The position numbers and the translations under genes were made by a program. A DNA stretch of 64,000 nucleotides from Aporhodopirellula rubra (lineage in GTDB: Bacteria > Planctomycetota > Planctomycetia > Pirellulales > Pirellulaceae): NCBI RefSeq assembly GCF_014192335.1, contig NZ_JACHXU010000002.1, positions 265,347 to 329,346 of the forward strand. The letters are read 5' to 3'. Every line of letters starts with the position of its first letter. Position 1 is the first letter of the stretch. Positions 1 through 64,000 of the stretch are shown one piece after another. A model generated the notes under the pieces. It searched no databases and was not told the DNA's origin. It saw only the letters and a list, made by a program, of their open reading frames with translations.

Positions 1-74
1 CACCGCGTGGAAACGCCCCGAACGAAGTGGGGCCGTTTCGCAGCACGATGGTTTTGTGTTGTTGCATCGAAAAG

Positions 75-190
75 CACTCGGCGAAGGGTTGGTCAGAGAC
101 CCGTGTCACTTTCGTGAAAGCTAGCGGGGCGGGGCTCGAACCCGCTGGACCTTTCGGTCGTGCCATGTACTCCGAGCCGGCAGCCGAGTG
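75..190 (-). ncRNA. Structured RNA frame copy F1 enclosing a T-arm/acceptor minihelix
   Basis: Read on the minus strand. The outer helix pairs 183-190 with 75-82 (8 bp). It is followed by UGCCGGC, the second helix (171-175 with 93-97) and GUACAU, and the return strand ends CUUC. The insert (98-164) has a GACC-GAAA-GGUC hairpin, a good T-arm (GCGGG stem, UUCGAGC loop) and an acceptor-like strand capped by a UCAC-GAAA-GUGA hairpin. I see no D-arm or anticodon arm, so this is a minihelix rather than a whole tRNA. Function is unknown. Confidence 0.6.
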
Positions 191-234
191 TGTTTCGATG
201 TGTTGTGTGTTGAAGTAGTGATGCAAAAAAGGCG

Positions 235-379
235 CGATCGACGAAGTTGTGATCAGAGGGTTTACGGCGCTCTACCACTGAGCTACGCCCCTGAGTTTCT
301 GAATGAAAGTTGGGGCGGTGGGACTCGAACCCACGACATCCGGCTCCTGAAGCATGTACTCCGAATCGGCAGTCGATCG
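235..379 (-). tRNA. Permuted tRNA-like gene in RNA frame copy F2 (Leu CAG-like anticodon loop)
   Basis: The outer helix pairs 372-379 with 235-242; the inner helix pairs 360-364 with 253-257. Transcribed right to left, the tRNA 3' half comes first (353-312: anticodon loop UUCAGGA, T-arm, acceptor strand CGCCCC). A 20-nt loop containing a UUUC/GAAA hairpin follows, then the 5' half (291-259: GGGGCG acceptor strand, D-arm with GCUC/GAGC). The two acceptor strands pair over 6 bp only in this permuted order. Anticodon-stem bases CCG in the 5' half pair with CGG in the 3' half, which predicts a join between tRNA positions 29 and 30. No known bacterial tRNA-splicing enzyme is evident. Confidence 0.65.
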
Positions 380-389
380 TGTGCGCTAA

Positions 390-761
390 CTATTTCGTTT
401 TCTTCTTCGCAGCCTTTCGCATTTGTTTCCAAAGCGAGCGGCCGTTGTCCCGGTCAAGCCGGACGAGTTGTTGCTGCCGTGTGTCGAAAGCGGTCAGGTT
501 GCCCTTGGGTCGCTTTACATAAACGAACGGCAAGCAAACGGCGACGACTTTGTGCAGTTCGCCGACTGCACGTGGCAGGTAGCGAGTCCTTACGGGTTCG
601 TCGATTGGTTGTGAGATGCCCGAGCAGCTCCATAAGTAGGACGGAAGCTCGATGATCTCGCTGAGGATGGTGACGTAGTCACCTTTGGCGATGTCTTCGC
701 CAGCGATCCTGGCCGCGACGGTGGTCACGGTTTTGGATCGGCTTTCGGTTGTGGTTTTCAT
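390..761 (-). CDS. Hypothetical protein inside the tRNA array
   Basis: A 123-residue, soluble, basic protein ending in a lysine cluster (KKKTK). No signal peptide, membrane segment or family motif is recognised. It fills the largest gap between RNA genes in the left part of the array and is read in the same direction as the tRNAs, so it is probably co-transcribed with them. The start is the first ATG of the frame; the ribosome-binding site ahead of it is weak. A second unrelated small gene sits in a similar gap at 4770-5039. Coding status is inferred from the open frame and from the absence of any RNA fold here. Confidence 0.55.
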   Translation of the reverse strand: MKTTTESRSKTVTTVAARIAGEDIAKGDYVTILSEIIELPSYLWSCSGISQPIDEPVRTRYLPRAVGELHKVVAVCLPFVYVKRPKGNLTAFDTRQQQLVRLDRDNGRSLWKQMRKAAKKKTK

Positions 762-904
762 GTTTCCGCAATCGGTGAAAGAATGAATTGTGCATGTGTG
801 TTCTCTGTTGAGCAGCGAGCTGGATTACTCGCGGCCGGTCGTAATGGCGAAACAGGAATGTAAAACACGCATAGTTCAGTCTCTCGAGACGATTGTGGAA
901 AACG

Positions 905-1036
905 CGACTAACGAAGTGGTTGATCAGAGAAAATGTTCTGCCAATTAAACTACGAGCGAACCGAAGTTTGCTCGGTGGGAATCGAACCCACACCTTTCGA
1001 TTAAGAGTCGATGTACTCCGATGCGGCAGTTAGTCG
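905..1036 (-). tRNA. Permuted tRNA-Lys(CTT)-like gene in RNA frame copy F3
   Basis: The outer helix pairs 1029-1036 with 905-912 and the inner helix pairs 1017-1021 with 924-928. The 3' half is transcribed first (1010-969): it carries the complete lysine anticodon loop CUCUUAA and a canonical T-arm. The 5' half (958-931) has acceptor and D-arm. The acceptor strands (CGAGC with GCUCG) form a helix extended by AAC/GUU and closed by a UUCG tetraloop at 953-974. Joining the 5' half after two U residues to the 3' half beginning CGA rebuilds a 5-bp anticodon stem (UUCGA/UCGAA). This is the clearest permuted tRNA in the window. Confidence 0.7.
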
Positions 1037-1045
1037 TGTACGGTG

Positions 1046-1179
1046 GGCGACGAAGTTTGTGGTCAGAGGTTTTTTCCTGAGCTACTGGCAACCTTGCGTT
1101 TGACAGGCGGGGCTTGAACCCGCGACCTCGTCGCTCTCACGACGCGCTCTAACCTATGTACTCCGAACCGGCAGTCGCC
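1046..1179 (-). tRNA. Permuted tRNA-like gene in RNA frame copy F4, broken in the D-loop
   Basis: The outer helix is 6 bp (1174-1179 with 1046-1051); the inner helix pairs 1162-1166 with 1063-1067. The 3' part starts within the D-loop (GGUUAGAGC) and runs through an anticodon arm with a six-base loop, one short of normal, a 5-nt variable loop and a canonical T-arm. The 5' part (UUGCCAG, then UAGCUCAGG) follows. The acceptor strands pair CUG/CAG and CAA/UUG and are capped by a GCAA tetraloop at 1085-1106. Unlike F2 and F3 the break point is in the D-arm, so the frame is not tied to one tRNA position. Confidence 0.6.
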
Positions 1180-1203
1180 TTGTATTGTTGTTGTTTGAAA
1201 AAA

Positions 1204-1337
1204 CGATCGACGAAGTTTGTAAACCAGACAGATTCGATGCTCTACCAACTGAGCTACGAAGCGAACACAAGGTTCACATCGGTGGGACTCGAACCCACGA
1301 CACCCGAGGTGATGTAGTCCGATTAGGCAGTCAATCG
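1204..1337 (-). tRNA. Permuted tRNA-like gene in RNA frame copy F5 (possible Ala TGC)
   Basis: The outer helix pairs 1330-1337 with 1204-1211, with one G-U change relative to F2. The inner helix pairs 1318-1322 with 1224-1228. The 3' half (1310-1275) has a canonical T-arm; the 5' half (1263-1229) has UAGCUCAG and a GCUC/GAGC D-stem. The acceptor helix (1257-1281) runs on through GUGAAC/GUUCGC and is capped by a CUUGU loop. Joining the halves gives an anticodon loop close to UCUGCAC, resembling the alanine loop UUUGCAC of the tRNA at 4543-4613, but base 33 would be C. The frame is followed by six U residues. Confidence 0.6.
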
Positions 1338-1346
1338 TGTATTGGT

Positions 1347-1468
1347 GGCGACGAAGTGTTAACTCAGATCACTAACGTGTAGGAATCGAACCTACCGATC
1401 GTGTTGCCACGATCTCCAGACTCACTGGACGCAATCATTGGTGGATGGATTCCAAGCCGGCAGTCGCC
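1347..1468 (-). ncRNA. RNA frame copy F6 enclosing a D-armless, long-variable-arm tRNA-like body
   Basis: The outer helix GGCGAC/GUCGCC is at 1463-1468 and 1347-1352. The inner helix uses UUGGA with UCUGA, a compensated variant. The body between is in normal order: an acceptor-like helix (CACCAAUG with CGUUAGUG, one mismatch), a UCCAG/CUGGA arm with a UGAGU loop, a GAUCGUG-GCAA-CACGAUC variable arm, and a T-arm (GUAGG, UUCGAUU). Only about six bases replace the D-arm. The variable arm is of the Leu/Ser type. Whether it is charged is unknown. Confidence 0.55.
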
Positions 1469-1478
1469 ATGTTTTGTA

Positions 1479-1645
1479 AAAGTCCAACGAAGTTGTTGTT
1501 GAGAGGGTAAGAACGTCCGTTTCAGCGGTTGCTGATCGTTGACTGGCCCCTTCGTCTGCAAGAGACTCAGACGCCATTCACTAGCCGGTCGCCCGACATC
1601 GCTACCTTAGGCTCCTCATGTATTCCCAGCAGGCAGTTGAACTTT
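1479..1645 (-). ncRNA. RNA frame copy F7 with an unrecognised insert
   Basis: The outer helix is 10 bp (1636-1645 with 1479-1488). The inner helix is UGGGA with UCUCA, which preserves pairing by changing both strands relative to the other copies. The insert (1505-1618) is about 114 nt. It contains a GUCUG/CAGAC hairpin but no T-loop that I can recognise, so it may be a decayed tRNA or something else. Confidence 0.5.
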
Positions 1646-1655
1646 GTGTTGTGAT

Positions 1656-1723
1656 CGACCAACGAAGGAGTGTGAATCAGACGGGCCTTTAGCAAAGATG
1701 TAGTCCGATTCGTCAGTTGGTCG
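1656..1723 (-). ncRNA. Minimal RNA frame copy F8
   Basis: This is the shortest form, 68 nt. The outer helix is 8 bp (1716-1723 with 1656-1663), followed by UGACGAA, the inner helix UCGGA/UCUGA, CUACAU, and only about 17 nt of insert with a CUUU/AAAG hairpin. It begins 6 nt after the end of the tRNA-Cys gene. It shows that the frame can exist without a tRNA body. Confidence 0.55.
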
Positions 1724-1729
1724 ACCAAG

Positions 1730-1800
1730 AAACGCTGGTGGGAGTCGAACCCACTTGAACCGGGTTGCAGCCGGCCGCCTAGCCATCTGGCTCCAGCGTT
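1730..1800 (-). tRNA. tRNA-Cys(GCA)
   Basis: Full cloverleaf in normal order. The acceptor AACGCTG/CAGCGTT is 7 bp, the anticodon GCA lies at 1766-1768 and the T-loop is UUCGACU. CCA is not encoded. RNA frame F8 follows directly downstream. Confidence 0.9.
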
Positions 1801-1875
1801 TTGTCGCTCGCGGGTTTGCCACGAGCGTGTTCTTTCAGTCGTCGTCCCTAAAAGTAGTCGTCGCGGTTGACGCCA

Positions 1876-2073
1876 TCACAGACGCCCCGATCGTAGGCAG
1901 CAACGTTTGAATCGCTGACCGCTGCCACATGGGCATCGGTCGTTGCGACCGAGCTTTTCCTCGAGCTGCTTGCCTTGGATGATTCGGACTCCGCGTTTGA
2001 CTTTCGTTTCCGACGGGTAGCCTTTACGACGTTTGCTCATCGGCTCGAAAGCAGAGGTCTTCGTCGCAGTCAT
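1876..2073 (-). CDS. Small SEC-C motif protein
   Basis: A 65-residue basic protein whose last 25 residues form a SEC-C zinc motif ([18 protein letters not shown], with cysteines in CxC...CC spacing). The same zinc-binding tail is found at the C terminus of SecA and in many small accessory proteins, where it mediates protein or nucleic-acid contacts. Here it is essentially free-standing behind an arginine/lysine-rich leader. It lies between tRNA-Cys and tRNA-Arg in the array and is read with them. The start is uncertain: the first ATG is used, but an in-frame ATG 11 codons later (MSKRRKGY) is equally good and neither has a clear ribosome-binding site. Confidence 0.7.
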
Positions 2074-2136
2074 GTTGGTTGTCGTGTCGCATTGGTCTGC
2101 TCCGGCTTGAGAGTGAAAGTATTGAATCCTTCAAAG

Positions 2137-2207
2137 ACGGACCGACGAAGGGACAACTCAGATGGTTCACATTTTCAAGATGTAATCCGAGTCTGCAGTC
2201 GATCAGT
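2137..2207 (-). ncRNA. Minimal RNA frame copy F9
   Basis: A 71-nt copy with a 10-position outer helix (2198-2207 with 2137-2146, one mismatch). The inner helix UCGGA/UCUGA lies at 2186-2190 and 2158-2162. UUACAU follows, and the insert is about 19 nt. It starts 3 nt after the end of the tRNA-Arg gene, the same arrangement as F8 after tRNA-Cys. Confidence 0.5.
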
Positions 2208-2210
2208 CAG

Positions 2211-2283
2211 TGCTCTCGCCAGGAATCGAACCTGGTCTACGACCTTCGCAAAGTCGCGTGCGAATCCGGCACACTCCGAGAAC
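2211..2283 (-). tRNA. tRNA-Arg(GCG)
   Basis: The acceptor GTTCTCG/CGAGAGC and T-arm CCAGG-UUCGAUU-CCUGG are intact. The anticodon loop UUGCGAA gives anticodon GCG. This is an uncommon choice in bacteria, which normally read CGN with an A34 (inosine) tRNA. Confidence 0.85.
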
Positions 2284-2287
2284 ATAG

Positions 2288-2321
2288 GCAGCGCCGGCAA
2301 ACATTGCGTGCCGGCACTGCG
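2288..2321. repeat. 12-bp hairpin with a 9-base loop
   Basis: The two arms (2288-2299 and 2310-2321) are complementary apart from one G-U position. It lies just downstream of the SPFH gene and may end that transcript, but it has no following T-run. Confidence 0.5.
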
Positions 2322-2382
2322 TAAGTGACATCAATCGACTCGGTATGGTTCGCATCCTTCGCGAATCATTCGTCATCGACGA

Positions 2383-3240
2383 TTATTCATCGTGACTGAC
2401 TCGGCCTCTTTCGAGATCGAGATACAGTCGTGCGTTGGCGTTCTTTGCCAAATCACGAAGCGTTTCAAGCTCAGCCAATCGCAACAGCGCTGGGTGTCCT
2501 TCCAACACTCCTGCTGCCTTCGCTCGTTGCTCGTAGGCTTGCGTTTCCGCGTCCACCTTTGCTCGCAACGATTCGGCTTCCGCTTGCTCTCGCAATCGAA
2601 GTGCTTCTGCGTCCGTCGAAGCATCTCGCCGCGTGATTTCCGCTCGCGATTCGGATTCGATCTGCTCGACTTCCGCTCGCGTTCGTGCTTCCACCAACTG
2701 GGCTTGGCTTTGTCGTTCCGCCGCCAACACGCGATTCATGATCTCCTGCAGGTTTCCTGGGAAGATCAAGTCCTTCACGTCGGCTCGACGAATCGCAACA
2801 CCGTATCCATTCGCTGACTCCGTCACGTCCGAAAGGATGTCTTCACTTAACCGGTTTCGGTTGGTCAGGATTTCTTCCAGATTCATCGACGCCAGCGAAC
2901 GACGCGCCGCCAATTGCACGTCGCTGTAAAGTCGATCCTCGAACACGTCCACTGTGTGGATCGCAGCCTTCGGATCGGTCACGCGGAACTGCACCAGGAT
3001 GCTCACGCGAATCGCGACCTTGTCTGCGGTCAGGATTTCCTGGCCCTTGATCGTCAGTTCGCGTTCGCGGATGTCGACCAGCATGCACTCGACCGTTGGC
3101 AGTTCCTTGAACCACTGCTTGTGCGGTGGAATCTTGTACCGGCCGGCTTCGAGCACCTTGGTTAGCTTGCCGTCTTCGTAGTACAAGCCGCGGTGCGTGT
3201 CCTTGATGATGAACTCTCGTCCTGCACCTGTAATCATCAT
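2383..3240 (-). CDS. SPFH (slipin/prohibitin-type) protein
   Basis: A 285-residue SPFH-family protein. The SPFH domain spans roughly residues 10-190 (VLEAGRYKIPP near 30, then the typical beta-rich core), followed by an alanine/glutamate-rich coiled coil from about 165 to 250. There is no N-terminal membrane anchor, unlike most slipins, so membrane attachment would need a partner. SPFH proteins form ring-like membrane scaffolds; a specific role here is unknown. The start is the ATG pair at 3240, preceded by a strong AAAGGAGG site. It is the longest protein gene in the tRNA array and is read in the array's direction. Confidence 0.85.
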   Translation of the reverse strand: MMITGAGREFIIKDTHRGLYYEDGKLTKVLEAGRYKIPPHKQWFKELPTVECMLVDIRERELTIKGQEILTADKVAIRVSILVQFRVTDPKAAIHTVDVFEDRLYSDVQLAARRSLASMNLEEILTNRNRLSEDILSDVTESANGYGVAIRRADVKDLIFPGNLQEIMNRVLAAERQSQAQLVEARTRAEVEQIESESRAEITRRDASTDAEALRLREQAEAESLRAKVDAETQAYEQRAKAAGVLEGHPALLRLAELETLRDLAKNANARLYLDLERGRVSHDE

Positions 3241-3404
3241 ATCGCACCTCCTTTCGATGTTTGCGTTTCACGAATTGTGTAAGGAGCCTCGGAGCGGAGC
3301 CGATGTGGAGAACAAGCTTTCAGATGTGGAAATTCTGAGCGTTCATTCCGAGAGGTGATCGCAGGAACCAAATGGTTGCTCGCTCCTGACGCCGCCGAGG
3401 CAAG

Positions 3405-3476
3405 TAACCCGTCCAGGAATCGAACCTGGTCCGACAGTTTCGAAGACTGCCATGCTATCCAGCACACCCACGAGTC
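3405..3476 (-). tRNA. tRNA-Arg(TCG)
   Basis: The acceptor GACTCGT/ACGGGTT pairs along all seven positions with two G-U pairs. The anticodon loop is CUUCGAA and the T-loop UUCGAUU. The D-arm is short and unusual. Confidence 0.8.
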
Positions 3477-3500
3477 ATGTTATTGGTCATTAAGTTACAA

Positions 3501-3576
3501 GAGCCGACGACTGGGTTCGCACCAGCATGATCTGCTTTACAAGAGCAGCGTCTTTCTGAATCGAGCCACGTCGGCT
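3501..3576 (-). tRNA. tRNA-Thr(TGT)
   Basis: The acceptor AGCCGAC/GTCGGCT is perfect and the anticodon arm CUGCU-CUUGUAA-AGCAG is intact. The T-loop is UGCGAAC instead of UUCGAAC and the D-arm is atypical. Confidence 0.8.
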
Positions 3577-3590
3577 TGGTGTCGTATCAG

Positions 3591-3662
3591 TAGCCCGACC
3601 AGGAATCGAACCCGGAACTTCTGGTTAGAAGCCAGAGGTGATTTCCGTTTCACCATCGAGCC
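3591..3662 (-). tRNA. tRNA-Arg(TCT)
   Basis: The acceptor GGCTCGA/TCGGGCT pairs with G-U pairs. The anticodon loop is CUUCUAA and the T-loop UUCGAUU. Confidence 0.88.
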
Positions 3663-3675
3663 GTTTGCAAACAAG

Positions 3676-3761
3676 CGGAAGGCGAGGGAGTCGAACCCTC
3701 ATCACCCGAAGGTGGCACGCGTTAGCAGTGCGGCCCGGCAAACCGTATCCGGCTGCCTTCC
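3676..3761 (-). tRNA. tRNA-Ser(GCT)
   Basis: Long-variable-arm tRNA with acceptor GGAAGGC/GCCTTCC, G73 and variable hairpin CACC-UUCG-GGUG. The anticodon is GCU, but the anticodon stem has mismatches. Confidence 0.82.
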
Positions 3762-3782
3762 GTAAACTAAAATTGAGAGTGG

Positions 3783-3852
3783 ACCGGACGGGAATCGAAA
3801 CCTTCCACCGACTTTGCAAGAGTCAGTCGCCGCCTTGGAACATGCCAGCCCA
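3783..3852 (-). tRNA. tRNA-Ala(TGC), irregular
   Basis: The anticodon loop CUUGCAA in a GACU/AGUC stem is clear. The T-arm is shortened and the acceptor pairs imperfectly, so this copy may be non-functional. Confidence 0.6.
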
Positions 3853-3866
3853 TTTGTTTTCATCAG

Positions 3867-3937
3867 AGGTCCGTCCGGGAATTGAACCCGGTCTTCGTCC
3901 ATACCACAGACGCGTGCTGCCGCAACACTTACAGACC
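3867..3937 (-). tRNA. tRNA-Thr(GGT)
   Basis: The acceptor GGTCTGT/ACGGACC, anticodon loop GUGGUAU and T-arm CCGGG-UUCAAUU-CCCGG are all intact. Confidence 0.9.
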
Positions 3938-3948
3938 GATTGCATCAG

Positions 3949-4021
3949 TGATCACGGATGGAATCGAACCATCGGTCTCCTGCTTGTCACGCAGGCGTCT
4001 TAGCCGCTGGACCACGCGATC
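3949..4021 (-). tRNA. tRNA-Val(GAC)
   Basis: The acceptor GATCGCG/CGTGATC, anticodon arm CCUGC-GUGACAA-GCAGG and a normal T-arm are all present. Confidence 0.88.
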
Positions 4022-4031
4022 GTTTTGTGAG

Positions 4032-4107
4032 TAGTCGAGACAGGAGTCGAACCTGCAAAATCACAAGCCTCTCATGCTTGCCGCTTTGCCTGTTTGCGTA
4101 CTCGACC
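4032..4107 (-). tRNA. tRNA-Leu(GAG)
   Basis: The acceptor GGTCGAG/CTCGACT and anticodon arm CAAGC-AUGAGAG-GCUUG are clear. The variable region is much shorter than usual for leucine tRNAs. Confidence 0.82.
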
Positions 4108-4115
4108 ATCGGAAG

Positions 4116-4184
4116 TAGCGGATTCGGGGGTCGCACCCGACGTGCCTGGCATATGAAACCTGGCTGGGCACTGGCCCATCCGCG
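4116..4184 (-). tRNA. tRNA-Met(CAT) or Ile2
   Basis: The anticodon is CAU in loop UUCAUAU. The T-loop is UGCGACC, the anticodon stem has one mismatch, and the acceptor has six pairs. Sequence alone cannot separate Met from lysidine-type Ile. Confidence 0.72.
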
Positions 4185-4203
4185 TTGTTGTTTGCATTGA
4201 AAG

Positions 4204-4273
4204 TTGCAGGTCTCGGTATCGAGCCGAGCACACCGACCTCATGAAAGTCAGTTGGACACCTGTCGCACCTGCA
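4204..4273 (-). tRNA. tRNA-Met(CAT) or Ile2
   Basis: The acceptor TGCAGGT/ACCTGCA is perfect and the anticodon loop is UUCAUGA. This is the second CAU tRNA of the array, only 19 nt from the first. Confidence 0.82.
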
Positions 4274-4282
4274 GTGTTGAAG

Positions 4283-4366
4283 TAGCCAAGGCGAGAGTTG
4301 AACTCGCACGCCACTGTGGGCACGACATTCTGAGTGTCGCGTGTCTACCGGTTCCACCACTTGGCT
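4283..4366 (-). tRNA. tRNA-Leu(CAG)
   Basis: The acceptor AGCCAAG/CTTGGCT and anticodon arm CGACA-CUCAGAA-UGUCG are intact, with a variable arm. Confidence 0.9.
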
Positions 4367-4379
4367 GTTTGCATCGAAG

Positions 4380-4453
4380 TACTGCGGGAGGGAGTCGAAC
4401 CCTCAAACACGAACGTTTGAAATTCGCCGCTTTGCCGGTTTGCGTACCACAGC
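4380..4453 (-). tRNA. tRNA-Leu(CAA)
   Basis: The acceptor GCTGTGG/CCGCAGT and anticodon arm CGAAU-UUCAAAC-GUUCG are intact, with a canonical T-arm. Confidence 0.88.
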
Positions 4454-4465
4454 ATGTTAAATGAG

Positions 4466-4537
4466 TACTGAGGGCGGGAGTCGAACCCGCAAGCACTTGT
4501 TCCTAAGACAAGCGGCTCGCCGTTGGCCTACCTCAGC
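4466..4537 (-). tRNA. tRNA-Leu(TAG)
   Basis: The acceptor GCTGAGG/CCTCAGT, anticodon arm CUUGU-CUUAGGA-ACAAG and a canonical T-arm are present. Confidence 0.9.
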
Positions 4538-4542
4538 GTGAG

Positions 4543-4613
4543 TGGAGCACCGGGGAATCGAACCCCGATTTTCTGCGTGCAAAACAGATGTCTTCCCGTT
4601 GGACGAGCGCCCC
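4543..4613 (-). tRNA. tRNA-Ala(TGC)
   Basis: The acceptor GGGGCGC/GTGCTCC includes the G3-U70 pair that identifies alanine tRNAs. The anticodon loop is UUUGCAC. Confidence 0.93.
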
Positions 4614-4631
4614 GTGTTGTTTCTTTGTCAG

Positions 4632-4705
4632 TGCCCAGAGCAGGAGTCGAACCTGCAAACACTCGGGTTTAAAGCGAGCCGCTCGGCCGGTTGGCGTACC
4701 TAGGC
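4632..4705 (-). tRNA. tRNA-Leu(TAA)
   Basis: The acceptor GCCTAGG/TCTGGGC and anticodon loop UUUAAAC are clear. It is the fifth leucine isoacceptor of the array. Confidence 0.87.
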
Positions 4706-4769
4706 GTTGATCGCTGGTGCCGCGGGAAAGGACGCGACCGACCGCGTCCTTCCCTTGGCTGCCAACGTG

Positions 4770-5039
4770 TTACGCATGCAATCGAGGAGCACTGTCGCCG
4801 GTCGACTTGCGATGGTTCTTGATCGCCTTGTGCGTATCAGGAATCTGGTCGCCTTCGACGATCACATCGCCGACGCACTCGACCACCCAGCCGTCGACCC
4901 AACCGACGTTGTCGTCTTTCAGCCTCAGCGCGCGGCCGACCTTCGCAAACTCGTGCGGGATGTACGATGTCGTTCGCACTGATCCGCCGGCGATGCTGCG
5001 TCTCATCGCACATTGCACGTACTTCACATTGCTGGACAT
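4770..5039 (-). CDS. Hypothetical protein inside the tRNA array
   Basis: An 89-residue protein starting MSSNVKYVQC, with a short charged C terminus and no recognisable family. The ATG at 5039 is chosen over the longer frame because GGGAG lies a few bases ahead of it and because the upstream part of the frame runs through tRNA-Val. Like the gene at 390-761 it occupies a gap between tRNA genes and shares their direction, which suggests co-transcription. No membrane segment or signal peptide is visible. Confidence 0.65.
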   Translation of the reverse strand: MSSNVKYVQCAMRRSIAGGSVRTTSYIPHEFAKVGRALRLKDDNVGWVDGWVVECVGDVIVEGDQIPDTHKAIKNHRKSTGDSAPRLHA

Positions 5040-5089
5040 TATCGTTCTCCCTTGGTAAATGAAAGCGATCGTCACTCCGACGCCAGCAG

Positions 5090-5161
5090 TAGTCCCGGAT
5101 GGAATCGAACCATCGTTTCCTGCATGTAAAACAGGTGTCGTCGCCGTTGGACCACAGGACC
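5090..5161 (-). tRNA. tRNA-Val(TAC)
   Basis: The acceptor GGTCCTG/CGGGACT, anticodon arm CCUGU-UUUACAU-GCAGG and a normal T-arm are present. Confidence 0.9.
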
Positions 5162-5180
5162 ATGTTGTCGATCCGAAGAG

Positions 5181-5251
5181 CACGTCCCCAAGGATTTGAA
5201 CCCTGACTAACTGGTTTGGAATCAGCAGTGCTACCGTTACACCAGAGACGT
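5181..5251 (-). tRNA. tRNA-Trp(CCA)
   Basis: The acceptor ACGTCTC/GGGACGT, G73 and anticodon loop UUCCAAA are present; the top pair of the anticodon stem is mismatched. Confidence 0.83.
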
Positions 5252-5271
5252 GTGAAACTTTTCAAAACAAG

Positions 5272-5356
5272 TGGGAACGCAAGGAATCGCACCTCTCGCC
5301 GACTACCACACAATTAAAGGCAGAAGGGTTACAACCTCCCGTGTGGAAACGCTCCC
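5272..5356 (-). tRNA. tRNA-Tyr(GTA)
   Basis: The acceptor GGGAGCG/CGTTCCC and anticodon arm GGAGG-UUGUAAC-CCUUC are clear. There is a long variable arm, and the T-loop is UGCGAUU. Confidence 0.78.
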
Positions 5357-5374
5357 ATGTATCAATCGAACAAG

Positions 5375-5458
5375 CGGAAGCCGTGGGACTCGAACCCACA
5401 ACGGTTTTTGACCGCAGCTGTTTTCAAGACAGTGTCCTCATCCGGCCGGGTGACTTCC
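5375..5458 (-). tRNA. tRNA-Ser(TGA)
   Basis: The acceptor GGAAGTC/GGCTTCC, G73, anticodon loop CUUGAAA and a long variable arm are all typical of serine. Confidence 0.93.
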
Positions 5459-5479
5459 GTAGTGCGTTATCAAACGCAG

Positions 5480-5554
5480 TGACGTGAGCGGGAATCGAAC
5501 CCGCGGACTCCTGGATGAAAACCAGACGATTCTGCCATCAGAATCTACCACGCC
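5480..5554 (-). tRNA. tRNA-Glu(TTC)
   Basis: The acceptor GGCGTGG/TCACGTC (with G-U pairs) and anticodon arm UCUGG-UUUUCAU-CCAGG are present. Confidence 0.87.
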
Positions 5555-5580
5555 GTTTGGTTGCTTCGATCGAAGCGAGT

Positions 5581-5650
5581 ACCGCATAGGAGTTTCGATC
5601 TCCTTCCTGCTGCCTGAGAAGCAGCCGACCTAGCCAGTAGTCGAATGCGG
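5581..5650 (-). tRNA. tRNA-Glu(CTC), irregular T-loop
   Basis: The anticodon arm GCUGC-UUCUCAG-GCAGC is clear and six acceptor pairs form. The T-loop reads AUCGAAA, so function is doubtful. Confidence 0.72.
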
Positions 5651-5661
5651 CGAATTGAAAG

Positions 5662-5734
5662 CGATGGCAACGGGAGTCGAACCCGCAGCGACTTGATAGA
5701 CAATCAAGCTTCCTTCCCAGAGGAAATTGCCACC
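5662..5734 (-). tRNA. tRNA-Asp(GTC)
   Basis: The acceptor GGTGGCA/TGCCATC, G73 and anticodon arm CUUGA-UUGUCUA-UCAAG are present. Confidence 0.9.
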
Positions 5735-5750
5735 GAAAATGTTCGCGTCA

Positions 5751-5826
5751 GGTGACCAACCGGAATTGAACCGGCGCCAAACTCATTCACAGTGAGTCTC
5801 TGGAAACCAACACCAGATCTGGCCAC
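5751..5826 (-). tRNA. tRNA-His(GTG)
   Basis: The acceptor GTGGCCA/TGGTCAC, C73 as expected for histidine, and anticodon arm ACUCA-CUGUGAA-UGAGU are present. Confidence 0.9.
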
Positions 5827-5828
5827 AG

Positions 5829-5903
5829 CACCGGAGACTGGAATCGAACCAATGAACTCCTCGTTCAGAGCGAGGTGCAGCGACCAACAACTGCTACTCC
5901 GGC
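5829..5903 (-). tRNA. tRNA-Gln(CTG)
   Basis: The acceptor GCCGGAG/CTCCGGT, G73 and anticodon arm CCUCG-CUCUGAA-CGAGG are present. Confidence 0.9.
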
Positions 5904-5925
5904 GTTTGGTCTTCAATAACAACAG

Positions 5926-5993
5926 CACTCCGTCCGGGAATTGAACCCGATCTGCGAGCTTCAAAGGCTCACGTCGCGACTACGCGCCGGAGA
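5926..5993 (-). tRNA. tRNA-Gln(TTG)
   Basis: The anticodon loop CUUUGAA in a GAGC/GCUC stem and a good T-arm are clear; acceptor pairing is imperfect at its ends. Confidence 0.82.
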
Positions 5994-6012
5994 GAGTTTT
6001 CACAATCGAAAG

Positions 6013-6084
6013 AGTGTCCTGCGGGAGTCGAACCCACCTAGCCGGATTGGAAATCCGGAACCTTTGCCGCTCGGCCAAGGACAC
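6013..6084 (-). tRNA. tRNA-Gly(TCC)
   Basis: The acceptor GTGTCCT/AGGACAC is perfect and the anticodon arm is CCGGA-UUUCCAA-UCCGG. Confidence 0.92.
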
Positions 6085-6094
6085 GAAATATGCG

Positions 6095-6163
6095 GAAGTT
6101 TGAAGGGCGAGGTGTGGAACGAAGCGAGCTATTCCACACTTCTCGCTTCACCCTTCAAACTTC
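6095..6163. repeat. Long imperfect palindrome between tRNA genes
   Basis: The arms at 6095-6107 and 6151-6163 match exactly (13 bp) and pairing continues inward with small interruptions, giving a hairpin of about 69 nt. It resembles a REP-type or miniature inverted-repeat element and is the only such insert among the conventional tRNAs. Confidence 0.7.
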
Positions 6164-6169
6164 GCGAAG

Positions 6170-6241
6170 CTCCGGCGGATGGACTCGAACCATCACTCGT
6201 CTCCTTAACAGGGAGCCGCCTTACCATTGGGCCACACCGGA
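6170..6241 (-). tRNA. tRNA-Asn(GTT)
   Basis: The acceptor TCCGGTG/CGCCGGA, G73 and anticodon loop CUGUUAA are present. Confidence 0.93.
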
Positions 6242-6249
6242 TTCTGCAA

Positions 6250-6320
6250 AGCGCCCAGTGGGAGTCGAACCCACACTTCCGCCATGGCAAGGCAGCAGGC
6301 TACCGCTACATCATGGGCGC
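6250..6320 (-). tRNA. tRNA-Gly(GCC)
   Basis: The acceptor GCGCCCA/TGGGCGC is perfect and the anticodon loop is UUGCCAU. Confidence 0.93.
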
Positions 6321-6372
6321 AAAAATGCATCACTACCAAATTGTCAAAGATCAATGACGCCGAAGCGTTCAA

Positions 6373-6445
6373 GAGCACCGAGCCGGAATCGAACCCGCAT
6401 CACCTCGTTACGACGGAGGAGTCTTGCCGTTAGACCATCAGTGCT
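6373..6445 (-). tRNA. tRNA-Thr(CGT)
   Basis: The acceptor AGCACTG/CGGTGCT and anticodon loop GUCGUAA are clear; one pair of the anticodon stem is mismatched. Confidence 0.87.
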
Positions 6446-6464
6446 TGTTTCCAAATGTCTCAAG

Positions 6465-6537
6465 TGGGATCGGTGAGAATCGAACTCACATCGCTCGGAT
6501 TAAGAGTCCGATGCATTACCTTGTCTGCCACAATCCC
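6465..6537 (-). tRNA. tRNA-Lys(CTT)
   Basis: The acceptor GGGATTG/CGATCCC and anticodon loop CUCUUAA in a CGGA/UCCG stem are clear. The permuted copy at 905-1036 has the same anticodon loop. Confidence 0.93.
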
Positions 6538-6562
6538 ATGTGTGTCGTTGTTGTTTCGTTCA

Positions 6563-6637
6563 GTCGGCGTGGCGGGAATTGAACCCGCGACCGTCGCCTT
6601 ATAAGGACGCCGCTCTCACCCCTGAGCTACACGCCGA
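6563..6637 (-). tRNA. tRNA-Ile(TAT)
   Basis: The acceptor TCGGCGT/ACGCCGA and the UAGCUCAG D-arm are clear. The anticodon loop CUUAUAA gives UAU, a rare bacterial anticodon that reads AUA without needing lysidine. Confidence 0.88.
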
Positions 6638-6647
6638 TGCGTAGCAA

Positions 6648-6720
6648 TGGGGCCGAAGGGAGTTGAACCCTCACCGAACGGATTAAAAGTCCGTCATGCT
6701 GCCAGTTACACCACAGCCCC
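6648..6720 (-). tRNA. tRNA-Lys(TTT)
   Basis: The acceptor GGGGCTG/CGGCCCC and anticodon loop CUUUUAA are present. Confidence 0.93.
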
Positions 6721-6798
6721 ACTTTTTCAGTCGCGGCTATGCGTTTCAATCGCAATGAAGGCAGCATGTTGGTTTCTCTTTCGTGTTGTTGTTGCAAG

Positions 6799-6870
6799 TG
6801 GTAGCCCCGAGGATCGAACTCAGCGCGACCCGCGTATCAGGCGGATTTGGGCGACCAGCCCTCGACTACC
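6799..6870 (-). tRNA. tRNA-Ile(GAT)
   Basis: The acceptor GGTAGTC/GGCTACC and anticodon arm UCCGC-CUGAUAC-GCGGG are clear. The T-arm is slightly irregular. Confidence 0.82.
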
Positions 6871-6889
6871 ATGTTGTCGTTTCAAAAAG

Positions 6890-6962
6890 TCGGACACCTC
6901 GGAGTCGAACCGAGAGCCTCCTGGTCCCAAACCAGGCGTGCTTCCATCTGCACCTGTATCCG
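6890..6962 (-). tRNA. tRNA-Pro(TGG)
   Basis: The acceptor CGGATAC/GTGTCCG and anticodon arm CCUGG-UUUGGGA-CCAGG are present. Confidence 0.93.
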
Positions 6963-7019
6963 ATGTTGCTTGTTCCTCTCACCGCGGATGATTCCGTCGG
7001 CGCATATTTTCCTTGTCAG

Positions 7020-7091
7020 TGGGCCGGGAGGCGCTCGAATCCTCGTCTGCGGTTCTTCAGACCGCCGCTAGACCGTCTCAGCTACCAGCCC
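7020..7091 (-). tRNA. tRNA-Phe(GAA)
   Basis: The acceptor GGGCTGG/CCGGCCC and anticodon arm GCGGU-CUGAAGA-ACCGC are present; the T-loop carries extra bases. This is the first tRNA of the array in transcription order. Confidence 0.82.
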
Positions 7092-7133
7092 AAATTGGGT
7101 TCGTTGTTGGGGTTGTCCGTTCGATGCGGACAC

Positions 7134-7167
7134 GAAAAAAGGCTCGATGTCTTGGTGACACCGAGCC
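7134..7167 (-). terminator. Rho-independent terminator upstream of the tRNA array
   Basis: On the minus strand a GGCTCG...CGAGCC stem with an inner GTGTC/GACAT extension is followed directly by six T residues. It would stop transcripts coming from the DUF1569 gene and so insulate the tRNA array. Confidence 0.8.
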
Positions 7168-7498
7168 TTCATGAAGAAGTCGTTCGCTAATGAAAGCAAG
7201 TGTCACATCAGACGCGGATACGCCGGGGCATTATCTGTATTCAACGGTTGCCCGCCGAAGAGACTGCCTTCGTGTATCTGTTCGAGTCGACTGGATTGGG
7301 TTCTTGATAACATCAGAAAGCTCGTTACTCGCTCGTCTGTGAATGTGACTTGTGTGTTCGGAGAGATAGACTCTCTCGCGGCCAGATGGTTCGCCAAAAA
7401 TGTCAGCTTCTGCAAAAAACATTCTTAGCCGACAATGCCTCACACGAACATGAAACGCCGCTCAGACTCGAAAGTACTCATAGCACGCGAAAAAAGAA
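7168..7498. other. Intergenic stretch without a supported gene
   Basis: Between the terminator and the DUF1569 gene there are only short overlapping frames on both strands, without ribosome-binding sites or family features. I see no RNA fold here. A promoter for the tRNA array could instead lie at 7092-7133. Confidence 0.4.
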
Positions 7499-7957
7499 TT
7501 AGTCGCGGGGTTTTAGGAAACGCAGGTGATGAGCGGCATGTGCAGTATGAATTTGCTCAATCCTCTCACGCGGCAATCGCTCAAACGCTGGATGCGGAGC
7601 GTAGTCGCCAAGGTGAGCGTAGAACCGAGCCACGCTCGCAGCGAAAGCGTCAACTTCTCGAACGTCATCCAGTTCCACGGGCGGAACGAACATCGACGCT
7701 GTACGAATTCCGCGAGGTGAATCGCCGCTGACAACTTTCGGCAAGAGGATCCGTCGCATTGCAGGACGCAAGAACGCAAACAGTGACATCCACTTCGGAT
7801 AACCATCGACACTCGGATCTTGCACGAGTACCAGATGGCGGCAGATTTGCCCGAGCGACCAATTGCCACTGCGGTCGTAGCCGCTCCTCAGAAGAGACCG
7901 CGCCTCGTCAATCGCCGCGTTCAGATCATCGAAGTGTAGTTCACGCAGTTGTTCCAT
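7499..7957 (-). CDS. DUF1569 family protein
   Basis: A 152-residue protein matching the DUF1569 pattern, a DinB/YfiT-like four-helix-bundle family common in Planctomycetota. The characteristic parts are WSLGQICRHLV near residue 33 and the C-terminal HTAHAAHHLRFL near residue 139, where histidines typical of DinB-like metal sites are kept. The function of the family is not established. The gene is monocistronic, diverges from the CoA-binding protein at 8045, and ends about 330 bases before the terminator at 7134-7167. Confidence 0.85.
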   Translation of the reverse strand: MEQLRELHFDDLNAAIDEARSLLRSGYDRSGNWSLGQICRHLVLVQDPSVDGYPKWMSLFAFLRPAMRRILLPKVVSGDSPRGIRTASMFVPPVELDDVREVDAFAASVARFYAHLGDYAPHPAFERLPRERIEQIHTAHAAHHLRFLKPRD

Positions 7958-8044
7958 GAGGTTAGTTTAACGCGATAGAGCATTGTTGAAACCGTAGTTG
8001 CAAGCTTTGTTGATGCAGAGCCAACCCTCGATAAGAAACTCGTT

Positions 8045-8437
8045 ATGCACTCAATCGAAAAGTTTCTCGCAGCGAAAACTTATGCAGTCGCCGGCGCCTC
8101 GGCCCGCACACACAAGTACGGTTACAAGGTCTTCAAAGCCCTCCTGGCCGCCGGCCGCGAGACGTATCCGCTGAACCCGGTCACCGAAGAAATCGAAGGC
8201 CACAAGGCTTATCCGAAAATCGCGGACCTTCCCATCGTCCCCGAAGCACTGTCAATCATCACGCCACCAGAAGTCACCCGGCAAGTCATCGCCGACGCAA
8301 TCGAGGCTGGCGTGAAGCACATCTGGATGCAGCCTGGGGCGGAACACGAGCAGGCCAGTGAATCGGAACGCGAAGCCGGCATCAACGTCATCGACGACGG
8401 CAGTTGCATTCTCGTGCTCTTGGCCCGCCAATCATGA
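8045..8437 (+). CDS. CoA-binding domain protein (YccU-like)
   Basis: A 130-residue single-domain Rossmann protein of the CoA_binding_2 (YccU) family. The N-terminal KTYAVAGASARTHKYGYKV is the nucleotide-binding strand-loop, followed by YPLNPVTEEIEGHKAYP and SIITPPEVT, all typical. Proteins of this family bind CoA; the cellular role is unclear. The gene overlaps the downstream acetyltransferase by four bases (ATGA), so the two are translationally coupled. An acetyl-CoA-using enzyme beside a CoA-binding protein fits, but a direct link is inference. Confidence 0.9.
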   Translation: MHSIEKFLAAKTYAVAGASARTHKYGYKVFKALLAAGRETYPLNPVTEEIEGHKAYPKIADLPIVPEALSIITPPEVTRQVIADAIEAGVKHIWMQPGAEHEQASESEREAGINVIDDGSCILVLLARQS

Positions 8438-8994
8438 CACAAGCCGAAGTGAAGATTCGCAACGCCACGGAGCAGGATCGCGCTGCGATTCTTGCGGTCC
8501 ATATGAATGCCTTTGGCGAGGCCGATGGAGAAGTGATCGCCAAGCTCGTCGATGAGATGCTCGATGACGATTCCGGCGAGCCAATGCTGTCGCTCATCGC
8601 TGAATCGGACGGCGAACTCTTCGGGCACCTACTCTTTACATCCGCGAGCATCGAACCGGACCATGCCCAAGTCAGTGCAAGGATTCTCGCACCGCTGGCG
8701 GTTGTGCAAGATCGACAACGTCAGGGGATTGGCGGTCGTTTGATCGAAACCGGGTTACGCCTGTTGGAGGAATCCGGCGTCGACCTCGTCTTCGTTCTGG
8801 GCTATCCCGACTACTACTCGCGGTTCGGGTTCCGGCCCGCAGGTGTCCAGGGTATCCAAGCAACCTACCCAATCCCACCTCAAAACGCAGACGCGTGGAT
8901 GGTGACGGAGCTGACGCCTGGAACGATCGAGAATTGCAAGGGAACCGTCCGCTGCTCAAAAGCCTTGGACCATCCGAAATACTGGTCTGAGTGA
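8434..8994 (+). CDS. GNAT N-acetyltransferase
   Basis: A 186-residue GNAT protein. The acetyl-CoA pyrophosphate loop is in LAPLAVVQDRQRQGIGGRLIETGL (RQRQGIG), followed by VFVLGYPDYYSRFGF, the usual C-terminal signature of YhbS-like acetyltransferases. The start at 8434 is preferred because it overlaps the preceding stop as ATGA; the frame is open ten codons further upstream. The substrate is not predictable. It is co-transcribed with the CoA-binding protein. Confidence 0.9.
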   Translation: MTQAEVKIRNATEQDRAAILAVHMNAFGEADGEVIAKLVDEMLDDDSGEPMLSLIAESDGELFGHLLFTSASIEPDHAQVSARILAPLAVVQDRQRQGIGGRLIETGLRLLEESGVDLVFVLGYPDYYSRFGFRPAGVQGIQATYPIPPQNADAWMVTELTPGTIENCKGTVRCSKALDHPKYWSE

Positions 8995-9050
8995 GCGAAC
9001 ATCTAGTTTGCTCCTTAAACACTGCCTCGCGACTAGTTGAAGTGAAACCC

Positions 9051-10109
9051 ATGTTCCGCCACATCCATCGAATCCTTGTCACATCGCTGGCGGCGATTTC
9101 TTGCCTCGGATGCAACTCGCAGTCCGTCGACCCGCCGGTTGGCACGATGGCAGACCGCAAGCTTGGATTTGGGGTGACCGAGGGCAGCATCGGTTACGAA
9201 CTCGCATTTGCATCGGCGAAAAACGCTGGCATTCAGTTCATCGAACTGCCTCAGCAATGGGACGAAGTCGAAACTGCTCCGGCGAAATACGAGAGCGAGT
9301 TTGCCGCGATGGCGAACGAAGTCTACCCAGCGATCGACACCGCCATAGTCCTATCGCTGAACCCGATCGACACCAACACACTGAGAATCCCCGAGCACCT
9401 ACAGGACACGCGTTGGGACTCGCCTGAACGCATCGACGCATTTTGCAAATGGGTGGACTGGACGTTAGCTCAACTTCCCGAAGCGACCATTCAAGCGATC
9501 GCGGTCGGCAACGAAGTTGACGGCTTGTTCGCAGATCATCCTGATGAACTTGCGGGCTACACCACTTTCTTTAATGCCGTCGCCGACCACATTCGTACTC
9601 ATCATCCCAATATTCCGATCGGCGTCAAAATCACGTTTGCGGGACGGACTGGCACACTCGCGTCCGAGTACGCAAAGCTTGAAACGTCGGCGGACGTTTG
9701 CATGTTGACCTACTACCCACTCGATGAGACGTTTCAAGTCCGACCGCCATCGAGCATCGAGGCCGACTTCGCCACGATGATGGAAGCCGCAGCAGGCAAG
9801 CCAGTGCATCTGCTCGAGGCCGGCTATCCAAGCGGTAGTGCTTGCGGCAGCTCGCTGGCCCAGCAGGCCGCATTTGTCGACGCGATGTTTGCCGCTTGGG
9901 ACAAGCATGTCGAAGCCGTTCCGGTGATCAACTTCGTCTGGACGTGCGACCTGTCCGAGTCCGAAGTAAACGCGATGACGAAATACTACGGCGTCGAACT
10001 ACCGGCGTTTGCCGAATATCTTGGAACGCTCGGTCTGCAAACCAACGATGGAAAGAACAAGCCAGCCTGGAATCGCGTGCGAGAAAACGTGGCAAATCGA
10101 GCGGACTGA
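9051..10109 (+). CDS. Secreted TIM-barrel glycoside-hydrolase-like protein
   Basis: A 352-residue exported protein. The hydrophobic signal ILVTSLAAISCLGC ends in cysteines and could be a lipoprotein signal, although the lipobox is not ideal. The mature part looks like a clan GH-A TIM barrel: AIAVGNEVDG would hold the acid/base glutamate, and PVHLLEAGYPSG the nucleophile glutamate about 130 residues later. I cannot name a GH family. The start MFRHIHR at 9051 is chosen because it begins the signal peptide; the frame is open 20 codons further upstream and overlaps the acetyltransferase. Confidence 0.75.
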   Translation: MFRHIHRILVTSLAAISCLGCNSQSVDPPVGTMADRKLGFGVTEGSIGYELAFASAKNAGIQFIELPQQWDEVETAPAKYESEFAAMANEVYPAIDTAIVLSLNPIDTNTLRIPEHLQDTRWDSPERIDAFCKWVDWTLAQLPEATIQAIAVGNEVDGLFADHPDELAGYTTFFNAVADHIRTHHPNIPIGVKITFAGRTGTLASEYAKLETSADVCMLTYYPLDETFQVRPPSSIEADFATMMEAAAGKPVHLLEAGYPSGSACGSSLAQQAAFVDAMFAAWDKHVEAVPVINFVWTCDLSESEVNAMTKYYGVELPAFAEYLGTLGLQTNDGKNKPAWNRVRENVANRAD

Positions 10110-10422
10110 AACGCGTTGACAATGCCACCCCTGCCATTGGTGCCACAACGGCATTTTTCGACGTAGTCAAGCGTACGCTCGCTTGGAGAGCGGAGAAGCG
10201 ATGGGCAAAGTCGTCGTTGAAAACTAGTCACCTTCAAGAAAAGAACATTCAACAACGTCATCGACGACGGATCATGCTTGCTGGTACGATTGGCCAGAAG
10301 TTCAGCGATCTTGTATGACGTTGCAAAGGTTCCACGTGCCCAAGTCCACCGAAAGGTGCTGACCAGGCGTGATAGCCAACGCACTGCGTTCGCCAACCCC
10401 GCACTCCACCGAATATCTCCCT

Positions 10423-10929
10423 ATGACATATCCACGAAGCTTCTCCCATATCGGGATTTCCGTCACTGACTTGGACCAGGCCGTCGAGTTCTACACGAAA
10501 ACGTTGGGATGGTATGTGATCATGCCGCCCACCGAAATTAAATCGGACGACTCGGCGATTGGAGTCATGTGCGATGATGTCTTCGGAGAAGGCTGGGAGC
10601 GATTCCGAATCGCCCACCTTGCGACCGGTGACCGAGTCGGTGTCGAGTTGTTCGAGTTTAAGAACGCCGAAAAGCCAGCGGATAACTTTGAGTACTGGAA
10701 GACCGGCGTCTTCCATTTCTGTGTTCAGGATCCAGACGTCGAGGGCCTCGCGAAGAAGATTGTCGCCAACGGAGGCAAGCAGCGGATGCCGGTCCGCGAG
10801 TACTATCCCGGCGAAAAACCCTACCGCATGGTGTACTGTGAAGATCCTTTTGGAAATATCATCGAGATCTATTCACACAGTTACGAACTGACGTATTCAG
10901 CCGGTGCTTACCAGTCGGATTCCGACTGA
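10423..10929 (+). CDS. VOC/glyoxalase-superfamily protein
   Basis: A 168-residue single-unit VOC protein. FSHIGISVTDLDQAVEFY at the N terminus and FGNIIEIYSHSYE near the C terminus carry the metal-ligand histidine and glutamate of the fold, with HFCVQDP in the second half. Substrate unknown: the superfamily includes glyoxalases, dioxygenases and resistance proteins. The ATG at 10423 gives the canonical N terminus; 18 extra codons upstream are open but do not look like part of the fold. Confidence 0.9.
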   Translation: MTYPRSFSHIGISVTDLDQAVEFYTKTLGWYVIMPPTEIKSDDSAIGVMCDDVFGEGWERFRIAHLATGDRVGVELFEFKNAEKPADNFEYWKTGVFHFCVQDPDVEGLAKKIVANGGKQRMPVREYYPGEKPYRMVYCEDPFGNIIEIYSHSYELTYSAGAYQSDSD

Positions 10930-10985
10930 GCGGCGATCTTCGTCGTCAAGTCGAGAACGATGGTTTTAATTCCACGGGCGTGAGG

Positions 10986-11540
10986 TCACGCGAGACTGCG
11001 AATCACCTTGGCCGGGTTGCCCGCAACGACGACACCAGGCGGCACGTCCTTCGTCACGACGCTACCGGCACCGATGACGCTGCGATCACCGACGCCCACG
11101 CCGGGGCAAATGACCGCCTTGCCGCCGATCCAAACATCGTTGCCGATCGTGACTGGCTTGCCGAATTCTTGAGTGCGCCGCAATTCAGCTTCGAGCGGAT
11201 GCGTGGCGGCATAGATGTGAACGCCGGGAGCGATGAAAACTTTGTTCCCGATCCGAACTTCGCAAACATCCAAGATCACACAATCGAAGTTGAAGTAGAC
11301 CTTCTCCCCGAGATAGATGTTGGTCCCGTAGTCACAGCGAAAGGGCGGTTCGAGCCAAACGGAATTGCCGCCGCTGCCAAACAGTTCCTTCAAGACGCTG
11401 CGTCGTAGCTTTTCGTCGCAGGGTGCACTCGTGTTGATCGTTTGGCAGCGTGTCCGCGCCATCATTCGAGCCTCGGCCAACTCCGGGTCATTCGGATCAT
11501 AGAGCTCGCCAGCCAACATTTTCTCCCGTTCACTTGTCAC
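10986..11540 (-). CDS. Sugar O-acetyltransferase (maltose/galactoside type)
   Basis: A 184-residue left-handed beta-helix acetyltransferase of the Maa/LacA/NodL type. The N-terminal MLAGELYDPNDPEL is the Mac domain, and hexapeptide repeats run from about residue 65, including PGVHIYAATHPLE (catalytic histidine), GNDVWIGGKAVICPGV and GAGSVVTKDVPPG. It transfers acetyl from acetyl-CoA to a sugar hydroxyl. Its start overlaps the end of the DUF1801 gene, so the two are coupled. Confidence 0.93.
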   Translation of the reverse strand: MTSEREKMLAGELYDPNDPELAEARMMARTRCQTINTSAPCDEKLRRSVLKELFGSGGNSVWLEPPFRCDYGTNIYLGEKVYFNFDCVILDVCEVRIGNKVFIAPGVHIYAATHPLEAELRRTQEFGKPVTIGNDVWIGGKAVICPGVGVGDRSVIGAGSVVTKDVPPGVVVAGNPAKVIRSLA

Positions 11541-11872
11541 GACGATTTCGCCCCAAGCTTTGCGGCAGCCTTCGTGAATCGTTTGACGATCTTTGCATCG
11601 ACATCATCCAGGCTTTTGTACGTCAGGTGCCGTCGGAACTTGCCGCCGCCTTCGAGCAAGCCATCAGGATCGTCGAGTTCGTTTCCTTTGGCGAACGACA
11701 GTTGCACGTGTGCCTTGTACGGAAACACACCACAGAACTGCCCCTCCTTCTCGTCCGGCTTCAACGTGTAAAGCGTCCCACCGTACTTCGTGACCTTGGT
11801 CGATTTCGGTACCGCCGCCATCACCAGTGAATCGAGCAATTCAACGAGGTTCTGTTTTTCTGCATCAGTCAT
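11537..11872 (-). CDS. DUF1801 family protein
   Basis: A 111-residue protein of the DUF1801/YdhG-like fold. Typical are VTKYGGTLYTLKPDEKEGQFCGVFPYKAHVQLSF and the glycine-rich LLEGGGKFRRHLTYKS. The family has been linked to iron or small-ligand binding, but a role is not established. It overlaps the acetyltransferase by four bases and lies just downstream of the CsaA-fusion gene, so 10986-12675 is probably one operon. Confidence 0.85.
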   Translation of the reverse strand: MTDAEKQNLVELLDSLVMAAVPKSTKVTKYGGTLYTLKPDEKEGQFCGVFPYKAHVQLSFAKGNELDDPDGLLEGGGKFRRHLTYKSLDDVDAKIVKRFTKAAAKLGAKSS

Positions 11873-11883
11873 GGTGGTTCTCG

Positions 11884-12675
11884 CTATGCCAACTTGGCTC
11901 CGTTGGGAATCGACTTGTCCGGGACCGCCAGGATGACCGATCCGTCGTCGCGATAGAATCCGACGATCAGAAACTCAGACATGAACGTACCGATCTGCTT
12001 CGGCGGAATGTTCACGACGCCGATGATTTGCCGTCCCACCAGCTCGTCTTTGGTGTAGTTCGCTGTGACCTGAGCACTAGTGCGTTTCGTGCCCAGTTCC
12101 GCACCGAAATCAGCCGTGACCTTGTACGCTGGTTTGCGAGCCTTGGGAAGATTTTCGACAGCGGTGATCGTGCCCGCTCGCATATCGAGGTTCTCAAACG
12201 CCTGCCAAGCGGTGACGCCAGTTTGCATCCCCAGTTCCGCGAGACACAAGGCGATCACTTCTTCGGCGCGACGCTCCCGAGTCTCCACCTTCTTCGCCGA
12301 TGAGACGCGAAGGCATTGAGCACGGCGTTTGCCGGCGGTCCATTTGTCCCACACCGACATCGCTGCATCGTTCGCTTCGAGAGCAAACCGCAACTCCTTC
12401 GGAACAACCACCGCTTCGGAGTCCGCGATGTCGAAACTGACACTTGCCGTATCGCCGGGCGAGATGCCGCACAGCTTTTGCAGCTTCTTTGACACCATGA
12501 AGCACCACTTGCCCTTGTCAGGCATCAAACCGCATTCGATCCGAATGCCATTGATTTCGCCGTCAATCCGCAGACGCTTCGATTTGCTGAAGTCCAACTG
12601 CGAAACAATGTGCTTCGGCAAGTAGACCAGCGTCTCGGTGATCTTGACGTCGAAGTTGAAGGGATAGTCACTCAT
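11884..12675 (-). CDS. Fusion of DUF1905/YdeI-type and CsaA-type tRNA-binding domains
   Basis: A 263-residue two-part protein. Residues 1-145 match a DUF1905 beta-barrel plus the YdeI-like RRAEEVIALCL tail. From about 150 onward (WQAFENLDMRAGTI...NIPPKQIGTFMSEFLIVGF...AVPDKSIPNGAKLA) the sequence is a complete CsaA-like domain, an OB-fold dimer related to the tRNA-binding domain of methionyl-tRNA synthetase. CsaA normally stands alone at about 110 residues, so the fusion is unusual. Its effect is unknown. Confidence 0.82.
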   Translation of the reverse strand: MSDYPFNFDVKITETLVYLPKHIVSQLDFSKSKRLRIDGEINGIRIECGLMPDKGKWCFMVSKKLQKLCGISPGDTASVSFDIADSEAVVVPKELRFALEANDAAMSVWDKWTAGKRRAQCLRVSSAKKVETRERRAEEVIALCLAELGMQTGVTAWQAFENLDMRAGTITAVENLPKARKPAYKVTADFGAELGTKRTSAQVTANYTKDELVGRQIIGVVNIPPKQIGTFMSEFLIVGFYRDDGSVILAVPDKSIPNGAKLA

Positions 12676-12914
12676 GGTGTTTCAAATCGTCGGCTCGTAA
12701 GTTGTATGGCGTGATTCTAGACGATCGAACGAAGTCGCCCGAGCCCAGAACGAAACGTCGAATCGAAACGAGCCGATCGTTTGACCGACAGCAATAATCA
12801 TGTATTAGTACCGCAGACGAAATTGGCGATCCACATCGCTATGACCTTCAAGATCGCTACCTTGCGCTGACCCGAACGGAATTACCTGCCAAGGCAAGTC
12901 TCGACGGTTGGATC

Positions 12915-13139
12915 GTGAAGGACGATCATTGCTTCATGCGAATCATCCTCGATCAGTTGTTTCAGGGCTGTTGGTACGACCATCTCGACCGACGCCTTGT
13001 CGCCTATAAACAATTGAACAACCAAAAACTCACCCAAGCGATCGCCTTAGCCGAAACCCTGCTCGCTGGCGACACAGAAATACTCGCTCACTGGAATCGT
13101 GAAAGCCTCCAATGGCGAGGCAAACTCAAAACGAACTGA
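12915..13139 (+). CDS. Conserved hypothetical protein, start uncertain
   Basis: The 74 residues from the GTG at 12915 read as a globular helical protein (RIILDQLFQGCWYDHLDRR...WNRESLQWRGK). The same frame is open upstream to a stop at about 12797 and still reads like protein (RYDLQDRYLALTRTELPAKA), but it has no ATG, GTG or TTG in that part. The 5' end may be lost, or a rare start may be used. The stop is adjacent to the start of the DUF2805 gene. Confidence 0.5.
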   Translation: MKDDHCFMRIILDQLFQGCWYDHLDRRLVAYKQLNNQKLTQAIALAETLLAGDTEILAHWNRESLQWRGKLKTN

Positions 13140-13142
13140 ATG

Positions 13143-13433
13143 ATGGCCGATCTCAAACCCAACGAATCCAGCGACGAACTCACGCGAGGCCAGATTGACC
13201 GCATCATCATGATGGCGTGGGAGGATCGGACGAGCTTCGACGCGATCCGCGACCAGTTCGGCCTCACGCCTGGCGACGTCATCAAGCTGATGCGACGAGA
13301 GATGACCGCCAGCTCGTTCAAAATGTGGCGAAAGCGAACGCACGGCCGAACAACCAAACACGAGGCCAAGTTCGCAGAAACCAACGCTGGCGATGAACAA
13401 CGTCGTTTCCGAGCCAAATCGCAGCGAGGCTAG
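13143..13433 (+). CDS. DUF2805 / TIGR03643 family protein
   Basis: A 96-residue protein with the family core LTRGQIDRIIMMAWEDRTSFDAIRDQFGL followed by VIKLMRREMTASSFKMWRKR. This is a short DNA-binding-like helical domain, often encoded near photolyase or cryptochrome genes, though none is nearby here. Function unknown. The second of two adjacent ATGs is used. The gene lies directly after the previous st stop and before a small zinc-ribbon gene, suggesting a three-gene operon. Confidence 0.85.
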   Translation: MADLKPNESSDELTRGQIDRIIMMAWEDRTSFDAIRDQFGLTPGDVIKLMRREMTASSFKMWRKRTHGRTTKHEAKFAETNAGDEQRRFRAKSQRG

Positions 13434-13437
13434 CGAA

Positions 13438-13629
13438 GTGGCGAAGATCAAACGCATTCGCACGAAACCCTGTTCGCGATGTACCGAGACGAACGATGTG
13501 CTCTACCGAGTTCGCATCGAAGAGGACGGCGACTGGATCTTCGTCTGCCCGGCCTGCCTAGAGAAGGTCAAGCCAGCCAACCCGCACTATCAATACGGCG
13601 GCACCTGGAAGAGTAAGAAGCGGCACTGA
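13438..13629 (+). CDS. Small zinc-ribbon protein
   Basis: About 63 residues with two CxxC pairs (CSRC near residue 10 and CPAC near 38), so a four-cysteine zinc site is likely, and a basic GGTWKSKKRH tail. The GTG at 13438 follows the preceding stop by four bases; an ATG at 13393 in the same frame would overlap the DUF2805 gene by 41 bases. Function unknown. Confidence 0.7.
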   Translation: MAKIKRIRTKPCSRCTETNDVLYRVRIEEDGDWIFVCPACLEKVKPANPHYQYGGTWKSKKRH

Positions 13630-13634
13630 GAACG

Positions 13635-14255
13635 TCAGGCGATTTCGCCGCTCTCACGCATGAACTGGTCCAGAAACGTTTGCATGAACGCTTCCCGGTC
13701 CTCGGCCATTCGCCGGCCAGCGTCAGTGTTCATCAACGACTTGAGCTTGAAGAGCTTTTCGTAGAAGTGACCGACACCCGTTTTGGCATCGCTCGCCTCA
13801 GCTAGGTAGAACGGTTGACCGAATGCCGCGCCGTATTCAATCGTGCGTACGATCCCGATCGCCCCAAGTGCGTCAAGCCGATCGGCATCCTGAACGACCT
13901 GACCTTCAAGCGATAGCGGTTTGGCCGACTCGCCTTTGCGAAACGAAATGTTGTCGACGATGTGAGCGACGTGTTCAATCAGATCATCCTCCGCACCCAG
14001 ACCACTCAGGATCTCACGAGCGAACTCGGCACTACGCTCAACGCCGTCATGAAACTTGGCATCGCCGACATCGTGCAGCAATGCCGCCAGCTCAATGATC
14101 GCCAAATCGCCTCCGGCCTCCGCTTGAATCGCGCGAGCCGATGCCAGCACCCGCAGCACATGATCCATGCCGTGACCGGCGGTTTGTCCGTCCATACGTT
14201 CACGCACGATGGTCTCGACTCTATCAACAAGCTGCCGGGTCACTGGGTCATCCAT
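13635..14255 (-). CDS. HD-domain phosphohydrolase
   Basis: A 206-residue HD protein of the YedJ/YpgQ kind. Metal ligands are visible: H in GHGMDHVLRV, HD in AALLHDVGDAKF, and D in VVQDADRLDALGA. These enzymes hydrolyse nucleotides or related phosphates with a divalent metal. The start overlaps the end of the AlkD gene by 16 bases, so the two are coupled, which hints at nucleic-acid or nucleotide damage handling. Confidence 0.93.
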   Translation of the reverse strand: MDDPVTRQLVDRVETIVRERMDGQTAGHGMDHVLRVLASARAIQAEAGGDLAIIELAALLHDVGDAKFHDGVERSAEFAREILSGLGAEDDLIEHVAHIVDNISFRKGESAKPLSLEGQVVQDADRLDALGAIGIVRTIEYGAAFGQPFYLAEASDAKTGVGHFYEKLFKLKSLMNTDAGRRMAEDREAFMQTFLDQFMRESGEIA

Positions 14256-14965
14256 TTCGTTCGGTCTTCCCTCGACAACTTTTCAATTGAGTAACGAAGC
14301 ATCGTTCGCGGCATCGCCTTAGCGTGCTTCTTCAAGAACTTTTCCAGTTGACGCTGGTCGCGATTGCCCATTTCCCGAAGCATCCATCCGATCGCCTTGT
14401 GCATCAAGTCGTGCCCGTCGCCCATCAGACGCTCGGCAAGTTCGACGATCTCCTCGAACTCGTCATTCTTGATGAGCGACAAAGTAGCCAATACTGCCAC
14501 ACGTCGCTCCCACAACACGTCGCTGGCGGCAAGCCGATCCAGCACGCCACGCTCGTCAAAATGCTCCACCAACCATGCCCCAAGGATTTTTGGAGCGGTC
14601 GTGTCAACGATGTCCCAGTTGTTCACCGCACCAAGATTCGCCAAGTAGAACTCCACGATCTCGCGACATTCAAAATCGCGATGAGGATTCTTCGGTTTCG
14701 CTGCGGTCTCATACTGACCAACCAGAATCAACATTCCGGTCAATCGGCACTCATGCCAAGGGGAAGCAAACAGCTTCAGCAATTCATCCCGCGACAAATC
14801 ACGAAACTGTCGAGCCACTTTTCGCTGGTCCGGCACCACGCAACCAAGAAACCGATCGCCCTCGCCGTACCCGCCGGGCACAGCCTTAAAGAACCCAGGC
14901 AAGAACGCTGCCTTATCTTCGCGAGCCACCTCACGAAGGGTTGATAGAACCTGCTTCGCCGTCAT
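14240..14965 (-). CDS. DNA alkylation repair protein (AlkD-like)
   Basis: A 241-residue HEAT-like repeat DNA glycosylase of the AlkD family. It has the N-terminal GCVVPDQRKVARQ and the conserved segment SPWHECRLTGMLIL, then WDIVDTTAPKILGAWL with the key W and D residues, and LMGDGHDLMHKAIGWMLREMG near the C terminus. AlkD removes bulky or cationic alkylated bases without base flipping. The start at MTAKQV (14965) matches the family N terminus. Confidence 0.92.
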   Translation of the reverse strand: MTAKQVLSTLREVAREDKAAFLPGFFKAVPGGYGEGDRFLGCVVPDQRKVARQFRDLSRDELLKLFASPWHECRLTGMLILVGQYETAAKPKNPHRDFECREIVEFYLANLGAVNNWDIVDTTAPKILGAWLVEHFDERGVLDRLAASDVLWERRVAVLATLSLIKNDEFEEIVELAERLMGDGHDLMHKAIGWMLREMGNRDQRQLEKFLKKHAKAMPRTMLRYSIEKLSREDRTKWMTQ

Positions 14966-14966
14966 C

Positions 14967-15212
14967 CTAGCGACGCCGAGTTCCTGCACGCTTCAGACCC
15001 TTGGCGACGAAGTCGAACGCATCGGCTGGTTTGTAGTCTTCGAGCACGTCGAAAAAGCACGCTAGGACTCGCTTGGTCTCGGCGACGTTGATTTTCACAC
15101 CTTGCGTGTCAGCTTTTCTGGCAACCTGATCGTAGATGTCGTTGAGTGTTGATGCTTTCTTCTTGGCAGGCGTTTTCTTGACGGCTGCTTTGGTTGCTTT
15201 CTTCTTGGCCAC
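14967..15212 (-). CDS. Small protein with a lysine/alanine-rich N-terminal tail
   Basis: An 81-residue protein. Residues 1-21 are a histone-H1-like KKA-type tail (KKATKAAVKKTPAKKK), which in bacteria usually binds DNA or RNA nonspecifically. The rest (LNDIYDQVARKADTQGVKINVAETKRVLACFFDVL) is a small helical domain with no recognised family. It is immediately upstream of AlkD and probably in the same operon. Confidence 0.75.
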   Translation of the reverse strand: MAKKKATKAAVKKTPAKKKASTLNDIYDQVARKADTQGVKINVAETKRVLACFFDVLEDYKPADAFDFVAKGLKRAGTRRR

Positions 15213-15296
15213 TTCGTGTCTCCATGTTGAAATGAAACGTTTCGTTACGAAGTGCTAGTTGTACATTCCGTTCAACAAATCGAATACCGGCGATGC

Positions 15297-15331
15297 AAAA
15301 CGACACAAGCCAGCGTGATGCTGGCTTGTGT
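15297..15331 (-). terminator. Hairpin terminator at the left end of the phage-like block
   Basis: A perfect 12-bp stem (15303-15314 with 15320-15331) and a 5-base loop, followed on the minus strand by four T residues. It lies just after the last gene of the block (15360-15815) and separates it from chromosomal genes. Confidence 0.75.
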
Positions 15332-15359
15332 GTAAAAAGGTTTTGCGTGACTACGAATT

Positions 15360-15815
15360 TCAATCGTCGTACAAGCCTGGATAGCTCGGCCAATCGTCGC
15401 TCCAATCACCTGGATGCACGACGGGATAATCGGGCATTCCAGGATAGGCTTCGCCGGGGTGACCTGGCGGCAAGTTGTCAGGAGCCGAGTAGCCGGGCGG
15501 GACGTGATAGGGATGGTCCGGCGGCAGTCGCGGCCAAACGTGAATCGGCGGCGGTGACTCGATCACAACCGGTTCTTCGGGTGGAGCCGGCCAAGGGTAG
15601 TCGTCGGGCCACCACGGCGGACGTGGGCCAGGATCGGGTGTGCCTGGCGGATATTCGTCGGGCCACACCGGTGGTGGCGGCAACGGCGGCGGTGTGAGGA
15701 TGATTGGCCCATCGTCGTCTTCCTCGGGATCGTACGGCGGTTCGCTGCCAGGCGGATCAAACGGCGGCACGAAAGGATACGGCGGCATTTCGGGATAGTC
15801 GGAAGGATACGTCAT
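15360..15815 (-). CDS. Proline/aspartate/tyrosine/tryptophan-rich protein
   Basis: A 151-residue, low-complexity acidic protein, very rich in proline, with repeated short units such as PPWWPDDYPWP and PPPLPPPP. It has no signal peptide or globular domain. The start MTYPSDY overlaps the stop of the radical SAM gene by four bases, so the pair is coupled. Either it is an extended structural spacer made with the virion proteins, or it is a substrate of the radical SAM enzyme. Both ideas are inference. Confidence 0.7.
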   Translation of the reverse strand: MTYPSDYPEMPPYPFVPPFDPPGSEPPYDPEEDDDGPIILTPPPLPPPPVWPDEYPPGTPDPGPRPPWWPDDYPWPAPPEEPVVIESPPPIHVWPRLPPDHPYHVPPGYSAPDNLPPGHPGEAYPGMPDYPVVHPGDWSDDWPSYPGLYDD

Positions 15816-16621
15816 CGCAGGGCACTCCGTTGCAAAGGATCGGGATGGGAGAATGCGGTGCGTTTGCTGGGACACAAGCCGCACTGCGGGATGGCTTTGG
15901 TTTCGAGGAAGGTTTTCAATTCAGCGTCAGTGGCGTTGGGCGAACACGCTTGGTAGTCGCGGAAGAGTTGCCACTGAGGTAAGTCGTGCAAACGCAGTTT
16001 GGATTCGAGCTTGGCGAAATAGGCTAGTGCGGGACATTTCCAAAGCTTGCCTTCGTAAAGCTGCGTGCAAGTCTTCTGCATGCAGACTTTGAATGCGGCG
16101 TCCGGCCGTGAGTCGAACGGCATTGGTTTACCGTTGGCGACCTTGTATTGACGCATCCAGCCGCGATGCGACTGTCGTATTTTGATGCAGATTCCGGGAA
16201 ACTGTTCTCGCCAACGCCAAACGAGGTGTTTGACTTCGCGGAATCGTTTGACGTATTCATCGTGCGTCCCGTGCTGGCTGACTTCGAGTCGGCAATTCGT
16301 TTCGACGAGTACTTTCGGTAGCTCGGGAAACCGATGCAGGAAAAACCCGTTGGATACCAGCATCAAGTTGCTGTCCCAATGCTGCCTCGCGAGCTTGATA
16401 TGTTCCAGAATCGCGGAGTTCAACAATGGCTCGCCCCCGAGCAACGCGACCCGAGTCGGCTTCAGACGATTCGACCACCTCTGGTAGTCAGCATCGGCTT
16501 GCTCGATCGTTGGCATCGCACCGGGCAAATGATGGTCGCTGTAGTGGCTGCATTGCTGGCACGACAGATTGCAGCCATGAGCCAAGTGATATTCAAGTGC
16601 CGGCAAGTTGTAGCGTTGCAT
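15812..16621 (-). CDS. Radical SAM protein
   Basis: A 269-residue radical SAM enzyme. The iron-sulfur cluster motif CNLSCQQC (CxxxCxxC) is at about residues 17-24, VALLGGEPLL at about 60 is the GGE SAM-binding motif, and C-terminal cysteines (KVCMQKTC, CPALAYF, CGLC) suggest a second, SPASM-like cluster. SPASM-type enzymes usually modify peptides or proteins. The start MQRYNLP is chosen because AAGGAGG lies six bases ahead. Its neighbours are glycosyltransferases and a Pro/Tyr/Trp-rich protein, so a protein-modifying role is plausible but unproven. Confidence 0.85.
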   Translation of the reverse strand: MQRYNLPALEYHLAHGCNLSCQQCSHYSDHHLPGAMPTIEQADADYQRWSNRLKPTRVALLGGEPLLNSAILEHIKLARQHWDSNLMLVSNGFFLHRFPELPKVLVETNCRLEVSQHGTHDEYVKRFREVKHLVWRWREQFPGICIKIRQSHRGWMRQYKVANGKPMPFDSRPDAAFKVCMQKTCTQLYEGKLWKCPALAYFAKLESKLRLHDLPQWQLFRDYQACSPNATDAELKTFLETKAIPQCGLCPSKRTAFSHPDPLQRSALR

Positions 16622-17618
16622 CAGCATCCTCCTTGACGCGAAGGCGGAACCGTCGAGCGTTGATTCCAAGCTGCAGCAGAAAACGGGTAAGCACCAGGTG
16701 CGACGATCCGGTTTCGGTATGGCTGAGCATTCGTCGATCCAATCTGACCGGCTCGTCGGACCAGTGGCCTGTGACAATCAATTCTGGATAGATAGCCAGC
16801 AAGTTCGCGGCGAATTGCGGTGTGAAAATCGGACCGACGTCGTATTCGGTCGGCGGATCGTCGCCCCATTGCTGCATCAGTTCTTGCGAATGAACGTTGC
16901 CTGGAAATGGCAACTCGGGTGGATCCCGCCGTTGCCAACGACAATCGCCAAGGTGATCCTTCGAGCGACCGACGAAATGATAGATATAGGATTGCATGAC
17001 CGGATTGATGGCCCAGGCGGGCGAGTAGACCATGCTGACGTTGAAATCGGGCGGCAAGAATTTGATGTAGCCAGGATGATCGTTGTAGAGCTGGTTGATG
17101 ATTAGCGACTCGTCGGTGGCTTGGTCGCTGGCTCCCCAAGTTGGAATTAAATGCCGGATGATGCGAGCGAACATCAGTCCATACATTTCGGTGCCATACA
17201 GATAGAGACCTCCGTTGGGGTGCAGCCAAGTGAGTGCTGGCCGAACACCGCATCGCCGAGCCCAAATCTCGTGAGCCCGCTGTTGCCAACCGCCATTGTC
17301 GATGCGATTGTTTGCAGACTGACGCTCAGCCACCAATCCAAACTGGTTCGGAGTCAGTAGATCAAACGGCGAAGGGCAGTCCGATCGGATCAGCATGTCA
17401 TTGTCGAGTTGCAGCACGTGTGCCGGCCCAAACTCTTGTTGGACGTGATCGCAAACAAACATCTTCTGCCAAAACGGATGCACAGGGTGTAGGTGCTCGC
17501 TAATCCAAAGCACCTCCGCGCCCCATCGTTTTGCGGCTGCCTCATAGCTTTCCCGCACGTTCTGTGATGCTCGCCGTGGTGGCAAGTCGAGGACTGCAAT
17601 GATTCGCTTCATTTCCAT
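16593..17618 (-). CDS. GT-A type glycosyltransferase-like protein (DxD)
   Basis: A 341-residue soluble protein. HVLQLDNDMLIRSDCPSPFDLL at about residues 67-88 contains a DND motif in the position of the metal-binding DxD of GT-A glycosyltransferases, and HPNGGLYLYG downstream resembles family-8-like enzymes. The first strand (MKRIIAVLDLPPR) fits a Rossmann-like nucleotide-sugar fold. It overlaps the genes on both sides, so the series 15.4-20.4 kb is one translationally coupled operon. Donor and acceptor are unknown. Confidence 0.7.
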   Translation of the reverse strand: MEMKRIIAVLDLPPRRASQNVRESYEAAAKRWGAEVLWISEHLHPVHPFWQKMFVCDHVQQEFGPAHVLQLDNDMLIRSDCPSPFDLLTPNQFGLVAERQSANNRIDNGGWQQRAHEIWARRCGVRPALTWLHPNGGLYLYGTEMYGLMFARIIRHLIPTWGASDQATDESLIINQLYNDHPGYIKFLPPDFNVSMVYSPAWAINPVMQSYIYHFVGRSKDHLGDCRWQRRDPPELPFPGNVHSQELMQQWGDDPPTEYDVGPIFTPQFAANLLAIYPELIVTGHWSDEPVRLDRRMLSHTETGSSHLVLTRFLLQLGINARRFRLRVKEDADATLQLAGT

Positions 17619-18322
17619 ACGACTTTCTCCAATCCGTGTTTGTCTAATCCGGCTTTCAAAAACTCTGGTCGTCGCCGCTTGTAGCCAGTCGGGTCGACGT
17701 GCTCGTGTTTGAACGAGTGATTCAGATCGACCGCGACGTTCATGCCAGCGATTTTTGCTCGCCAGAAGAAGTCCCAGTGTTCTTCGACCTTCAGCGATTC
17801 ATCCCAACGGATCGCTTGCAAGATGTCGCGGTAGGCAACAAAGCAGTTGCCGACGTAGTGACACCAGCGAATCGAGCGCCGCTGTCTGTAACTGCCGAAT
17901 GCGATCCGCAGAGTTCTCCCGTCGACTCGTAGCATTCGCGGACGTTCCTCGTTGTTACTGAGGGCTGCCAGCAAATCGAGGTCGTGATGTTTGTTGAGCG
18001 TCGCGATCAAGTCGGGCAATCGCGTTTGATTCGTAACGAGGTGATCGTCATCCGCGAAGATGACGATCGGTGTGTCGCCAGCATCGAGCAACCGATTGCG
18101 ACCAGCGGATAGTCCGATGTCGTACTCGGTCTCGATCAGTCGATCGACCATTGCAGCTTCGTCGGGGCACACGGCCGAGAATCGCAACTCTAGTTTTCCG
18201 TCATCGAGGACGTGGATCAGCGGACGGTTTTCGCCATAGTGTTCGTGAATGCTGCGAACGAGTGCGGCACAGCAATGCGGACGATGAATCGTCTTGATGC
18301 AGAAAGTGGCTTGATTACGCAC
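17609..18322 (-). CDS. Family 2-like glycosyltransferase
   Basis: About 237 residues: TFCIKTIHRPHCCAALVRSI at the N terminus, VGRN-like LSAGRNRLLDA, then VIFADDDHLVT (DDD metal motif) at about residue 85. It is a close paralogue of the next gene (FCIKTIHRP, DDDH, WDESLKVEEHWDFFWRA against WDEALKTYEHWEFFYRA). The GTG at 18322 is selected because it overlaps the upstream stop and aligns with the paralogue's start; the longer frame runs through the upstream gene. Confidence 0.8.
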   Translation of the reverse strand: MRNQATFCIKTIHRPHCCAALVRSIHEHYGENRPLIHVLDDGKLELRFSAVCPDEAAMVDRLIETEYDIGLSAGRNRLLDAGDTPIVIFADDDHLVTNQTRLPDLIATLNKHHDLDLLAALSNNEERPRMLRVDGRTLRIAFGSYRQRRSIRWCHYVGNCFVAYRDILQAIRWDESLKVEEHWDFFWRAKIAGMNVAVDLNHSFKHEHVDPTGYKRRRPEFLKAGLDKHGLEKVVWK

Positions 18323-19079
18323 GGACGATTTGACCTCCTGGGTAGCGCAAAGAGTGGAAACCGTGCTTGCGAAGCCCCATCGCTCGGAACTTGGATCGAC
18401 CACGCAGATCGCGGTAGCCTGTGCCGGCAACGTGGGCATGGACAACCGAGCAATCAGTGGCGACCGCGATTTGAAGCTTGGCAAGGTGACTCGCTCGGTA
18501 GAAGAACTCCCAGTGCTCGTAAGTTTTCAGGGCTTCGTCCCAACGCAGCGTCGCGATCGTTTCCTTACGAGCCAGAAACGCATTGCTGACCATGTCGCAC
18601 CACGCGACGGTGCCGATGCGTTTCCTTTCACCACGATGCATCCAGATGCGTTTGCCGTTCATTAGCGGCGAAAGCATCGTGGGGCGACCACCTCCACCTT
18701 GGCGTACGGCGAGGATGTCAAGTTCGTGGCTGGCGAAGTACTCGCAAACGCGGTCGATGTGAAAGTCCGCCGTGACAACATGATCGTCGTCGAGCAGAAA
18801 GATGTACTCGGTTTGCGATGCGTCGATTGCTGCGTTACGTCCGACCCCAACGCCCACGTCGTGTCGATCAAGATTGATGATCGTGCAATGCTTGGCGGTT
18901 TCTGGATACTTCTCGCTGAAACGTAGTTCCGGTCGCCCGTCATCGACGACGACGATCGTTGGGTTTGCAATGTGCTCACGCAGCGATTCGACCAGACGAT
19001 GGCAGGACCACGGACGGTGAATCGTCTTGATGCAGAATGTAATGTCTGCCATTGAAATACTTTTCACCATGTTGCTCAC
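18315..19079 (-). CDS. Family 2-like glycosyltransferase
   Basis: A 254-residue GT-A enzyme with ADITFCIKTIHRPWSCHRLV, GVGRNAAIDAS, and YIFLLDDDHVVTADF (DDD, nucleotide-sugar/metal site). The C-terminal WDEALKTYEHWEFFYRASHL is typical of chondroitin- or GalNAc-transferase-like members. It forms a tandem duplicate with the preceding gene, which suggests sequential addition of two sugars. The start is a GTG overlapping the upstream stop; an ATG three codons later is also possible. Confidence 0.8.
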   Translation of the reverse strand: MSNMVKSISMADITFCIKTIHRPWSCHRLVESLREHIANPTIVVVDDGRPELRFSEKYPETAKHCTIINLDRHDVGVGVGRNAAIDASQTEYIFLLDDDHVVTADFHIDRVCEYFASHELDILAVRQGGGGRPTMLSPLMNGKRIWMHRGERKRIGTVAWCDMVSNAFLARKETIATLRWDEALKTYEHWEFFYRASHLAKLQIAVATDCSVVHAHVAGTGYRDLRGRSKFRAMGLRKHGFHSLRYPGGQIVRA

Positions 19080-20410
19080 CCAAACTTTCGGAGATCAGGA
19101 TTGACGTGCTCGATCGCCGACTGGATCTCATCCTGCGTCGGCGTGATGCCGAGAAACTCGACCAGATTGCCGATCACTTCTTCGGGATACGTCACCAACT
19201 CGGCGAACTCGATCCGGAATACTGGCACGTCGGGATGTTCAGCGATGAAGTTGTCTCGGTGATCGCGGAGACTGTGTTGCAGAACTTCACACTGCTCATC
19301 GTTTGCCGCGAACCATTGGCCACGATGTTTCTCGCTACGGTTCTGCAGCGAACGAATCGAGGCCTCGATGTCTCTTTCGACGGAGACGATTCGCAGTGAA
19401 TCGCCCAGCCCGGCGTGAAGGTGATTCACGAACCGACACAGATGCGGATACTTCGCCCCAGCGACCGTCTTGTCACGGTTCGCTTCCGATTTTCGACTGA
19501 CGATCCACGACTTGAGCATCTGAGTCAGTTGGTCGTCGCTGACATTCGGGTCCGTCGCCGGGAAACGCATCACCTTTTCGCAAAGCTGCGACAATCCGAG
19601 TGCCTCGCCGCCTCCGGTCGCTTCGTAGCCACCGAGTTGATTGCCCATGTGTACGCCGAGATGGTGCATGACCATCGCGACGCACGAAGTGCCGGCGCGG
19701 TGCGGGCCGAGCACGGCGAAGAACGGTGCGTCCGAATGGTCGGCGTTCTTGGCGTCATTGAAGAACCGCGTTTGACTCCATTTGCGACCGCAGATGTTGG
19801 ATTTCGTGGGCAGTTGTCCAACGAGCCAGCGATCGGGCGTGTAGACCGCGATGGATTCCTTCTGGATGTTCTTGCCTTGCACGAGAGCTTGGTAGCGACG
19901 CTGGATCAATCGACCGAGGTGGTGGTCGATGTGATGCTTGGTGTGCCAGTCGTTCCACGTTAGATGGCGATAGAGTGTCTTCATCGCCTCACGCCCGCGC
20001 ACCATGAACGCGTGTGTGCGGTTCACGTTGTAGGGGCGATAGACATGTTCGCTAACTTTGTGAGGAGGGTTCTTGCCGGCGTACAAGTGCTGTCCGCCGA
20101 GATACGCCATGCCCCAGTCGGCTGGCAGTTCCGCAATGAACTGTTGCAGCCGATCACAGAAGTCGTCGCCGAATCCGGCGTCGTCTTCAAACACGACGTA
20201 GGAGTCGATGTGTTCGAGCAGGCATTTTTCGAGAATCAGCAGATGCGATCGGTAGCATCCCCACGCTCCGTTGCCCGCTCGCCACTGCGGGGGTGTCGCG
20301 ACGCGGCGGCCGTCGATCGCAGTAAAGCGTTCGGGTTCGGGGAACGGCCACGGTTCGGGAAGCTGCCGCATCCAATCCTGCAGTCGATCGTCACGGCGAT
20401 CGAGGTTCAT
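19076..20410 (-). CDS. Fusion of family-25 glycosyltransferase and sulfotransferase-like domains
   Basis: A 444-residue two-domain protein. Residues 1-215 match GT family 25: MNLDRRDDRLQDW, then ERFTAIDG, GCYRSHLLILEKCLLE, and VVFEDDAGF with the ExD motif. From about residue 235, FFAVLGPHRAGTSCVAMVMHHLG is a P-loop-like PAPS-binding segment of sulfotransferases, followed by RIVSVERDIEASIRSL. One polypeptide could therefore add a sugar and sulfate it. The ATG at 20410 is used; the longer frame overlaps the upstream gene. Confidence 0.8.
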   Translation of the reverse strand: MNLDRRDDRLQDWMRQLPEPWPFPEPERFTAIDGRRVATPPQWRAGNGAWGCYRSHLLILEKCLLEHIDSYVVFEDDAGFGDDFCDRLQQFIAELPADWGMAYLGGQHLYAGKNPPHKVSEHVYRPYNVNRTHAFMVRGREAMKTLYRHLTWNDWHTKHHIDHHLGRLIQRRYQALVQGKNIQKESIAVYTPDRWLVGQLPTKSNICGRKWSQTRFFNDAKNADHSDAPFFAVLGPHRAGTSCVAMVMHHLGVHMGNQLGGYEATGGGEALGLSQLCEKVMRFPATDPNVSDDQLTQMLKSWIVSRKSEANRDKTVAGAKYPHLCRFVNHLHAGLGDSLRIVSVERDIEASIRSLQNRSEKHRGQWFAANDEQCEVLQHSLRDHRDNFIAEHPDVPVFRIEFAELVTYPEEVIGNLVEFLGITPTQDEIQSAIEHVNPDLRKFG

Positions 20411-20423
20411 CAAGAAGCAGCGT

Positions 20424-20996
20424 TCAACGATCGAATTCGTCCTCCGGATCGTCCTGGTCTGGTTCGGGTGCCCCTTCGGGGAATTTCCGCTCGTACTTGC
20501 GGATGGCAGTTTTGACGAGACTGCGGGCGACTGTTGCTGTAAACCTTCCATGGGGGAGTCCTCTTACTTGAGCTTCTTCGAGTAACCAATCGACGATGGT
20601 GTCAATGTTTCGGCGGCAACCTTCGGCACCCCAGTCGTTCATCGTGTCGACACGGGTTTCGCAGTTGCATGTTTCACTCGGCTTGGCAAACCAAGCGATC
20701 ATCTTCTTGAGTTCGTTGCCGGGGCCAGGCCGGTAGCTGCTCATCTTCAGCGTTGCCGGCATCAGGTTGTCGTCCGGCAGGTAGTTGCGAAGCAGGGCTT
20801 CCAACTCGGTGACATCTTGTTTGCGGCGTTTCTTGTTGACCAATGCCATGCCGATCGTGACAACGTTGATCGCGCATGGGTTGTCGTTGGTCTGGCACGC
20901 GTTGCAGGCGACTGGCGTGGTTTGCACGCGACAACCGGCGAGTTGGCATGCCACTTCGCATTGGTTGTCGGGTGTTAAATGAGGGCAATGCATCAT
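20424..20996 (-). CDS. Cysteine-rich N-terminal hypothetical protein
   Basis: A 190-residue protein with nine cysteines in the first 45 residues (CPHLTPDNQCEVACQLAGC, then CNACQTNDNPC), so a zinc or disulfide module is likely. The remainder is helical and charged, with YLPDDNLMPATLKM and an acidic tail. Its start overlaps the end of the serine-rich gene by four bases. No family is recognised; the position suggests a role with the serine-rich protein or its glycosylation. Confidence 0.7.
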   Translation of the reverse strand: MMHCPHLTPDNQCEVACQLAGCRVQTTPVACNACQTNDNPCAINVVTIGMALVNKKRRKQDVTELEALLRNYLPDDNLMPATLKMSSYRPGPGNELKKMIAWFAKPSETCNCETRVDTMNDWGAEGCRRNIDTIVDWLLEEAQVRGLPHGRFTATVARSLVKTAIRKYERKFPEGAPEPDQDDPEDEFDR

Positions 20997-23899
20997 GCTG
21001 TCATCCCCGCTACTGCTCCATCGAATGAACCGGACGAACTGGGTGGGTCACCGGGGTCTTCACAATCGCTGTCAACCAATTCCCAGCCACACGACCAAAT
21101 CCAGGTGCTGTTGCACGGTTCACTCGATCCGCTGCTGTCTTCGGAAGGTTCCTCGGTTGAATCGCTCTCGCTCGGTCGATCGGATCCGTCGCTGCTATCG
21201 GATGCACTTTCACTAGGACGATCAGAACCGTCGCTGGGTGGATCTGAATCGGATGTCGAGTCGTTGCTTTCGGATGGTTGATTGCTGTCGCTGCCAGATG
21301 AATCGCCGACGCTCGGATCATCACTAGTGCTGGGACGATCGCTGTCAGAACCATCCGATCCCGATTCGCTCGTCGACCGTGAGGTTGAATCTGAACCAGA
21401 TCCACTCGATGAAATTGGCACACTGGTTGAGTCATCACTTCTCGAATCGCTGCCAGAATCTGAAGTGCTTGTTGATCGTGAATCGGAACCCGATCCGCTT
21501 CCGGATGCTAAATCGCTCTCGCTGCCTGATCCTGACCCACTGCCTGAATCCGATCCGCTGCCTGATGTAGAAACGCTTTGACTTCCGCTGACTGAGGCAC
21601 TGTCCGAATAAGATCCCGAAGCACTCGCTGAGTAGCTTTGCGAGTCAGAACTGCGGTCGATGCTTGATTCGCTTTGAGAATCGCTTCCCGACTCACTGGC
21701 TGACGGCGATGTTGATTCAGATTGCGACTGGGAATCCGATTCTGACTGACTCGATTCAGAATCGCTTGCGCTGCTCGTTGACGAATTCCAACTGTAGGAA
21801 GGCACGCTCTCCGAACCTGACTCGCTACGTGATTCACTTTCCGACGTGCTTGATTCAGACTGGCTTGATTCCGATGTCGATGATTCGCTGGTCGACGACT
21901 CACTCGCGGATGTGGACGATTGCGAACTGCTGATGGATGGCGTGCTGCTTGATTCGCTTGACTGTGAGGTGGATGAATCGCTTGACGAACCTGATTCGCT
22001 TGATTGCGAGTCGCTCGACGACGATTCACTCGCCGATGAACTCGATCCTGAAACACTTGGCAGGCTGATCGACGTACTGGAATCGCTCGATTCGCTTGTC
22101 GATGAGTCGCTGGACTGGGAATCGGACGAACTATCTGATGAATCGCTGGATGCGGACGAGGATCCCACGGAGCTTGATGAACCACTGATGCTGGGCAGAC
22201 TGGTCGATGTACTCGAATCGCTGTTGGATGAATCGCTCGATTGCGAATCCGACGAACTGCCTGACGAACCGCTCGATGCCGACGACGAACCGTCTGAACT
22301 GGATGAACTGCTCACGCTTGGCAGACTCGTCGATGTACTCGAATCGCTGCTGACCGACGAATCGCTCGATTGACTACTGCTGTCGCTGCTTGATGAGGAC
22401 TTGGAACTATCGCTTGAATCGCTGCTACTGGATGCGGACGAACTAAGGGAGGAATCGCTGCTGTCGGATGACGAAGAGTCTGAGGATGAATCGCTGCTGG
22501 GTGACGACTTCGATGAAGACGAAGAACTGCCGGAACTGCTACTTGATGAGGGGCTGCTTGATGACGAACCACTGCTCGACGAGGAAGACGGGCTGCCGGA
22601 CGACGATGAAGACGAGCCGCTACTCGACGAACTAGATCCAGACGAACTGCTGCTGGATGACGACAGGGAACTGCTGGAACTCGACGACATGCTCGACGAG
22701 CTTGAACTACTCATGCTCGAACTACTGGACGAGCCACTGCTGCTCGATGAACTTCCCGATGACGAGGATGACGAGGGCGACGAAGAACTGCTGGACGATG
22801 AGTCGCTGCTAGAACTACTGCTGGAACTTGAGCTCGACGAGCTGCTGGAGCTTGATGAACTGCTCGAACTGCTGCTTCCGTCGCAACAACGGCAACCGAT
22901 CGTCAAGTATGCCGACGTGTCTTCGTGGAAGTGGCAGACGATCTGTTGGCTCGCCAACAACGCGTAGTCGCAAACGTTGTAAACCGAAACGGCAGGACCG
23001 ATCGGCTTCCATCCGCCATCAAACCGTAGCTCGCGAGCCGTTCCCCATGACTTTGCTTTGATACGTTTCGTTGGCTTGCATAGAAGCGTTTGTTTCGGCG
23101 GGTCGATCACCCAAGATCGCTGGCCGTCAAATTGCACTTCAAGGTATTGTTTCGGCGAATCGGCGATCGGTCCGCGAATACGCTGCGCCGAGTGATTCCG
23201 AGCGGTGATTCGTACTGTGTCGCCTGCCGGATCCTTGACCGCTTCGATCTCGCCTGCTTTATCGAGTTGATAGAGGTCACAGTCTGCGCTGCCGGTCCGC
23301 ATCCCTCGTCGGCCAGCGATGCCACCAATCGGAACCTCGACAAGGTAAACCGGATCAGCGGGCCGACCGACCCGAACGACTGCCCATTGGTCACCGAGTT
23401 GGTTGAGGTCGCGTCGCCAGAGAATCTGTGCCGATCCATCCGGTTTCGATTGCAGTGTGTCACCGGCCGATTCGCCAACATCCGCAAACTTGTGCCAAGT
23501 TTTGACGACGTTGACTCGCGCGGCCACAACGCCATCGAACACCACGCGTCCGACTTTGTCTTCCGCGATCGGTTCGATGGCGACCCCAACGCGACCAGTG
23601 TGTTCATCTTCTGTAGGCCGAACGCATCGGATTGTCGCGTCGCGAACGAAGCGGGCCAGTTCCATCGGCCCAACGGTCGGATCGGTCAGCGGCGACTCGA
23701 AACCAACGATCCCGCCAATTGGGACCGTCGTTGCCGACAGGTTGTGGACGCGAACGGTTGCAGCATTCCGTAAATGCGTGCGTGGACCACCTCCGCCTGG
23801 CAGTCGATTGCGATGCGAGGCTTCCGCAGCAACGAGCAGACGGTTGTATTCAGCGGCGGTGATCGCGAACTGATCGCCTGGTTTCACGCGTCGGGTCAT
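20993..23899 (-). CDS. Serine-rich repeat virion protein / adhesin
   Basis: 968 residues. Residues 1-340 are a normal globular, beta-rich domain (MTRRVKPGDQFAITAAEYNRLL, then repeated beta motifs), as expected of a tail-associated phage protein. Residues 341-930 are almost pure serine with interspersed D, E, G, T and P, beginning as poly-Ser and shifting to SD/SE/ST repeats. A short C-terminal domain (CNSTWIWSCGWELVDSDC) has paired cysteines. It follows the tape measure and a tail gene and precedes the glycosyltransferases, so it is probably a glycosylated fibre or adhesin. There is no signal peptide. Confidence 0.8.
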   Translation of the reverse strand: MTRRVKPGDQFAITAAEYNRLLVAAEASHRNRLPGGGGPRTHLRNAATVRVHNLSATTVPIGGIVGFESPLTDPTVGPMELARFVRDATIRCVRPTEDEHTGRVGVAIEPIAEDKVGRVVFDGVVAARVNVVKTWHKFADVGESAGDTLQSKPDGSAQILWRRDLNQLGDQWAVVRVGRPADPVYLVEVPIGGIAGRRGMRTGSADCDLYQLDKAGEIEAVKDPAGDTVRITARNHSAQRIRGPIADSPKQYLEVQFDGQRSWVIDPPKQTLLCKPTKRIKAKSWGTARELRFDGGWKPIGPAVSVYNVCDYALLASQQIVCHFHEDTSAYLTIGCRCCDGSSSSSSSSSSSSSSSSSSSSSSSSDSSSSSSSSPSSSSSSGSSSSSSGSSSSSSMSSSSSSSMSSSSSSSLSSSSSSSSGSSSSSSGSSSSSSGSPSSSSSSGSSSSSPSSSSSSGSSSSSSKSSPSSDSSSDSSSSDSSDSSLSSSASSSSDSSDSSKSSSSSDSSSQSSDSSVSSDSSTSTSLPSVSSSSSSDGSSSASSGSSGSSSDSQSSDSSNSDSSTSTSLPSISGSSSSVGSSSASSDSSDSSSDSQSSDSSTSESSDSSTSISLPSVSGSSSSASESSSSDSQSSESGSSSDSSTSQSSESSSTPSISSSQSSTSASESSTSESSTSESSQSESSTSESESRSESGSESVPSYSWNSSTSSASDSESSQSESDSQSQSESTSPSASESGSDSQSESSIDRSSDSQSYSASASGSYSDSASVSGSQSVSTSGSGSDSGSGSGSGSESDLASGSGSGSDSRSTSTSDSGSDSRSDDSTSVPISSSGSGSDSTSRSTSESGSDGSDSDRPSTSDDPSVGDSSGSDSNQPSESNDSTSDSDPPSDGSDRPSESASDSSDGSDRPSESDSTEEPSEDSSGSSEPCNSTWIWSCGWELVDSDCEDPGDPPSSSGSFDGAVAGMTA

Positions 23900-24690
23900 C
23901 AGTTGATTCCCAACACGTTGAAGTTTCCTCCGTGATAGACCTGCTCAACGTAAGCTGCCTCAGGAACTTGCAGCACGCGATCGCCGACCACTTTCTCGCC
24001 GTGCTTGACCCACAAGTAGTCCCAACCTTGCTTCGTGATTCCGGTGATGTTGCCAACCGTCATCGCGAACTCGTTCGGTCGAGCGGCGAAGTGGTAAGTC
24101 ACGTCGACCCAGTTCTGTTCGTCTTCGCCGCCTTCGCCACCAAGGAACAGAGCTTCACCGGGAGAGAAGATCGACCACGGCGTCGAGTTCACTCGCCCGG
24201 TCATCGCAACCATGGCGAGCAGATATCCCGTCGAAACGAACTCAAACTTCTTGCGAACGGAGAATTCAAACGCAGGGACAGTGATGTCAACGCCGGCGAC
24301 GCCAGAATCGCTAACGCCGATCGCACCGTGATAAACGGGGGCTACGATCCCCGGCGCGGAGTAGATGCCACGAGTCTGCAGCGATTGATTCAGATGGGTT
24401 GTCGCTCCGGTTGTACTGAACGAGACCGGATCGAGTTTGGTTTTGTTGATCGTGACGCTAACCAAAGCGTGCTTCTGGTTAATGAACTCCGAGTCGATTT
24501 GCAGATACGGAATCAGGTCCTTGTGATTCGCCTTGTAGTATTGATACAAAGAACTCGCAGCGGCAGCCGGATCCACAGCCCCGCCGTTCGTCGCGACGTA
24601 GGAAGTGAAATCGGAATGCAATTTCCCCCGCGACGCCTTTTCGGAGAGAGCCGCAACCTCAAAGTTGTATCCACCGGTTGAGAGCGACAT
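23899..24690 (-). CDS. Probable phage tail protein
   Basis: A 263-residue, mostly beta-strand protein without signal or membrane segments. Its position directly after the tape measure, with one-base spacing, is where distal tail or baseplate proteins are encoded, and the next gene is the serine-rich fibre-like protein. No domain is recognised from sequence, so the assignment rests on gene order. Confidence 0.6.
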   Translation of the reverse strand: MSLSTGGYNFEVAALSEKASRGKLHSDFTSYVATNGGAVDPAAAASSLYQYYKANHKDLIPYLQIDSEFINQKHALVSVTINKTKLDPVSFSTTGATTHLNQSLQTRGIYSAPGIVAPVYHGAIGVSDSGVAGVDITVPAFEFSVRKKFEFVSTGYLLAMVAMTGRVNSTPWSIFSPGEALFLGGEGGEDEQNWVDVTYHFAARPNEFAMTVGNITGITKQGWDYLWVKHGEKVVGDRVLQVPEAAYVEQVYHGGNFNVLGIN

Positions 24691-27600
24691 CAGCTAAACA
24701 CCAACCCTCCCGACTGTGAACGTTCAACAAGTCGTCGAGTGTTCTCGGCAGTCTGGATGATTGCCCGCTTCATGTCCTCACTGAATTCGCCACCGGACAT
24801 CGCAGGCAGTTGTAGCTGCGACGTGCTGCTAGTGATCGCGGAGTCAAACGCAGCGAGTGAACGCCCGACGGAAGCGAATGCTTCGGTAATTGCAGCAATG
24901 TCGAGTGTCGGCGCGGTTTCGAGGTCAGACCGACTTTCGGAATCCAACAGATCGGGCTGATTGTTAGCTTCTTGCAAGTCGACCGTCGCATCGCTTTCGT
25001 GAACGATTGGCGGATCGACTGATTGCGAATCGGTTTGCACCGAGACACTCGGTGGATTCTGCGCCGGCGACTCGATGTTGATCGGTTTTTGGCTGATCGC
25101 GACCGAAGGCGCATTGACCTCCGGAACAACCATCTGGGGCGCGGTGACATCGGGCGTGTCCGACGCAGGTAACTTGACGTCGGGTATCTGAACATCAGGC
25201 GAAGCGATAGCCGGATCGCTCGCAGCATTCACGACGACATCTGGCGCGGGCACAACGGGTGCGTCCCCCGCGACTACTTCGACGCTCGGAGCATTAACAA
25301 CGATGTCGGCAACGTCGTTTCCTGGCTCGCCAATCGGGTTTGGCTCGTTGGCCTGCTCAGGCTGCAGTTTCAATTGTGGCGCGACGATGACTTCGATGGG
25401 ATCATTCTCTGCCGCAATCGGATCGAGTTTCTTGAGTGGTTCAGGAGCCTTTTGCGGAATCGTCGACGCTCCACTGCCAAGTCCCAAACCACGCGCATCA
25501 AAATTGCCGGCGACTTCGGTGCGGTCGGTTTCCGGACCGTTTGCGAACTGGTCCATCGCCGCTTGAGCGTCTGGGTTCAGGTCGAGACGGAGGTCTTTTG
25601 CATTGGGAGGTTGCAGCTCGGGATTGTCGATGCCGGGCAGATCGACGCCGGGAATTTCGACTGCGCCGGGCTCAGGCATTTTGGGCGGAGCGACCGGAGG
25701 TTCCGGGGGAGCAGCGTCGTCTGCATTTGGCGCAGCGTCCGAAGGGGGCGTCGCATTGTTGGCACGTTCTACGGCAGCATCAAAGTCGGCCTGAGCGGTC
25801 GAGATTTGCTCGTCGCGTTCTTTGCTGCGATCTTCAGCCGTGGGCCGCTCTGCTTCGCGTGCGGCTTTCGCTTCCGCTCGCATCTGATCGAGCGTGCGTT
25901 GCACCCCGACCGTTGTGTCGTCGATGATTTGTTGACGATTGGACTGCGCCGCGTCGTTTTCGCGAAACTGTTGCTCCTTGGATTGGTCAACAACCGCGTT
26001 CTTCGCGTCGGTCTCTTCGTCGATCGCCCGCATATCAGCGTCGATGTCCTGCCCCTCACGAGCCTTGCGACGGGCGTCGAGTTGTGCGGCGATGCCTTTC
26101 TGCATTTCGACGCGATTGGCCTCGATCTGCTCCTTTCGCTTCGATCGGCGGCGCTGACGCTCGATGATCGCTTGCTGACGTTGTTGTTCTTCCGCAGCAT
26201 CGGCCGCTCGAGTGTCAGCGTCAATCTTCGCCATCTCGACATCGACATTGATGTCGTCGTCGAAGAGGCCTTTGAGTTTGATCCATGCTTTCTTGAGGAA
26301 TCCAACGGTTGAATTCCACATCGACTTCACTTGGCCGACGAACACGGTCCAGGTGTCGGCAAGGTAATCGACGGTTTCAACCCATGCGTTCTCAACGCCG
26401 GCCAATGCGTTGATGAGCACTCCGCCGATCTGTACTGACACATCGCCGGCGATGTCAACAAGTTCGTGAAGTTTGAGAAACCCTTTTTTGAGGAACCCGA
26501 TCGTGTTGTTCCAGCCTTTCTGCACGGCAGACGTGAGAATCGTCCAACCATCGGCCATGAAACCGAGCGTGCTGTTCCAGACGCCAGCGAGTCCCGACAA
26601 GGCACCAATCAGAACATCCCCGATCGCGTAGGCGGAATCAGCCCACACATCAGAGATATATTGAGTGAAGTCGGCCCAGAGGCCTTTGATGTAGGTCATC
26701 CCTTTGACCCACTGGAGTTTCAAATACGTCCACAGGACCTCGGTGGCCGCAGTGATGTCGCCGGCGGCCAGTGCATTGGCGATCGCACCGAATGCGGCGA
26801 GGGTATCAGCTTTGAGTGTCTCGAAAACACCTTTGAGATACTCGACTGCCTGGCCGGCGATCCCAGTTGAATAGAGAAAATAGCCACCGAGCGCGGCGAC
26901 TGCCGCGACAACGAGGCCCAGCGGCGTGAAGAGAAGTCCAACGGCGGAGACGATCACGCCGATCGAAGCACCGATGAATGAAAAGATCGACGCGAGTCCA
27001 CCGACTGCGAATGATGCAACGGCAGCGAACGAACCGAGGGCGAACAATGCCGCGCCGATCGTGAAGATAGCTACGGCGCTCGCCGCAGCGATCTTCACGA
27101 TCTTTTGGTTCTTGTTGATCCACTCGATCACTCCTGACGCCGCGCGACTGAAGGCTTGCACCATCGTCGTGACGCTGCCTTCGAGCGATTCACCGATGGC
27201 GATCGCGACTCCCTCGATGGATGATTTGAGGATTCGGAACGCTCCGCCGAGTCCGCCTTCCATTTCTTCAGCGGTTTTGCCAGCGATGCCGCTTGCCTTT
27301 TGCAGTTCGGAATACAACTCGCGGGTATCGGAAACGCTCTTCCCGATCGAACTGGCCGCGGTGATGCCGAGCAGTCCGAAAACCTCGTTCAGTTTCTCAG
27401 CTTTTTCGGCCGTTCCCATTTTCGCGGTTGCTGCAGCGACTTCGCCAAGAATATCGACGAGTGATCGAGCGTTGCCCTTCGCGTCCTTGGTTGTGACGCC
27501 AAATGTAGTTTTGAACTTCTCGCTTTCGGCGGCACTGATCGTCAGCAACCGTCGCATTGCGTTACCGGCAGAAGAGCCCTGGATGCCCATGTTTCCGAGC

Positions 27601-28226
27601 GTGCCAAGGATAGCGAGCGTCTCTTCGAGGCTCATGTTCGCGTCGGCGGCGACCGGGCCCGCGTAAGACAACGCCTCGCCGAGAGATTCCACCGTATTAA
27701 ACGACTTGTTTGCGGCAGCGGTCAGGCCATCGGAAACTCGTGTCGCTTCGCCAGCTTCCATCCCGAACTGGCGAATCGTCGCAGCCATGATCCCAGAGGC
27801 CTGCGTTGCATCCGTGCCAGTGGCACGAGCCATGTTCATCACGGCGGCAGTCATCTTCTCGATCTGCTCCGGTTTGAATCCGGCGCGACCAAGTTCGGTC
27901 ATCAAAGATGCGACTTCGCTGGCAGAGTAACTTGTCGTTGCTCCGAGCTTCTTCGCGGTGTTGCGAAGTGACTCAAGTTGCGATCCAGTCGCCTGGGTGA
28001 TCGCAGCGACGCCCCGCATGGCGTCGTCGAAGCTGGAGAAGATGGCGACGCTGCCGGCCAGTGGTGCCGCCGCAGCCGCCCCGAATCCCATCAGTTTGGT
28101 GCCAAGCAACCGCGTCGACGCACCGAACGATTCCAGACGCTTCTGAGCCGACCGCAAACCCTTTACAAATGCTGCATCCTTGGTCAGCAGTTCGACGTAG
28201 GCGGATCCGGCTCGGACTTGGGACAT
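24690..28226 (-). CDS. Tail tape measure protein
   Basis: 1178 residues. The N-terminal third is a TP901-type tape measure (SAQKRLESFGASTRLLGTKLM, then FDDAMRGVAAITQATGSQLESL and the NMARATGTDATQASGIM segment). Hydrophobic helices lie at about 370-470. A charged coiled coil rich in Q, R and E runs from about 640 to 830, and the tail end (850-1100) is a proline/valine/aspartate repeat of the PDVxxP kind, followed by a short helical end. The protein sets tail length in siphoviruses or myoviruses; this length predicts a tail somewhat over 150 nm if the usual ratio of about 1.5 angstrom per residue holds. Confidence 0.93.
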   Translation of the reverse strand: MSQVRAGSAYVELLTKDAAFVKGLRSAQKRLESFGASTRLLGTKLMGFGAAAAAPLAGSVAIFSSFDDAMRGVAAITQATGSQLESLRNTAKKLGATTSYSASEVASLMTELGRAGFKPEQIEKMTAAVMNMARATGTDATQASGIMAATIRQFGMEAGEATRVSDGLTAAANKSFNTVESLGEALSYAGPVAADANMSLEETLAILGTLGNMGIQGSSAGNAMRRLLTISAAESEKFKTTFGVTTKDAKGNARSLVDILGEVAAATAKMGTAEKAEKLNEVFGLLGITAASSIGKSVSDTRELYSELQKASGIAGKTAEEMEGGLGGAFRILKSSIEGVAIAIGESLEGSVTTMVQAFSRAASGVIEWINKNQKIVKIAAASAVAIFTIGAALFALGSFAAVASFAVGGLASIFSFIGASIGVIVSAVGLLFTPLGLVVAAVAALGGYFLYSTGIAGQAVEYLKGVFETLKADTLAAFGAIANALAAGDITAATEVLWTYLKLQWVKGMTYIKGLWADFTQYISDVWADSAYAIGDVLIGALSGLAGVWNSTLGFMADGWTILTSAVQKGWNNTIGFLKKGFLKLHELVDIAGDVSVQIGGVLINALAGVENAWVETVDYLADTWTVFVGQVKSMWNSTVGFLKKAWIKLKGLFDDDINVDVEMAKIDADTRAADAAEEQQRQQAIIERQRRRSKRKEQIEANRVEMQKGIAAQLDARRKAREGQDIDADMRAIDEETDAKNAVVDQSKEQQFRENDAAQSNRQQIIDDTTVGVQRTLDQMRAEAKAAREAERPTAEDRSKERDEQISTAQADFDAAVERANNATPPSDAAPNADDAAPPEPPVAPPKMPEPGAVEIPGVDLPGIDNPELQPPNAKDLRLDLNPDAQAAMDQFANGPETDRTEVAGNFDARGLGLGSGASTIPQKAPEPLKKLDPIAAENDPIEVIVAPQLKLQPEQANEPNPIGEPGNDVADIVVNAPSVEVVAGDAPVVPAPDVVVNAASDPAIASPDVQIPDVKLPASDTPDVTAPQMVVPEVNAPSVAISQKPINIESPAQNPPSVSVQTDSQSVDPPIVHESDATVDLQEANNQPDLLDSESRSDLETAPTLDIAAITEAFASVGRSLAAFDSAITSSTSQLQLPAMSGGEFSEDMKRAIIQTAENTRRLVERSQSGGLVFS

Positions 28227-28522
28227 GGAGAATCGTTCTCACGGGGTTGGAATCGTGTGCCAAGCAGATGGGCGACTTGTTCAACAGTGGCTTTCACCGG
28301 AACGGACCGCGTGACTGTGTAGGGATTGAAGTCATCGGGCTTGAACGGTTTCCGGCGACGCTTTCGATCGCGATTGATTTCGGCAGTCAGCGCCATCACG
28401 CTGCTGGCGATGTGCCAGTCGTGCTGGCGTTTCGCTTCGGCCATTTGGACAAGCTGTCGAAGCGTCAGTGGTCCGGGGTCGACTCCGATGATGCCGGCGA
28501 GTCGGATGATGAGTCGCTCAAT
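28184..28522 (-). CDS. Tail assembly chaperone extension (possible frameshift product)
   Basis: About 113 residues in a frame that is -1 to the preceding gene and overlaps it from 28465 to about 28522. The real-looking sequence starts at IERLIIRLAGIIGVDPGPLTLRQLVQMAEAKRQHDWHIASSVMAL, with no ATG, GTG or TTG at a sensible place. Tailed phages commonly make a two-part chaperone just upstream of the tape measure by -1 frameshifting. The position and frame fit, but I see no convincing slippery heptamer. The exact start is therefore uncertain. Confidence 0.6.
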   Translation of the reverse strand: MERLIIRLAGIIGVDPGPLTLRQLVQMAEAKRQHDWHIASSVMALTAEINRDRKRRRKPFKPDDFNPYTVTRSVPVKATVEQVAHLLGTRFQPRENDSPCPKSEPDPPTSNC

Positions 28523-28965
28523 GTCGGCACCGCGAGTTTGCGCTCTAGGTCCTCCACAATCCGGTCCACCAGATTCGGATCGTCCAGTCGCTGCTCGATC
28601 GCCGCCAAGCCCCGCGTCTCGATCATCTTCTGCTTGTCGGCCGCCTTCCGCAGAAGACGGCGACGGGACTCCGGGAAGTACGCGACCAACGCATCGACCA
28701 ATGCCTTGCATGCTTCGTCGATCGAGTCGCCAGCCAGGCCCTCGGCGAACGACTCGTCGTCAACGTCTTGTTGGTCAGCTTGTGGTTTGCAGATGGCGAA
28801 CAACACATCGCCCAGCAACAATGGGTCGCTCGACAACCGAGTGACCAGGTCACCGTCGATCGCGTCGAGCAATCGCACGTCGGTGAGAGCCTTCACGCGG
28901 CGAAGCGTGGTGTTGTCGATATCGACGATCCAGACGCGACCGCGACGATCAATGAATTTCTGCAT
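28465..28965 (-). CDS. Tail assembly chaperone, first part
   Basis: A 166-residue acidic helical protein between the major tail tube and the tape measure, the standard place for a tail assembly chaperone. It starts MQKFIDRRGRVWIVDID and ends in a serine/aspartate-rich tail that overlaps the next frame. Identification is by gene order and size, since these proteins diverge rapidly. Confidence 0.7.
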   Translation of the reverse strand: MQKFIDRRGRVWIVDIDNTTLRRVKALTDVRLLDAIDGDLVTRLSSDPLLLGDVLFAICKPQADQQDVDDESFAEGLAGDSIDEACKALVDALVAYFPESRRRLLRKAADKQKMIETRGLAAIEQRLDDPNLVDRIVEDLERKLAVPTLSDSSSDSPASSESTPDH

Positions 28966-28987
28966 GGAGTTCCATTCCGAGGATTAC

Positions 28988-29401
28988 TTAGGGCGTGCCG
29001 CTACCGACGTTCATGCCGCTGCCGGACGATGATTGGGTTGGTTTCAAGGTGACGTCGGCCGACACGACTTCTTCAAGGTTTTGATTGACATTGAAGTTCA
29101 TGACTTCACATGTCAGCGTCAGCGAGCCACCGGCATCAGAAATGCCAACGTCTGTCGGCGTTCCGCTGCTCCATAAACCTTGCAGCATCCCGAACGCGGT
29201 GTCGCCGTTCTTATTGAGCACCGTGAATTCGATGGACGCGTCTTTCAGAGTGCCGACTGTGGCTCGCCAGCCGTTGTTGTCACGAGTCGATGCGTCGGCC
29301 TCGGCCTTTTCGAGATTGACCGTCAAGTCTTTGACGTTCTTGATCTCGGCCCCGTCGATGGTCAGAACGGCATCGAGACCGAGTTTCACTTCTGCTGACA
29401 T
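28988..29401 (-). CDS. Major tail tube protein
   Basis: A 137-residue protein of the phage tail-tube (TP901-1/Phage_tail_2) kind: MSAEVKLGLDAVLTIDGAEIKNVKDLTVNLEKAEADASTR is the typical N-terminal strand pair, followed by ASIEFTVL and a second half with SLTLTCEVMNF and VVSADVTLKP. It polymerises as hexameric rings to form the tail tube. The gene order (tube, chaperone, tape measure) supports the call. Confidence 0.87.
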   Translation of the reverse strand: MSAEVKLGLDAVLTIDGAEIKNVKDLTVNLEKAEADASTRDNNGWRATVGTLKDASIEFTVLNKNGDTAFGMLQGLWSSGTPTDVGISDAGGSLTLTCEVMNFNVNQNLEEVVSADVTLKPTQSSSGSGMNVGSGTP

Positions 29402-29428
29402 GTTTCGATTCCATCCTGGGTCGAGAGA

Positions 29429-29986
29429 CTATTTCACCGAGTCGCGCCAGAACTTTGGCAGGCGAGCTTGGTTGGCGATGAGGGCTGGTTTCATGAACGG
29501 GCGTTTCGGATAGCGTCGTGGCTTGCCGGCTCCACGTCGTTCGTTCTCTTCTTCGATCAGTCGTGTGGCTCGGTTGGCTTGAGAGACCGTCAGCAACTTG
29601 ATGCGGGCGAACTTGCCGGGCTGTTTCGCTCGGATCGGACCGTGCTCGCCGACGCGAAACCGATGTCGCTTCAGTTTGCGTCGCTTGGTAACAACGCCAC
29701 CGAATTCGTGCAGGTTCCATAACCGGCCAGCGATTTCATTCACCGGACCGATGACGGCTTCTTCGCGTTCGCGGTCCACCTCGTAGCGGAGTACGCGACG
29801 AAGCATTCCGGTCGGCGAACTGGGCGGAGATCCGGGGTTGGATGGCTTCTTGCGTTTGCGGATGGATCGTTTGGCGGTTGTCCGGACAGTGCCAGCTGCA
29901 TGACCGAGGCTTTTGAAGGTCGCTTGGTTGACCTTCTTTTTCAGTTGGCCCGGTGTGAAATGCACGCGAGCCCGAATGTGCATCAT
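29429..29986 (-). CDS. HK97 gp10-like head-tail / tail completion protein
   Basis: A 185-residue, strongly basic protein. The N-terminal VHFTPGQLKKKVNQATFKSLGHAAGTVRTTAKRSI and the central EIAGRLWNLHEFGGVV resemble HK97 gp10 or lambda gpZ-type proteins, and KRPFMKPAL near the C terminus is the common RPFMxPA signature of that group. It overlaps the upstream gene by four bases. Confidence 0.8.
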   Translation of the reverse strand: MMHIRARVHFTPGQLKKKVNQATFKSLGHAAGTVRTTAKRSIRKRKKPSNPGSPPSSPTGMLRRVLRYEVDREREEAVIGPVNEIAGRLWNLHEFGGVVTKRRKLKRHRFRVGEHGPIRAKQPGKFARIKLLTVSQANRATRLIEEENERRGAGKPRRYPKRPFMKPALIANQARLPKFWRDSVK

Positions 29987-30426
29987 TTCGCCAGCTCAAA
30001 CGTCAACGAAAGCAGACTCGTGAATTGGTTGAACTGAGTCCAATGCTCGGAGGAGTACAGGACGGAGTTTTCAACTTTGATACAGCGGGCCGCCACGAAC
30101 GAATTGAGTCGTTTGAGCCGGAAGTAGTCGGCCAGTTCTTCGACAAAGAACACCAGCGGGTCAATCTCTTTGGCATCGCCCTTGCTGAACTTCTTCTGAA
30201 CTGCGACGTCGATTGTCGCGTGATACTTGTTCGACGCACGATCGAGCGGCAGGTATTCAACCTCGCGAGGTACAACGGTGACCCGCAGTTCCTTCATGTC
30301 TTCGAGATCGAAGTTGGGGACGTAGAGTCGCTGCGCGGAGAGGTTGGTCTTGCTGAAAGAGCCGGCGTTGATTTCCGCGACGACGCTTTCGGCAATTTGA
30401 ATGACGGTGGCAGGCGTTGCTGTCAT
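29983..30426 (-). CDS. Probable tail terminator protein
   Basis: A 147-residue alpha/beta protein. Size, position between gp10-like and head-joining genes, and the final strand FTSLLSLTFELAK fit the tail terminator (lambda gpU-like) fold. There is no diagnostic motif, so the call rests mainly on synteny. It is coupled to both neighbours by four-base overlaps. Confidence 0.6.
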   Translation of the reverse strand: MTATPATVIQIAESVVAEINAGSFSKTNLSAQRLYVPNFDLEDMKELRVTVVPREVEYLPLDRASNKYHATIDVAVQKKFSKGDAKEIDPLVFFVEELADYFRLKRLNSFVAARCIKVENSVLYSSEHWTQFNQFTSLLSLTFELAK

Positions 30427-30803
30427 GTGATCGTGTCAACCAGTTTGGTGTGGATGCGGAGTTTGACGCGAAAGGGATCGCTGTATCGCCATGGCGGCTC
30501 ATTCCCGATCGACATCAGCTCGTAAACGAAGGTCGTGTCGCCATCGGTTTCAAGGATGCGATCGCCACGTCGGGGCCAAGTGCCGATGTCCGATTGCAGC
30601 AAGTCCTTCGTGTTAATCAGAAAGTCGCGGACCTGAGCACGCGTGATGACACCGTCACCGTCGTCCTGTTCGTATTCCGACTTGCCGATCGTGGCGGTTA
30701 ACTCGACGGAGACATCGTCGCGTTGATAGACCACGTCTTGCGAGGCATGCTTGGTCAGCTTCTCAGCCAACCAGGACTGCCCGCGATGCAGCATGTCGGT
30801 CAC
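30423..30803 (-). CDS. Probable head-tail connector protein
   Basis: A 126-residue beta-rich protein (DVSVELTATIGKSEYE, RRGDRILETDGDTTFVYELMS, then DPFRVKLRIHTKLV). The pattern and position match head-closure or stopper proteins of siphoviruses. The assignment is by gene order and secondary structure only. Confidence 0.55.
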   Translation of the reverse strand: MTDMLHRGQSWLAEKLTKHASQDVVYQRDDVSVELTATIGKSEYEQDDGDGVITRAQVRDFLINTKDLLQSDIGTWPRRGDRILETDGDTTFVYELMSIGNEPPWRYSDPFRVKLRIHTKLVDTIT

Positions 30804-31090
30804 GATTTGCGTGCCGCTGGTTTCGCTGGGGCTTTCAACAATGTCGATGCCTTATCACTCAACTCGTCCAGCCACGCTTCGTTGGATCGCCGTTGGTACT
30901 CGCTGGCGATCGCATCGGATTCCTCCTGCAATTGCTGCTCACGCAGATTGACTGGAGTTGCTGGCGATTGAAAGGGATTGAGAACGCTAGCTGCCTGATT
31001 GCTGTCCTTGTCACGCGTTTTCGATGGCAACAAGGCGACGGCAATCAACAGCAACACCACGACGGTTGCGATTCCGGTTAGTAACGTCAT
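30800..31090 (-). CDS. Small single-pass membrane protein
   Basis: 96 residues: the N-terminal hydrophobic helix MTLLTGIATVVVLLLIAVALL is followed by a basic stretch and a long glutamine/glutamate-rich helix. The ATG at 31090 begins the hydrophobic helix and almost touches the end of the preceding gene. Membrane proteins are unexpected in the middle of a head-tail gene run. A holin-like or host-takeover role is possible but unsupported. Confidence 0.65.
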   Translation of the reverse strand: MTLLTGIATVVVLLLIAVALLPSKTRDKDSNQAASVLNPFQSPATPVNLREQQLQEESDAIASEYQRRSNEAWLDELSDKASTLLKAPAKPAARKS

Positions 31091-31094
31091 TTGC

Positions 31095-32042
31095 TCACAT
31101 ACCTCGCTTGATGAGAATGAATCCGAGTAGAAAGACGGCAAGCACGATCATCGCGATGGTTGCCAGTTCGCCTGCCGATGCCCAAAGCAAGGCATTGCGA
31201 GTTTCGTTCGCCCTGTCGAAGAGAACGTCACGCACACCATCGCGATCTCGGTTACCCGGTCGCCAGCCGTCGGTCGGTTCAACCGGACAGTACCCGTCGG
31301 GGCAGTCCTCGGAGTTGAGTTGCAACTTCGGCGAGATCGCGTCGTCCCACGAATAGCCTCGCGTCTTCAGTGCGCCAGTCTTTTGGGCTTGCCGAGTCTG
31401 TTGGTAAAGTTGATAGCCCTGGTGAAGATCGGCGTACAACTCAGCCGCCGTGGCCGGCAACATCGTTCGGCCTGCCGCATGAACGTGTCCGCCTGTGTTG
31501 TCCTGAAACAGCACGACAGGAAACTGTTCGACGGGAACAATGCTGGCGAATCGCGTTTGATAGAGTGCATTTCCAGACGTGTAGACCTGGAAGTCACAGT
31601 CCGTCCGTAGCTTATACAGCTTCGGATCATGGTTGAACCAATCGAGTAGTTGCTTGCTCTTCGCATCACTGCCGATAAACAAGGCGATTTGATACTTCTT
31701 CTTTGATGGTTGAGGTTGCGGTGCTGCGACCGGCACCACGGGTTGTGGAGCAATCGTCGGTGTGTAGATCGTTGTCGGCTCGCATGTCGGACAGATCGAA
31801 ACCGACTGCTGTTTGATCTCGCCTTGAGCACTCAGGTTTACTGACTGCGGCTCGTCAAGCTTTTCGATCCTGCCTACGCGCGGAGCAGGCGGCACGGCAT
31901 TGGGGACACTCCAAGCATCGTCGTCGGGCTGGACGGTTGGACACGGACGAAGTGCCGTGAACACGGTGCCAAGGAGTACGGCGTGAATGATCGCCAACGC
32001 GACGAGCCCCAGGCTCAATCGAATCCGAATTCCATCGTTCAT
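31095..32042 (-). CDS. Two-TM protein with a thioredoxin-like central domain
   Basis: A 315-residue protein with an N-terminal hydrophobic helix (residues 9-30), a proline-rich linker, then a domain (KKKYQIALFIGSDAKSKQLLDWFNHDPKLYKL...VEQFPVVLFQDNTGG) that looks thioredoxin-like with a cis-proline (FPVV) but no CxxC. A second hydrophobic helix lies at the C terminus (AGELATIAMIVLAVFLLGFILI). Planctomycete phages and hosts carry such proteins; function unknown. It is coupled to the papain-like lipoprotein upstream. Confidence 0.65.
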   Translation of the reverse strand: MNDGIRIRLSLGLVALAIIHAVLLGTVFTALRPCPTVQPDDDAWSVPNAVPPAPRVGRIEKLDEPQSVNLSAQGEIKQQSVSICPTCEPTTIYTPTIAPQPVVPVAAPQPQPSKKKYQIALFIGSDAKSKQLLDWFNHDPKLYKLRTDCDFQVYTSGNALYQTRFASIVPVEQFPVVLFQDNTGGHVHAAGRTMLPATAAELYADLHQGYQLYQQTRQAQKTGALKTRGYSWDDAISPKLQLNSEDCPDGYCPVEPTDGWRPGNRDRDGVRDVLFDRANETRNALLWASAGELATIAMIVLAVFLLGFILIKRGM

Positions 32043-32644
32043 TGAATCACCTCATAACTTCGATAGGGCAGGGAACTGGCTGGGTCGTCGAGGACCGTGA
32101 GTGCGAATCCGCCATAGCCAGCCCAAAGGCGAACGAACTGTTCGCGTGGCGTGAGTTCAAACCGGCCGGGATAGTTGTTGTCGAGAATCGCTGCGTATTG
32201 CCGTCCGTCCCGATTCACCCAGCCGACGAAAGTGCAACAGTGGGCTGGCTTCCACCACAGAATCGCTCCGCGTCGTGTCGCCGTTGCCCAATCGAGAAAA
32301 CGCGGGTCGGCTTTGATCGTGTAGCTGTAGTCGATGTCGGCCGCATTGAGTCGGCTTCGCAAACGCGAGTCATATTCACCGTCGCTGTACGTCGACCGCC
32401 AACGTTCGCCGAGTTCAAACTCGTTGAGCCAACGCAAGTGATTAACCAGCGACGCGTGAACGCAACTTCCTTGATTGAGTTTGCCGGTCCAATTGCGTTG
32501 ATGCAGCTTGTTGGGCAAGTTGGCCGCGGGTTGCTCCGGCGCGGGGGCTGGAAGCGGACGCACCTGGATTGGTCGCTCTGGCAAACAACCGCTCGCCAGA
32601 CACAGGACGCACGCGGCAATGATGGCTCGCAGTGTTGCGTTCAT
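32039..32644 (-). CDS. Papain-like cysteine peptidase lipoprotein
   Basis: 201 residues. The start MNATLRAIIAACVLCLASGC gives a proper lipoprotein signal (LASGC lipobox) and follows an AAGGAG site. The mature domain shows a papain-like arrangement: QGSCVHASL (oxyanion Gln and catalytic Cys), HCCTFVGW (catalytic His) and LDNNYPG (Asn). A phage-encoded surface lipoprotein peptidase could act in lysis, in superinfection exclusion or on the cell envelope; the sequence does not decide between these. Confidence 0.75.
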   Translation of the reverse strand: MNATLRAIIAACVLCLASGCLPERPIQVRPLPAPAPEQPAANLPNKLHQRNWTGKLNQGSCVHASLVNHLRWLNEFELGERWRSTYSDGEYDSRLRSRLNAADIDYSYTIKADPRFLDWATATRRGAILWWKPAHCCTFVGWVNRDGRQYAAILDNNYPGRFELTPREQFVRLWAGYGGFALTVLDDPASSLPYRSYEVIQ

Positions 32645-32658
32645 GCAGTGAGTGCTCC

Positions 32659-33006
32659 TTAACTCTTGAAAATGACCCATAGGATCGGATTGATTTGTTC
32701 GACTGTCGAAACGAAGCGAATGGGCAGTCCACACATCACTTCCGGCTTCAAGTAAAGCGGCTTGGACGTGTTGAAAAGTTTGCTGCCCGTTGTGGACGAG
32801 CGAACGTAGTAACCGAGCTGCACGATTTCTTCGTCTGGCAATAAAGCTTGCACCCGCCACGTCGCTTCAGTCGAAGCGACGGCGATGCAGAAGCACGTTG
32901 CGAACGGCGATGCCCTAAGCCACTGGCTGGTCTTGCGGTCGTCGGCGAACACGAGACGTTCGATCGCCTTGGCCCGGTCGGCCGTTACTTGGCTGATCGA
33001 CGCCAT
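32659..33006 (-). CDS. Hypothetical head-region protein
   Basis: 115 residues, alpha/beta, no signal peptide. It lies between the DUF2190 gene and the lipoprotein gene. It has a strand-rich core (EIVQLGYYVRSSTTGSKLF) and ends PILWVIFKS. No family is recognised. The second ATG of the frame is chosen because the first overlaps poorly with any ribosome-binding site. Confidence 0.6.
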   Translation of the reverse strand: MASISQVTADRAKAIERLVFADDRKTSQWLRASPFATCFCIAVASTEATWRVQALLPDEEIVQLGYYVRSSTTGSKLFNTSKPLYLKPEVMCGLPIRFVSTVEQINPILWVIFKS

Positions 33007-33014
33007 GACCACCC

Positions 33015-33344
33015 TTATTGACTCAGTCGAACGCGGACGGTCGGTGTGTTGGTGCCAGCGGAAAGCACGGCCTTGCCGAGCAGCTTGTTGCCGGTCGCAG
33101 TCGTCACCGATTGGCCAGCGGTCGCGTCCCAGTACACCTTGGCACCGGCCGACACCGAGATCGCGGGATCCTTGGCGACGTCAAAGACCCCTTCGACGCT
33201 GATTGCGCCCAGCACGTTGGCTTTGATGTCGTGTTTGGTGATGCCGACCAGTTCGCCTTGAACGACGACACTGCCGGCAGGGAGGTCGGCGTCGGGTGTG
33301 TAGTCGACCGCCGCTCCCTCTTGAACAAAATCTGCTGCGGACAT
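33015..33344 (-). CDS. DUF2190 capsid decoration / head fibre-like protein
   Basis: A 109-residue all-beta protein of the DUF2190 family: ADFVQEGAAVDYTPDADLPAGSVVVQGELVGI, then VEGVFDVAKDPAISVSAGAKVYWD and a final strand pair. The family is encoded next to major capsid genes of many tailed phages and forms decoration or spike-like trimers. The position just downstream of the capsid gene agrees. Confidence 0.88.
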   Translation of the reverse strand: MSAADFVQEGAAVDYTPDADLPAGSVVVQGELVGITKHDIKANVLGAISVEGVFDVAKDPAISVSAGAKVYWDATAGQSVTTATGNKLLGKAVLSAGTNTPTVRVRLSQ

Positions 33345-33407
33345 GAGAACCTCAAACGAGAATGGATGGTTTTGTTTCGACGACAGGCAAGATGCCTATC
33401 CCACGGA

Positions 33408-35423
33408 TCACGCTTCGCCGGTGACCTTCACTGCGGCGCGGTGATCTTGAGAATTCACACCGAAGTCGATGTAGGAGCGGAATCCCATGCCGAGCATGTT
33501 CGGAGGCATTTCGACTCGTTCGATCACCGGCGTGCGACGACCATTGAGGAAAACGATCTCGAACGCAGGCAGGATGTTTGGGTTGGCGAACAGAAACCAA
33601 GCCTTGCCGCTCGCGCCGGTGTAGTACGAGTCCGACAAATGCGGGGTGCTGATGACGCGGTACTTGTTGCGGTGCGGGTTGTCGACGGGAATCTTGGTCG
33701 GTGAGCCCTGAGCGTCGATCATCAACTGAGCTGAACCCATCAGCAGTTCCGCCTCGGTTTCCAGCTCGACTGGAACGACCAAGTACTCGGGCCGAATGTT
33801 GATTGGCTTTTGATCCTTCGGCTTGTTGCCAGGGCCAGCCTTCTGTTTACGGAACGTGGTCTTGGCAACGGTCAAACTGTCCGGCCCGAACTTCGTGTCG
33901 GTCCCAGTGAGCAAGTTGCCATTTCCGCCACTGAAGAATCCCGCGTTCTTGAGCAGTAGTGTGAAGAACAAGTCGTCGATTGACTCGGCACCCGAGCGTC
34001 CCATTTGACGCGGGATGTCCATGAAAGCCGACAAGTCATCGTTGATGATGTCTTGCCGAGTCAGCATCAAGATTTGACCGTAGGTGTCCGCCTTGTTGCT
34101 GTACTTCTGCTCGGACAACTTGCCGTGTTTCAGTTCACCGTCGGGAGCAACTTGTTCAAACCCGCCCGTTCCGAGCAAACGGTAGCGTGAGACTTCCTTG
34201 AAGTCGGACACGGTGCCGACGCTACACAGATCAAATGCAGCGATCGGCGTGTTGGTGTAAGCCGCCAGCAGCGTCTTGTTCATCACGTTTTCGAGGATGC
34301 TCGGCAGGCTCATCGTTGAGAACCCAGCACGGATCGTCGCGGTTCCGTCACCAAAGACACGCGGTACGTCGATGCCTTCCATGCGAGCGCACTCTGCGAC
34401 CAGCTCTTTCAAACCAATGTTTCGCATCGGATCAGCCTGGTTCAAGGTGCGTTCACCATAGCTGGCAAGCAACGTTTTTTCGTCAATACCGACCGACAAA
34501 CATGCCGCGGCTTCGAGGATTTCGCGAGTGAATCCGGGTTTAGACGTACCTGACTCAGGAGCTTTCGGTCGTTCGCTTCGCAAAACAGTCAACTCCGTTT
34601 TCGTGACACTCCATCCTTGTTCAATCGCATCGGCCTCGATTGACGCGTGTTTGTTGTCACACACCTTGCGAATCCCGGCGATGCGACGCGACTCGGCCGC
34701 GGCCTGAGCCCGCATCTCGGCAACCGGCGATGATCCTTGATTGGATTTGGGCTTCGGCTTCGTGCTCATGTTCAAACTTGCGTTAACGGGTTCGAGGTCG
34801 TCGGTTTCTTCGTCCGTGTCGGTTGATTCGTCGACGTCGGCGTAGTTGCCAGCGGCGACGCGGGCCTCCGTATCGTCGTCGGCTCCGAGAGCGACGAACG
34901 AAACCTCGCCGAGCGTTGACTTGCGAGCGACATAGACCGGCCCTTTGAACTCGCGGCCGTTGGCGTTCGCCGTTTTTCCTTCAGGGATGAAGACAACCTT
35001 ATCGGCACTCGCACCCAGTGAGGCTTGCCAGGGAAAACCGTTTTCACTGGTCGCGATCACTTCCTGAGCCGTCGCACCCACGCCCGAAATCACGCCAGCG
35101 ACTTCGAGCGACTTGTCAGTGATCGCGATGTCGTCCGTATGCCCAACGATGCTGCCACGATCGTGGTCTTTCAGAATCGGACGAGACTTCCGAGTCACAC
35201 GCAGACCGGCTAGGTCAACAACGACCGGATATGGCCAACCGCCAAGCCGCATTGCACCACCGGTGTAGGCGGTCATGGAGAACTTACGCAGCGAAGGCTT
35301 GCCCTCTTCCGGCGTCTCGGCGGCAGCGAGCGTGATCGTCGCCGCGTCATCACAAACGATTCGCAGCGAACTTGGGACGGATTCGGCGTCGGCTTCAAGC
35401 GGCGCGTGCTGTGTCTTCGGCAT
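33408..35423 (-). CDS. Prohead protease-major capsid protein fusion
   Basis: About 671 residues combining two usual phage genes. The N-terminal 190 residues match a prohead protease (AYTGGAMRLGGWPYPVVVDLAG, then KDHDRGSIVGH with the catalytic-type His, and TLGEVSFVALGAD with the Ser/His region). A linker rich in D, E and K follows (to about 260), and then an HK97-type capsid part: SILENVMNKTLLAAY, EVSRYRLLG and the C-terminal TPHLSDSYYTGASGKAWFL...VIERVEMPPN. Self-cleavage during maturation is expected. The ATG at 35423 is used; the longer frame overlaps the portal gene. Confidence 0.87.
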   Translation of the reverse strand: MPKTQHAPLEADAESVPSSLRIVCDDAATITLAAAETPEEGKPSLRKFSMTAYTGGAMRLGGWPYPVVVDLAGLRVTRKSRPILKDHDRGSIVGHTDDIAITDKSLEVAGVISGVGATAQEVIATSENGFPWQASLGASADKVVFIPEGKTANANGREFKGPVYVARKSTLGEVSFVALGADDDTEARVAAGNYADVDESTDTDEETDDLEPVNASLNMSTKPKPKSNQGSSPVAEMRAQAAAESRRIAGIRKVCDNKHASIEADAIEQGWSVTKTELTVLRSERPKAPESGTSKPGFTREILEAAACLSVGIDEKTLLASYGERTLNQADPMRNIGLKELVAECARMEGIDVPRVFGDGTATIRAGFSTMSLPSILENVMNKTLLAAYTNTPIAAFDLCSVGTVSDFKEVSRYRLLGTGGFEQVAPDGELKHGKLSEQKYSNKADTYGQILMLTRQDIINDDLSAFMDIPRQMGRSGAESIDDLFFTLLLKNAGFFSGGNGNLLTGTDTKFGPDSLTVAKTTFRKQKAGPGNKPKDQKPINIRPEYLVVPVELETEAELLMGSAQLMIDAQGSPTKIPVDNPHRNKYRVISTPHLSDSYYTGASGKAWFLFANPNILPAFEIVFLNGRRTPVIERVEMPPNMLGMGFRSYIDFGVNSQDHRAAVKVTGEA

Positions 35424-36888
35424 TGTCTTCCGTGACCTTGGTTGAGGATTGGGGTTGAGTTTCATCGCTGGCCGACAGACCAAGCTCACGCATCAGCGAC
35501 ACTTCTTTGGCCCGCTGTTTGAGTTCCGTCTCCCAATCACGCCCCTGCCGCGCGAATTCGATGGCCAGAGTTGTCGTATGACTGGCGAGACGGATCTTTT
35601 GAGCATTGGCCTCTTTGGCGGGATCCACATGCTCGTGACCATCCCAGAACCATTGATGCTCGAACGTAGAATCGAGTGTGCGAAGCGAATTGGGCAGATA
35701 GCCCTCGATGAGAATGGCTTCGCGAAGCCAAGCACTCAACAAGCGATCCAGTACGACGCGAGCGAGTTGGGTTTGCTCAACTCGGATCGACTTGAAGTAG
35801 GTTTGGTGATCGAGACGCCCTGACGCGTAGTTGTATCCCGAAGAATTACCGGCGGCGACGTTGAAGGGCATATTCAAACAACGAGCGATCTCGTTGAGAA
35901 TCTCTTTCTTAAACTCGGCGTACGTCGTACTGGGCTGCTCCGACTTCATCTGAGCCATCTTCCAGCCGCCGGGCATTGTGAGCAGCATTCGCTTCTCAAG
36001 TTCGATCGGCTCGAACGGCTCGGCGGAGTCGGCTTCTCCATTCGCCGGAGCGTCGGTGTACAGGATGCCGGCGAACTCGGCAGCAGTTTCGGCGGCGGCA
36101 AGTACTGCCAATGTGAAGCGTCGCAGTTGCGCGAATAGAGGCAACGCTGGCGTGATGTCGGGAATGCCGCGAATTTGTCCTGGTCGATCGCAGCGAAAGT
36201 AATGCAGCACTGCAGCGGCCGGCACCGTGTCGAATTCTTCGTCGATCGTGAATGTCACATCGCCAGGATGTTCACGCAGGACGTCGTAAGTGATCGGGTT
36301 TCCGTCGTCATCAAACTGAATGCCGTCGATGTATCGCGAGCGGTCAGCAACCAGTGTTGGTGAGGCAACTTGGTCCGCCTCGATCAATCGCAGATCGAGT
36401 TTTACTTTTGCGTCGATTCGCTCGTTGCTAGTCAGCAACCCGAACGATTCACCGTCCGAAACACGAGCAAGCCGCATCGTCCGCAGCTTTTCGGCCAATC
36501 CAACCGCCTCGGCCCACCCAAAGAATTCCGCCTCGACGAAACGATTCGCGGCATCGTCCGGTGTCAACATTTGCAAACGCGGCCCGGTGCCAACCACGTC
36601 ATTCGCCAGCGTCAGCGTGATCCCGCGAGCGTAACTGTTGTTGGCAACCTCGTATCGCGACCGATTACGAAGCGTACGTCGCACGTCCGTGCTATTCGCA
36701 GCCGCAGCCGACAATCCGTCGGCACGCGACCAATGTTTCATGTTGTCGAGAGTCGTATTCGCGGCATCGTACTTCGCACGAAGCCGCGAAAAGAAGGGCT
36801 GCCGGGATGAGCGTCCCGGCGCGGATGAAGAGCGGGAAGGCCCACCACGCCATGCTTGCTCGATAATCCCTGACAACATCTTCAACAT
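35395..36888 (-). CDS. Portal protein (lambda-type)
   Basis: About 497 residues of the lambda gpB-like portal family: RNRSRYEVANNSYARGITLTLANDVVGTGPRLQM, then FDTVPAAAVLHYFRCDRPGQIRGIPDITPALPLF and LNMPFNVAAGNSSGYNYASGRLDHQTYFKSI are all diagnostic. Twelve copies form the DNA entry ring of the head. Two ATGs (36888 and 36879) begin the protein; the open frame continues upstream but is unlikely to be used. It overlaps the protease-capsid gene. Confidence 0.92.
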   Translation of the reverse strand: MLKMLSGIIEQAWRGGPSRSSSAPGRSSRQPFFSRLRAKYDAANTTLDNMKHWSRADGLSAAAANSTDVRRTLRNRSRYEVANNSYARGITLTLANDVVGTGPRLQMLTPDDAANRFVEAEFFGWAEAVGLAEKLRTMRLARVSDGESFGLLTSNERIDAKVKLDLRLIEADQVASPTLVADRSRYIDGIQFDDDGNPITYDVLREHPGDVTFTIDEEFDTVPAAAVLHYFRCDRPGQIRGIPDITPALPLFAQLRRFTLAVLAAAETAAEFAGILYTDAPANGEADSAEPFEPIELEKRMLLTMPGGWKMAQMKSEQPSTTYAEFKKEILNEIARCLNMPFNVAAGNSSGYNYASGRLDHQTYFKSIRVEQTQLARVVLDRLLSAWLREAILIEGYLPNSLRTLDSTFEHQWFWDGHEHVDPAKEANAQKIRLASHTTTLAIEFARQGRDWETELKQRAKEVSLMRELGLSASDETQPQSSTKVTEDNAEDTARAA

Positions 36889-36956
36889 CCGTGTTGTAAT
36901 CCTATTGCCTTCCCCGGCAGCCCTATGCACTTCGCAAAACGGAAAGAAAAGAAAGA

Positions 36957-37181
36957 TCAACCAGCCGACGGCGGCACGAACTTGTTAAAACGCAAACCAC
37001 GATTCGGCTTACGAACCGCGTCCTTGCCAGCGAGATGCTTGTCCGCAGCGATTTGCTCAGTCAGCTTGTGCTGTTCAACCGAACCGGCATCGCCAAACGC
37101 TTTCGCCGGCCCCGATGCGTTCTCGCGAATCTCGTCTTTGAGGTCGTCTGGCATTTCGTCGTAACCATGAGGTGAAACCAA
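36957..37181 (-). CDS. Small protein at the head of the structural operon
   Basis: 74 residues starting at a TTG behind AGAGAG, or 65 from an internal ATG (MPDDLKDEIREN). It is charged and helical, with a C-terminal KPNRGLRFNKFVPPSAG tail. Its position before the portal resembles the small head-completion proteins (gpW-like) of lambdoid phages, but no motif confirms this. The class A promoter motif ends just upstream of it. Confidence 0.6.
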   Translation of the reverse strand: MVSPHGYDEMPDDLKDEIRENASGPAKAFGDAGSVEQHKLTEQIAADKHLAGKDAVRKPNRGLRFNKFVPPSAG

Positions 37182-37192
37182 TGTCTCTCTCA

Positions 37193-37232
37193 GGGTTACT
37201 TAGGCGAAGCGAGTGGTAGGTAAACCAAAAAA
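37193..37232 (-). promoter_or_regulatory. Class A phage promoter motif ahead of the structural operon
   Basis: Reading the minus strand: TTTTTTGG, 17 nt, then TCGCCTAAGTAACCC. The same two boxes with exactly 17 nt between recur at 58386-58425 and 46365-46404, each just upstream of a gene group. This copy precedes the small gene at 36957-37181, portal, capsid and tail genes. Confidence 0.75.
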
Positions 37233-37559
37233 TGTGCTGCGAAACGAGCATCCTCCTCTGGTATCTCTCGCGAGGAACCACAATTCGCGTCCCAAAGCGT
37301 CGCTAAATGACACCCAAAGTCCGAGAACAGTAAGAATGCTCCGGTGTCGGCCGCCGGAGCGCGCAATGAGGCGGATCCCGGTGTGTTGGATCATCTGTGC
37401 CTGCGATTCTGTTCCTGTAAAACGCATTGCGAAATCTTGTCGTGCGAACGTCTTTTCCGGATGACGTTGACGAGTGGCGATGGGGATACCGACAAAATCT
37501 GCCGTCGGTGTTACAGTTGCATCTGGCAACTTGAACTTCGTTGGGGAATCCAGACAAAT
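37233..37559. other. Divergent intergenic region between structural operon and STAND gene
   Basis: The open frame of the STAND gene continues through most of it but has no coding character. It holds a CTCCGG-rich hairpin at 37339-37360 and presumably the promoter of the STAND gene, which I cannot pinpoint. Confidence 0.4.
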
Positions 37560-40500
37560 ATGTCAGACACGATCAAAATCGAAGAAATCGACGGTCGTAT
37601 CGATTTCGCCGTGCTAACGATTAGAGATGACGAATTCCGTGCCGTGCTTGATCGGTTCAAGCCGTCTCGCACCGTGCTGGGTGGAAAGCTTATCTATGAA
37701 TTCGCGACTCTCACGAACCGAATTGGCGAGGAAATCACCGTTGTTGTTTCGCGGACAATAGATCAAGGTCATGGTGCCGCTCAGACTCATGCACACAGCA
37801 TCATTAGTGACCTTTCTCCGTCTTGGTTGGTTCTTGCGGGAATTGCCGGTGGTTGTCCGGACAAGGAATTCACGCTCGGCGATGTGCTTCTTGCGAGCCG
37901 TCTAATTGACTTCTCGGTTACTGCAGCAATACAAGACGAAGGCCTAGAGTTCAGGACGACTGGCGGTCCCATGCACCGGGACGTTGAACGCCTTCTTGGT
38001 TGGTTACCGGCAAAAGGTGACACTCTTGGCCCATGGAATTCCAACGAATCGCTCAATGCAGCGAAACCACGGATCGAACTGCCCAGTTCCACTGAAGATA
38101 CGAGCTTGTACGGTCCGACCGACTTCCGAAAAAAAGTGCTTGACGCAATAGAACACCATTTCCCCTCGAATGGCGATCTGCGGCCGCCGATTTTCCGGCC
38201 AGATGTACTTGCAACTTCAAACGTACTCCTCAAGCAATACGAATTGCTTGAGGAATGGAAGAAGGCAGCACGGCAAATCTCTCATGTTGAAATGGAGGCA
38301 GGGGGTGTATACCACGCCGCCCGCCACGGAGGCGAGCACGAGATTCCGCTACTCTGCGTCCGCGGGATCAGCGACATCGTCGGATATAAACGCAGTGGTG
38401 AGTGGACAAACTTCGCGTGCCAGTCGGCTGCCGCACTATTCCAAGCGTTACTCATCCAGTTACCGAGAGATGTTTGGGGTAATTCACTGTCTAACAGTCG
38501 GCAAATCTCGGTCGGGCCAGAAAGTGCTCGCGAGAGTACGATGCCGACCGTGGGAGCTATGTCCGCCGCATTCAAGCAGTCGTCGCAGACGCTGATGTCA
38601 ATGGTAGTTGACGATGACGAGCGAATCGAGCGTGTCGAAGAAAATGAGATTGAATCCACACTTAATGAAAAGACAACAGCCTTACTCCTTGGTCCACCGG
38701 GTAGCGGAAAAACGTGCCTTCTCGCAAAGGTAGCGCAAGATGCGACTGATCGCGGCCTTGTCACGTTAGCTTTGAAGGCGGATATGTTCCCGCATGATCT
38801 TTGCTTTGGCGAATGGGGGAGACGAGTCCTCGATTTGGATGTCGCTTTGTTTGACGCCGTAAAGGCAGTGTCTACAAATACATCCGTGTTGGTCGTTGTC
38901 GATCAACTCGATGCTCTTGCGAGTACAGTTGATCTTACGTCGAGTCGGCTGAACGAAATCGTCGAGTTTGTCGCCCGATGTTCCGAGCTACCAAATGTGT
39001 CTGTTCTTTGTTCGTGCCGCGACTTCGATTACACGTATGACACTCGTTTTCGCCGGCTAAACTCCAAGACAATCTCGCTCGCTCTTCCTACGTGGGAAAG
39101 TGTCTCCGAACGTCTCACCAGCCAGGGCATACCCAACGCCAATGATTGGTCGGACGAATTCAAGGAAGTTTTGCGAACTCCTCAGCATCTCGGTGTATTT
39201 CTCCGAAGCTACTCCGATACTGGGAATGTGTCGCCGTTCGACTCTTACCAAACAATGCTCGGTGACTCTTGGTCACGCGCCGTCGTGTCGAATGAGGAGC
39301 GACAACTGCTCCAAGACCTGACGAAAAAGCTAGTAGCGACCGAGTCAATTTGGACTCCCCTCGTAAGTTTTCAAGAGTGTTCGTCAACAATCACAGCACT
39401 GCAGGCAAAAGGCATCTTGCGTACAGAAGACCAATCTCTTGGTTTTGCACATCAAACTCTCTTGGAGTATGCGAAGGCACGGTTCTTCACGGAGTCTGAA
39501 GTTTCGCTCTGCACGTTCGTATTGGAGTCAGGACGGCAAGATTCCGTTTTAGTGAGACCAACGGTTTGGTCCGTGCTTACATATCTACGTCGTGCGGACG
39601 AACGCCGCTATCGCGAAGAGATCGAACGTCTTTTTTCCAGCGAACTGCGGTTGCATCTTCGATTTCTTCTGATTGATTTCGTGTGCCGTCAAGACAAACC
39701 CCATGAGTTTGAAGTTGCCTTGATCGGAGTGCGACTCTCGCAACCGGACGAGCGTACTAGAATCTTGATCGCGATTCGCGGCAAAGAGCGATGGTTTCGT
39801 GCATTTCATGCAACGCACTTTCCAGATATCATGCGACTGGAGCCTTACGATCAATGGCCGATGGTCGCATTAGTATCTGAGTCATGGGACTTCGCCTTTT
39901 CCGAGTGCCTCAAGCTTGTCACTAAACATTGGCTGCCGCACGAAAAATTTGACCAGCTGACACACCGAGTAATTCGTGAATGCGGACGCTGGACCGGCGA
40001 GACAATTGCAGTCGTAAATCGACTCATTGATCGCGACAACTCGGACGAAGCACCATATTGGATCGAAGACCTTGTAGCGACTGTTTCCGCGAGTGCACCA
40101 GAAAAAGCGGGAGCACTCTTCGTTCGTGCAATGACGAGAATCGAATCGAACTTAGATGCGTCCGATCGTTCCCCAAGCCGCTATGACAGTCCAATCGAGC
40201 GATCAAAGGGATGGTACGACTTACCAGAAATCGCGAAGGCGTCGCCGTCAAGCTTCTTGTCTGATGCATGGCCATGGGCTGTCAAGGCAATTCAAAAACA
40301 CCATAAAGAACACGTTGGATCGGTGCTTTATTCGTACGCTGGGTATTGTCTGGCGATGGAGGAGAACGAATGGCGTCGTGAGTCGTCTGTCCTTACGGCG
40401 ATAGACGCGGCAATTGATGCGGTATCACAGGATGATCCAAAACAATTCATCGAGATTACTGAACCAACTTGGCGATCTGAAAACGCCGTTGTCCATCGAC

Positions 40501-42449
40501 TCATCTGTCGCGGACTCGTCAAATGTGCAAGATCGCATCCTGGCAAGTGCCTTGATTACCTACTCGGCGATCGCCGACGAATGTCCGTTGGACGGTACGC
40601 CGAAACGCGTCAGTCAGACTCCGTTGCTGTAATAAAAGCTATTTACCCTGCATTGGACAAATCGGAACAGACGCGTCTTCTTAACGCGATCCGAAGTTGG
40701 TCAAAGTATAGGGATGATGTAGACCAATGTGAGGATCAAAAAAAGTGGGACCGCGAAGACCGGCTTCATTTACTAAGTGCGATTCCTGGCAATCTGCAGT
40801 CCCCTGAGCTAGCGAGTCAGATCGCAGACGAAAAGATAGCGATACCAGAATGGGATCGGGAGCGAATTCGGTCGCGTAGTGGGTTTGTCCGCCAAATACC
40901 ACCAATGACAACCGATGAAATGCGATCGGCTAGCGATGCAGAAATCGTTGATGCGTTCAGTAAGCCTACCGTCGATCGGTCTATGCGAGAGAGGAAGGAA
41001 ATTGATGGCGGATGGGAAGAACCTGGTGATGCTACGGCATGCGAGGGTGAGCTCGCTGAGTTAACCAAGGAGAACCCACGACGTGGCATGGCGATTATGC
41101 GAACACTCGCGAATGCCGGGCGAGTTCAACATGTGGGGCGTGCGTTTCGAGCGCTTGGTGAGTCGGATATTGCGTCACAGGACATATTTGATTTCATCGT
41201 CGAGATTGAGCCGTACGGACGGACGTCTGAGGATTTCCGATACGACGCTTCTTTTATGCTCTACCATCGGAGTGAGCGCAAGATCGGACTGCCAGATGAA
41301 ATATGCGATTTGCTCGAAGAGTGGCTGCAAATGCCATGGGATCATGAGTCAAGCACTTTGGTCAAAAGTGACCCGAAGCCCTGGGAAGGAAAGGAGACTA
41401 TTCTTTGGGAGCGGACTGGCGGCATCTTGGATACCGACAAGTCATTCTTCACTCTGATGGCACTTACTGCTGGCCTACTCGATGGAACCCCACCCGATTT
41501 CGACGAATGGATTCGCGTGTTAACTGAACATCTGAGTCGAGAAGTCTCATCGTCAACATGGCAGACGTTTTGTCCGGAGCTTCGCTGGTTGAGACTTGAG
41601 ACTTGTGATCGTGACGATGCTCGCACGCTGTTGACGACCGTTTTTTCAAAATTTCCAAGTCTCCCAAGGACTGCGTCAGGTTTGCGTTTGATTGCTTATG
41701 TGAGTGATCTTCTTGAAGAAACCGAAATGCAGACGCAGTTGCGTTCTATGCGGAATTCGGACGATGCGTTGACGCAGCAAGGCTACGGTGAGTTGCTGAC
41801 TGTACTCGCGATGCGGGAGGACGAGCACAGATGGGCAAGCGAATGGCTAGATGCTGAGCTTGCGAGCGTATCAGGCAATGCTGCGTTAGAACCGGTTGCA
41901 GTTGGCATCGGATTTGCCGCTTCACGTCTTTGGAGCGAACTTGACCAACCAGGCAAAGCATCATCCATACTCGTCCAGCTGTTGCGTTCAAGTAGCGAGA
42001 AAGTCTGGCATGCCACTGGTACTGTATTCTGGATGAGCAAATCCATAGAGGCCGGAGAGCCCACTGAAAAACTACTTGGTGCGTTTGCAAATTACCCCCT
42101 CGCTCTCGATGCGCGTGCGACCTCGGAAATGCTTGAGCATGCCTGTGCAATCCTGCCCCATTGTCGTTCCGCAATTCTAAGAGTCTGCCAAGCATTGGTT
42201 GAGACTCGGTATGAAGAACTAAAACAAATGGGATTTGACGCATACACCGTTGGACCATCACTCGTGGAGGTTTCAATGACGCTTCAGCGATTCCAGGACA
42301 CAAGGTCCGGTGGGCTCGCATTGCTAGAGAACCTGCTTCGAGCTGGCTTAGACGATGCAGATGCCGTTCTTGATGAAGTTGACCTTCATCCAAAAGGAAC
42401 GAAAAGCAAACCCCGACGCCCGCGACGAAAAAGACGCCGCAAGAGCTAG
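37560..42449 (+). CDS. NLR-like STAND NTPase with N-terminal nucleoside phosphorylase/nucleosidase effector
   Basis: 1629 residues. Residues about 15-310 match the PNP/UDP-phosphorylase and MTA/SAH-nucleosidase fold: LAGIAGGCPD, VEMEAGGVYHAA, and the catalytic-Asp segment RGISDIVGY at about 267. The NTPase follows: Walker A GPPGSGKT at about 378 and Walker B VLVVVDQLD near 445, then a STAND-type helical region. From about 700 to the end are roughly 900 residues of helical repeats, likely the sensor, ending in an Arg/Lys-rich tail. PNP-type effectors of bacterial immune NLRs are known to cleave ATP or related nucleotides on phage sensing. The gene is opposite in strand and lower in GC than its neighbours. 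The ATG at 37560 begins the PNP domain. Confidence 0.9.
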   Translation: MSDTIKIEEIDGRIDFAVLTIRDDEFRAVLDRFKPSRTVLGGKLIYEFATLTNRIGEEITVVVSRTIDQGHGAAQTHAHSIISDLSPSWLVLAGIAGGCPDKEFTLGDVLLASRLIDFSVTAAIQDEGLEFRTTGGPMHRDVERLLGWLPAKGDTLGPWNSNESLNAAKPRIELPSSTEDTSLYGPTDFRKKVLDAIEHHFPSNGDLRPPIFRPDVLATSNVLLKQYELLEEWKKAARQISHVEMEAGGVYHAARHGGEHEIPLLCVRGISDIVGYKRSGEWTNFACQSAAALFQALLIQLPRDVWGNSLSNSRQISVGPESARESTMPTVGAMSAAFKQSSQTLMSMVVDDDERIERVEENEIESTLNEKTTALLLGPPGSGKTCLLAKVAQDATDRGLVTLALKADMFPHDLCFGEWGRRVLDLDVALFDAVKAVSTNTSVLVVVDQLDALASTVDLTSSRLNEIVEFVARCSELPNVSVLCSCRDFDYTYDTRFRRLNSKTISLALPTWESVSERLTSQGIPNANDWSDEFKEVLRTPQHLGVFLRSYSDTGNVSPFDSYQTMLGDSWSRAVVSNEERQLLQDLTKKLVATESIWTPLVSFQECSSTITALQAKGILRTEDQSLGFAHQTLLEYAKARFFTESEVSLCTFVLESGRQDSVLVRPTVWSVLTYLRRADERRYREEIERLFSSELRLHLRFLLIDFVCRQDKPHEFEVALIGVRLSQPDERTRILIAIRGKERWFRAFHATHFPDIMRLEPYDQWPMVALVSESWDFAFSECLKLVTKHWLPHEKFDQLTHRVIRECGRWTGETIAVVNRLIDRDNSDEAPYWIEDLVATVSASAPEKAGALFVRAMTRIESNLDASDRSPSRYDSPIERSKGWYDLPEIAKASPSSFLSDAWPWAVKAIQKHHKEHVGSVLYSYAGYCLAMEENEWRRESSVLTAIDAAIDAVSQDDPKQFIEITEPTWRSENAVVHRLICRGLVKCARSHPGKCLDYLLGDRRRMSVGRYAETRQSDSVAVIKAIYPALDKSEQTRLLNAIRSWSKYRDDVDQCEDQKKWDREDRLHLLSAIPGNLQSPELASQIADEKIAIPEWDRERIRSRSGFVRQIPPMTTDEMRSASDAEIVDAFSKPTVDRSMRERKEIDGGWEEPGDATACEGELAELTKENPRRGMAIMRTLANAGRVQHVGRAFRALGESDIASQDIFDFIVEIEPYGRTSEDFRYDASFMLYHRSERKIGLPDEICDLLEEWLQMPWDHESSTLVKSDPKPWEGKETILWERTGGILDTDKSFFTLMALTAGLLDGTPPDFDEWIRVLTEHLSREVSSSTWQTFCPELRWLRLETCDRDDARTLLTTVFSKFPSLPRTASGLRLIAYVSDLLEETEMQTQLRSMRNSDDALTQQGYGELLTVLAMREDEHRWASEWLDAELASVSGNAALEPVAVGIGFAASRLWSELDQPGKASSILVQLLRSSSEKVWHATGTVFWMSKSIEAGEPTEKLLGAFANYPLALDARATSEMLEHACAILPHCRSAILRVCQALVETRYEELKQMGFDAYTVGPSLVEVSMTLQRFQDTRSGGLALLENLLRAGLDDADAVLDEVDLHPKGTKSKPRRPRRKRRRKS

Positions 42450-42692
42450 TCCCCATGATCGCGTCAACAAATAGGGATGAGAGCATTCAAAATGCTTCGG
42501 GTTCATTGTCCGACTCAGATTGGAGAATCATCAAAGCGAGCGAGGTTCGGCAACTTCCGGCGTCCAATTGAATCCGTGAACTCTACATGGTTTGGAGACT
42601 TAAGCGTTTTTTGCGATGCACCGCCAGAACGCACCGGTGGCCGACGCCGGAGTAATTCAGAATCGGGAATCGCCTACCGAAAACGATTTAGA

Positions 42693-44951
42693 TCATCCCC
42701 TCCGCCTTTGCTGAAGTTCCTTGAAACTAACTCGTCCTCGTCGAATTCCAGCCCGATTGTCTGTGCCAAACAACAACGCCCCTTGCATCGACGACGCGAC
42801 GGCGGTGCCGACTAGGCAGTCGAGCCAGTGGTTGTCAGGTTGCTCGGGGCGGGCTTTCCATTCGTCGACGGTTCGGCCGCGGCCTTCGGTTTTGATGTAG
42901 TACTCGGCGGTGATTTGTTCGGCGAACATTCGGTGTTGCTCGGTACGGTCTCCGAAGATGGAGAGGCAGCCTCGGTCGCCCATGGCGACCGCGAGTCGTG
43001 CGTGCGTGAAGGACTTCCACCAATTTGTGTCGTAGATGACGTGGCGAATGGCTCGCTTGCCGTGGACCGAGGGTACTCGCCAATTGAGACCGACGCGATC
43101 GCCGGGCCGGCGTTTGTATTCGCTGAATGGACTGGACGATGCGCCGACGAAACGACCGTGCGAGGGAAGTAAGATTGAGGCGTGTGGGCTTTGTCGGCAG
43201 AACTGGTAGACGACGTTGGTGGAGTGGCCCCAGTTGGCGTCGATGAGGCAGCGTTCGATCTTCATCGCTGCGCCATCGTCGCGTTGCCATTCACGGCCTA
43301 GCAAGTCGGTGGTTAGCTTTTCCATGCCGGCGTAGAGCGAACCTTCGAGACCCGTGCCTTCGGTGGCGAGTGTGTGCCGGGCGTCGCGGAGCGTGAAGTA
43401 GGAGCGTTTTTGGTCGGGGAATGAACCGTAGTCGACGATGTAGCCAGTGAAGTCATCTTCCCAAGCGGCGACGACGTAGAAGAGCAGTTTGCCTTGGACG
43501 TCGATGAATGCGGTGAGGTGATTGGCGGCGATGGGGATACAGCACCGATCCATTCCGTTGATCTTCTTCGCGACCTGCTCGGCGATGAGTTGGTCGGCGT
43601 CGACCGTTTCGGCGGGCAGCGGTTCGTTTTGGTATTCGGCGAAGAACGCAGCTTCGTCTTGAAGCTTCAAGTTCATCGCGTGTTGGATCGCGGAGAGTTC
43701 GTCGTGGTTGAAACGTTCTTTCCATGCGACGTCGGCACCTTCGTCCATCGCTGTCTTGTTTTTGCGATAGAACTCGGTGCCCGCCGCTCCGCCATCGCCG
43801 GCACGCAATCCTTCGGCACGGATCTCGGCGTAGCGTTCCCACAAAGTTTCGTTGGTGGGAAACGAATTGACCATTCGCGTTCGCGAGCCGTTCCATTCGG
43901 GATGCTTGTCGCGGTCGAGAATGCTGTCGGCCATATCGCCAGGGCGAATGACCGTGCACGGCATGATGCCGGAGATCTTTTTGCCTGGGCCGGCGAGCCC
44001 GAGTACCGCGCCAGCGAGGATCGCTTCGCGGTTGGCACACTGTGATAGCGAACGAGCGGACTCGTCGGTTTGCGGGTCGTCGAGCACGACTAGGGACGGC
44101 CGAACGGTTTTGCCGTCGGGGCGTTTGAACTTCATGCCGCGGATTCGGCCGGTCAGGCCGGCGACTTTGATGATCGCGCCGCTGGCTTTGCTGCCTTCGA
44201 TGCTGGGCAGTACGACTTCTTTGGCGGTCCAGCCGATTTGCGTGCGTTTACCTTGGTGCAGTTGTCCGTTGGCTCGGTTGGCGATTCCGTCGAGGGCTTG
44301 GATCGGAAAGCAGACCTCGGGGTAGTCGGCCAAGAGCAGATCGTTGCCGTCTAGTTCGGTCTTGATGGATTCGAGCATGTCGCAGGCGTGACCTTCGTCG
44401 CTTCCGATCAAGCATACGAAGTCACGATAGCCGTTGAGGACTGCCCAGATGCAGGCGACTTCGGCCAACGAACTCTTGCCGCTACCTCGCGCCATCGCCA
44501 GCGAGAACAAACCGCCTCGAACGACGGCTTCCTCGATCTTGTTGATGACGGCGATGTGGTCCGGAGACCAAGAGAGATGGAACGTCAGCGAGAAGTAGGC
44601 TTCGCAAAAGTACCGGAAGCTGCCGGCGGCTTTTGCTTTGCGTTCCGGATCGGCGACCGGCGGAAGCTCTCCGATGTCGCGACCGGCGAGTGACTTCGCT
44701 GCGTTTCGTTCGCGCGAGTAGTCCTTGTGTTTTTCGTAGGCATCGGTGTCGTCGGCTTTGGGGCGGTGGCGGTCTTCGATCAACAGGCCAGCGAACTTCA
44801 GCAAGTGAACGCTCTTGCCGTCACCGATGCGATGACCTGCGCGCGTGCGATAGCGATGGAGTTGTCTTTCGTTGATGACTTCGCCGAGCGGTGTGCTGTT
44901 GAGTAGTCGGCAACACTCGCTCGGTCGTAGCTTCGCTGGGTCAAGTTGCAC
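42693..44951 (-). CDS. Terminase large subunit
   Basis: About 752 residues. The ATPase has Walker A MARGSGKSS and Walker B SLVVLDDPQTDES; the nuclease part has acidic residues in TAFIDVQGK, ERCLIDANWGHS and the C-terminal WLDCLVGTAVA. The size and domain order fit phage TerL (GpA-type), which cuts and pumps DNA into the prohead. The GTG at 44951 is selected because AGGAG lies seven bases ahead; the longer frame runs through the upstream gene. It is separated from the portal by the plus-strand STAND gene. Confidence 0.9.
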   Translation of the reverse strand: MQLDPAKLRPSECCRLLNSTPLGEVINERQLHRYRTRAGHRIGDGKSVHLLKFAGLLIEDRHRPKADDTDAYEKHKDYSRERNAAKSLAGRDIGELPPVADPERKAKAAGSFRYFCEAYFSLTFHLSWSPDHIAVINKIEEAVVRGGLFSLAMARGSGKSSLAEVACIWAVLNGYRDFVCLIGSDEGHACDMLESIKTELDGNDLLLADYPEVCFPIQALDGIANRANGQLHQGKRTQIGWTAKEVVLPSIEGSKASGAIIKVAGLTGRIRGMKFKRPDGKTVRPSLVVLDDPQTDESARSLSQCANREAILAGAVLGLAGPGKKISGIMPCTVIRPGDMADSILDRDKHPEWNGSRTRMVNSFPTNETLWERYAEIRAEGLRAGDGGAAGTEFYRKNKTAMDEGADVAWKERFNHDELSAIQHAMNLKLQDEAAFFAEYQNEPLPAETVDADQLIAEQVAKKINGMDRCCIPIAANHLTAFIDVQGKLLFYVVAAWEDDFTGYIVDYGSFPDQKRSYFTLRDARHTLATEGTGLEGSLYAGMEKLTTDLLGREWQRDDGAAMKIERCLIDANWGHSTNVVYQFCRQSPHASILLPSHGRFVGASSSPFSEYKRRPGDRVGLNWRVPSVHGKRAIRHVIYDTNWWKSFTHARLAVAMGDRGCLSIFGDRTEQHRMFAEQITAEYYIKTEGRGRTVDEWKARPEQPDNHWLDCLVGTAVASSMQGALLFGTDNRAGIRRGRVSFKELQQRRRG

Positions 44952-45147
44952 GTCGTGTCTCCTGGAGTAGCCACGCCACGTAGGCGACCACGTTGAGCGT
45001 TCCGTCGGCGTTCGTTGGTGCGCCGGCGGCAACGTCGGCCTCGATTTGCTCGGGCGTGATTCGCGTTTGGTAGGCGTTACTGATCGCCGTCGCGGCGTCT
45101 TTGATCGGCAGCGAGTTAATCGTCACTGATTTGCGTTTGTCTTCCAT
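44941..45147 (-). CDS. Small protein upstream of terminase
   Basis: 68 residues starting MEDKRKSVTINSLPIKDAATAISNAYQTRITPEQIEADVAAGAP. The short helical N-terminal half followed by a second helix resembles small terminase or HTH adaptor proteins (gpNu1-like), which lie here in many phages. There is no firm motif. The open frame extends 19 codons upstream. Confidence 0.55.
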   Translation of the reverse strand: MEDKRKSVTINSLPIKDAATAISNAYQTRITPEQIEADVAAGAPTNADGTLNVVAYVAWLLQETRRAT

Positions 45148-45229
45148 GACGGCTCTTGATTTGAGGGCTTCGCGACACGCCGCACACGTTGGCGACTGTC
45201 GCAAACGTTTGCATGTTTGGCATGGTTAG

Positions 45230-45296
45230 CCGCATGTTTTTGCACGGCACGTTGGGCCAAAACTGGCCGCGTGTTCGCGTCTGAAAAAACATGCGG
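45230..45296. repeat. Inverted repeat in the divergent promoter region
   Basis: Arms of 12 bp (45230-45241 and 45284-45295) are perfectly complementary, with a smaller GGCC/GGCC hairpin between them. It lies between the terminase operon and the amidoligase gene, a typical place for an operator. Confidence 0.6.
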
Positions 45297-45324
45297 AATC
45301 ATTCAAAACGTTGGGCTGACTTCG

Positions 45325-45357
45325 CTTGATGTGTTCCGAAACCCATGGCTCATGTGT
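45325..45357 (+). promoter_or_regulatory. Class B promoter-like motif, copy 1
   Basis: TTGATG, 17 nt ending CCCATGG, then CTCATGTGT. It is about 65 bases upstream of the amidoligase-like gene. One of four copies with identical spacing. Confidence 0.7.
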
Positions 45358-45421
45358 CACACGCGGCCGGCAAAACGCCACGCGAAACACAACCACCTAG
45401 CCACCTTTCGGAGACACAACC

Positions 45422-46279
45422 ATGCACGCCAACGACATCGCCTTCGGTATCGAAATCGAAACTCACCTGCCCGGAAACGACACCACGCCGATCGGCGGAT
45501 ACCACAACGGGTTGCCGGTCGCTTGGCTGCCCGAAGGCTGGAAAGCAGAACGCGACAGCAGCATTCGCACGCCGGTAGGACGCAAGAACGCCGAGTTCGT
45601 ATCGCCTATCCTTCGCGGATACGAAGGACTTCAGAACGTAGAGCGAGCGGTCGACGCGATCAAAGCACGCGGAGCTCGGGTCAACGAAAGCTGCGGCCTT
45701 CACATCACCATTACTTGGAACGGCGACGCAGCGGCCTTGGCTCGGCTGATAAGCCTGATCGGAAACCACGAGCGAGCCATCTACGCTTCGACGGGTACCA
45801 AGCGACGCGAACGAACTACCTGGGCAAAGCAAATCAAGAGCTACGGCAACAAGGACGCAGCAAAACGAAACTGCGAAACCGACCGCTACCACCTTTTGAA
45901 TTTGACGCACCTCGCTCGCCGCCGAAACCGGATCGAGATTCGAGCCTTCGCCGGCACGCTCAACAAAACCAAACTGCTCGGCTACATCCAAATGGTATTG
46001 GGATTGGCCGAGTTGGCTTTGACGACGCGACGCTGCAGCGGCTGGGACTACACCAAGCGGCCTGGAACCAAGAGCTGCTGGGATCGCAACGGCGCGGGCG
46101 AAGGCGAAACGGAACTCAACCGGCTTTACTACCGCCTTGGCTGGACCATCGGCTGGCGTAAAGGAGCCCTTCGTACCAAACGATACGGCGAGCTTTCGGC
46201 CGGCGAACAAACCTGCGACTGGAAACCGGTCAAGAAGAAGCTTTTGCAAATGGCTCGTAAGTACGACCAAGCGGTCTAA
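45422..46279 (+). CDS. Putative amidoligase (Amidoligase_2-like)
   Basis: 285 residues with the signature of the amidoligase branch of the GCS/glutamine-synthetase-like fold: IAFGIEIETHLPG at the N terminus (paired glutamates for metal binding), ESCGLHITITW, and RNRIEIRAFAGT with a further glutamate and arginine. Such enzymes form amide bonds to proteins or small peptides using ATP, and phage-borne members are known. The start at 45422 follows GGAGACACAACC. It heads the plus-strand small-gene cluster. Confidence 0.82.
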   Translation: MHANDIAFGIEIETHLPGNDTTPIGGYHNGLPVAWLPEGWKAERDSSIRTPVGRKNAEFVSPILRGYEGLQNVERAVDAIKARGARVNESCGLHITITWNGDAAALARLISLIGNHERAIYASTGTKRRERTTWAKQIKSYGNKDAAKRNCETDRYHLLNLTHLARRRNRIEIRAFAGTLNKTKLLGYIQMVLGLAELALTTRRCSGWDYTKRPGTKSCWDRNGAGEGETELNRLYYRLGWTIGWRKGALRTKRYGELSAGEQTCDWKPVKKKLLQMARKYDQAV

Positions 46280-46364
46280 ACGGCCGGCCAACGTCTTTCC
46301 CTCCACGCCGCGGCCTTCACCGCGGCTTTTCTTTTGCGCATTCGTTTCCTTCAAAACGTTGGCG

Positions 46365-46404
46365 TTTTCTGGCGCACGTGTCGCGTCGTTCGCATAAGTA
46401 ACCC
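46365..46404 (+). promoter_or_regulatory. Class A phage promoter motif ahead of the small-gene cluster
   Basis: TTTTCTGG, 17 nt, TCGCATAAGTAACCC, here on the plus strand. It differs from the other two copies mainly inside the spacer. Confidence 0.7.
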
Positions 46405-46507
46405 TAAGGGGCCGAGTGTTTCGATGACGCCGACACGAGGCCTTTGTGGGGCACGTCGGCGAGATCAAGAAACATGCAAAAAGACTGCATTTTGCAGGGC
46501 GAATGCG

Positions 46508-46540
46508 ATTGCTGTCTCTCGAAAACCATGGCTCATGTGT
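46508..46540 (+). promoter_or_regulatory. Class B promoter-like motif, copy 2
   Basis: TTGCTG, 17 nt ending ACCATGG, CTCATGTGT; about 46 bases upstream of the gene at 46586. Confidence 0.7.
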
Positions 46541-46585
46541 GTCATCGCAAGACGAATTTTCCTTCCTACCAACGGAGACCCAACG

Positions 46586-46861
46586 ATGACGATTGACGCC
46601 CTGATCGAACTGCTGAGCGAGTACCGCGAACAACACGGGCCAGATGCCGAAGTGCGTTTGATGACGCAAGAGAACTGGCCCTTTGAAAACCGAATCGCTG
46701 GCATCACGAGCGGCGCGGAGATGAACGAAGCGAGCGAGGAAGACCCCAGCGAGTACTTCGACGACCAAGACGTCGCCGAAGACGCGATCGTCTACATCGT
46801 CGAAGGCGGACAGATTTGCTACGGCAGTAAGCGAGCCTGGGAAACCTGCCGCGATTGCTAG
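46586..46861 (+). CDS. Small acidic phage protein
   Basis: A 91-residue acidic protein (MTIDALIELLSEYREQHGPDAEVRLMTQENWPFENRIAGIT), with a helix followed by beta strands, as in small DUF-type proteins common in actinophage and planctomycete phage early regions. It starts at 46586 behind GGAGACCCAACG. No catalytic residues are evident. Confidence 0.75.
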   Translation: MTIDALIELLSEYREQHGPDAEVRLMTQENWPFENRIAGITSGAEMNEASEEDPSEYFDDQDVAEDAIVYIVEGGQICYGSKRAWETCRDC

Positions 46862-46933
46862 TCGCCGACCTTGCCAACGCGGGCTTCGCTCGAAGCCCGC
46901 TTCCTTTCCCTTTTTTAACCAAGAGACATAACC

Positions 46934-47143
46934 ATGGCCAACGCCAAGATCGAACACGCCTACACCGCCGCGCACATACAAGCCCTGACCTTGCTCGAAG
47001 ACCTGCACGAATCGGTCGAAGACTTGCCGGCACCAGGCAGCGAAACCGCCCCACTGAATTGGGAGCACGTCGGTTCCTTGCAGCACCTTTGCGAACAGCT
47101 CCGCGAACTGAAGGAACATTTCGGGAAAAACTTTCGAGCATGA
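46934..47143 (+). CDS. Small helical phage protein
   Basis: A 69-residue protein (MANAKIEHAYTAAHIQALTLLEDLHESVEDLPAP...LREL). It is predicted as two helices and weakly resembles the genes at 47303 and 48678, which also pair a long helix with a second one. It is preceded by AAGAGACATAACC. Function unknown. Confidence 0.68.
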   Translation: MANAKIEHAYTAAHIQALTLLEDLHESVEDLPAPGSETAPLNWEHVGSLQHLCEQLRELKEHFGKNFRA

Positions 47144-47168
47144 ATTCGCCACACGTTCGGGAGTTATG

Positions 47169-47208
47169 CGAGTTCTGGAAAAACGTTGAAAAACATTTCC
47201 AGAACTCG
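47169..47208. repeat. 13-bp perfect inverted repeat
   Basis: Arms 47169-47181 and 47196-47208 are exactly complementary with a 14-nt spacer. It lies between the gene at 46934 and class B motif copy 3, so it could terminate the former or act as an operator for the latter. Confidence 0.65.
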
Positions 47209-47218
47209 CCGAGATTTG

Positions 47219-47251
47219 CTTGATGTGCTTTGAAAACCATGGCTCATGTGT
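47219..47251 (+). promoter_or_regulatory. Class B promoter-like motif, copy 3
   Basis: TTGATG, 17 nt ending ACCATGG, CTCATGTGT; about 52 bases upstream of the gene at 47303. Confidence 0.7.
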
Positions 47252-47302
47252 CTTAACGCCCAGCGGCAAAACGTAACGAACCTTTCCACCGGAGAACAAA
47301 CC

Positions 47303-47557
47303 ATGGCCATGAACGAAACCCAAACCGCCCGCGCCGAAGCCCTTCGCCCGCTCTTCGCAAACATGGACCCACACACGGCCCAAGAGATTCGCGAAAGCTA
47401 CTACCGCATCGCCGAGAACCTTCGGCCTTTGGTGAACGCCCTCGAGATCGCCGACCTTGACCACGGCGGTCCGGCCGGCCCGCTGCTCGAAGAGCACTAC
47501 ATCTTTTGCGAGCTGCTGGAAAAGCTCGACCAGAGCGTTTTGGGTGCGGTCCTGTAA
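47303..47557 (+). CDS. Small helical phage protein
   Basis: An 84-residue helical protein (MAMNETQTARAEALRPLFANMDPHTAQEIRESYYRIAENLRPLVNAL...). It starts behind GGAGAACAAACC. It is roughly similar in design to the neighbours at 46934 and 48678 (helix, loop, helix with LxxL). No family assigned. Confidence 0.7.
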   Translation: MAMNETQTARAEALRPLFANMDPHTAQEIRESYYRIAENLRPLVNALEIADLDHGGPAGPLLEEHYIFCELLEKLDQSVLGAVL

Positions 47558-47662
47558 ACCGAAGCCGAAACGCCAGCACGGAGGCTTGGCGTCGCGGCGG
47601 GTGGTACCCGTCGCCTGACGATGGCAGCCAACCACGAACCTTTCCCTTTCGGAGAACGAACG

Positions 47663-48169
47663 ATGAAGAAGGCAGACGTAAAAGTAGGCGGCGAGTACTA
47701 CGCCAACGTGACCAACAAGAAGGTCGTCGTACGAATCGACTCGACCAACACGGCCGGCGGCTGGAACGCCACGAATCTTACGACCAACAAAAAGGTCCGG
47801 ATCAAAACGGCTCAGCGGTTGCTCGGTAAAGCACGAGCGACGACATCGGCCAGTGCGGCCGGCGAAACGCGAGCCCCCAAACGAGTCGCAAAGAAAACGA
47901 ACGGGGCCGACGCGGGGAGTGTGGCGGCGACGGCCGGCGACAAGAAGCTTTCGTGTATCGAGGCGGCGTTGAAAGTCCTGGGCGAAACCGAGGAAACGAT
48001 GAACGCCCAAGAAATGATTGCCGCGATGACGGACGCCGGCTATTGGACGAGCCCCGGAGGCAAGACGCCTCACGCGACTTTGTACTCGGCCATTCTTCGC
48101 GAGCTTTCCAAAGGGGAAGACAGCCGTTTCATCAAAGTCGAACGCGGTCGCTTTGCCGCGCGAGCGTAG
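47663..48169 (+). CDS. HARE-HTH domain protein
   Basis: 168 residues. The C-terminal half (LSCIEAALKVLGETEETMNAQEMIAAMTDAGYW, then TPHATLYSAILRELSKG and FIKVERGRFAARA) is a HARE-HTH winged-helix domain, known from restriction-endonuclease and chromatin-linked proteins. The N-terminal part is basic, with a beta pair and an Ala/Thr-rich linker. HARE-HTH domains are thought to recognise DNA modification or structure, which is notable given the DNA-modification genes on the opposite strand downstream. The start follows GGAGAACGAACG. Confidence 0.85.
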   Translation: MKKADVKVGGEYYANVTNKKVVVRIDSTNTAGGWNATNLTTNKKVRIKTAQRLLGKARATTSASAAGETRAPKRVAKKTNGADAGSVAATAGDKKLSCIEAALKVLGETEETMNAQEMIAAMTDAGYWTSPGGKTPHATLYSAILRELSKGEDSRFIKVERGRFAARA

Positions 48170-48181
48170 GGGGATCGAACC

Positions 48182-48415
48182 ATGAAGCATTTCTACGACC
48201 TGCGGACCGTCGAGGACTTGGAAGAGGGCGAAACCGCGACGCCGGAAACTGGCCTGAGATACGAACTGCGGTCGATCCGCAACGAGATGATTGACGCCGG
48301 GCCGGTGCGCGACGTCATACGACGCGGCGACGCCTTGTACGCCAGAACGGACGCCGGCGAATCCTTCCCGGTGACGGGGGCCGACTCGCACGTTTTGGTA
48401 CCGATCGGCTTGTAA
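48182..48415 (+). CDS. Small phage protein
   Basis: 77 residues, mostly beta (MKHFYDLRTVEDLEEGETATPETGLRYELRSIRNEMIDAG), starting 12 bases after the preceding stop behind a GGGGG site. No family recognised. Confidence 0.65.
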   Translation: MKHFYDLRTVEDLEEGETATPETGLRYELRSIRNEMIDAGPVRDVIRRGDALYARTDAGESFPVTGADSHVLVPIGL

Positions 48416-48600
48416 CTGGCCGTATGTTCTCTCTTGGCGAAACTTCGCCGACAACGCCCGACGTTTGTAACGTGCGGGCGTTTCGTCGTGACGGGAAACA
48501 CAACGCCGACCTTCCAAGCGACGCGACACGAGGCCACGTCGCGGCTCGTTGGGCGTGTCGGAAAAGAATGCGAATTCTGAGGTGAGTTTCGCAGACTTCG

Positions 48601-48633
48601 CTTGATGTGTTTGGAAAGTCATGGCTGATGTGT
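48601..48633 (+). promoter_or_regulatory. Class B promoter-like motif, copy 4
   Basis: TTGATG, 17 nt ending GTCATGG, CTGATGTGT; about 45 bases upstream of the gene at 48678. Confidence 0.65.
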
Positions 48634-48677
48634 GGTTGTACGAACGGTTTTTCAAATAACACGAATGGAGAAACGAA

Positions 48678-48911
48678 ATGGCAAAGATTGAAACCCTCGT
48701 CGCGCGGCCGGTCGAACCGGCAGCGGCTTACGACAACGCTCACCAGATTGCTCGCGACCTTTTGCAACACATCGAGTTGCAACTAGACCGAATGATTAGG
48801 CCCGACAACAAGGCCTTGCGATGGACGCACGTGCGAGCGTTGAACTTGGTCAACGCTCAACTTTCTGAGGTCGCCGCGCTGGTTGACGAAACCAACAACG
48901 CTCGCAACTAG
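48678..48911 (+). CDS. Small helical phage protein
   Basis: A 77-residue helical protein (MAKIETLVARPVEPAAAYDNAHQIARDLLQHIELQLDRMI...), with a GGAGAAAC site. It is followed after 11 bases by the DUF4314 gene. Confidence 0.7.
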   Translation: MAKIETLVARPVEPAAAYDNAHQIARDLLQHIELQLDRMIRPDNKALRWTHVRALNLVNAQLSEVAALVDETNNARN

Positions 48912-48922
48912 GAATTGAAACT

Positions 48923-49138
48923 ATGACAACGAACCTCAAGGTGGGCGATCGCGTGCGGCTGATTTCCATGACCGACGACCCTGATCCGATTCCCGCCGGC
49001 ACCATCGGAACGGTGGCCGGCGTCTATCCGCATAGCGATTGGACGCAAGTCGATGTCGATTGGGACGGCGGCCGGTCGCTGATGCTTTCCATTCCTCCGG
49101 ACGTCGTCAAGCGACTGCCGGCCGACAAAACGAACTAA
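48923..49138 (+). CDS. DUF4314 domain protein
   Basis: 71 residues with the DUF4314 (SH3-like beta-barrel) core: KVGDRVRLISMTDDPDPIPAGTIGTVAGV, then WTQVDVDWDGGRSLML. The domain is widespread in phage and mobile DNA with unknown function. It is cotranscribed with its neighbours. Confidence 0.88.
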   Translation: MTTNLKVGDRVRLISMTDDPDPIPAGTIGTVAGVYPHSDWTQVDVDWDGGRSLMLSIPPDVVKRLPADKTN

Positions 49139-49150
49139 GGATCAACCACC

Positions 49151-49471
49151 ATGTCCACACGAGCGACGATCGCCGTCCGCCGCGCCGACCGAACGTATGC
49201 AGCGGTCTACCTTCACTACGATGGCTACCCCGAACACACCGGAGCACTTTTGATGGCCAACTACCAAACGACCGAAGAAGCAGAAACCTTGATCGACGGC
49301 GGCGACATCCGCTGCTTGGACGCCGAAATGGGAGAGGCCGAGCGTTTTGCCGACGGTGACCCTCCAGCGATGTTGCCAACGCACGATTCGCTGTTGGACT
49401 TCGCAAGGAACAGCGGTGCTCAGTTCGTCTATGTCTTTGACGACGGAGCTTGGTCCTACAAGGAACTCTAG
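49151..49471 (+). CDS. Phage protein of unknown function
   Basis: 106 residues: MSTRATIAVRRADRTYAAVYLHYDGYPEHTGALLMANYQ, then HDSLLDFARNSGAQFVYVFDDGAW. The HYDGYPEH motif is typical of a small conserved family in phages and mobile elements. It starts 12 bases after the DUF4314 stop and converges with the QueF-like gene. Confidence 0.72.
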   Translation: MSTRATIAVRRADRTYAAVYLHYDGYPEHTGALLMANYQTTEEAETLIDGGDIRCLDAEMGEAERFADGDPPAMLPTHDSLLDFARNSGAQFVYVFDDGAWSYKEL

Positions 49472-49528
49472 CCACGAATAATCTCCTTACCTCATTTCTG
49501 TGAATAGTCATCTCACGAGACCTATTGA

Positions 49529-49816
49529 CTATGAGGATGCCGAGAACGCGGGGTCGGCATGAGCCTCCAGTCGCACGACTGTTTCGCAGTTCTGTCCGTG
49601 CCGACCGATCACCTCGACGGTGCAATGAGCCGGCAGAGTCGTTCGCAACTCCTTTGCGATATCCTCTTGGCAGATCGCTTTCCCACGAACGAAATCGGCC
49701 ATCTCCTCGATATCCTCGACCCGGACGAAGCGATCGGTAGTGACTCGTAGCGTGTAGTAATCCCAGACACCGTTGATGGGACATCGCCCATGAATCGTCG
49801 TTTCATGCGTATTCAT
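49529..49816 (-). CDS. QueF-like T-fold protein
   Basis: 95 residues. CPINGVWD keeps the C-P-x-x-G-x-x-D spacing of the QueF active site (catalytic Cys and Asp), and QEDIAKELRTTL supplies a glutamate in the place of the substrate-binding Glu. QueF reduces preQ0 to preQ1. The protein is shorter than free-living QueF. It overlaps the DpdA-like gene by four bases, which points to a base-modification pathway using 7-deazaguanine; activity is not shown. Confidence 0.65.
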   Translation of the reverse strand: MNTHETTIHGRCPINGVWDYYTLRVTTDRFVRVEDIEEMADFVRGKAICQEDIAKELRTTLPAHCTVEVIGRHGQNCETVVRLEAHADPAFSASS

Positions 49817-50571
49817 TCTGCTTCCAGTTCAAAAAGAGTTTGAGTTTCAGTGACGGGTGTCCAAACGCTTGGTGAGCGTGTGGCTTCAATTCTCGATGCG
49901 ATCACTTCGCGCCGTTGCGCCTGCGTAGGTGGCTTGTACATTCCGAAACGAGCGAGCAGTTGGCTGTTTTGAGCAACGTTGGTGCTGTCGGCGGAATGGA
50001 ATGGATAGCGAGCTACGATTGCCGGATCCAACATGCGTAGTCCGTGCAGTTTTGCTCTTGGCATACCATGCTCATCGCACAGAACACTCATCGCGTCAGA
50101 CATGCGGCGATTCCAAATCTCGCTCCTCGGTTTGGAGTACTGACCGCTGCTTCCGAGAGCGACGACCGACCATTCTTCGGCAAGCTTTTCCAGTCGCTGG
50201 AGCGATTCATTCAGGTGCCAAACGGGAACCCCAAAACGTCCCACCGCTGAACAGCGAAATTCTTCAACTAGCCGATCGTTCTCCTCTTCAGTACCGTCGA
50301 TGACATCCGGTATGAACGCGAAGTCGAAACGCGGATTGCGACACCACGCTTCTACCCATGCGTGGTACGATGCCCAGTCAGCGATTGTCTTGCCTGTTTT
50401 CCACGCTGAAAAGGCACCATTGTCGAGGCAAAAACCAGTGCTGGCCTCAGCAACGATTGGCAAGTCTTCCTCACGCCCAAATGGCACCAAGAAATGCCGG
50501 TTACCAGTAGCGATAAAGCGTGCAACCGAGTCGCGAGTTCCTCCCAGCGGAGTACCGTGGTAATGTCGCAT
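49813..50571 (-). CDS. DpdA-like 7-deazaguanine DNA transglycosylase
   Basis: 252 residues. FDNGAFSAWKTG-type residues (LDNGAFSAWKTGKTI), FAFIPDVIDG, VALGSSGQYS and KLHGLRMLDPAIVARYPFHSADSTN follow the order of a tRNA-guanine-transglycosylase-like TIM barrel and match DpdA family proteins of phages, which exchange guanine in DNA for a 7-deazaguanine base. Partners are the overlapping QueF-like gene and the upstream ParB-methyltransferase, seven bases away. The zinc cysteines of tRNA enzymes are absent, as in phage DpdA. Assignment is from memory of the family, so moderate confidence. Confidence 0.62.
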   Translation of the reverse strand: MRHYHGTPLGGTRDSVARFIATGNRHFLVPFGREEDLPIVAEASTGFCLDNGAFSAWKTGKTIADWASYHAWVEAWCRNPRFDFAFIPDVIDGTEEENDRLVEEFRCSAVGRFGVPVWHLNESLQRLEKLAEEWSVVALGSSGQYSKPRSEIWNRRMSDAMSVLCDEHGMPRAKLHGLRMLDPAIVARYPFHSADSTNVAQNSQLLARFGMYKPPTQAQRREVIASRIEATRSPSVWTPVTETQTLFELEAE

Positions 50572-50578
50572 TGGCTGG

Positions 50579-51889
50579 CTACCGCATTCTCTCCTCTCGC
50601 TGTTTCATCGCGATCGGTGATTTGCCGGTGCGTTCCAATACTGCCGGCTTGCCAGTGAAACGTTGGTAGCGATCGACGATCACGTCGCAGTACGGTGGAT
50701 CCAGTTCCATCAAGAACGCCTTGCGTCCAGTTTGCTCGGCCGCGATCAGGGTCGAACCGCTGCCGCCAAACAAGTCCAGCACGTTCTCGCCCTTGCGGCT
50801 TGAGTACTGCATCGCCGTCACCGCAAGTTCTGCCGGCTTGCCGGTAAGATGCTCCAACTGTTGCGGCGGGATCTTCTTGACGTGCCAAAGGTCGGTTGCG
50901 TTGTTTGGTCCGAAGAACTTGTGGCCGGCTCCTTCACGCCAACCGTAAAACGCCCATTCGTGTCCCGACATAAAATCTTTTCGATTGATGACCGGGTGCA
51001 TCTTGTCCCAGATGATCGTTTGCGACAGATACAGCCCACTGGCCGCCAACGCCGGCGGGTAACAGCCGATGTTGGAGAAGCCGCCCCAGATGTAGAAGCA
51101 GCGTCCGGGTTGCAACACGCGGCCGATGTTGCCGAACCAGGCTGAGAGCAGTGATGCGAACTCCGCATCGCTGACTTTGTCATTTGCAAGGACTCGATCC
51201 TTGGCCCGCATCTTCTTCTCGCCGGCTTTGCTTTTGCCTTCGCCGGCAGGGAACGAACTGTTGCCGGCCGCGATCGCGTTCTTGCTTCGCGGTTCGACGT
51301 TGACGTTGTACGGCGGATCAGTATTCACCATGTGAATCTTTGCGCCGGCGAGCAACCGATCGACGTCGTCGGCATTCGACGAATCACCGCAAAGCAATCG
51401 GTGGTCTCCGAGGATCCAAACATCACCGAGTTGCGTCACTGCTTCGTCCGGCGGCTCCGGCACGTCTTCGGGATCGGTCAGACCTTGTGTGACGCCGGGA
51501 TCAAGCAGCTTGGCGAGTTCGTCATCGTTGAACCCGAGCAACTCGCAATCGAAACCCGATTGCTGCAGCTCACCGATTTCGATGGGCAGCAAGTCCCAAT
51601 CCCACTCGGCGTTCTCGCCAGTTCGATTGTCGGCGATCCGGTACGCCTTCACCGCTTCGGGTTCGAGGTCCGTTGCGACGTGCACGGGAACTTCGGTCAG
51701 CCCGAGCTTCTTCGCAGCTTTGAACCGCGTATGGCCGACGATGATGACACCATCGGTATCGACAACGATTGGCTGACGAAATCCAAACTCGTTGATCGAG
51801 AGGATGACGGCATCCACGGCATCGTCATTGATGCGAGGGTTGTTCTCGTAAGGCTTGATCCGATCAAGCGACCACATTTCGACCTGCAT
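50579..51889 (-). CDS. ParB-domain DNA methyltransferase
   Basis: 436 residues. The N-terminal 1-95 is a ParB/Srx-like nuclease domain (IKPYENNPRINDDAVDAVILSINEFGFRQPIVVD and IIVGHTRFKAAKKLG). From about 150, a DNA amino-methyltransferase has the catalytic DPPY in MVNTDPPYNVN and the SAM-binding LDLFGGSGSTLIAAEQTGRKAF near the C terminus (beta class). Such fusions are common in phages and prophages and protect DNA from restriction. The ATG at 51889 is used with AAAGGA ahead; a TTG six codons upstream is also open. Confidence 0.93.
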   Translation of the reverse strand: MQVEMWSLDRIKPYENNPRINDDAVDAVILSINEFGFRQPIVVDTDGVIIVGHTRFKAAKKLGLTEVPVHVATDLEPEAVKAYRIADNRTGENAEWDWDLLPIEIGELQQSGFDCELLGFNDDELAKLLDPGVTQGLTDPEDVPEPPDEAVTQLGDVWILGDHRLLCGDSSNADDVDRLLAGAKIHMVNTDPPYNVNVEPRSKNAIAAGNSSFPAGEGKSKAGEKKMRAKDRVLANDKVSDAEFASLLSAWFGNIGRVLQPGRCFYIWGGFSNIGCYPPALAASGLYLSQTIIWDKMHPVINRKDFMSGHEWAFYGWREGAGHKFFGPNNATDLWHVKKIPPQQLEHLTGKPAELAVTAMQYSSRKGENVLDLFGGSGSTLIAAEQTGRKAFLMELDPPYCDVIVDRYQRFTGKPAVLERTGKSPIAMKQREERMR

Positions 51890-52364
51890 GGCAGCGTCCT
51901 TTTCCAAAGGTGAAGAAGCGGAAAAGGTTCGGTCGTTCGCTGGTTGGTTGGGTGGATGGCTGGTGATCCGATGCGCTGAAACACACGCTAAATTTCATTC
52001 GGACAGATAAAACAAACTGTGTCTAATAAGGCTGCTGTTCCCGTAGCCCTGACCAGATACACGATCGGCCGGGAGTACCTAAACGCCTTGCCGGCGGTCC
52101 GTCAGGACAATCCTTCCCTCGAATCCTTCCCCAGCCCCGTGCGAGGGCTGGCGGTCGGGAGTTTGGTCATTGCGGGCATGAGCGGGGGAACAGGGGAAGT
52201 ATTCGTAGAAAGAGAGAGATTGTTCCTATATTTGTTAGTCAAACGTCCTTTGAAATCCTTCTCGAATCCTTCCCCAACGCAGGGGAAGGTTTGGGAACGA
52301 TTCGTTGCTTTCGGGTCGAATCCTTCTCTATTTGGAGAAGGATTGGGAAGCGGCGGTGAAGGTT
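51890..52364. other. Intergenic region with clustered hairpin repeats
   Basis: No gene supported. It contains several purine/pyrimidine-rich hairpins: 52268-52289 (CCTTCCCC/GGGGAAGG), 52319-52344 (AATCCTTCTC/GAGAAGGATT), and a related CCTTCCC... unit near 52111-52145. The last palindrome ends 20 bases from the stop of the primase gene and probably serves as its terminator. The units look like members of one interspersed repeat family. Confidence 0.55.
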
Positions 52365-54542
52365 TCATTCGGCAACGACTCGCTGGAAGCCGCTCGCGGT
52401 CTTGGTCGCTGTTGGCATGGTGACGGGTTCGATCTCGCCTTGTTGCACGAGCGTCAAAATGATCTGGTCCAGGTCGGCGGCTTTGCACTTCATGTATTTG
52501 AGAATGTGTTGTCGTTGCATTCGCTGTTCGGGTTGCTCGCCCAGCCGTTTGAGCAGCTTCAAGCACTCGGCATGAAACGGGTTCTCGGCGACGTGAACGG
52601 ATGCGAGATACAGTTGCCTGCGGGTTTGATGCATCGCGAACTCGGTCGCCCACTCGACTGCGGGAAATCCAATCAGCGGTTCGATGTGGTTCTCGCTGCA
52701 CGCATAGATCAATGCCAGCTTCTTGGCGTGTTCGCACGTACGACTCCATGCCGTACGTGCGACCTCATCGAGCGCCTCTTCCGCTGCGTTGTATTCGTTC
52801 TCAGTCATCAACCGCAGTTTGTCGATCGCTTCGGCAGCGTCTGGCGTGGCTTGCACCACGAGCGGCTTGGGGTGGAAGTTCAGGAAATTGCCCGTGCCAG
52901 GCTCGAAGTCGGCCCACCACTTTGCAATGTCCAGAATCTCCTCGGGCAGGTCACGTGCAGACCCCGGCGATTGGCCTGAGCCACGTTTGCCGACGTCGAT
53001 GATGTTGAGGCGTGCGAAAAAGCCATTCGTGAGCATTCGCTTCGACAGCGATTCGTAGAAATACTGAGGCGTCGCGGTTCCGAATAGCGTCAAGTGTGGT
53101 TGGTCGACGTGGATCGCGTCTTTCTGATTCGCTTTGACTCGAATCGGATAGACGTCACCGGCTGACGTGTACAGCGTGAGCAGAATATTGGGGATCGACT
53201 CGCGGCTGTTTTCGCGGTCGAGATTGATTTGGCGTAGCACCCCGTCCATCTCGTCATTTTGAAACAGCATTCGGCCAGTGCGGACGAGGGCGTCTTGAAT
53301 GCCTTCGCCGGATGCAAATTTGTCGCCCAAGGATGCGGACATACCGATTTGAAACAGAATCTGTGAGTTGACTTTGCGAGGAAACTCCTTGCCGGTCCCG
53401 CTGCTGGCGAGAGCGAGAAGATACAGATTCGTTCGCAGGTCACCCGACGTGCAGACCTTTCGACCAGCGAGAAACGATTGAAGTGCCATCGCACCGCAAA
53501 ACGCGAGGCCGATATTCGGGTAGGGAGCATTCGCGAGCGTGAAGTCCATGACTCGGCGGACGAAGCCAGGCACGTTGAATAGTCGCTCTGGTAGTTGTCC
53601 GGGATCGGGCGTTGTTTCGGCCGGCGGAGGCTGAGCAGAAACCGCGGGTTGAGCATTTCCGACCATGAACCGGCTTAGGTCCACATCGTTGTCGATCGGC
53701 TCGATCGGACCATCGTCACGAAGCCAGCCGAATGGGCGATCGTGCGGTTTCGTTGCTGCTTGGTTGACCTTGTGTTGCAGTTCCTTGTCGGACCAAGGCG
53801 GGCTGCAGCGTGGGTTGTAGTGATTGGTCAGAATCGCGAGCGACACTGCCGGATCGAGGCCGAAACCGTGGACGAGCGCCGTCGCGGCGGCATAGGTTTG
53901 CGAGTGACCGCCACTACCGGCGATCGCTGGCGGCATCGCGTTCAAGTAGGCAACCGCCCGGGATTCCACGTCGTTGCCCACACGAGGCGACTGTGGCGGC
54001 AACGTGGCGATTTGGTGCGATGGCTTCGCTGTTCCACGCCGATGGACGACAGCCTCAGCGAGTGCTTTGACGCACGCTGCCAACATGAGAGAGGGAGCGG
54101 GGGCCGGCTCGCCATCGAGCGTTTCGTAAACTTCACCGTCGGGATGGATACTTGGCCCGACGACGGTTTGCGTTCCGGTTGAACGCAATTCGACGATCAT
54201 CGAGCCATCGCTCGGATCAGTATGCTTTTCAGTCGTAGCGCCAACCGCGATGTACCAACGATGGGATCGTGGGGCTGACGGCCGGCCCGTGATCGCTGGC
54301 GTTGGTGGCAGGTATTGATCGGCAAGCTCGATCGCCTCGTCGCAATCGAGGTCAACATCGACGAGCCATCCCGCAGGCTCGCCAAGGATGATTCCGATAT
54401 TGCCTTGATCGGGAAAGACCTCCGGGTTCAATCGAAGATTCGTCCAATCGCGACGTGCCGGTGACTTTGATCGCGGGCGCAGCGGCACGCAGTACCAGCC
54501 ACGCTGACGATAGATCGCAACCTGCTCCCGCACATCGGCCAT
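52365..54542 (-). CDS. Primase-polymerase / DUF3987-type replication protein
   Basis: 725 residues. Residues 1-165 are a Prim-Pol (bifunctional primase/polymerase) domain: YRQRGWYCVPLRPRSKSP, WLVDVDLDCDEAIEL with catalytic acids, and SHRWYIAVG. From about 280 to 640 there is a DUF3987-like ATPase region: SSGTGKEFPRKVNSQI is the Walker A area, then NDEMDGVLRQINLD and TLYTSAGDVYPIR. A C-terminal winged-helix-like tail follows. It overlaps the helicase stop by one base (TGATG). This is the likely replication initiator of the element. Confidence 0.85.
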   Translation of the reverse strand: MADVREQVAIYRQRGWYCVPLRPRSKSPARRDWTNLRLNPEVFPDQGNIGIILGEPAGWLVDVDLDCDEAIELADQYLPPTPAITGRPSAPRSHRWYIAVGATTEKHTDPSDGSMIVELRSTGTQTVVGPSIHPDGEVYETLDGEPAPAPSLMLAACVKALAEAVVHRRGTAKPSHQIATLPPQSPRVGNDVESRAVAYLNAMPPAIAGSGGHSQTYAAATALVHGFGLDPAVSLAILTNHYNPRCSPPWSDKELQHKVNQAATKPHDRPFGWLRDDGPIEPIDNDVDLSRFMVGNAQPAVSAQPPPAETTPDPGQLPERLFNVPGFVRRVMDFTLANAPYPNIGLAFCGAMALQSFLAGRKVCTSGDLRTNLYLLALASSGTGKEFPRKVNSQILFQIGMSASLGDKFASGEGIQDALVRTGRMLFQNDEMDGVLRQINLDRENSRESIPNILLTLYTSAGDVYPIRVKANQKDAIHVDQPHLTLFGTATPQYFYESLSKRMLTNGFFARLNIIDVGKRGSGQSPGSARDLPEEILDIAKWWADFEPGTGNFLNFHPKPLVVQATPDAAEAIDKLRLMTENEYNAAEEALDEVARTAWSRTCEHAKKLALIYACSENHIEPLIGFPAVEWATEFAMHQTRRQLYLASVHVAENPFHAECLKLLKRLGEQPEQRMQRQHILKYMKCKAADLDQIILTLVQQGEIEPVTMPTATKTASGFQRVVAE

Positions 54543-56203
54543 CAAAAGGGTGCCTCTTCCAATGCGGCGTTTGGAATCTCACCGAGCTTCTGTTTAATGA
54601 TGCGATCGTATTTTTGGCCCGCGATTGATCGGACCGTGAGTGTTTCGGCTGGTGCGAGCAAACCTGAATCGGCAATGTCGATCGCTTCTTCCGCGTTCGT
54701 TGGACACGGATCGAGACAGCGGTCACGCCACCACGCTTCGGCTTTGCGTCGGGCGTAGCCAGAATGCTCGATGCAGACGAATTCGCTCTGCCACTTGTCC
54801 AGGCCGATCATGTAGTCGACTCGCAAACAGCGAGGTGCGTCTTCGTCGGCGTCACGTTTTCGGTGGATGCGATAGATGATGTCTTGGACTTCGTATTCGA
54901 CGTCGGTGACTTCACCGGACAACACTCCGGCCTCGCTAGCCTCAGAATCGTGGGCTTCTCGCTGCCGTGGTGGAAACGGATGACCGCATTCGGGACAGCT
55001 TGCATAGCCGCACGCGACCAAGGCGTGACACTTCTCGCACTCCTTTGCAGGTGCTTCTTGATCGGGTCGTTTGGCTTTGTCCTTCGGTTTGATTTGGTCA
55101 ATCGGACCGTGGCGTTCGATGTTGCCGCCGAAATCGAGAACGAGACAGTCTTGTTTGTCCGGATGCAAACGAAAACCGCGGCCGACGCATTGGTAGAGCA
55201 ACCCAGGTGACATCGTGGGACGCAGCATCACCACGCAATCGACTCGGGGTGCGTCAAATCCGGTGGTGAGCACGTTCACGTTGCAGAGGAAACGAAGCGG
55301 TTCGTTTTCAATTAGCGTGGTCGGAGCATCGCCGCGAAAGCGAGCCAATAATTCGTCTCGCTCGGTGGCCGGTGTCTCGCCAGTGACGAAACCGCACTCG
55401 ATACCGTGGTTCTGCTGCAACACCTCGACGACACGCTGCCCGTGTGCGACGGACGACGCGAAGATCAACACGGCCCGCCGATCGGCCGAAAGTTCCACGA
55501 TCTCGGCACACGCGGCCGACACGAGGGCATCGTCGTTAACCAGTGATTCCACTTCTTCGCTGACGAACTCGCCGGCGCGGATGTGCAGACCGCCAAAATC
55601 GGCTCGGTGGACGCCGGCTTTGGATACGAGAGGGCTGAGGTAGCCATCGCGAATCAATTCCTTGATGCCGATCTCGTAGCAGACTTGGTTGAGAAAATGA
55701 TCCTTGGAGCAGATCATGCCTGAATCGAGGCGGAACGGAGTGGCAGTTAATCCGATGACGCGAACGTGCGGATTGATGACCTTGCAGTCGGCCAGGAACT
55801 GCCGATACATGCCGTCGCCCTTCTTTGAAATCAGATGGGCTTCGTCCACGACGATCAGATCAAACGGATCGAGGTCACACGCTCGTTTGTAGATGCTCTG
55901 AATGCCGGCAACTAGTACAGACGTGTTCGTATCGCGTTTTTTCAATCCCGCAGAATACAGCCCGACCTTGATTTCCGAACACAGTCGGCGAACCTTGTCG
56001 GCGTTCTGTTCGAGCAGCTCTTTGACGTGAGCCAAGATCAATACGCGACCGTTCCATTGCGTGACAGCGTCGGATGCAATCTGTGCTAGCACGAGACTCT
56101 TGCCTGCACCCGTTGGCAAAACGGCAACGGGATTGTCGTCGCGGTTGCGAAGGTGATCGTAGACCGCATCGACTGCGGCTTGTTGGTAGGAACGCAGCTT
56201 CAT
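54542..56203 (-). CDS. SF2 DEAD/DEAH-type helicase with zinc finger
   Basis: 553 residues. The motifs are in order: Q/I (PVAVLPTGAGKSLVLAQIA), II (DLIVVDEAHLI), III (VIGLTATPFR), V (LTTGFDAPRVDC) and VI (QCVGRGFRLHP). From about 385, CEKCHALVACGYASCPECGHPFPPRQ is a treble-clef-like zinc ribbon that could bind DNA. It resembles phage UvsW/RecG-like helicases found next to Prim-Pol genes. Both ends overlap neighbours by a few bases, so the replication genes are one coupled unit. Confidence 0.9.
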   Translation of the reverse strand: MKLRSYQQAAVDAVYDHLRNRDDNPVAVLPTGAGKSLVLAQIASDAVTQWNGRVLILAHVKELLEQNADKVRRLCSEIKVGLYSAGLKKRDTNTSVLVAGIQSIYKRACDLDPFDLIVVDEAHLISKKGDGMYRQFLADCKVINPHVRVIGLTATPFRLDSGMICSKDHFLNQVCYEIGIKELIRDGYLSPLVSKAGVHRADFGGLHIRAGEFVSEEVESLVNDDALVSAACAEIVELSADRRAVLIFASSVAHGQRVVEVLQQNHGIECGFVTGETPATERDELLARFRGDAPTTLIENEPLRFLCNVNVLTTGFDAPRVDCVVMLRPTMSPGLLYQCVGRGFRLHPDKQDCLVLDFGGNIERHGPIDQIKPKDKAKRPDQEAPAKECEKCHALVACGYASCPECGHPFPPRQREAHDSEASEAGVLSGEVTDVEYEVQDIIYRIHRKRDADEDAPRCLRVDYMIGLDKWQSEFVCIEHSGYARRKAEAWWRDRCLDPCPTNAEEAIDIADSGLLAPAETLTVRSIAGQKYDRIIKQKLGEIPNAALEEAPF

Positions 56204-56721
56204 GTTATCCGCGCTCCATTGCGATATTTACGACCACGAGCGATCGGGACGAACCCGGTAAGGCGACTTCGCCAACGCGTGCATTCCTCGCAGAGTCGAT
56301 TGCCTGGGCCGAGCGAATAGAACTCGTCATCGCAGCGAAGACAGAATCGGTATCCAGGCTCGCCCAGCTTTGCCGGCACGCGACGGACGATGACCTCGGT
56401 TCGTGGGCATTCCGTTTCCGGATCGAACTTTTCGACCGTCAATCGAACGATCTGACTGTCGTCGTCATACGCTCCGCCAGCTTGCAACGCATCGAGCAAC
56501 GCCTTGAGTGAATTGTCCACGTCGCGGCGACGCCGATCCGCTGGTATCAGGCGAATATCAACGATCAAGTCGCCATCGTGCTTCCTCACCTTTTGATGCT
56601 TCATCAGACTGCGAACCGTCGAACGGTACTCGCGACCTTCTTTACTGACGAGCACGCGGGTGCCGACGTGTCGCCAGTAGCGATTGACTGAGGGAGGAAA
56701 CGGAAGTTGCAGTCGCAGCAT
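56200..56721 (-). CDS. RusA-like Holliday junction resolvase
   Basis: 173 residues. The N-terminal 125 residues are a RusA domain: LQLPFPPSVNRYWRHVGTRVLVSKEGREY, then DIRLIPADRRRRDVDNSLKALLDALQAGGAYDDDSQI with the conserved Asp residues (RDVDN, DDDSQI) that bind metal. The C-terminal extension (CLRCDDEFYSLGPGNRLCEEC) is an unusual zinc finger not present in typical RusA. It resolves recombination intermediates during phage replication. Confidence 0.9.
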   Translation of the reverse strand: MLRLQLPFPPSVNRYWRHVGTRVLVSKEGREYRSTVRSLMKHQKVRKHDGDLIVDIRLIPADRRRRDVDNSLKALLDALQAGGAYDDDSQIVRLTVEKFDPETECPRTEVIVRRVPAKLGEPGYRFCLRCDDEFYSLGPGNRLCEECTRWRSRLTGFVPIARGRKYRNGARIT

Positions 56722-56814
56722 GATGTATCACTTGGAATAGATCGGCAGACAAAAAAACAGCCGACCGGAATTGGGAGGCCGGCCGGCTGTCGGGCTTGGA
56801 AACGGTGACCGAGA

Positions 56815-57273
56815 TCAACGTTTCCAAGGGGCGTCCGTGCCGCTGACTTGCGACGCGGCAATCGGCTGAGCGACGGCGTCCTTCTTCGAGTAGCCCTTCA
56901 CCTCGTTTTGCAACTCGCCCGTGTCGTTGCGGCGTTTGACTCGCACGTGAATCACGCATGGCAAGTTGTGTAAGTCCGCCGAGTCGGTTGGCACCAAGAC
57001 GCCAACCGACCGGCAGATCGCAGACAACTCCCGCCGGGCAATTTCCACCGCGGTCGCGTTGGGGTTGTCGAGGTTGAGACGCACCCAGAGAAGACGGTTT
57101 GCGTACTCACCCTCCACGATCTGAAACGTCAACTGCAGGTAGTTGCCCGTGCCAGATTTCGTGGGTTTCATTTCGCTGTCGGTGATGACAGCGATGTACT
57201 TGCCAGAGGGGATCGGTTCGAGTTCGTCGGCTGGTTCGACAGTGTTGGCATCAAAGCCGTTGAGGTTCGCCAT
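56815..57273 (-). CDS. DUF669 single-stranded-DNA-binding-type protein
   Basis: 152 residues of the DUF669 family: FDANTVEPADELEPIPSGKYIAVITDSEMKPTKSGTGNYLQLTFQIVEGEYANRLLWVRLNLDNPN, then ELSAICRSVGV and VHVRVKRRNDTGELQNEVKGYSK. DUF669 proteins are thought to be SSB-like and occur next to Sak4-type ATPases, as here. Confidence 0.9.
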   Translation of the reverse strand: MANLNGFDANTVEPADELEPIPSGKYIAVITDSEMKPTKSGTGNYLQLTFQIVEGEYANRLLWVRLNLDNPNATAVEIARRELSAICRSVGVLVPTDSADLHNLPCVIHVRVKRRNDTGELQNEVKGYSKKDAVAQPIAASQVSGTDAPWKR

Positions 57274-57275
57274 GG

Positions 57276-58061
57276 TTAGTTACCTTGGGTTTGAGGAGCG
57301 GGTGAGTTGTTGGACAGTGCATTCACGAACGCGGACCACGAGAGCGGCAATTCTTCAGCGATTCCGTAGCGATTCTTGGCAACGCAACTGGGCGAACCGT
57401 AAGCACGCACGACGCGTTCGCCGCCGTCTTTGCCAATCGCATGAGCGATGGTGCGTTTGCGGTTGAAGCCACCGTCTTCGCTTTGCGTTCGCATCTTGCG
57501 AGTCGCGAACAGCACGGCGTCGCACCATTCCTTGACGAGGGCCGCCGCGTGCTTGTGCAGTCGTGGCGAATAGCGGTCGTAGGGTGAGGATTCGGGATCC
57601 TCGAACCGTTCAACCTTGGAATGGGCGATCAGAACGATCACCATGCCGCGAGAACGCAGCACATTGAGCAGATCGAGTACTTCACGCCACAGGGAGAGGG
57701 CGTGCATGTAGCCGCGAGCGTACCCGCCGTCGACCTTTTCGATCGACTCGACGGCATACTGCTGACAGAGTTTGTCCCAGACGAGACGCTCCAGCCAATC
57801 GAGCGAGTCGATCACGATAGATTCGTAATCGTGCTTCTCGTTGACGAGCGTCTTCAGGGCTGCGATGACGTCATCGAACTTCGTCGCCAGCGGGAAGCGA
57901 TCGCAGTCGATTTCGTCGAGACCGTCTTCGGTTTGAATGAAGATCGGCTTGGGGGCTTCGCTGCCGAATGTCGACTTGCCGATGCCTTCGACACCGTATA
58001 GCAAGACACGTGGCGGCTTCGATTGCCGGCCTGTTTGGATGGTTTCGAGTAAGTTGGTCAC
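57276..58061 (-). CDS. Sak4-like RecA-fold ATPase
   Basis: 261 residues of the AAA_24 type: PPRVLLYGVEGIGKSTFGSEAPKPIFIQTEDG (Walker A GVEGIGKST), YESIVIDSLDWLERL (Walker B), and VIVLIAHSKVERFEDPE. Sak4 proteins are single-strand annealing or recombination ATPases of phages, usually with an SSB-like partner, here DUF669 immediately downstream (two-base gap). Confidence 0.92.
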   Translation of the reverse strand: MTNLLETIQTGRQSKPPRVLLYGVEGIGKSTFGSEAPKPIFIQTEDGLDEIDCDRFPLATKFDDVIAALKTLVNEKHDYESIVIDSLDWLERLVWDKLCQQYAVESIEKVDGGYARGYMHALSLWREVLDLLNVLRSRGMVIVLIAHSKVERFEDPESSPYDRYSPRLHKHAAALVKEWCDAVLFATRKMRTQSEDGGFNRKRTIAHAIGKDGGERVVRAYGSPSCVAKNRYGIAEELPLSWSAFVNALSNNSPAPQTQGN

Positions 58062-58100
58062 TGGATTGATAATTCCTTGATGGATGGGTGAAACGGTTGG

Positions 58101-58334
58101 TTAGAGGGTTTGGATTTGTTCGACGTCGAAATTGCCGTGGCGATCGCTGGACACCAGGTAGTGTTTGAAGTCGCTTTGCACGACGAAACGCTCCGCATTG
58201 CAGAGTTGTTGGCGGAGCGATTTGCAGGCTCCCGTGAATTCCTGCGAGGCTTCGTGTAAGCGTTCGGTGGATCGCAAATAACGTCCAACAGCGAGCGAGA
58301 GCGCAACGCGGCGTTCGATATCGAGTTGTTTCAT
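58101..58334 (-). CDS. Small helical protein at the head of the replication operon
   Basis: 77 residues beginning MKQLDIERRVALSLAVGRYLRSTERLHEASQEFTGACKSLRQQL. The ATG at 58334 is preferred because the promoter-like class A motif lies at 58386-58425, a normal leader length upstream. No family is recognised. Confidence 0.6.
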   Translation of the reverse strand: MKQLDIERRVALSLAVGRYLRSTERLHEASQEFTGACKSLRQQLCNAERFVVQSDFKHYLVSSDRHGNFDVEQIQTL

Positions 58335-58385
58335 GGGTTCTCCAGTGATGGCGTTGATTGGTGTATGCAAGACAAGTCCCCTCCT

Positions 58386-58425
58386 GGGTTACTTAGGCGA
58401 ACGGGACGAGGGTATGACCAGAAAA
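58386..58425 (-). promoter_or_regulatory. Class A phage promoter motif ahead of the replication operon
   Basis: Minus strand: TTTTCTGG, 17 nt, TCGCCTAAGTAACCC. It sits in the 115-base gap between the sigma-like gene and the first replication gene. Confidence 0.75.
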
Positions 58426-58449
58426 TGAAGAGCGACTTTTGAAACGCCG

Positions 58450-59067
58450 TTATTTCCAGCGTTTGTCGCGAGGCGGTGTGATGCCGGCATCGACGAACCG
58501 CTGCTGGATGTCCTGCAACATCGTGTGGAAGGCGCGACGCGTCATGCCAGACTGCTTTTGTGTCGCAATGCGTCCGTGTTCCATGACCTGTTTGCAGAGT
58601 TCCTGCTGCGTTTCGGGCAACTGATCGAACACTCGACGAAACGCTTCGACTTCCTCGAAGACCGCTTCTTCGCTGCGAGTCTCTCTTCCGATGGCGCGAT
58701 CACGATCTTCATGTGAGAGTGCCGAGGCCAATTCCATCGGCGGACCACCATCGGGATCGTCGACCATCGTTGTGAGTGAGACGACGGGGCCGCCTGGCGG
58801 AGTGCGAATCGCGGTATTGCGAGCCTCAAGGATCTTGGCGAGTGCCCGCGAAACGATCATGTCGATGTACGTCTTGAACGTCGCTCGCTCGGGCGTGAAA
58901 TCGGCGAGATACCGCTCGACCATCGTCCACAACGATTGTTCGATGTCGCGGAGTTCCTGCCGGCCGTACGCACCAGCCTTGTAGCCACGCCAGGCTTTAC
59001 AGCGGATATTGGCCTGGATGTACTTCCAGTCGATTCCGTTGTCTGTTGAGACTTCCAGAGTTTTCAA
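58450..59067 (-). CDS. Sigma-factor-like protein
   Basis: 205 residues from a TTG, eight bases behind GGAGG. DIEQSLWTMVERYLADFTPERATFKTYIDMIVSRALAKIL has the pattern of sigma-70 region 2, and FDQLPETQQELCKQVMEHGRIATQKQSGMTRRAFHTMLQDI has the pattern of a region 4 helix-turn-helix. It is therefore likely an ECF-like, phage-specific sigma factor. Its last bases lie within 25 bp of a class A motif, a plausible target. Divergent from characterised sigma factors, so moderate confidence. Confidence 0.65.
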   Translation of the reverse strand: MKTLEVSTDNGIDWKYIQANIRCKAWRGYKAGAYGRQELRDIEQSLWTMVERYLADFTPERATFKTYIDMIVSRALAKILEARNTAIRTPPGGPVVSLTTMVDDPDGGPPMELASALSHEDRDRAIGRETRSEEAVFEEVEAFRRVFDQLPETQQELCKQVMEHGRIATQKQSGMTRRAFHTMLQDIQQRFVDAGITPPRDKRWK

Positions 59068-59253
59068 ACGAATATCCTCCGGCTGGAGGTTCGTTCGACG
59101 ACTCCGGCTGGCGAAAACCGTGCTGCGAACCAACGATTGTTCGCAGAGAAACACGGGCCAGTGGGATCAGCTCGAAGGCGAATCTCTCAGCTGGAGTCAC
59201 GGCGACTCATGGCGTGAGTCTTTGGCACATGGCGTGAGTCGCTGAGAAGTTTT

Positions 59254-60441
59254 TCAGAATTCCCAATTGGGATCAGCATCCGGCCGATAACACATCGCGT
59301 TGCCTTTGAACGCGAGCTTTAGGTGTTCAGCCAAGTCATCGTGATGCTCAGCAATACGCTTGATGTCGCGAGTAACGGCCTGCCGGACATTTTTGCGTGA
59401 CTTGGATTCGTCGGTGAGCACTCGGGCCTTGCCGTTCTTGCCTGAGTCTTTCTGAAGTTGCGAGAGGATTTCGTACTGTTCGGTCTGCAGCGTTTCAAGC
59501 GTCCCTGCATCGTTGTTGCGTTCAGATTCCGCGATGCGAGCACCCAGGTCCGCCAGCCGACGCTTGTAGTCGCGGCGAGCTTCTTCGTCAAAAGCTTCGC
59601 CAGTTCCGCTGGTAGAAGACCGAGCAGCTATCCCTGTGCGGGCGTTCTCAAGTTCGACGGGACTCAATGTCTTCCCTGGACGCGATAAAAATTCAGCGAG
59701 ATACCACATGCCGATCGCGTCGGAGAGCACGAACCGGGTCTTCTGGAAACAGATCTCCCAATGGTCGCCCGTCATGCGGAACGAGTTTGGTGGTGAATCA
59801 TCACCCAGCCCGAGTCGGTAGCGAAGCTCGGCCAACGCCGCAGTGCTCGCGACGACAGTCCCCTCCTGGATGAAGAACACTTCATCTGCAGCGATGACCG
59901 TAACCTCAAATGTTCGCTCGATCGAGCCAAGGTCGATGCCAGTCCCAGCGAGCGACGGGACAAGCAGTACCGTCTTCGCACCGACACTCATTGCCGTTTC
60001 GATGAGTGACGTTTGATCGGTACGAGCGTGAAAGTGCATCGTCGTCGATGCAAACCGAGGTGATAGTCGGCCCAGTTTCTGGACGGATCCATTCGGAATA
60101 GTTGATAAACTCTCGGCACGCCCACCAATCAACGGCATCAACGTTATGGCGAGTTTTGCGATGCTTAACGTGCATATCGTCAACTCATTCCGTTCGACAT
60201 CGAACGTTTCGCCTTGCAGACGATTGATGCCAACGAAGGTTCCGTCATCATGCTCGACGACGTCGCACGCGGTGACACCGTCACTGGCCAGCGTCCATGC
60301 AGCCAGGTCGGGCGTCGCGGAGAGGAACTGGTGGCACAGTTCCCAATGTTCACCCAGCTCGGCCTGCCACGCTCGCCGTGGTGCTCGCAGGCTTGGGATC
60401 CGAGAGAGCGTTTGCCAAAGGCGTAGGTGTTGAAGGGTCAC
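59254..60441 (-). CDS. Uncharacterised protein, second gene of a two-gene cassette
   Basis: 395 residues from a GTG. The N-terminal half (GEHWELCHQFLSATPDLAAW, then TLSIAKLAITLMPLI and VLLVPSLAGTGIDLG) is alpha/beta; the C-terminal third is strongly charged and helical (RRDYKRRLADLGARIAESERNNDAGTLETLQTEQYEILSQLQKDSG), likely coiled coil. No known enzyme motif. The first 92 bases overlap the preceding gene, so the true start may be further in. It is read with the gene at 60350-61588. Confidence 0.65.
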   Translation of the reverse strand: MTLQHLRLWQTLSRIPSLRAPRRAWQAELGEHWELCHQFLSATPDLAAWTLASDGVTACDVVEHDDGTFVGINRLQGETFDVERNELTICTLSIAKLAITLMPLIGGRAESLSTIPNGSVQKLGRLSPRFASTTMHFHARTDQTSLIETAMSVGAKTVLLVPSLAGTGIDLGSIERTFEVTVIAADEVFFIQEGTVVASTAALAELRYRLGLGDDSPPNSFRMTGDHWEICFQKTRFVLSDAIGMWYLAEFLSRPGKTLSPVELENARTGIAARSSTSGTGEAFDEEARRDYKRRLADLGARIAESERNNDAGTLETLQTEQYEILSQLQKDSGKNGKARVLTDESKSRKNVRQAVTRDIKRIAEHHDDLAEHLKLAFKGNAMCYRPDADPNWEF

Positions 60442-61588
60442 GAGGCAGTCCGGTGGTCTTGATTCCGTGGTGGTTCATCCAGGCCTCGATGAGTTCGACG
60501 CCGACCTGTCGTGAGTACGAGATGATGTTGCCCGAGTGAATCGTTGCCATGACCTCGGGGTAGTCCCGCAACGCAAATCGAAATTTCGCTTTCGTGATTC
60601 GGGTACCGAGAGTGAGTTGCTGCTGGTGTTCACGCAGCTGGACGAAGATGCGTCGCCCACGGAAGGTCTTGGTCAGGTTCTGACTGCCCATGAACATCTC
60701 GGTGACTTCATCGAGCTGAACGGATTCGATTCCGTCTATGAAAGCGGGCGATTCAATGTCTTCGCCAAGTTCATGAATTGGAGACAGGTCGAACAACTCC
60801 GACGTGGGGAAGAAGTCCTCGTCACCGAACAGGTACTCGCCAATCAAACGGCAATACTCACGGTGCTCGCTGATTAAAGAAGCGTGAACATGCAACTCGC
60901 CGAGCAATTTTTGAACGAGGACGGTGTCGTAACCGGCCGGCCGTTGGACTTGATAGCGACTCTTTTCGCCTTCGATGTATTCGCCTCGTTTCAGGTTCTC
61001 GCCACGACGGACAACGAATGCCAGCACGTCGCCAACGTCATGCATCCACAACGCTGTCCCGCCACCGCGGTGTCGATCGCGGTTGAATGTCGACAAGCGT
61101 TTCTCCATCGCATTGATGACGACCGTCGTCGGCAACTGAAATGGCATCGGCTTCTCGTGCCGATTCATATAATGACGAAACGAACGTTGACTGGTCGCGA
61201 TCCGCTCGTAGTTCGATCGTCGCAGCAAGTTGGGATGGTTCATCCACGTTCGCATCGCTAGGTCCGCCGGCGTTAGTTCGTCGTCGGTTGGCAGCGGGAT
61301 GCCGGCTTTGGAATAGGCCAGGATCAAGGACTCCATTCCTCGATCGTTGGCGACTTCGTCGATGTGAAATTGAGCTTCGATCAGTTCGCTGGGCGCGGAT
61401 CGAGTGGGAGTCCTCAGCAGACGTGCGAGTGTCTTGAATTGCTCTTCGTCCAGTTCGGTCGAGGCGGAGATCGGAAATTTCCGCTTTGCGAAGTACTCAG
61501 CAAACGGCAGCAGGAAATCACGAAGCAGGGAAAGGTCAACGGAACCCAGGGCATGGTTGAGGAAACTTGGTGGCTTGTAAGCGGGCAT
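60350..61588 (-). CDS. Uncharacterised protein, first gene of a two-gene cassette
   Basis: 412 residues (MPAYKPPSFLNHALGSVDLSLLRDFLLPFAEYFAKR), globular, with no signal peptide, no P-loop and no recognised catalytic motif; it ends in an Ala/Ser/Pro-rich tail. It sits between the recombinase module and the sigma-like gene, in the cargo position of an integrative element, and overlaps the next gene. Function unknown. Confidence 0.7.
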   Translation of the reverse strand: MPAYKPPSFLNHALGSVDLSLLRDFLLPFAEYFAKRKFPISASTELDEEQFKTLARLLRTPTRSAPSELIEAQFHIDEVANDRGMESLILAYSKAGIPLPTDDELTPADLAMRTWMNHPNLLRRSNYERIATSQRSFRHYMNRHEKPMPFQLPTTVVINAMEKRLSTFNRDRHRGGGTALWMHDVGDVLAFVVRRGENLKRGEYIEGEKSRYQVQRPAGYDTVLVQKLLGELHVHASLISEHREYCRLIGEYLFGDEDFFPTSELFDLSPIHELGEDIESPAFIDGIESVQLDEVTEMFMGSQNLTKTFRGRRIFVQLREHQQQLTLGTRITKAKFRFALRDYPEVMATIHSGNIISYSRQVGVELIEAWMNHHGIKTTGLPRDPSTPTPLANALSDPKPASTTASVAGRAG

Positions 61589-61736
61589 GGCAGACTCAAA
61601 AAACGACGCTGGTTATGAACATCCTTGGGGACGGTTGGGTGACTAGCGTTTGCTAGCAAAATCCGTGCACCTGTTTATCAGACACATGTCTCGTGACACG
61701 TCTGGTCCCTCGTCGCCAAAATATTCTTCGCAGTCG

Positions 61737-62138
61737 TTATGACCGGACCCGTTTGGGTGATCCGGCAGCCCGCAGTTTCGCCCACAAAACACGTTGCTTT
61801 TCCCAGTCGATTTCCATCGTGAGCGGTCGCAAATGTTTTTCCGAAATTTGCGGTTTGCCCTTCTTCATCCGAGGCAAGAACAGCAGCTCTTCCTGAATAT
61901 CGGGAGCCAACAATGTCAGGCTTAGGATTTGCGAAACACGAGGCTGCGAGACATGCCCGATCTCAGCAATGTGTTGCAACCCGGTCGCGCGGCCCGATCG
62001 AAGCAACTCGTCAAACCGAATCGCCAACGCCATCAGCCGCGTGATTCGCGGCAGCGTCCCAGGCACCGCTTCCTTCTCGTCAACGACTTTGTGGCGGCGC
62101 GATGTCGTCACCGCGATCGTTTTGCGAACCGTAATCAT
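61737..62138 (-). CDS. KorB/ParB-like helix-turn-helix protein
   Basis: 133 residues. LQHIAEIGHVSQPRVSQILSLTLLAPDIQEELLFLP is a ParB/KorB-type HTH (helix-turn-helix followed by the LAPEIQ-like motif). Small proteins of this type are commonly encoded directly downstream of large serine recombinases in Planctomycetota. The ATG at 62138 overlaps the recombinase stop by four bases. Role: probably recombination control or DNA binding. Confidence 0.82.
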   Translation of the reverse strand: MITVRKTIAVTTSRRHKVVDEKEAVPGTLPRITRLMALAIRFDELLRSGRATGLQHIAEIGHVSQPRVSQILSLTLLAPDIQEELLFLPRMKKGKPQISEKHLRPLTMEIDWEKQRVLWAKLRAAGSPKRVRS

Positions 62139-63700
62139 GCGACCGATTCCTCGCACTCTTCAACCAGCGCGGTGATCGCCGTCGGGTGATACGAGATCGC
62201 CATGGAACCGGCGTCAGGTTCGTAGACGACTCGCGCAACTAGAAGCTCGACGAGATGAACGCGTTCCTTCGCCGTCAAAGAAGCCCAAACCACTTTGAAG
62301 TCCGACATTGCGATGTCGATGTCGAGCCGCGAGAGTTTGCGAGCGGCCACCTGCTTCAGTTTTTCTGTCGCAACAGCAAGATCGGCTTCCGTCTTCGTGA
62401 TCCGTGCCTTCAGATCCTCGACTCGCACATCATTCAGATTCTCGAAAACTTCGTGCTTCAATATCCGTCGAACCTCCTCCGTGTCGCGGTTGATCTGAGC
62501 TTTCAACTGAGCCAAGTGCGTTTCGATCTCGGACTGTTCGACGTCAAGCAATGCCTTCGATCCTTGGTACACGGCGTCACGCAAACCTTGGTCATCAACA
62601 ACCACTCGGAGCTCATCAACGACGGCAGCTTCGATCATTGCTGCTGATACGGAACCCATCTCGCAAGCATCGGCCCCACTCTTCACCGTCGTTTGGCAAG
62701 CGTAATACCGATACACGCTCGACTTTCTCTTGGTCGTTCTGTGAACCATGCGGCACTCGCAAAACGGACAAACAAGGATGCCTTTCAACAGTGCCGAATA
62801 CTTGTTGACCAATCGCTGTGCTCTCCCTTTCTGGTGCGACTGCAGCATTTTGCCAACCTCGTCAAACGTTTCCTGGTCAACGATTGCATCATGCTCACCT
62901 TCGTAAATGTGCTCTTTGTAGGCAATCTTGCCCACGTACAGCGGACTCGTGAGCAGTGAGTGGACCGCCGGCTTGTCGAACACCCTCCCGCCGCGTGTCC
63001 GCCCAGCACGAGTCCGCCAGACCTTGTTCGGCCAACCGAGTTCTTGGAGCCGTTTTACCACCGGCAGCAGCGAACGATACTCCAAGTACAGCTCAAAGAT
63101 TTTGCGAACCTGTTTTGCTTCAGTAGCGTTCACAACCAGCTTCGGGCTTGTCCCACTGCGGTCAACATCGAAGCCGAGTACCGGCATCCCGCCGGACCAT
63201 TTGCCCTTGGCTCGCATCGCGGCGATCTTGTCGCGAATCCGCTCGCCAATGATTTCACGCTCGAACTGGGCGAACGACAGCAGAATATTCAGAGTCAGCC
63301 GGCCCATCGAATGCGTCGTGTTGAACTGCTGCGTCACCGAAACAAACGAAACCCCGAATTTGTCAAACGTTTCCATCACCCGCGAAAAGTCCATCAGCGA
63401 CCGGCTCAGACGATCGACCTTGTAGACCACGACGCAATCGACTTTTCCGGCCTCGATGTCCTCCATCAGCCGCTTCATTGCCGGCCGCTCGAGGTTGCCG
63501 CCCGAGAATCCTCCGTCGTCATACATCTCCGGCGAGCAACGCCAGCCCTCGGCTTTCTGACTGGCGATAAACGCTTCGCCCGCTTCGCGCTGTGCGTCCA
63601 GCGAATTGAACTCTTGCTGCAATCCTTCTTCCGTAGACTTGCGAGTGTAGATGGCGCAGCGAATCGTTTTTGTCGAAGACGTTTCTTGTCTATTGCTCAT
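62135..63700 (-). CDS. Large serine recombinase (integrase)
   Basis: 521 residues. The resolvase domain (RCAIYTRKSTEEG, with the catalytic Ser; then VVYKVDRLSRSLMDF and FAQFEREIIGERIRDKIA) is followed by a recombinase domain (GWPNKVWRTRAG) and a zinc beta ribbon (CPFCECRMVHRT...CQTTVKSGADAC), then a coiled coil. This is the site-specific integrase of the element. It is coupled to DUF2924 upstream and the KorB-like gene downstream. Confidence 0.95.
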   Translation of the reverse strand: MSNRQETSSTKTIRCAIYTRKSTEEGLQQEFNSLDAQREAGEAFIASQKAEGWRCSPEMYDDGGFSGGNLERPAMKRLMEDIEAGKVDCVVVYKVDRLSRSLMDFSRVMETFDKFGVSFVSVTQQFNTTHSMGRLTLNILLSFAQFEREIIGERIRDKIAAMRAKGKWSGGMPVLGFDVDRSGTSPKLVVNATEAKQVRKIFELYLEYRSLLPVVKRLQELGWPNKVWRTRAGRTRGGRVFDKPAVHSLLTSPLYVGKIAYKEHIYEGEHDAIVDQETFDEVGKMLQSHQKGRAQRLVNKYSALLKGILVCPFCECRMVHRTTKRKSSVYRYYACQTTVKSGADACEMGSVSAAMIEAAVVDELRVVVDDQGLRDAVYQGSKALLDVEQSEIETHLAQLKAQINRDTEEVRRILKHEVFENLNDVRVEDLKARITKTEADLAVATEKLKQVAARKLSRLDIDIAMSDFKVVWASLTAKERVHLVELLVARVVYEPDAGSMAISYHPTAITALVEECEESVA

Positions 63701-64000
63701 GCGTGTTCTCCCAATTTGAAAAACCGGAAGCCGCTCATGTGGTTTCCTGTGATGGATTTGGCGATGGCCGACAGAGAGTCGAACCGTTGGTCTTCATACT
63801 CAAAGCCCTCGGTCAGAATCAGCACACGCCGAATCTTGCCCTTGTATCGCCGCTCGACAAAGCTGCCTGGTGGCGGAATGCGAGGGTCCCAGTTCGGCGG
63901 CATTTTGGTTCGCACCACGTCGCCACCGACTTTCGGTTTCGGCGGAGTCACTCGAATCACCGACTCGTCGGCGATCGGTCCGGCACGGAGCAATGCTCGT
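63697..64000 (-). CDS. DUF2924 protein, 5' end outside the window
   Basis: The last ~98 residues of a DUF2924 protein (FVERRYKGKIRRVLILTEGFEYEDQRFDSLSAIAKSITGNHMSGFRFFKL). The frame is open to the window edge, and family members are usually about 150 residues, so the N terminus is likely missing. The stop overlaps the recombinase start by four bases. DUF2924 accompanies serine recombinases in Planctomycetota; its job is unknown. Confidence 0.85.
   Translation of the reverse strand, partial: RALLRAGPIADESVIRVTPPKPKVGGDVVRTKMPPNWDPRIPPPGSFVERRYKGKIRRVLILTEGFEYEDQRFDSLSAIAKSITGNHMSGFRFFKLGEHA

Follow-up and report, generated by a model that had tools for sequence, protein, structure and literature searches.

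Tandem Y RNA-like units with tRNA- and rRNA-like modules beside a Ro60/Rsr gene in Aporhodopirellula rubra

The unit array and its neighborhood

The window analyzed here is a 64,000-nucleotide stretch of the Aporhodopirellula rubra genome (contig NZ_JACHXU010000002.1, positions 265,347–329,346). Ten Y RNA-like units with common flanks were found on the minus strand, at positions 75–2205 of the window and in the last 150 bases before it. They lie at the 3′ end, as transcribed, of a same-strand array of 31 ordinary tRNA genes. Positions outside the window are given on the fetched locus L009, where the window position is the L009 position minus 10000. The features are as follows.

L009:9850–9989, minus strand: tenth Y RNA-like unit, just before the window; shared flanks, YrlA model 27.0 bits
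75–190, minus strand: Y RNA-like unit; T arm, GAAA-capped arm, and short acceptor-like helix, without a D arm (module read by eye)
235–379, minus strand: Y RNA-like unit with a permuted tRNA module; Leu(CAG) anticodon arm kept, core entering at the anticodon stem
905–1036, minus strand: Y RNA-like unit with a permuted tRNA module that retains a Lys(CUU) anticodon arm and has a UUCG-closed acceptor; YrlA model 24.9 bits
1044–1181, minus strand: Y RNA-like unit with a permuted tRNA module; D-loop opening, anticodon arm capped by a GAGA tetraloop, acceptor closed by GCAA
1204–1337, minus strand: Y RNA-like unit with a permuted tRNA module; YrlA model 44.2 bits, acceptor with 6 of 7 pairs, anticodon arm indistinct
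1345–1470, minus strand: Y RNA-like unit with a normal-order tRNA-like module; joined to the core through its acceptor end, with a long variable arm and without a D arm (read by eye)
1481–1643, minus strand: Y RNA-like unit with a 23S rRNA-like insert (around what we take to be helices 69–71); helix 69 strands in permuted order
1656–1723, minus strand: Y RNA-like unit with a short insert whose loop, UUGCUAA, may be Ser(GCU)-like; too few pairs for the hairpin test
approximately 2140–2205, minus strand: Y RNA-like unit with a short insert that folds into an anticodon-like hairpin, its loop CUUGAAA resembling that of Ser UGA; recognized from the flank match and the fold
1729–7091, minus strand: array of 31 ordinary tRNA genes (ARAGORN)
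2383–3240, minus strand: gene for a Band_7/SPFH protein within the tRNA array; a similar gene was present in 9 of 26 stretches compared

The preliminary description of this DNA had recognized four circularly permuted tRNA genes. The four units lie where they had been placed, almost to the base (235–379, 905–1036, 1044–1181, and 1204–1337), but they are not alone, with five more units in the window (75–190, 1345–1470, 1481–1643, 1656–1723, and approximately 2140–2205) and the one at L009:9850–9989. The unit at 235–379 was characterized from its match to the YrlA model (48.1 bits), the covariation in a 17-unit alignment, and the ARAGORN result after joining, all described below. The point at which the core enters the module differs among the units: it is the anticodon stem at 235–379 and 905–1036, and, as read by eye, the D loop at 1044–1181 and the acceptor end at 1345–1470. 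The genome as a whole has 67 tRNA matches, 25 within the array and 42 elsewhere. A 123-amino-acid ORF without a Pfam match lies between two of the units (390–761, minus strand).

Just downstream of the array and outside the window, a Ro60/Rsr gene occupies L009:8169–9827 on the minus strand. Its 552-amino-acid product matched the vWA_Ro60 domain (E = 7.9e-14) and the TROVE domain (E = 1e-6; the Pfam TROVE match is partial, covering profile positions 286–351). The best solved relative was the Rsr (Ro sixty-related) protein of D. radiodurans (2nvo; E = 1.5e-19, residues 11–537).

Prophage structural genes, including those for a tail tape measure protein, a capsid, a lambda-type portal, and a terminase gpA, were found at 24690–45032, apart from the array. 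The array is unlikely to be part of the prophage: in two other genomes (L041 and L047), relatives of two window genes (7499–7957 and 8045–8437) are likewise found close to the array. Within the phage region, but opposite to the surrounding phage genes, a plus-strand gene at 37344–42449 encodes a 1701-amino-acid protein that matches PNP/UDP phosphorylase and AAA/STAND-type NTPase domains and looks like a defense-type protein. A type II hammerhead ribozyme match (47563–47633, plus strand; 42.7 bits, cut-off 37) lies opposite a long ORF of the phage region.

The shared core and its association with Ro60/Rsr

As RNA, the core shared by the units reads, from 5′ to 3′, closing helix, UGCCGnn, UCGGAG, UACAU, insert, CUCUGA, nCAnnnnCUUC, and the closing helix again; UGCCGnn and nCAnnnnCUUC face each other as an internal loop, beyond which a second helix follows. 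With up to three mismatches, the 5′ flank pattern matched 10 places in the 64-kb window versus 0.12 expected; nine of these are units, and the tenth (22977) is not. When 221 flank matches were collected from the fetched loci without any structural requirement, a closing helix of at least six contiguous pairs, flush with the 3′ motif, was found in 170, versus 44, 44, and 48 after the downstream regions had been swapped between matches.

A detector returned 216 units in these loci, of which 20 were dropped and 196 kept. Some of the dropped units look real (e.g., in L021, L044, L052, and L060) and others are coding stretches. The kept set retains at least one false match (L009 index 3944), and a 23S-like unit in it carries a T-arm label (L062 index 26). 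The unit at 2140–2205 escaped the detector and is absent from the counted set. Some loci of one genome overlap, which makes the units not fully independent. Across the 196 kept units, UGCC, GGA, UACAU, and CUUC were nearly constant, and the outer closing pairs varied widely with their pairing maintained, the pairing of the inner ones having been partly selected for by the detector. The third closing pair was G-C in 139 units and A-T in 52. The minimum-energy folds of single units gave uneven z values (−3.1, 0.0, −0.6, −0.2, −2.2, −2.3, and −2.0), some of them from units with clipped helices. The same core also wraps inserts other than tRNA modules, among them short inserts, 23S-like inserts, and GGGAGC-type inserts, and it looks like the core of a Y RNA.

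The Rfam model of YrlA (RF02553) matched positions 238–364 (48.1 bits) and 1201–1337 (44.2 bits) at the E-value threshold, with weaker matches at L009:9847–9989 (27.0 bits) and 908–1021 (24.9 bits). All four lie below the gathering score of 69, the best score in a relative being 51.4 bits (L041), and no YrlA was found in the window at the Rfam gathering threshold. Because the scores are below this cut-off, the units are filed here as RNAs of the Y RNA kind and not as RF02553 proper. The alignment of the YrlA model itself runs from a T arm through a closed acceptor-like hairpin to a D arm, and a passage of PMC11472068 describes the superposition of the Y RNA 6CU1 on tRNAs by circular permutation. 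The permuted order is thus the known design of YrlA, and a permuted tRNA-like RNA is already on record for bacteria. Since the Y RNA studied is itself a circularly permuted tRNA mimic, rejoining of the two halves need not be assumed. According to a review (PMC8394870), YrlA contacts Rsr through its basal stem and PNPase through its tRNA-like domain.

The flank motif, with at most one mismatch allowed, was detected in 76 of the 296 genomes searched, a count that includes the genome of the window. Its occurrences often clustered on one strand, and a reversed control pattern yielded a handful of matches. TROVE was matched in 66 of the 296 genomes, and its co-occurrence with the motif was strong (51 of 76 motif genomes vs 15 of 220 others, p = 5.7e-25), with 25 motif genomes lacking a TROVE match and 15 TROVE genomes lacking the motif. 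Motif places were listed for 50 genomes, two of them entered in part; among the places listed, 34 genomes had both features, and the nearest motif was 0.8–1.7 kb from TROVE in 32 and on a different contig in two. Among 149 genomes sampled from the phylum, only two carried the motif, the window's own and one of the same family. A stricter motif found 38 stretches in named genomes, of which 36 were labeled as planctomycete (among them Neorhodopirellula pilleata Pla100, Rubripirellula obstinata CECT 8602, and the chromosomes of strains K23_9 and TBK1r), one was from Arthrobacter, and one from another bacterium. At least 19 tRNAs were present in 11 of 19 fetched motif stretches, and few or none in the others. 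Four loci (L030, L041, L042, and L043) each contained 8–10 kept units. Within the tRNA/Y RNA islands, five loci also encode a 276–278-amino-acid protein without a Pfam match (e.g., L042:7058–7888). In a viral collection, the flank motif or the 23S-like seed was present on two contigs, L010 and L098, the former with 32 tRNAs.

Modules carried by the units

The order described initially, with the tRNA 3′ half before the 5′ half and with acceptor strands that pair in that order, was borne out in the window and its relatives. The acceptor strands paired at six or more of seven positions in 97 of 105 T-arm units, whereas strands swapped between units did so in a mean of 40.4 and a maximum of 49 of the 105. 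An acceptor helix was present in 100 of 106 units analyzed, the linkers that join the acceptor ends being 3–50 nt long; 49 of these 100 linkers contained a UUCG or GNRA-like string, and in four, CCA was at or beside the start. Head-to-tail joining of the inserts led ARAGORN to call a junction-spanning tRNA for 66 of the 123 T-arm units, many with an undetermined anticodon, versus none of 123 in genomic order, 0–1 in dinucleotide shuffles, none in reverse complements, and none of 35 in the non-tRNA classes. Joining to random partners gave 24–33, a high value attributable to the resemblance of the units to one another.

Two of the four units break in the anticodon stem, as had been noted, and rejoining them gives sensible stems. 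The joined window copies were called Leu(CAG) at 235–379 and Lys(CUU) at 905–1036. Units of the latter type read as Lys in five loci, whereas two loci had Asn(GUU) instead. The unit at 1044–1181 is permuted as proposed, but by eye it has no anticodon, opens in the D loop, and carries a GAGA-capped arm. A Leu(GAG) anticodon was ruled out there, as GAGA forms the tetraloop (by eye). Copying of the modules from neighboring tRNAs was also considered and is unsupported, with a best alignment score per tRNA length of 0.64.

The Leu(CAG) type was examined in an alignment of 17 units, 11 of the 235–379 type and six related. The 11 were taken from the 13 units with UUCAGGA and include one from the dropped set, the six related units have hand-set coordinates, and one unit (L060) is offset at its ends. 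The 34 pairs of the structure taken from the window copy were retained in 99.1% of 573 cells, whereas slid partners paired in at most 53.2%, and double-sided changes occurred in 27 cells versus 5.1 in shuffles. The acceptor hairpin, T arm, D arm, anticodon hairpin, and a short stem across the two halves are all kept. Conservation of acceptor pairing in related strains had been put forward as part of the check on decay, and these compensatory changes speak against decay. The sequence GCUUCAGGAGCCGG was identical in 13 of 13 Leu(CAG)-type inserts, the window included. Two units of this type (L048 index 9655 and L078 index 55) have an extra hairpin-like insertion of approximately 60 nt in the acceptor linker. 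The insertion resembles the arrival of a small repeat, which the linker seems to tolerate.

Short inserts frequently form anticodon-type hairpins, defined by at least four pairs, a 7-nt loop, U33, and a purine at 37. Such hairpins were found in 18 of 43 short inserts versus a mean of 1.2 and a maximum of 6 in shuffles; the other 25, including that of the window unit at 1656–1723, failed the test. Loops with U-G-U, the anticodons of Asn, Asp, His, and Tyr, occurred in 10 short inserts versus at most one in any shuffle. A further kind of insert, the GGGAGC hairpin, bears no likeness to tRNA or 23S rRNA and was found in nine of the 216 detected and six of the 196 kept units (e.g., L020 index 1439, L013 index 1616, and L052 index 6238).

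The insert of the unit at 1481–1643 recurs in 22 labeled units and probably copies part of domain IV of 23S rRNA. The sequence CCUAAGGUAGCGA and its neighbors in this module match the 23S rRNA of the same genome, in a region that we take to be helices 69–71 of domain IV. In an alignment of 17 of the 22 units, from which the structure itself was derived, the two ends of the insert pair with each other in all cells in the manner of helix 69, so that the strands are permuted; both sides have changed at three of five pairs, and a hairpin like helix 71 follows. The class was chosen by a seed word, which biases its overall similarity score to 23S rRNA. In a separate sequence comparison with shuffles, the 60 nt after the seed scored above the 95th percentile in 10 of 19 units and the leading strand in only two of 19, a weak likeness. 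The 3′ part of the module is therefore well supported, and the permuted 5′ part rests on the structure. The 23S-like units of L041 and L045 retain a loop like that of helix 69, and the 13 nt of the L041 loop are identical to those in the 23S rRNA of that genome.

Interpretation and related systems

The common core, the covariation, the adjoining Rsr gene, the closed acceptor hairpins, and the conserved modules together point to Y RNAs, and we consider it very probable that the units form an expanded array of bacterial Y RNAs of the YrlA kind for the Ro60/Rsr protein. The fuller explanation, in which each RNA of an Rsr-dedicated array combines a Y core with a module from the translation machinery, is likely to be correct as a whole. 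The units would be transcribed as RNAs whose acceptor hairpins are left uncut. The Y core would dock on the Rsr ring, and the free module, whether a permuted tRNA, a normal-order tRNA, an anticodon stem-loop, or probably a piece of 23S rRNA domain IV, would offer a handle or gate to a protein that knows tRNA or rRNA. With an array of different handles, one Rsr might meet several partners and be aimed at chosen RNA substrates. An ortholog of Ro, to go by a title, reportedly has a role in 23S rRNA maturation. In D. radiodurans, a Y RNA tethers Rsr to PNPase, as part of PMC8394870 describes, and we lean slightly toward such a tether or gate as the mechanism of the modules. More tentatively, and with rather less confidence than would make it our expectation, one Ro60 protein together with a library of about ten RNAs, each mimicking a different part of the translation machinery (anticodon arms, permuted tRNAs, and 23S helices 69–71), may amount to a swappable, RNA-coded targeting panel. 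If so, a single ring protein could be aimed at, or could shield, many specific RNA targets, for example, against anticodon nucleases or ribosome-attacking nucleases, and Y RNAs that mimic rRNA would be part of the panel. Few Y RNAs have known partners. If each module in these arrays is a bait or decoy, its identity, such as a Leu or Lys anticodon arm or the piece around 23S helices 69–71, would name candidate partners.

The modules might instead act mainly as decoys, with the anticodon arms and the 23S-like piece competing for nucleases that attack anticodons or the ribosome and the adjoining tRNA array replacing the tRNAs that are cut. We regard this as rather unlikely to be their principal role, although it is compatible with the tether model, and the two roles are inseparable by sequence alone. 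The excess of anticodon-type hairpins over the shuffle maximum, the 10 U-G-U loops, and the invariance of GCUUCAGGAGCCGG fit such a role, as does the suggestion in a passage of PMC7790460 that YrlA competitively inhibits an anticodon nuclease, which according to the same passage was not found to cut YrlA. Arrays of tRNAs are also termed a putative antidefense system in the excerpted text of PMC12803027. On the other hand, no nuclease gene linked to the array came to light, the hairpin test was passed by fewer than half of the short inserts (25 of 43 did not), a tetraloop caps one anticodon arm, and the classic YrlA, as judged from the model alignment, has no anticodon arm.

Genuine permuted tRNA genes, in which the acceptor hairpin is cut and ligation of the halves at the anticodon stem yields functional tRNAs, were the reading originally proposed, and it is very unlikely. 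The permuted order, the acceptor pairing, and the sensible rejoined stems of two units agree with it, and as the genome has two RtcB ligase genes elsewhere, ligation is conceivable on enzyme grounds. However, the flanks look like a Y RNA core, the adjoining gene encodes Ro60/Rsr, and the same core wraps inserts that such a reading does not accommodate, with two short-insert units, one normal-order unit, and one 23S-like unit in the window. The acceptor linkers, 3–50 nt long and with a UUCG or GNRA-like string in about half of cases, begin at or beside CCA in four of 100. Moreover, 42 of the 67 tRNA matches of the genome lie outside the array, and YrlA as already described is permuted in the same way with no rejoining of halves. 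An origin as decayed, horizontally acquired tRNA pieces is still less credible. The units are odd partial tRNAs inside a dense cluster, and a 2016 study reported clusters with partially degraded tRNAs in many planctomycetes (in a passage of PMC4807772), but the compensatory changes, the conservation of the core around every kind of insert, and the linkage to Ro60 all oppose decay. DNA-level recombination hairpins similar to integron attC sites, with the tRNA in the loop, can be practically dismissed: some closing helices end in AAC/GTT, which presumably resemble attC boxes, but G-C (139 of the 196 units) and A-T (52) both occur as the third closing pair, the inserts are conserved RNA modules, and Ro60 is linked. 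A permuted group I intron or a small ribozyme was rejected, the core being only about 50 nt and no ribozyme family reaching the Rfam cut-off at the array.

Under the preferred Y RNA reading, what is new is a matter of degree: the number of units, the point at which the core enters, the anticodon arms on their own, and the 23S-like module. Neither Y RNA arrays in planctomycetes nor Y RNAs that mimic rRNA were found described among titles, the beginnings of abstracts, and text passages, which does not establish their absence from print. The same reading offers another view of the planctomycete clusters of “degenerate tRNA genes” treated in part of PMC4807772, which are possibly other clusters than these, and it advises caution in annotating permuted tRNAs in such Y RNA/tRNA islands.

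Among known systems, the permuted tRNA genes of algae and archaea likewise have the 3′ half before the 5′ half, but here a Y core takes the place of the splice flanks, the acceptor ends are closed by a hairpin, and the sequence bears no sign of rejoining. The tRNA array units of bacteria, plasmids, and phages share the dense run of tRNAs beyond the scattered set, whereas the present array is joined to Y RNAs and a Ro60 gene. YrlA (RF02553; 6CU1) has the same basal helix and internal loop, followed by a permuted T arm, an acceptor-like hairpin, and a D arm, and is likewise encoded beside Ro60/Rsr; the present units differ from it in their sub-gathering scores, their tandem arrangement of about ten, the full anticodon arms of some, the varied entry points of the core, and the anticodon hairpins or 23S-like inserts of others. 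The Y RNA/Rsr/PNPase assembly of D. radiodurans (RYPER) is built on a Ro60-type protein, to whose Rsr the present protein is similar at E = 1.5e-19, and its Y RNA, as tether and gate, is the model adopted here; the difference lies in the number and variety of the modules.
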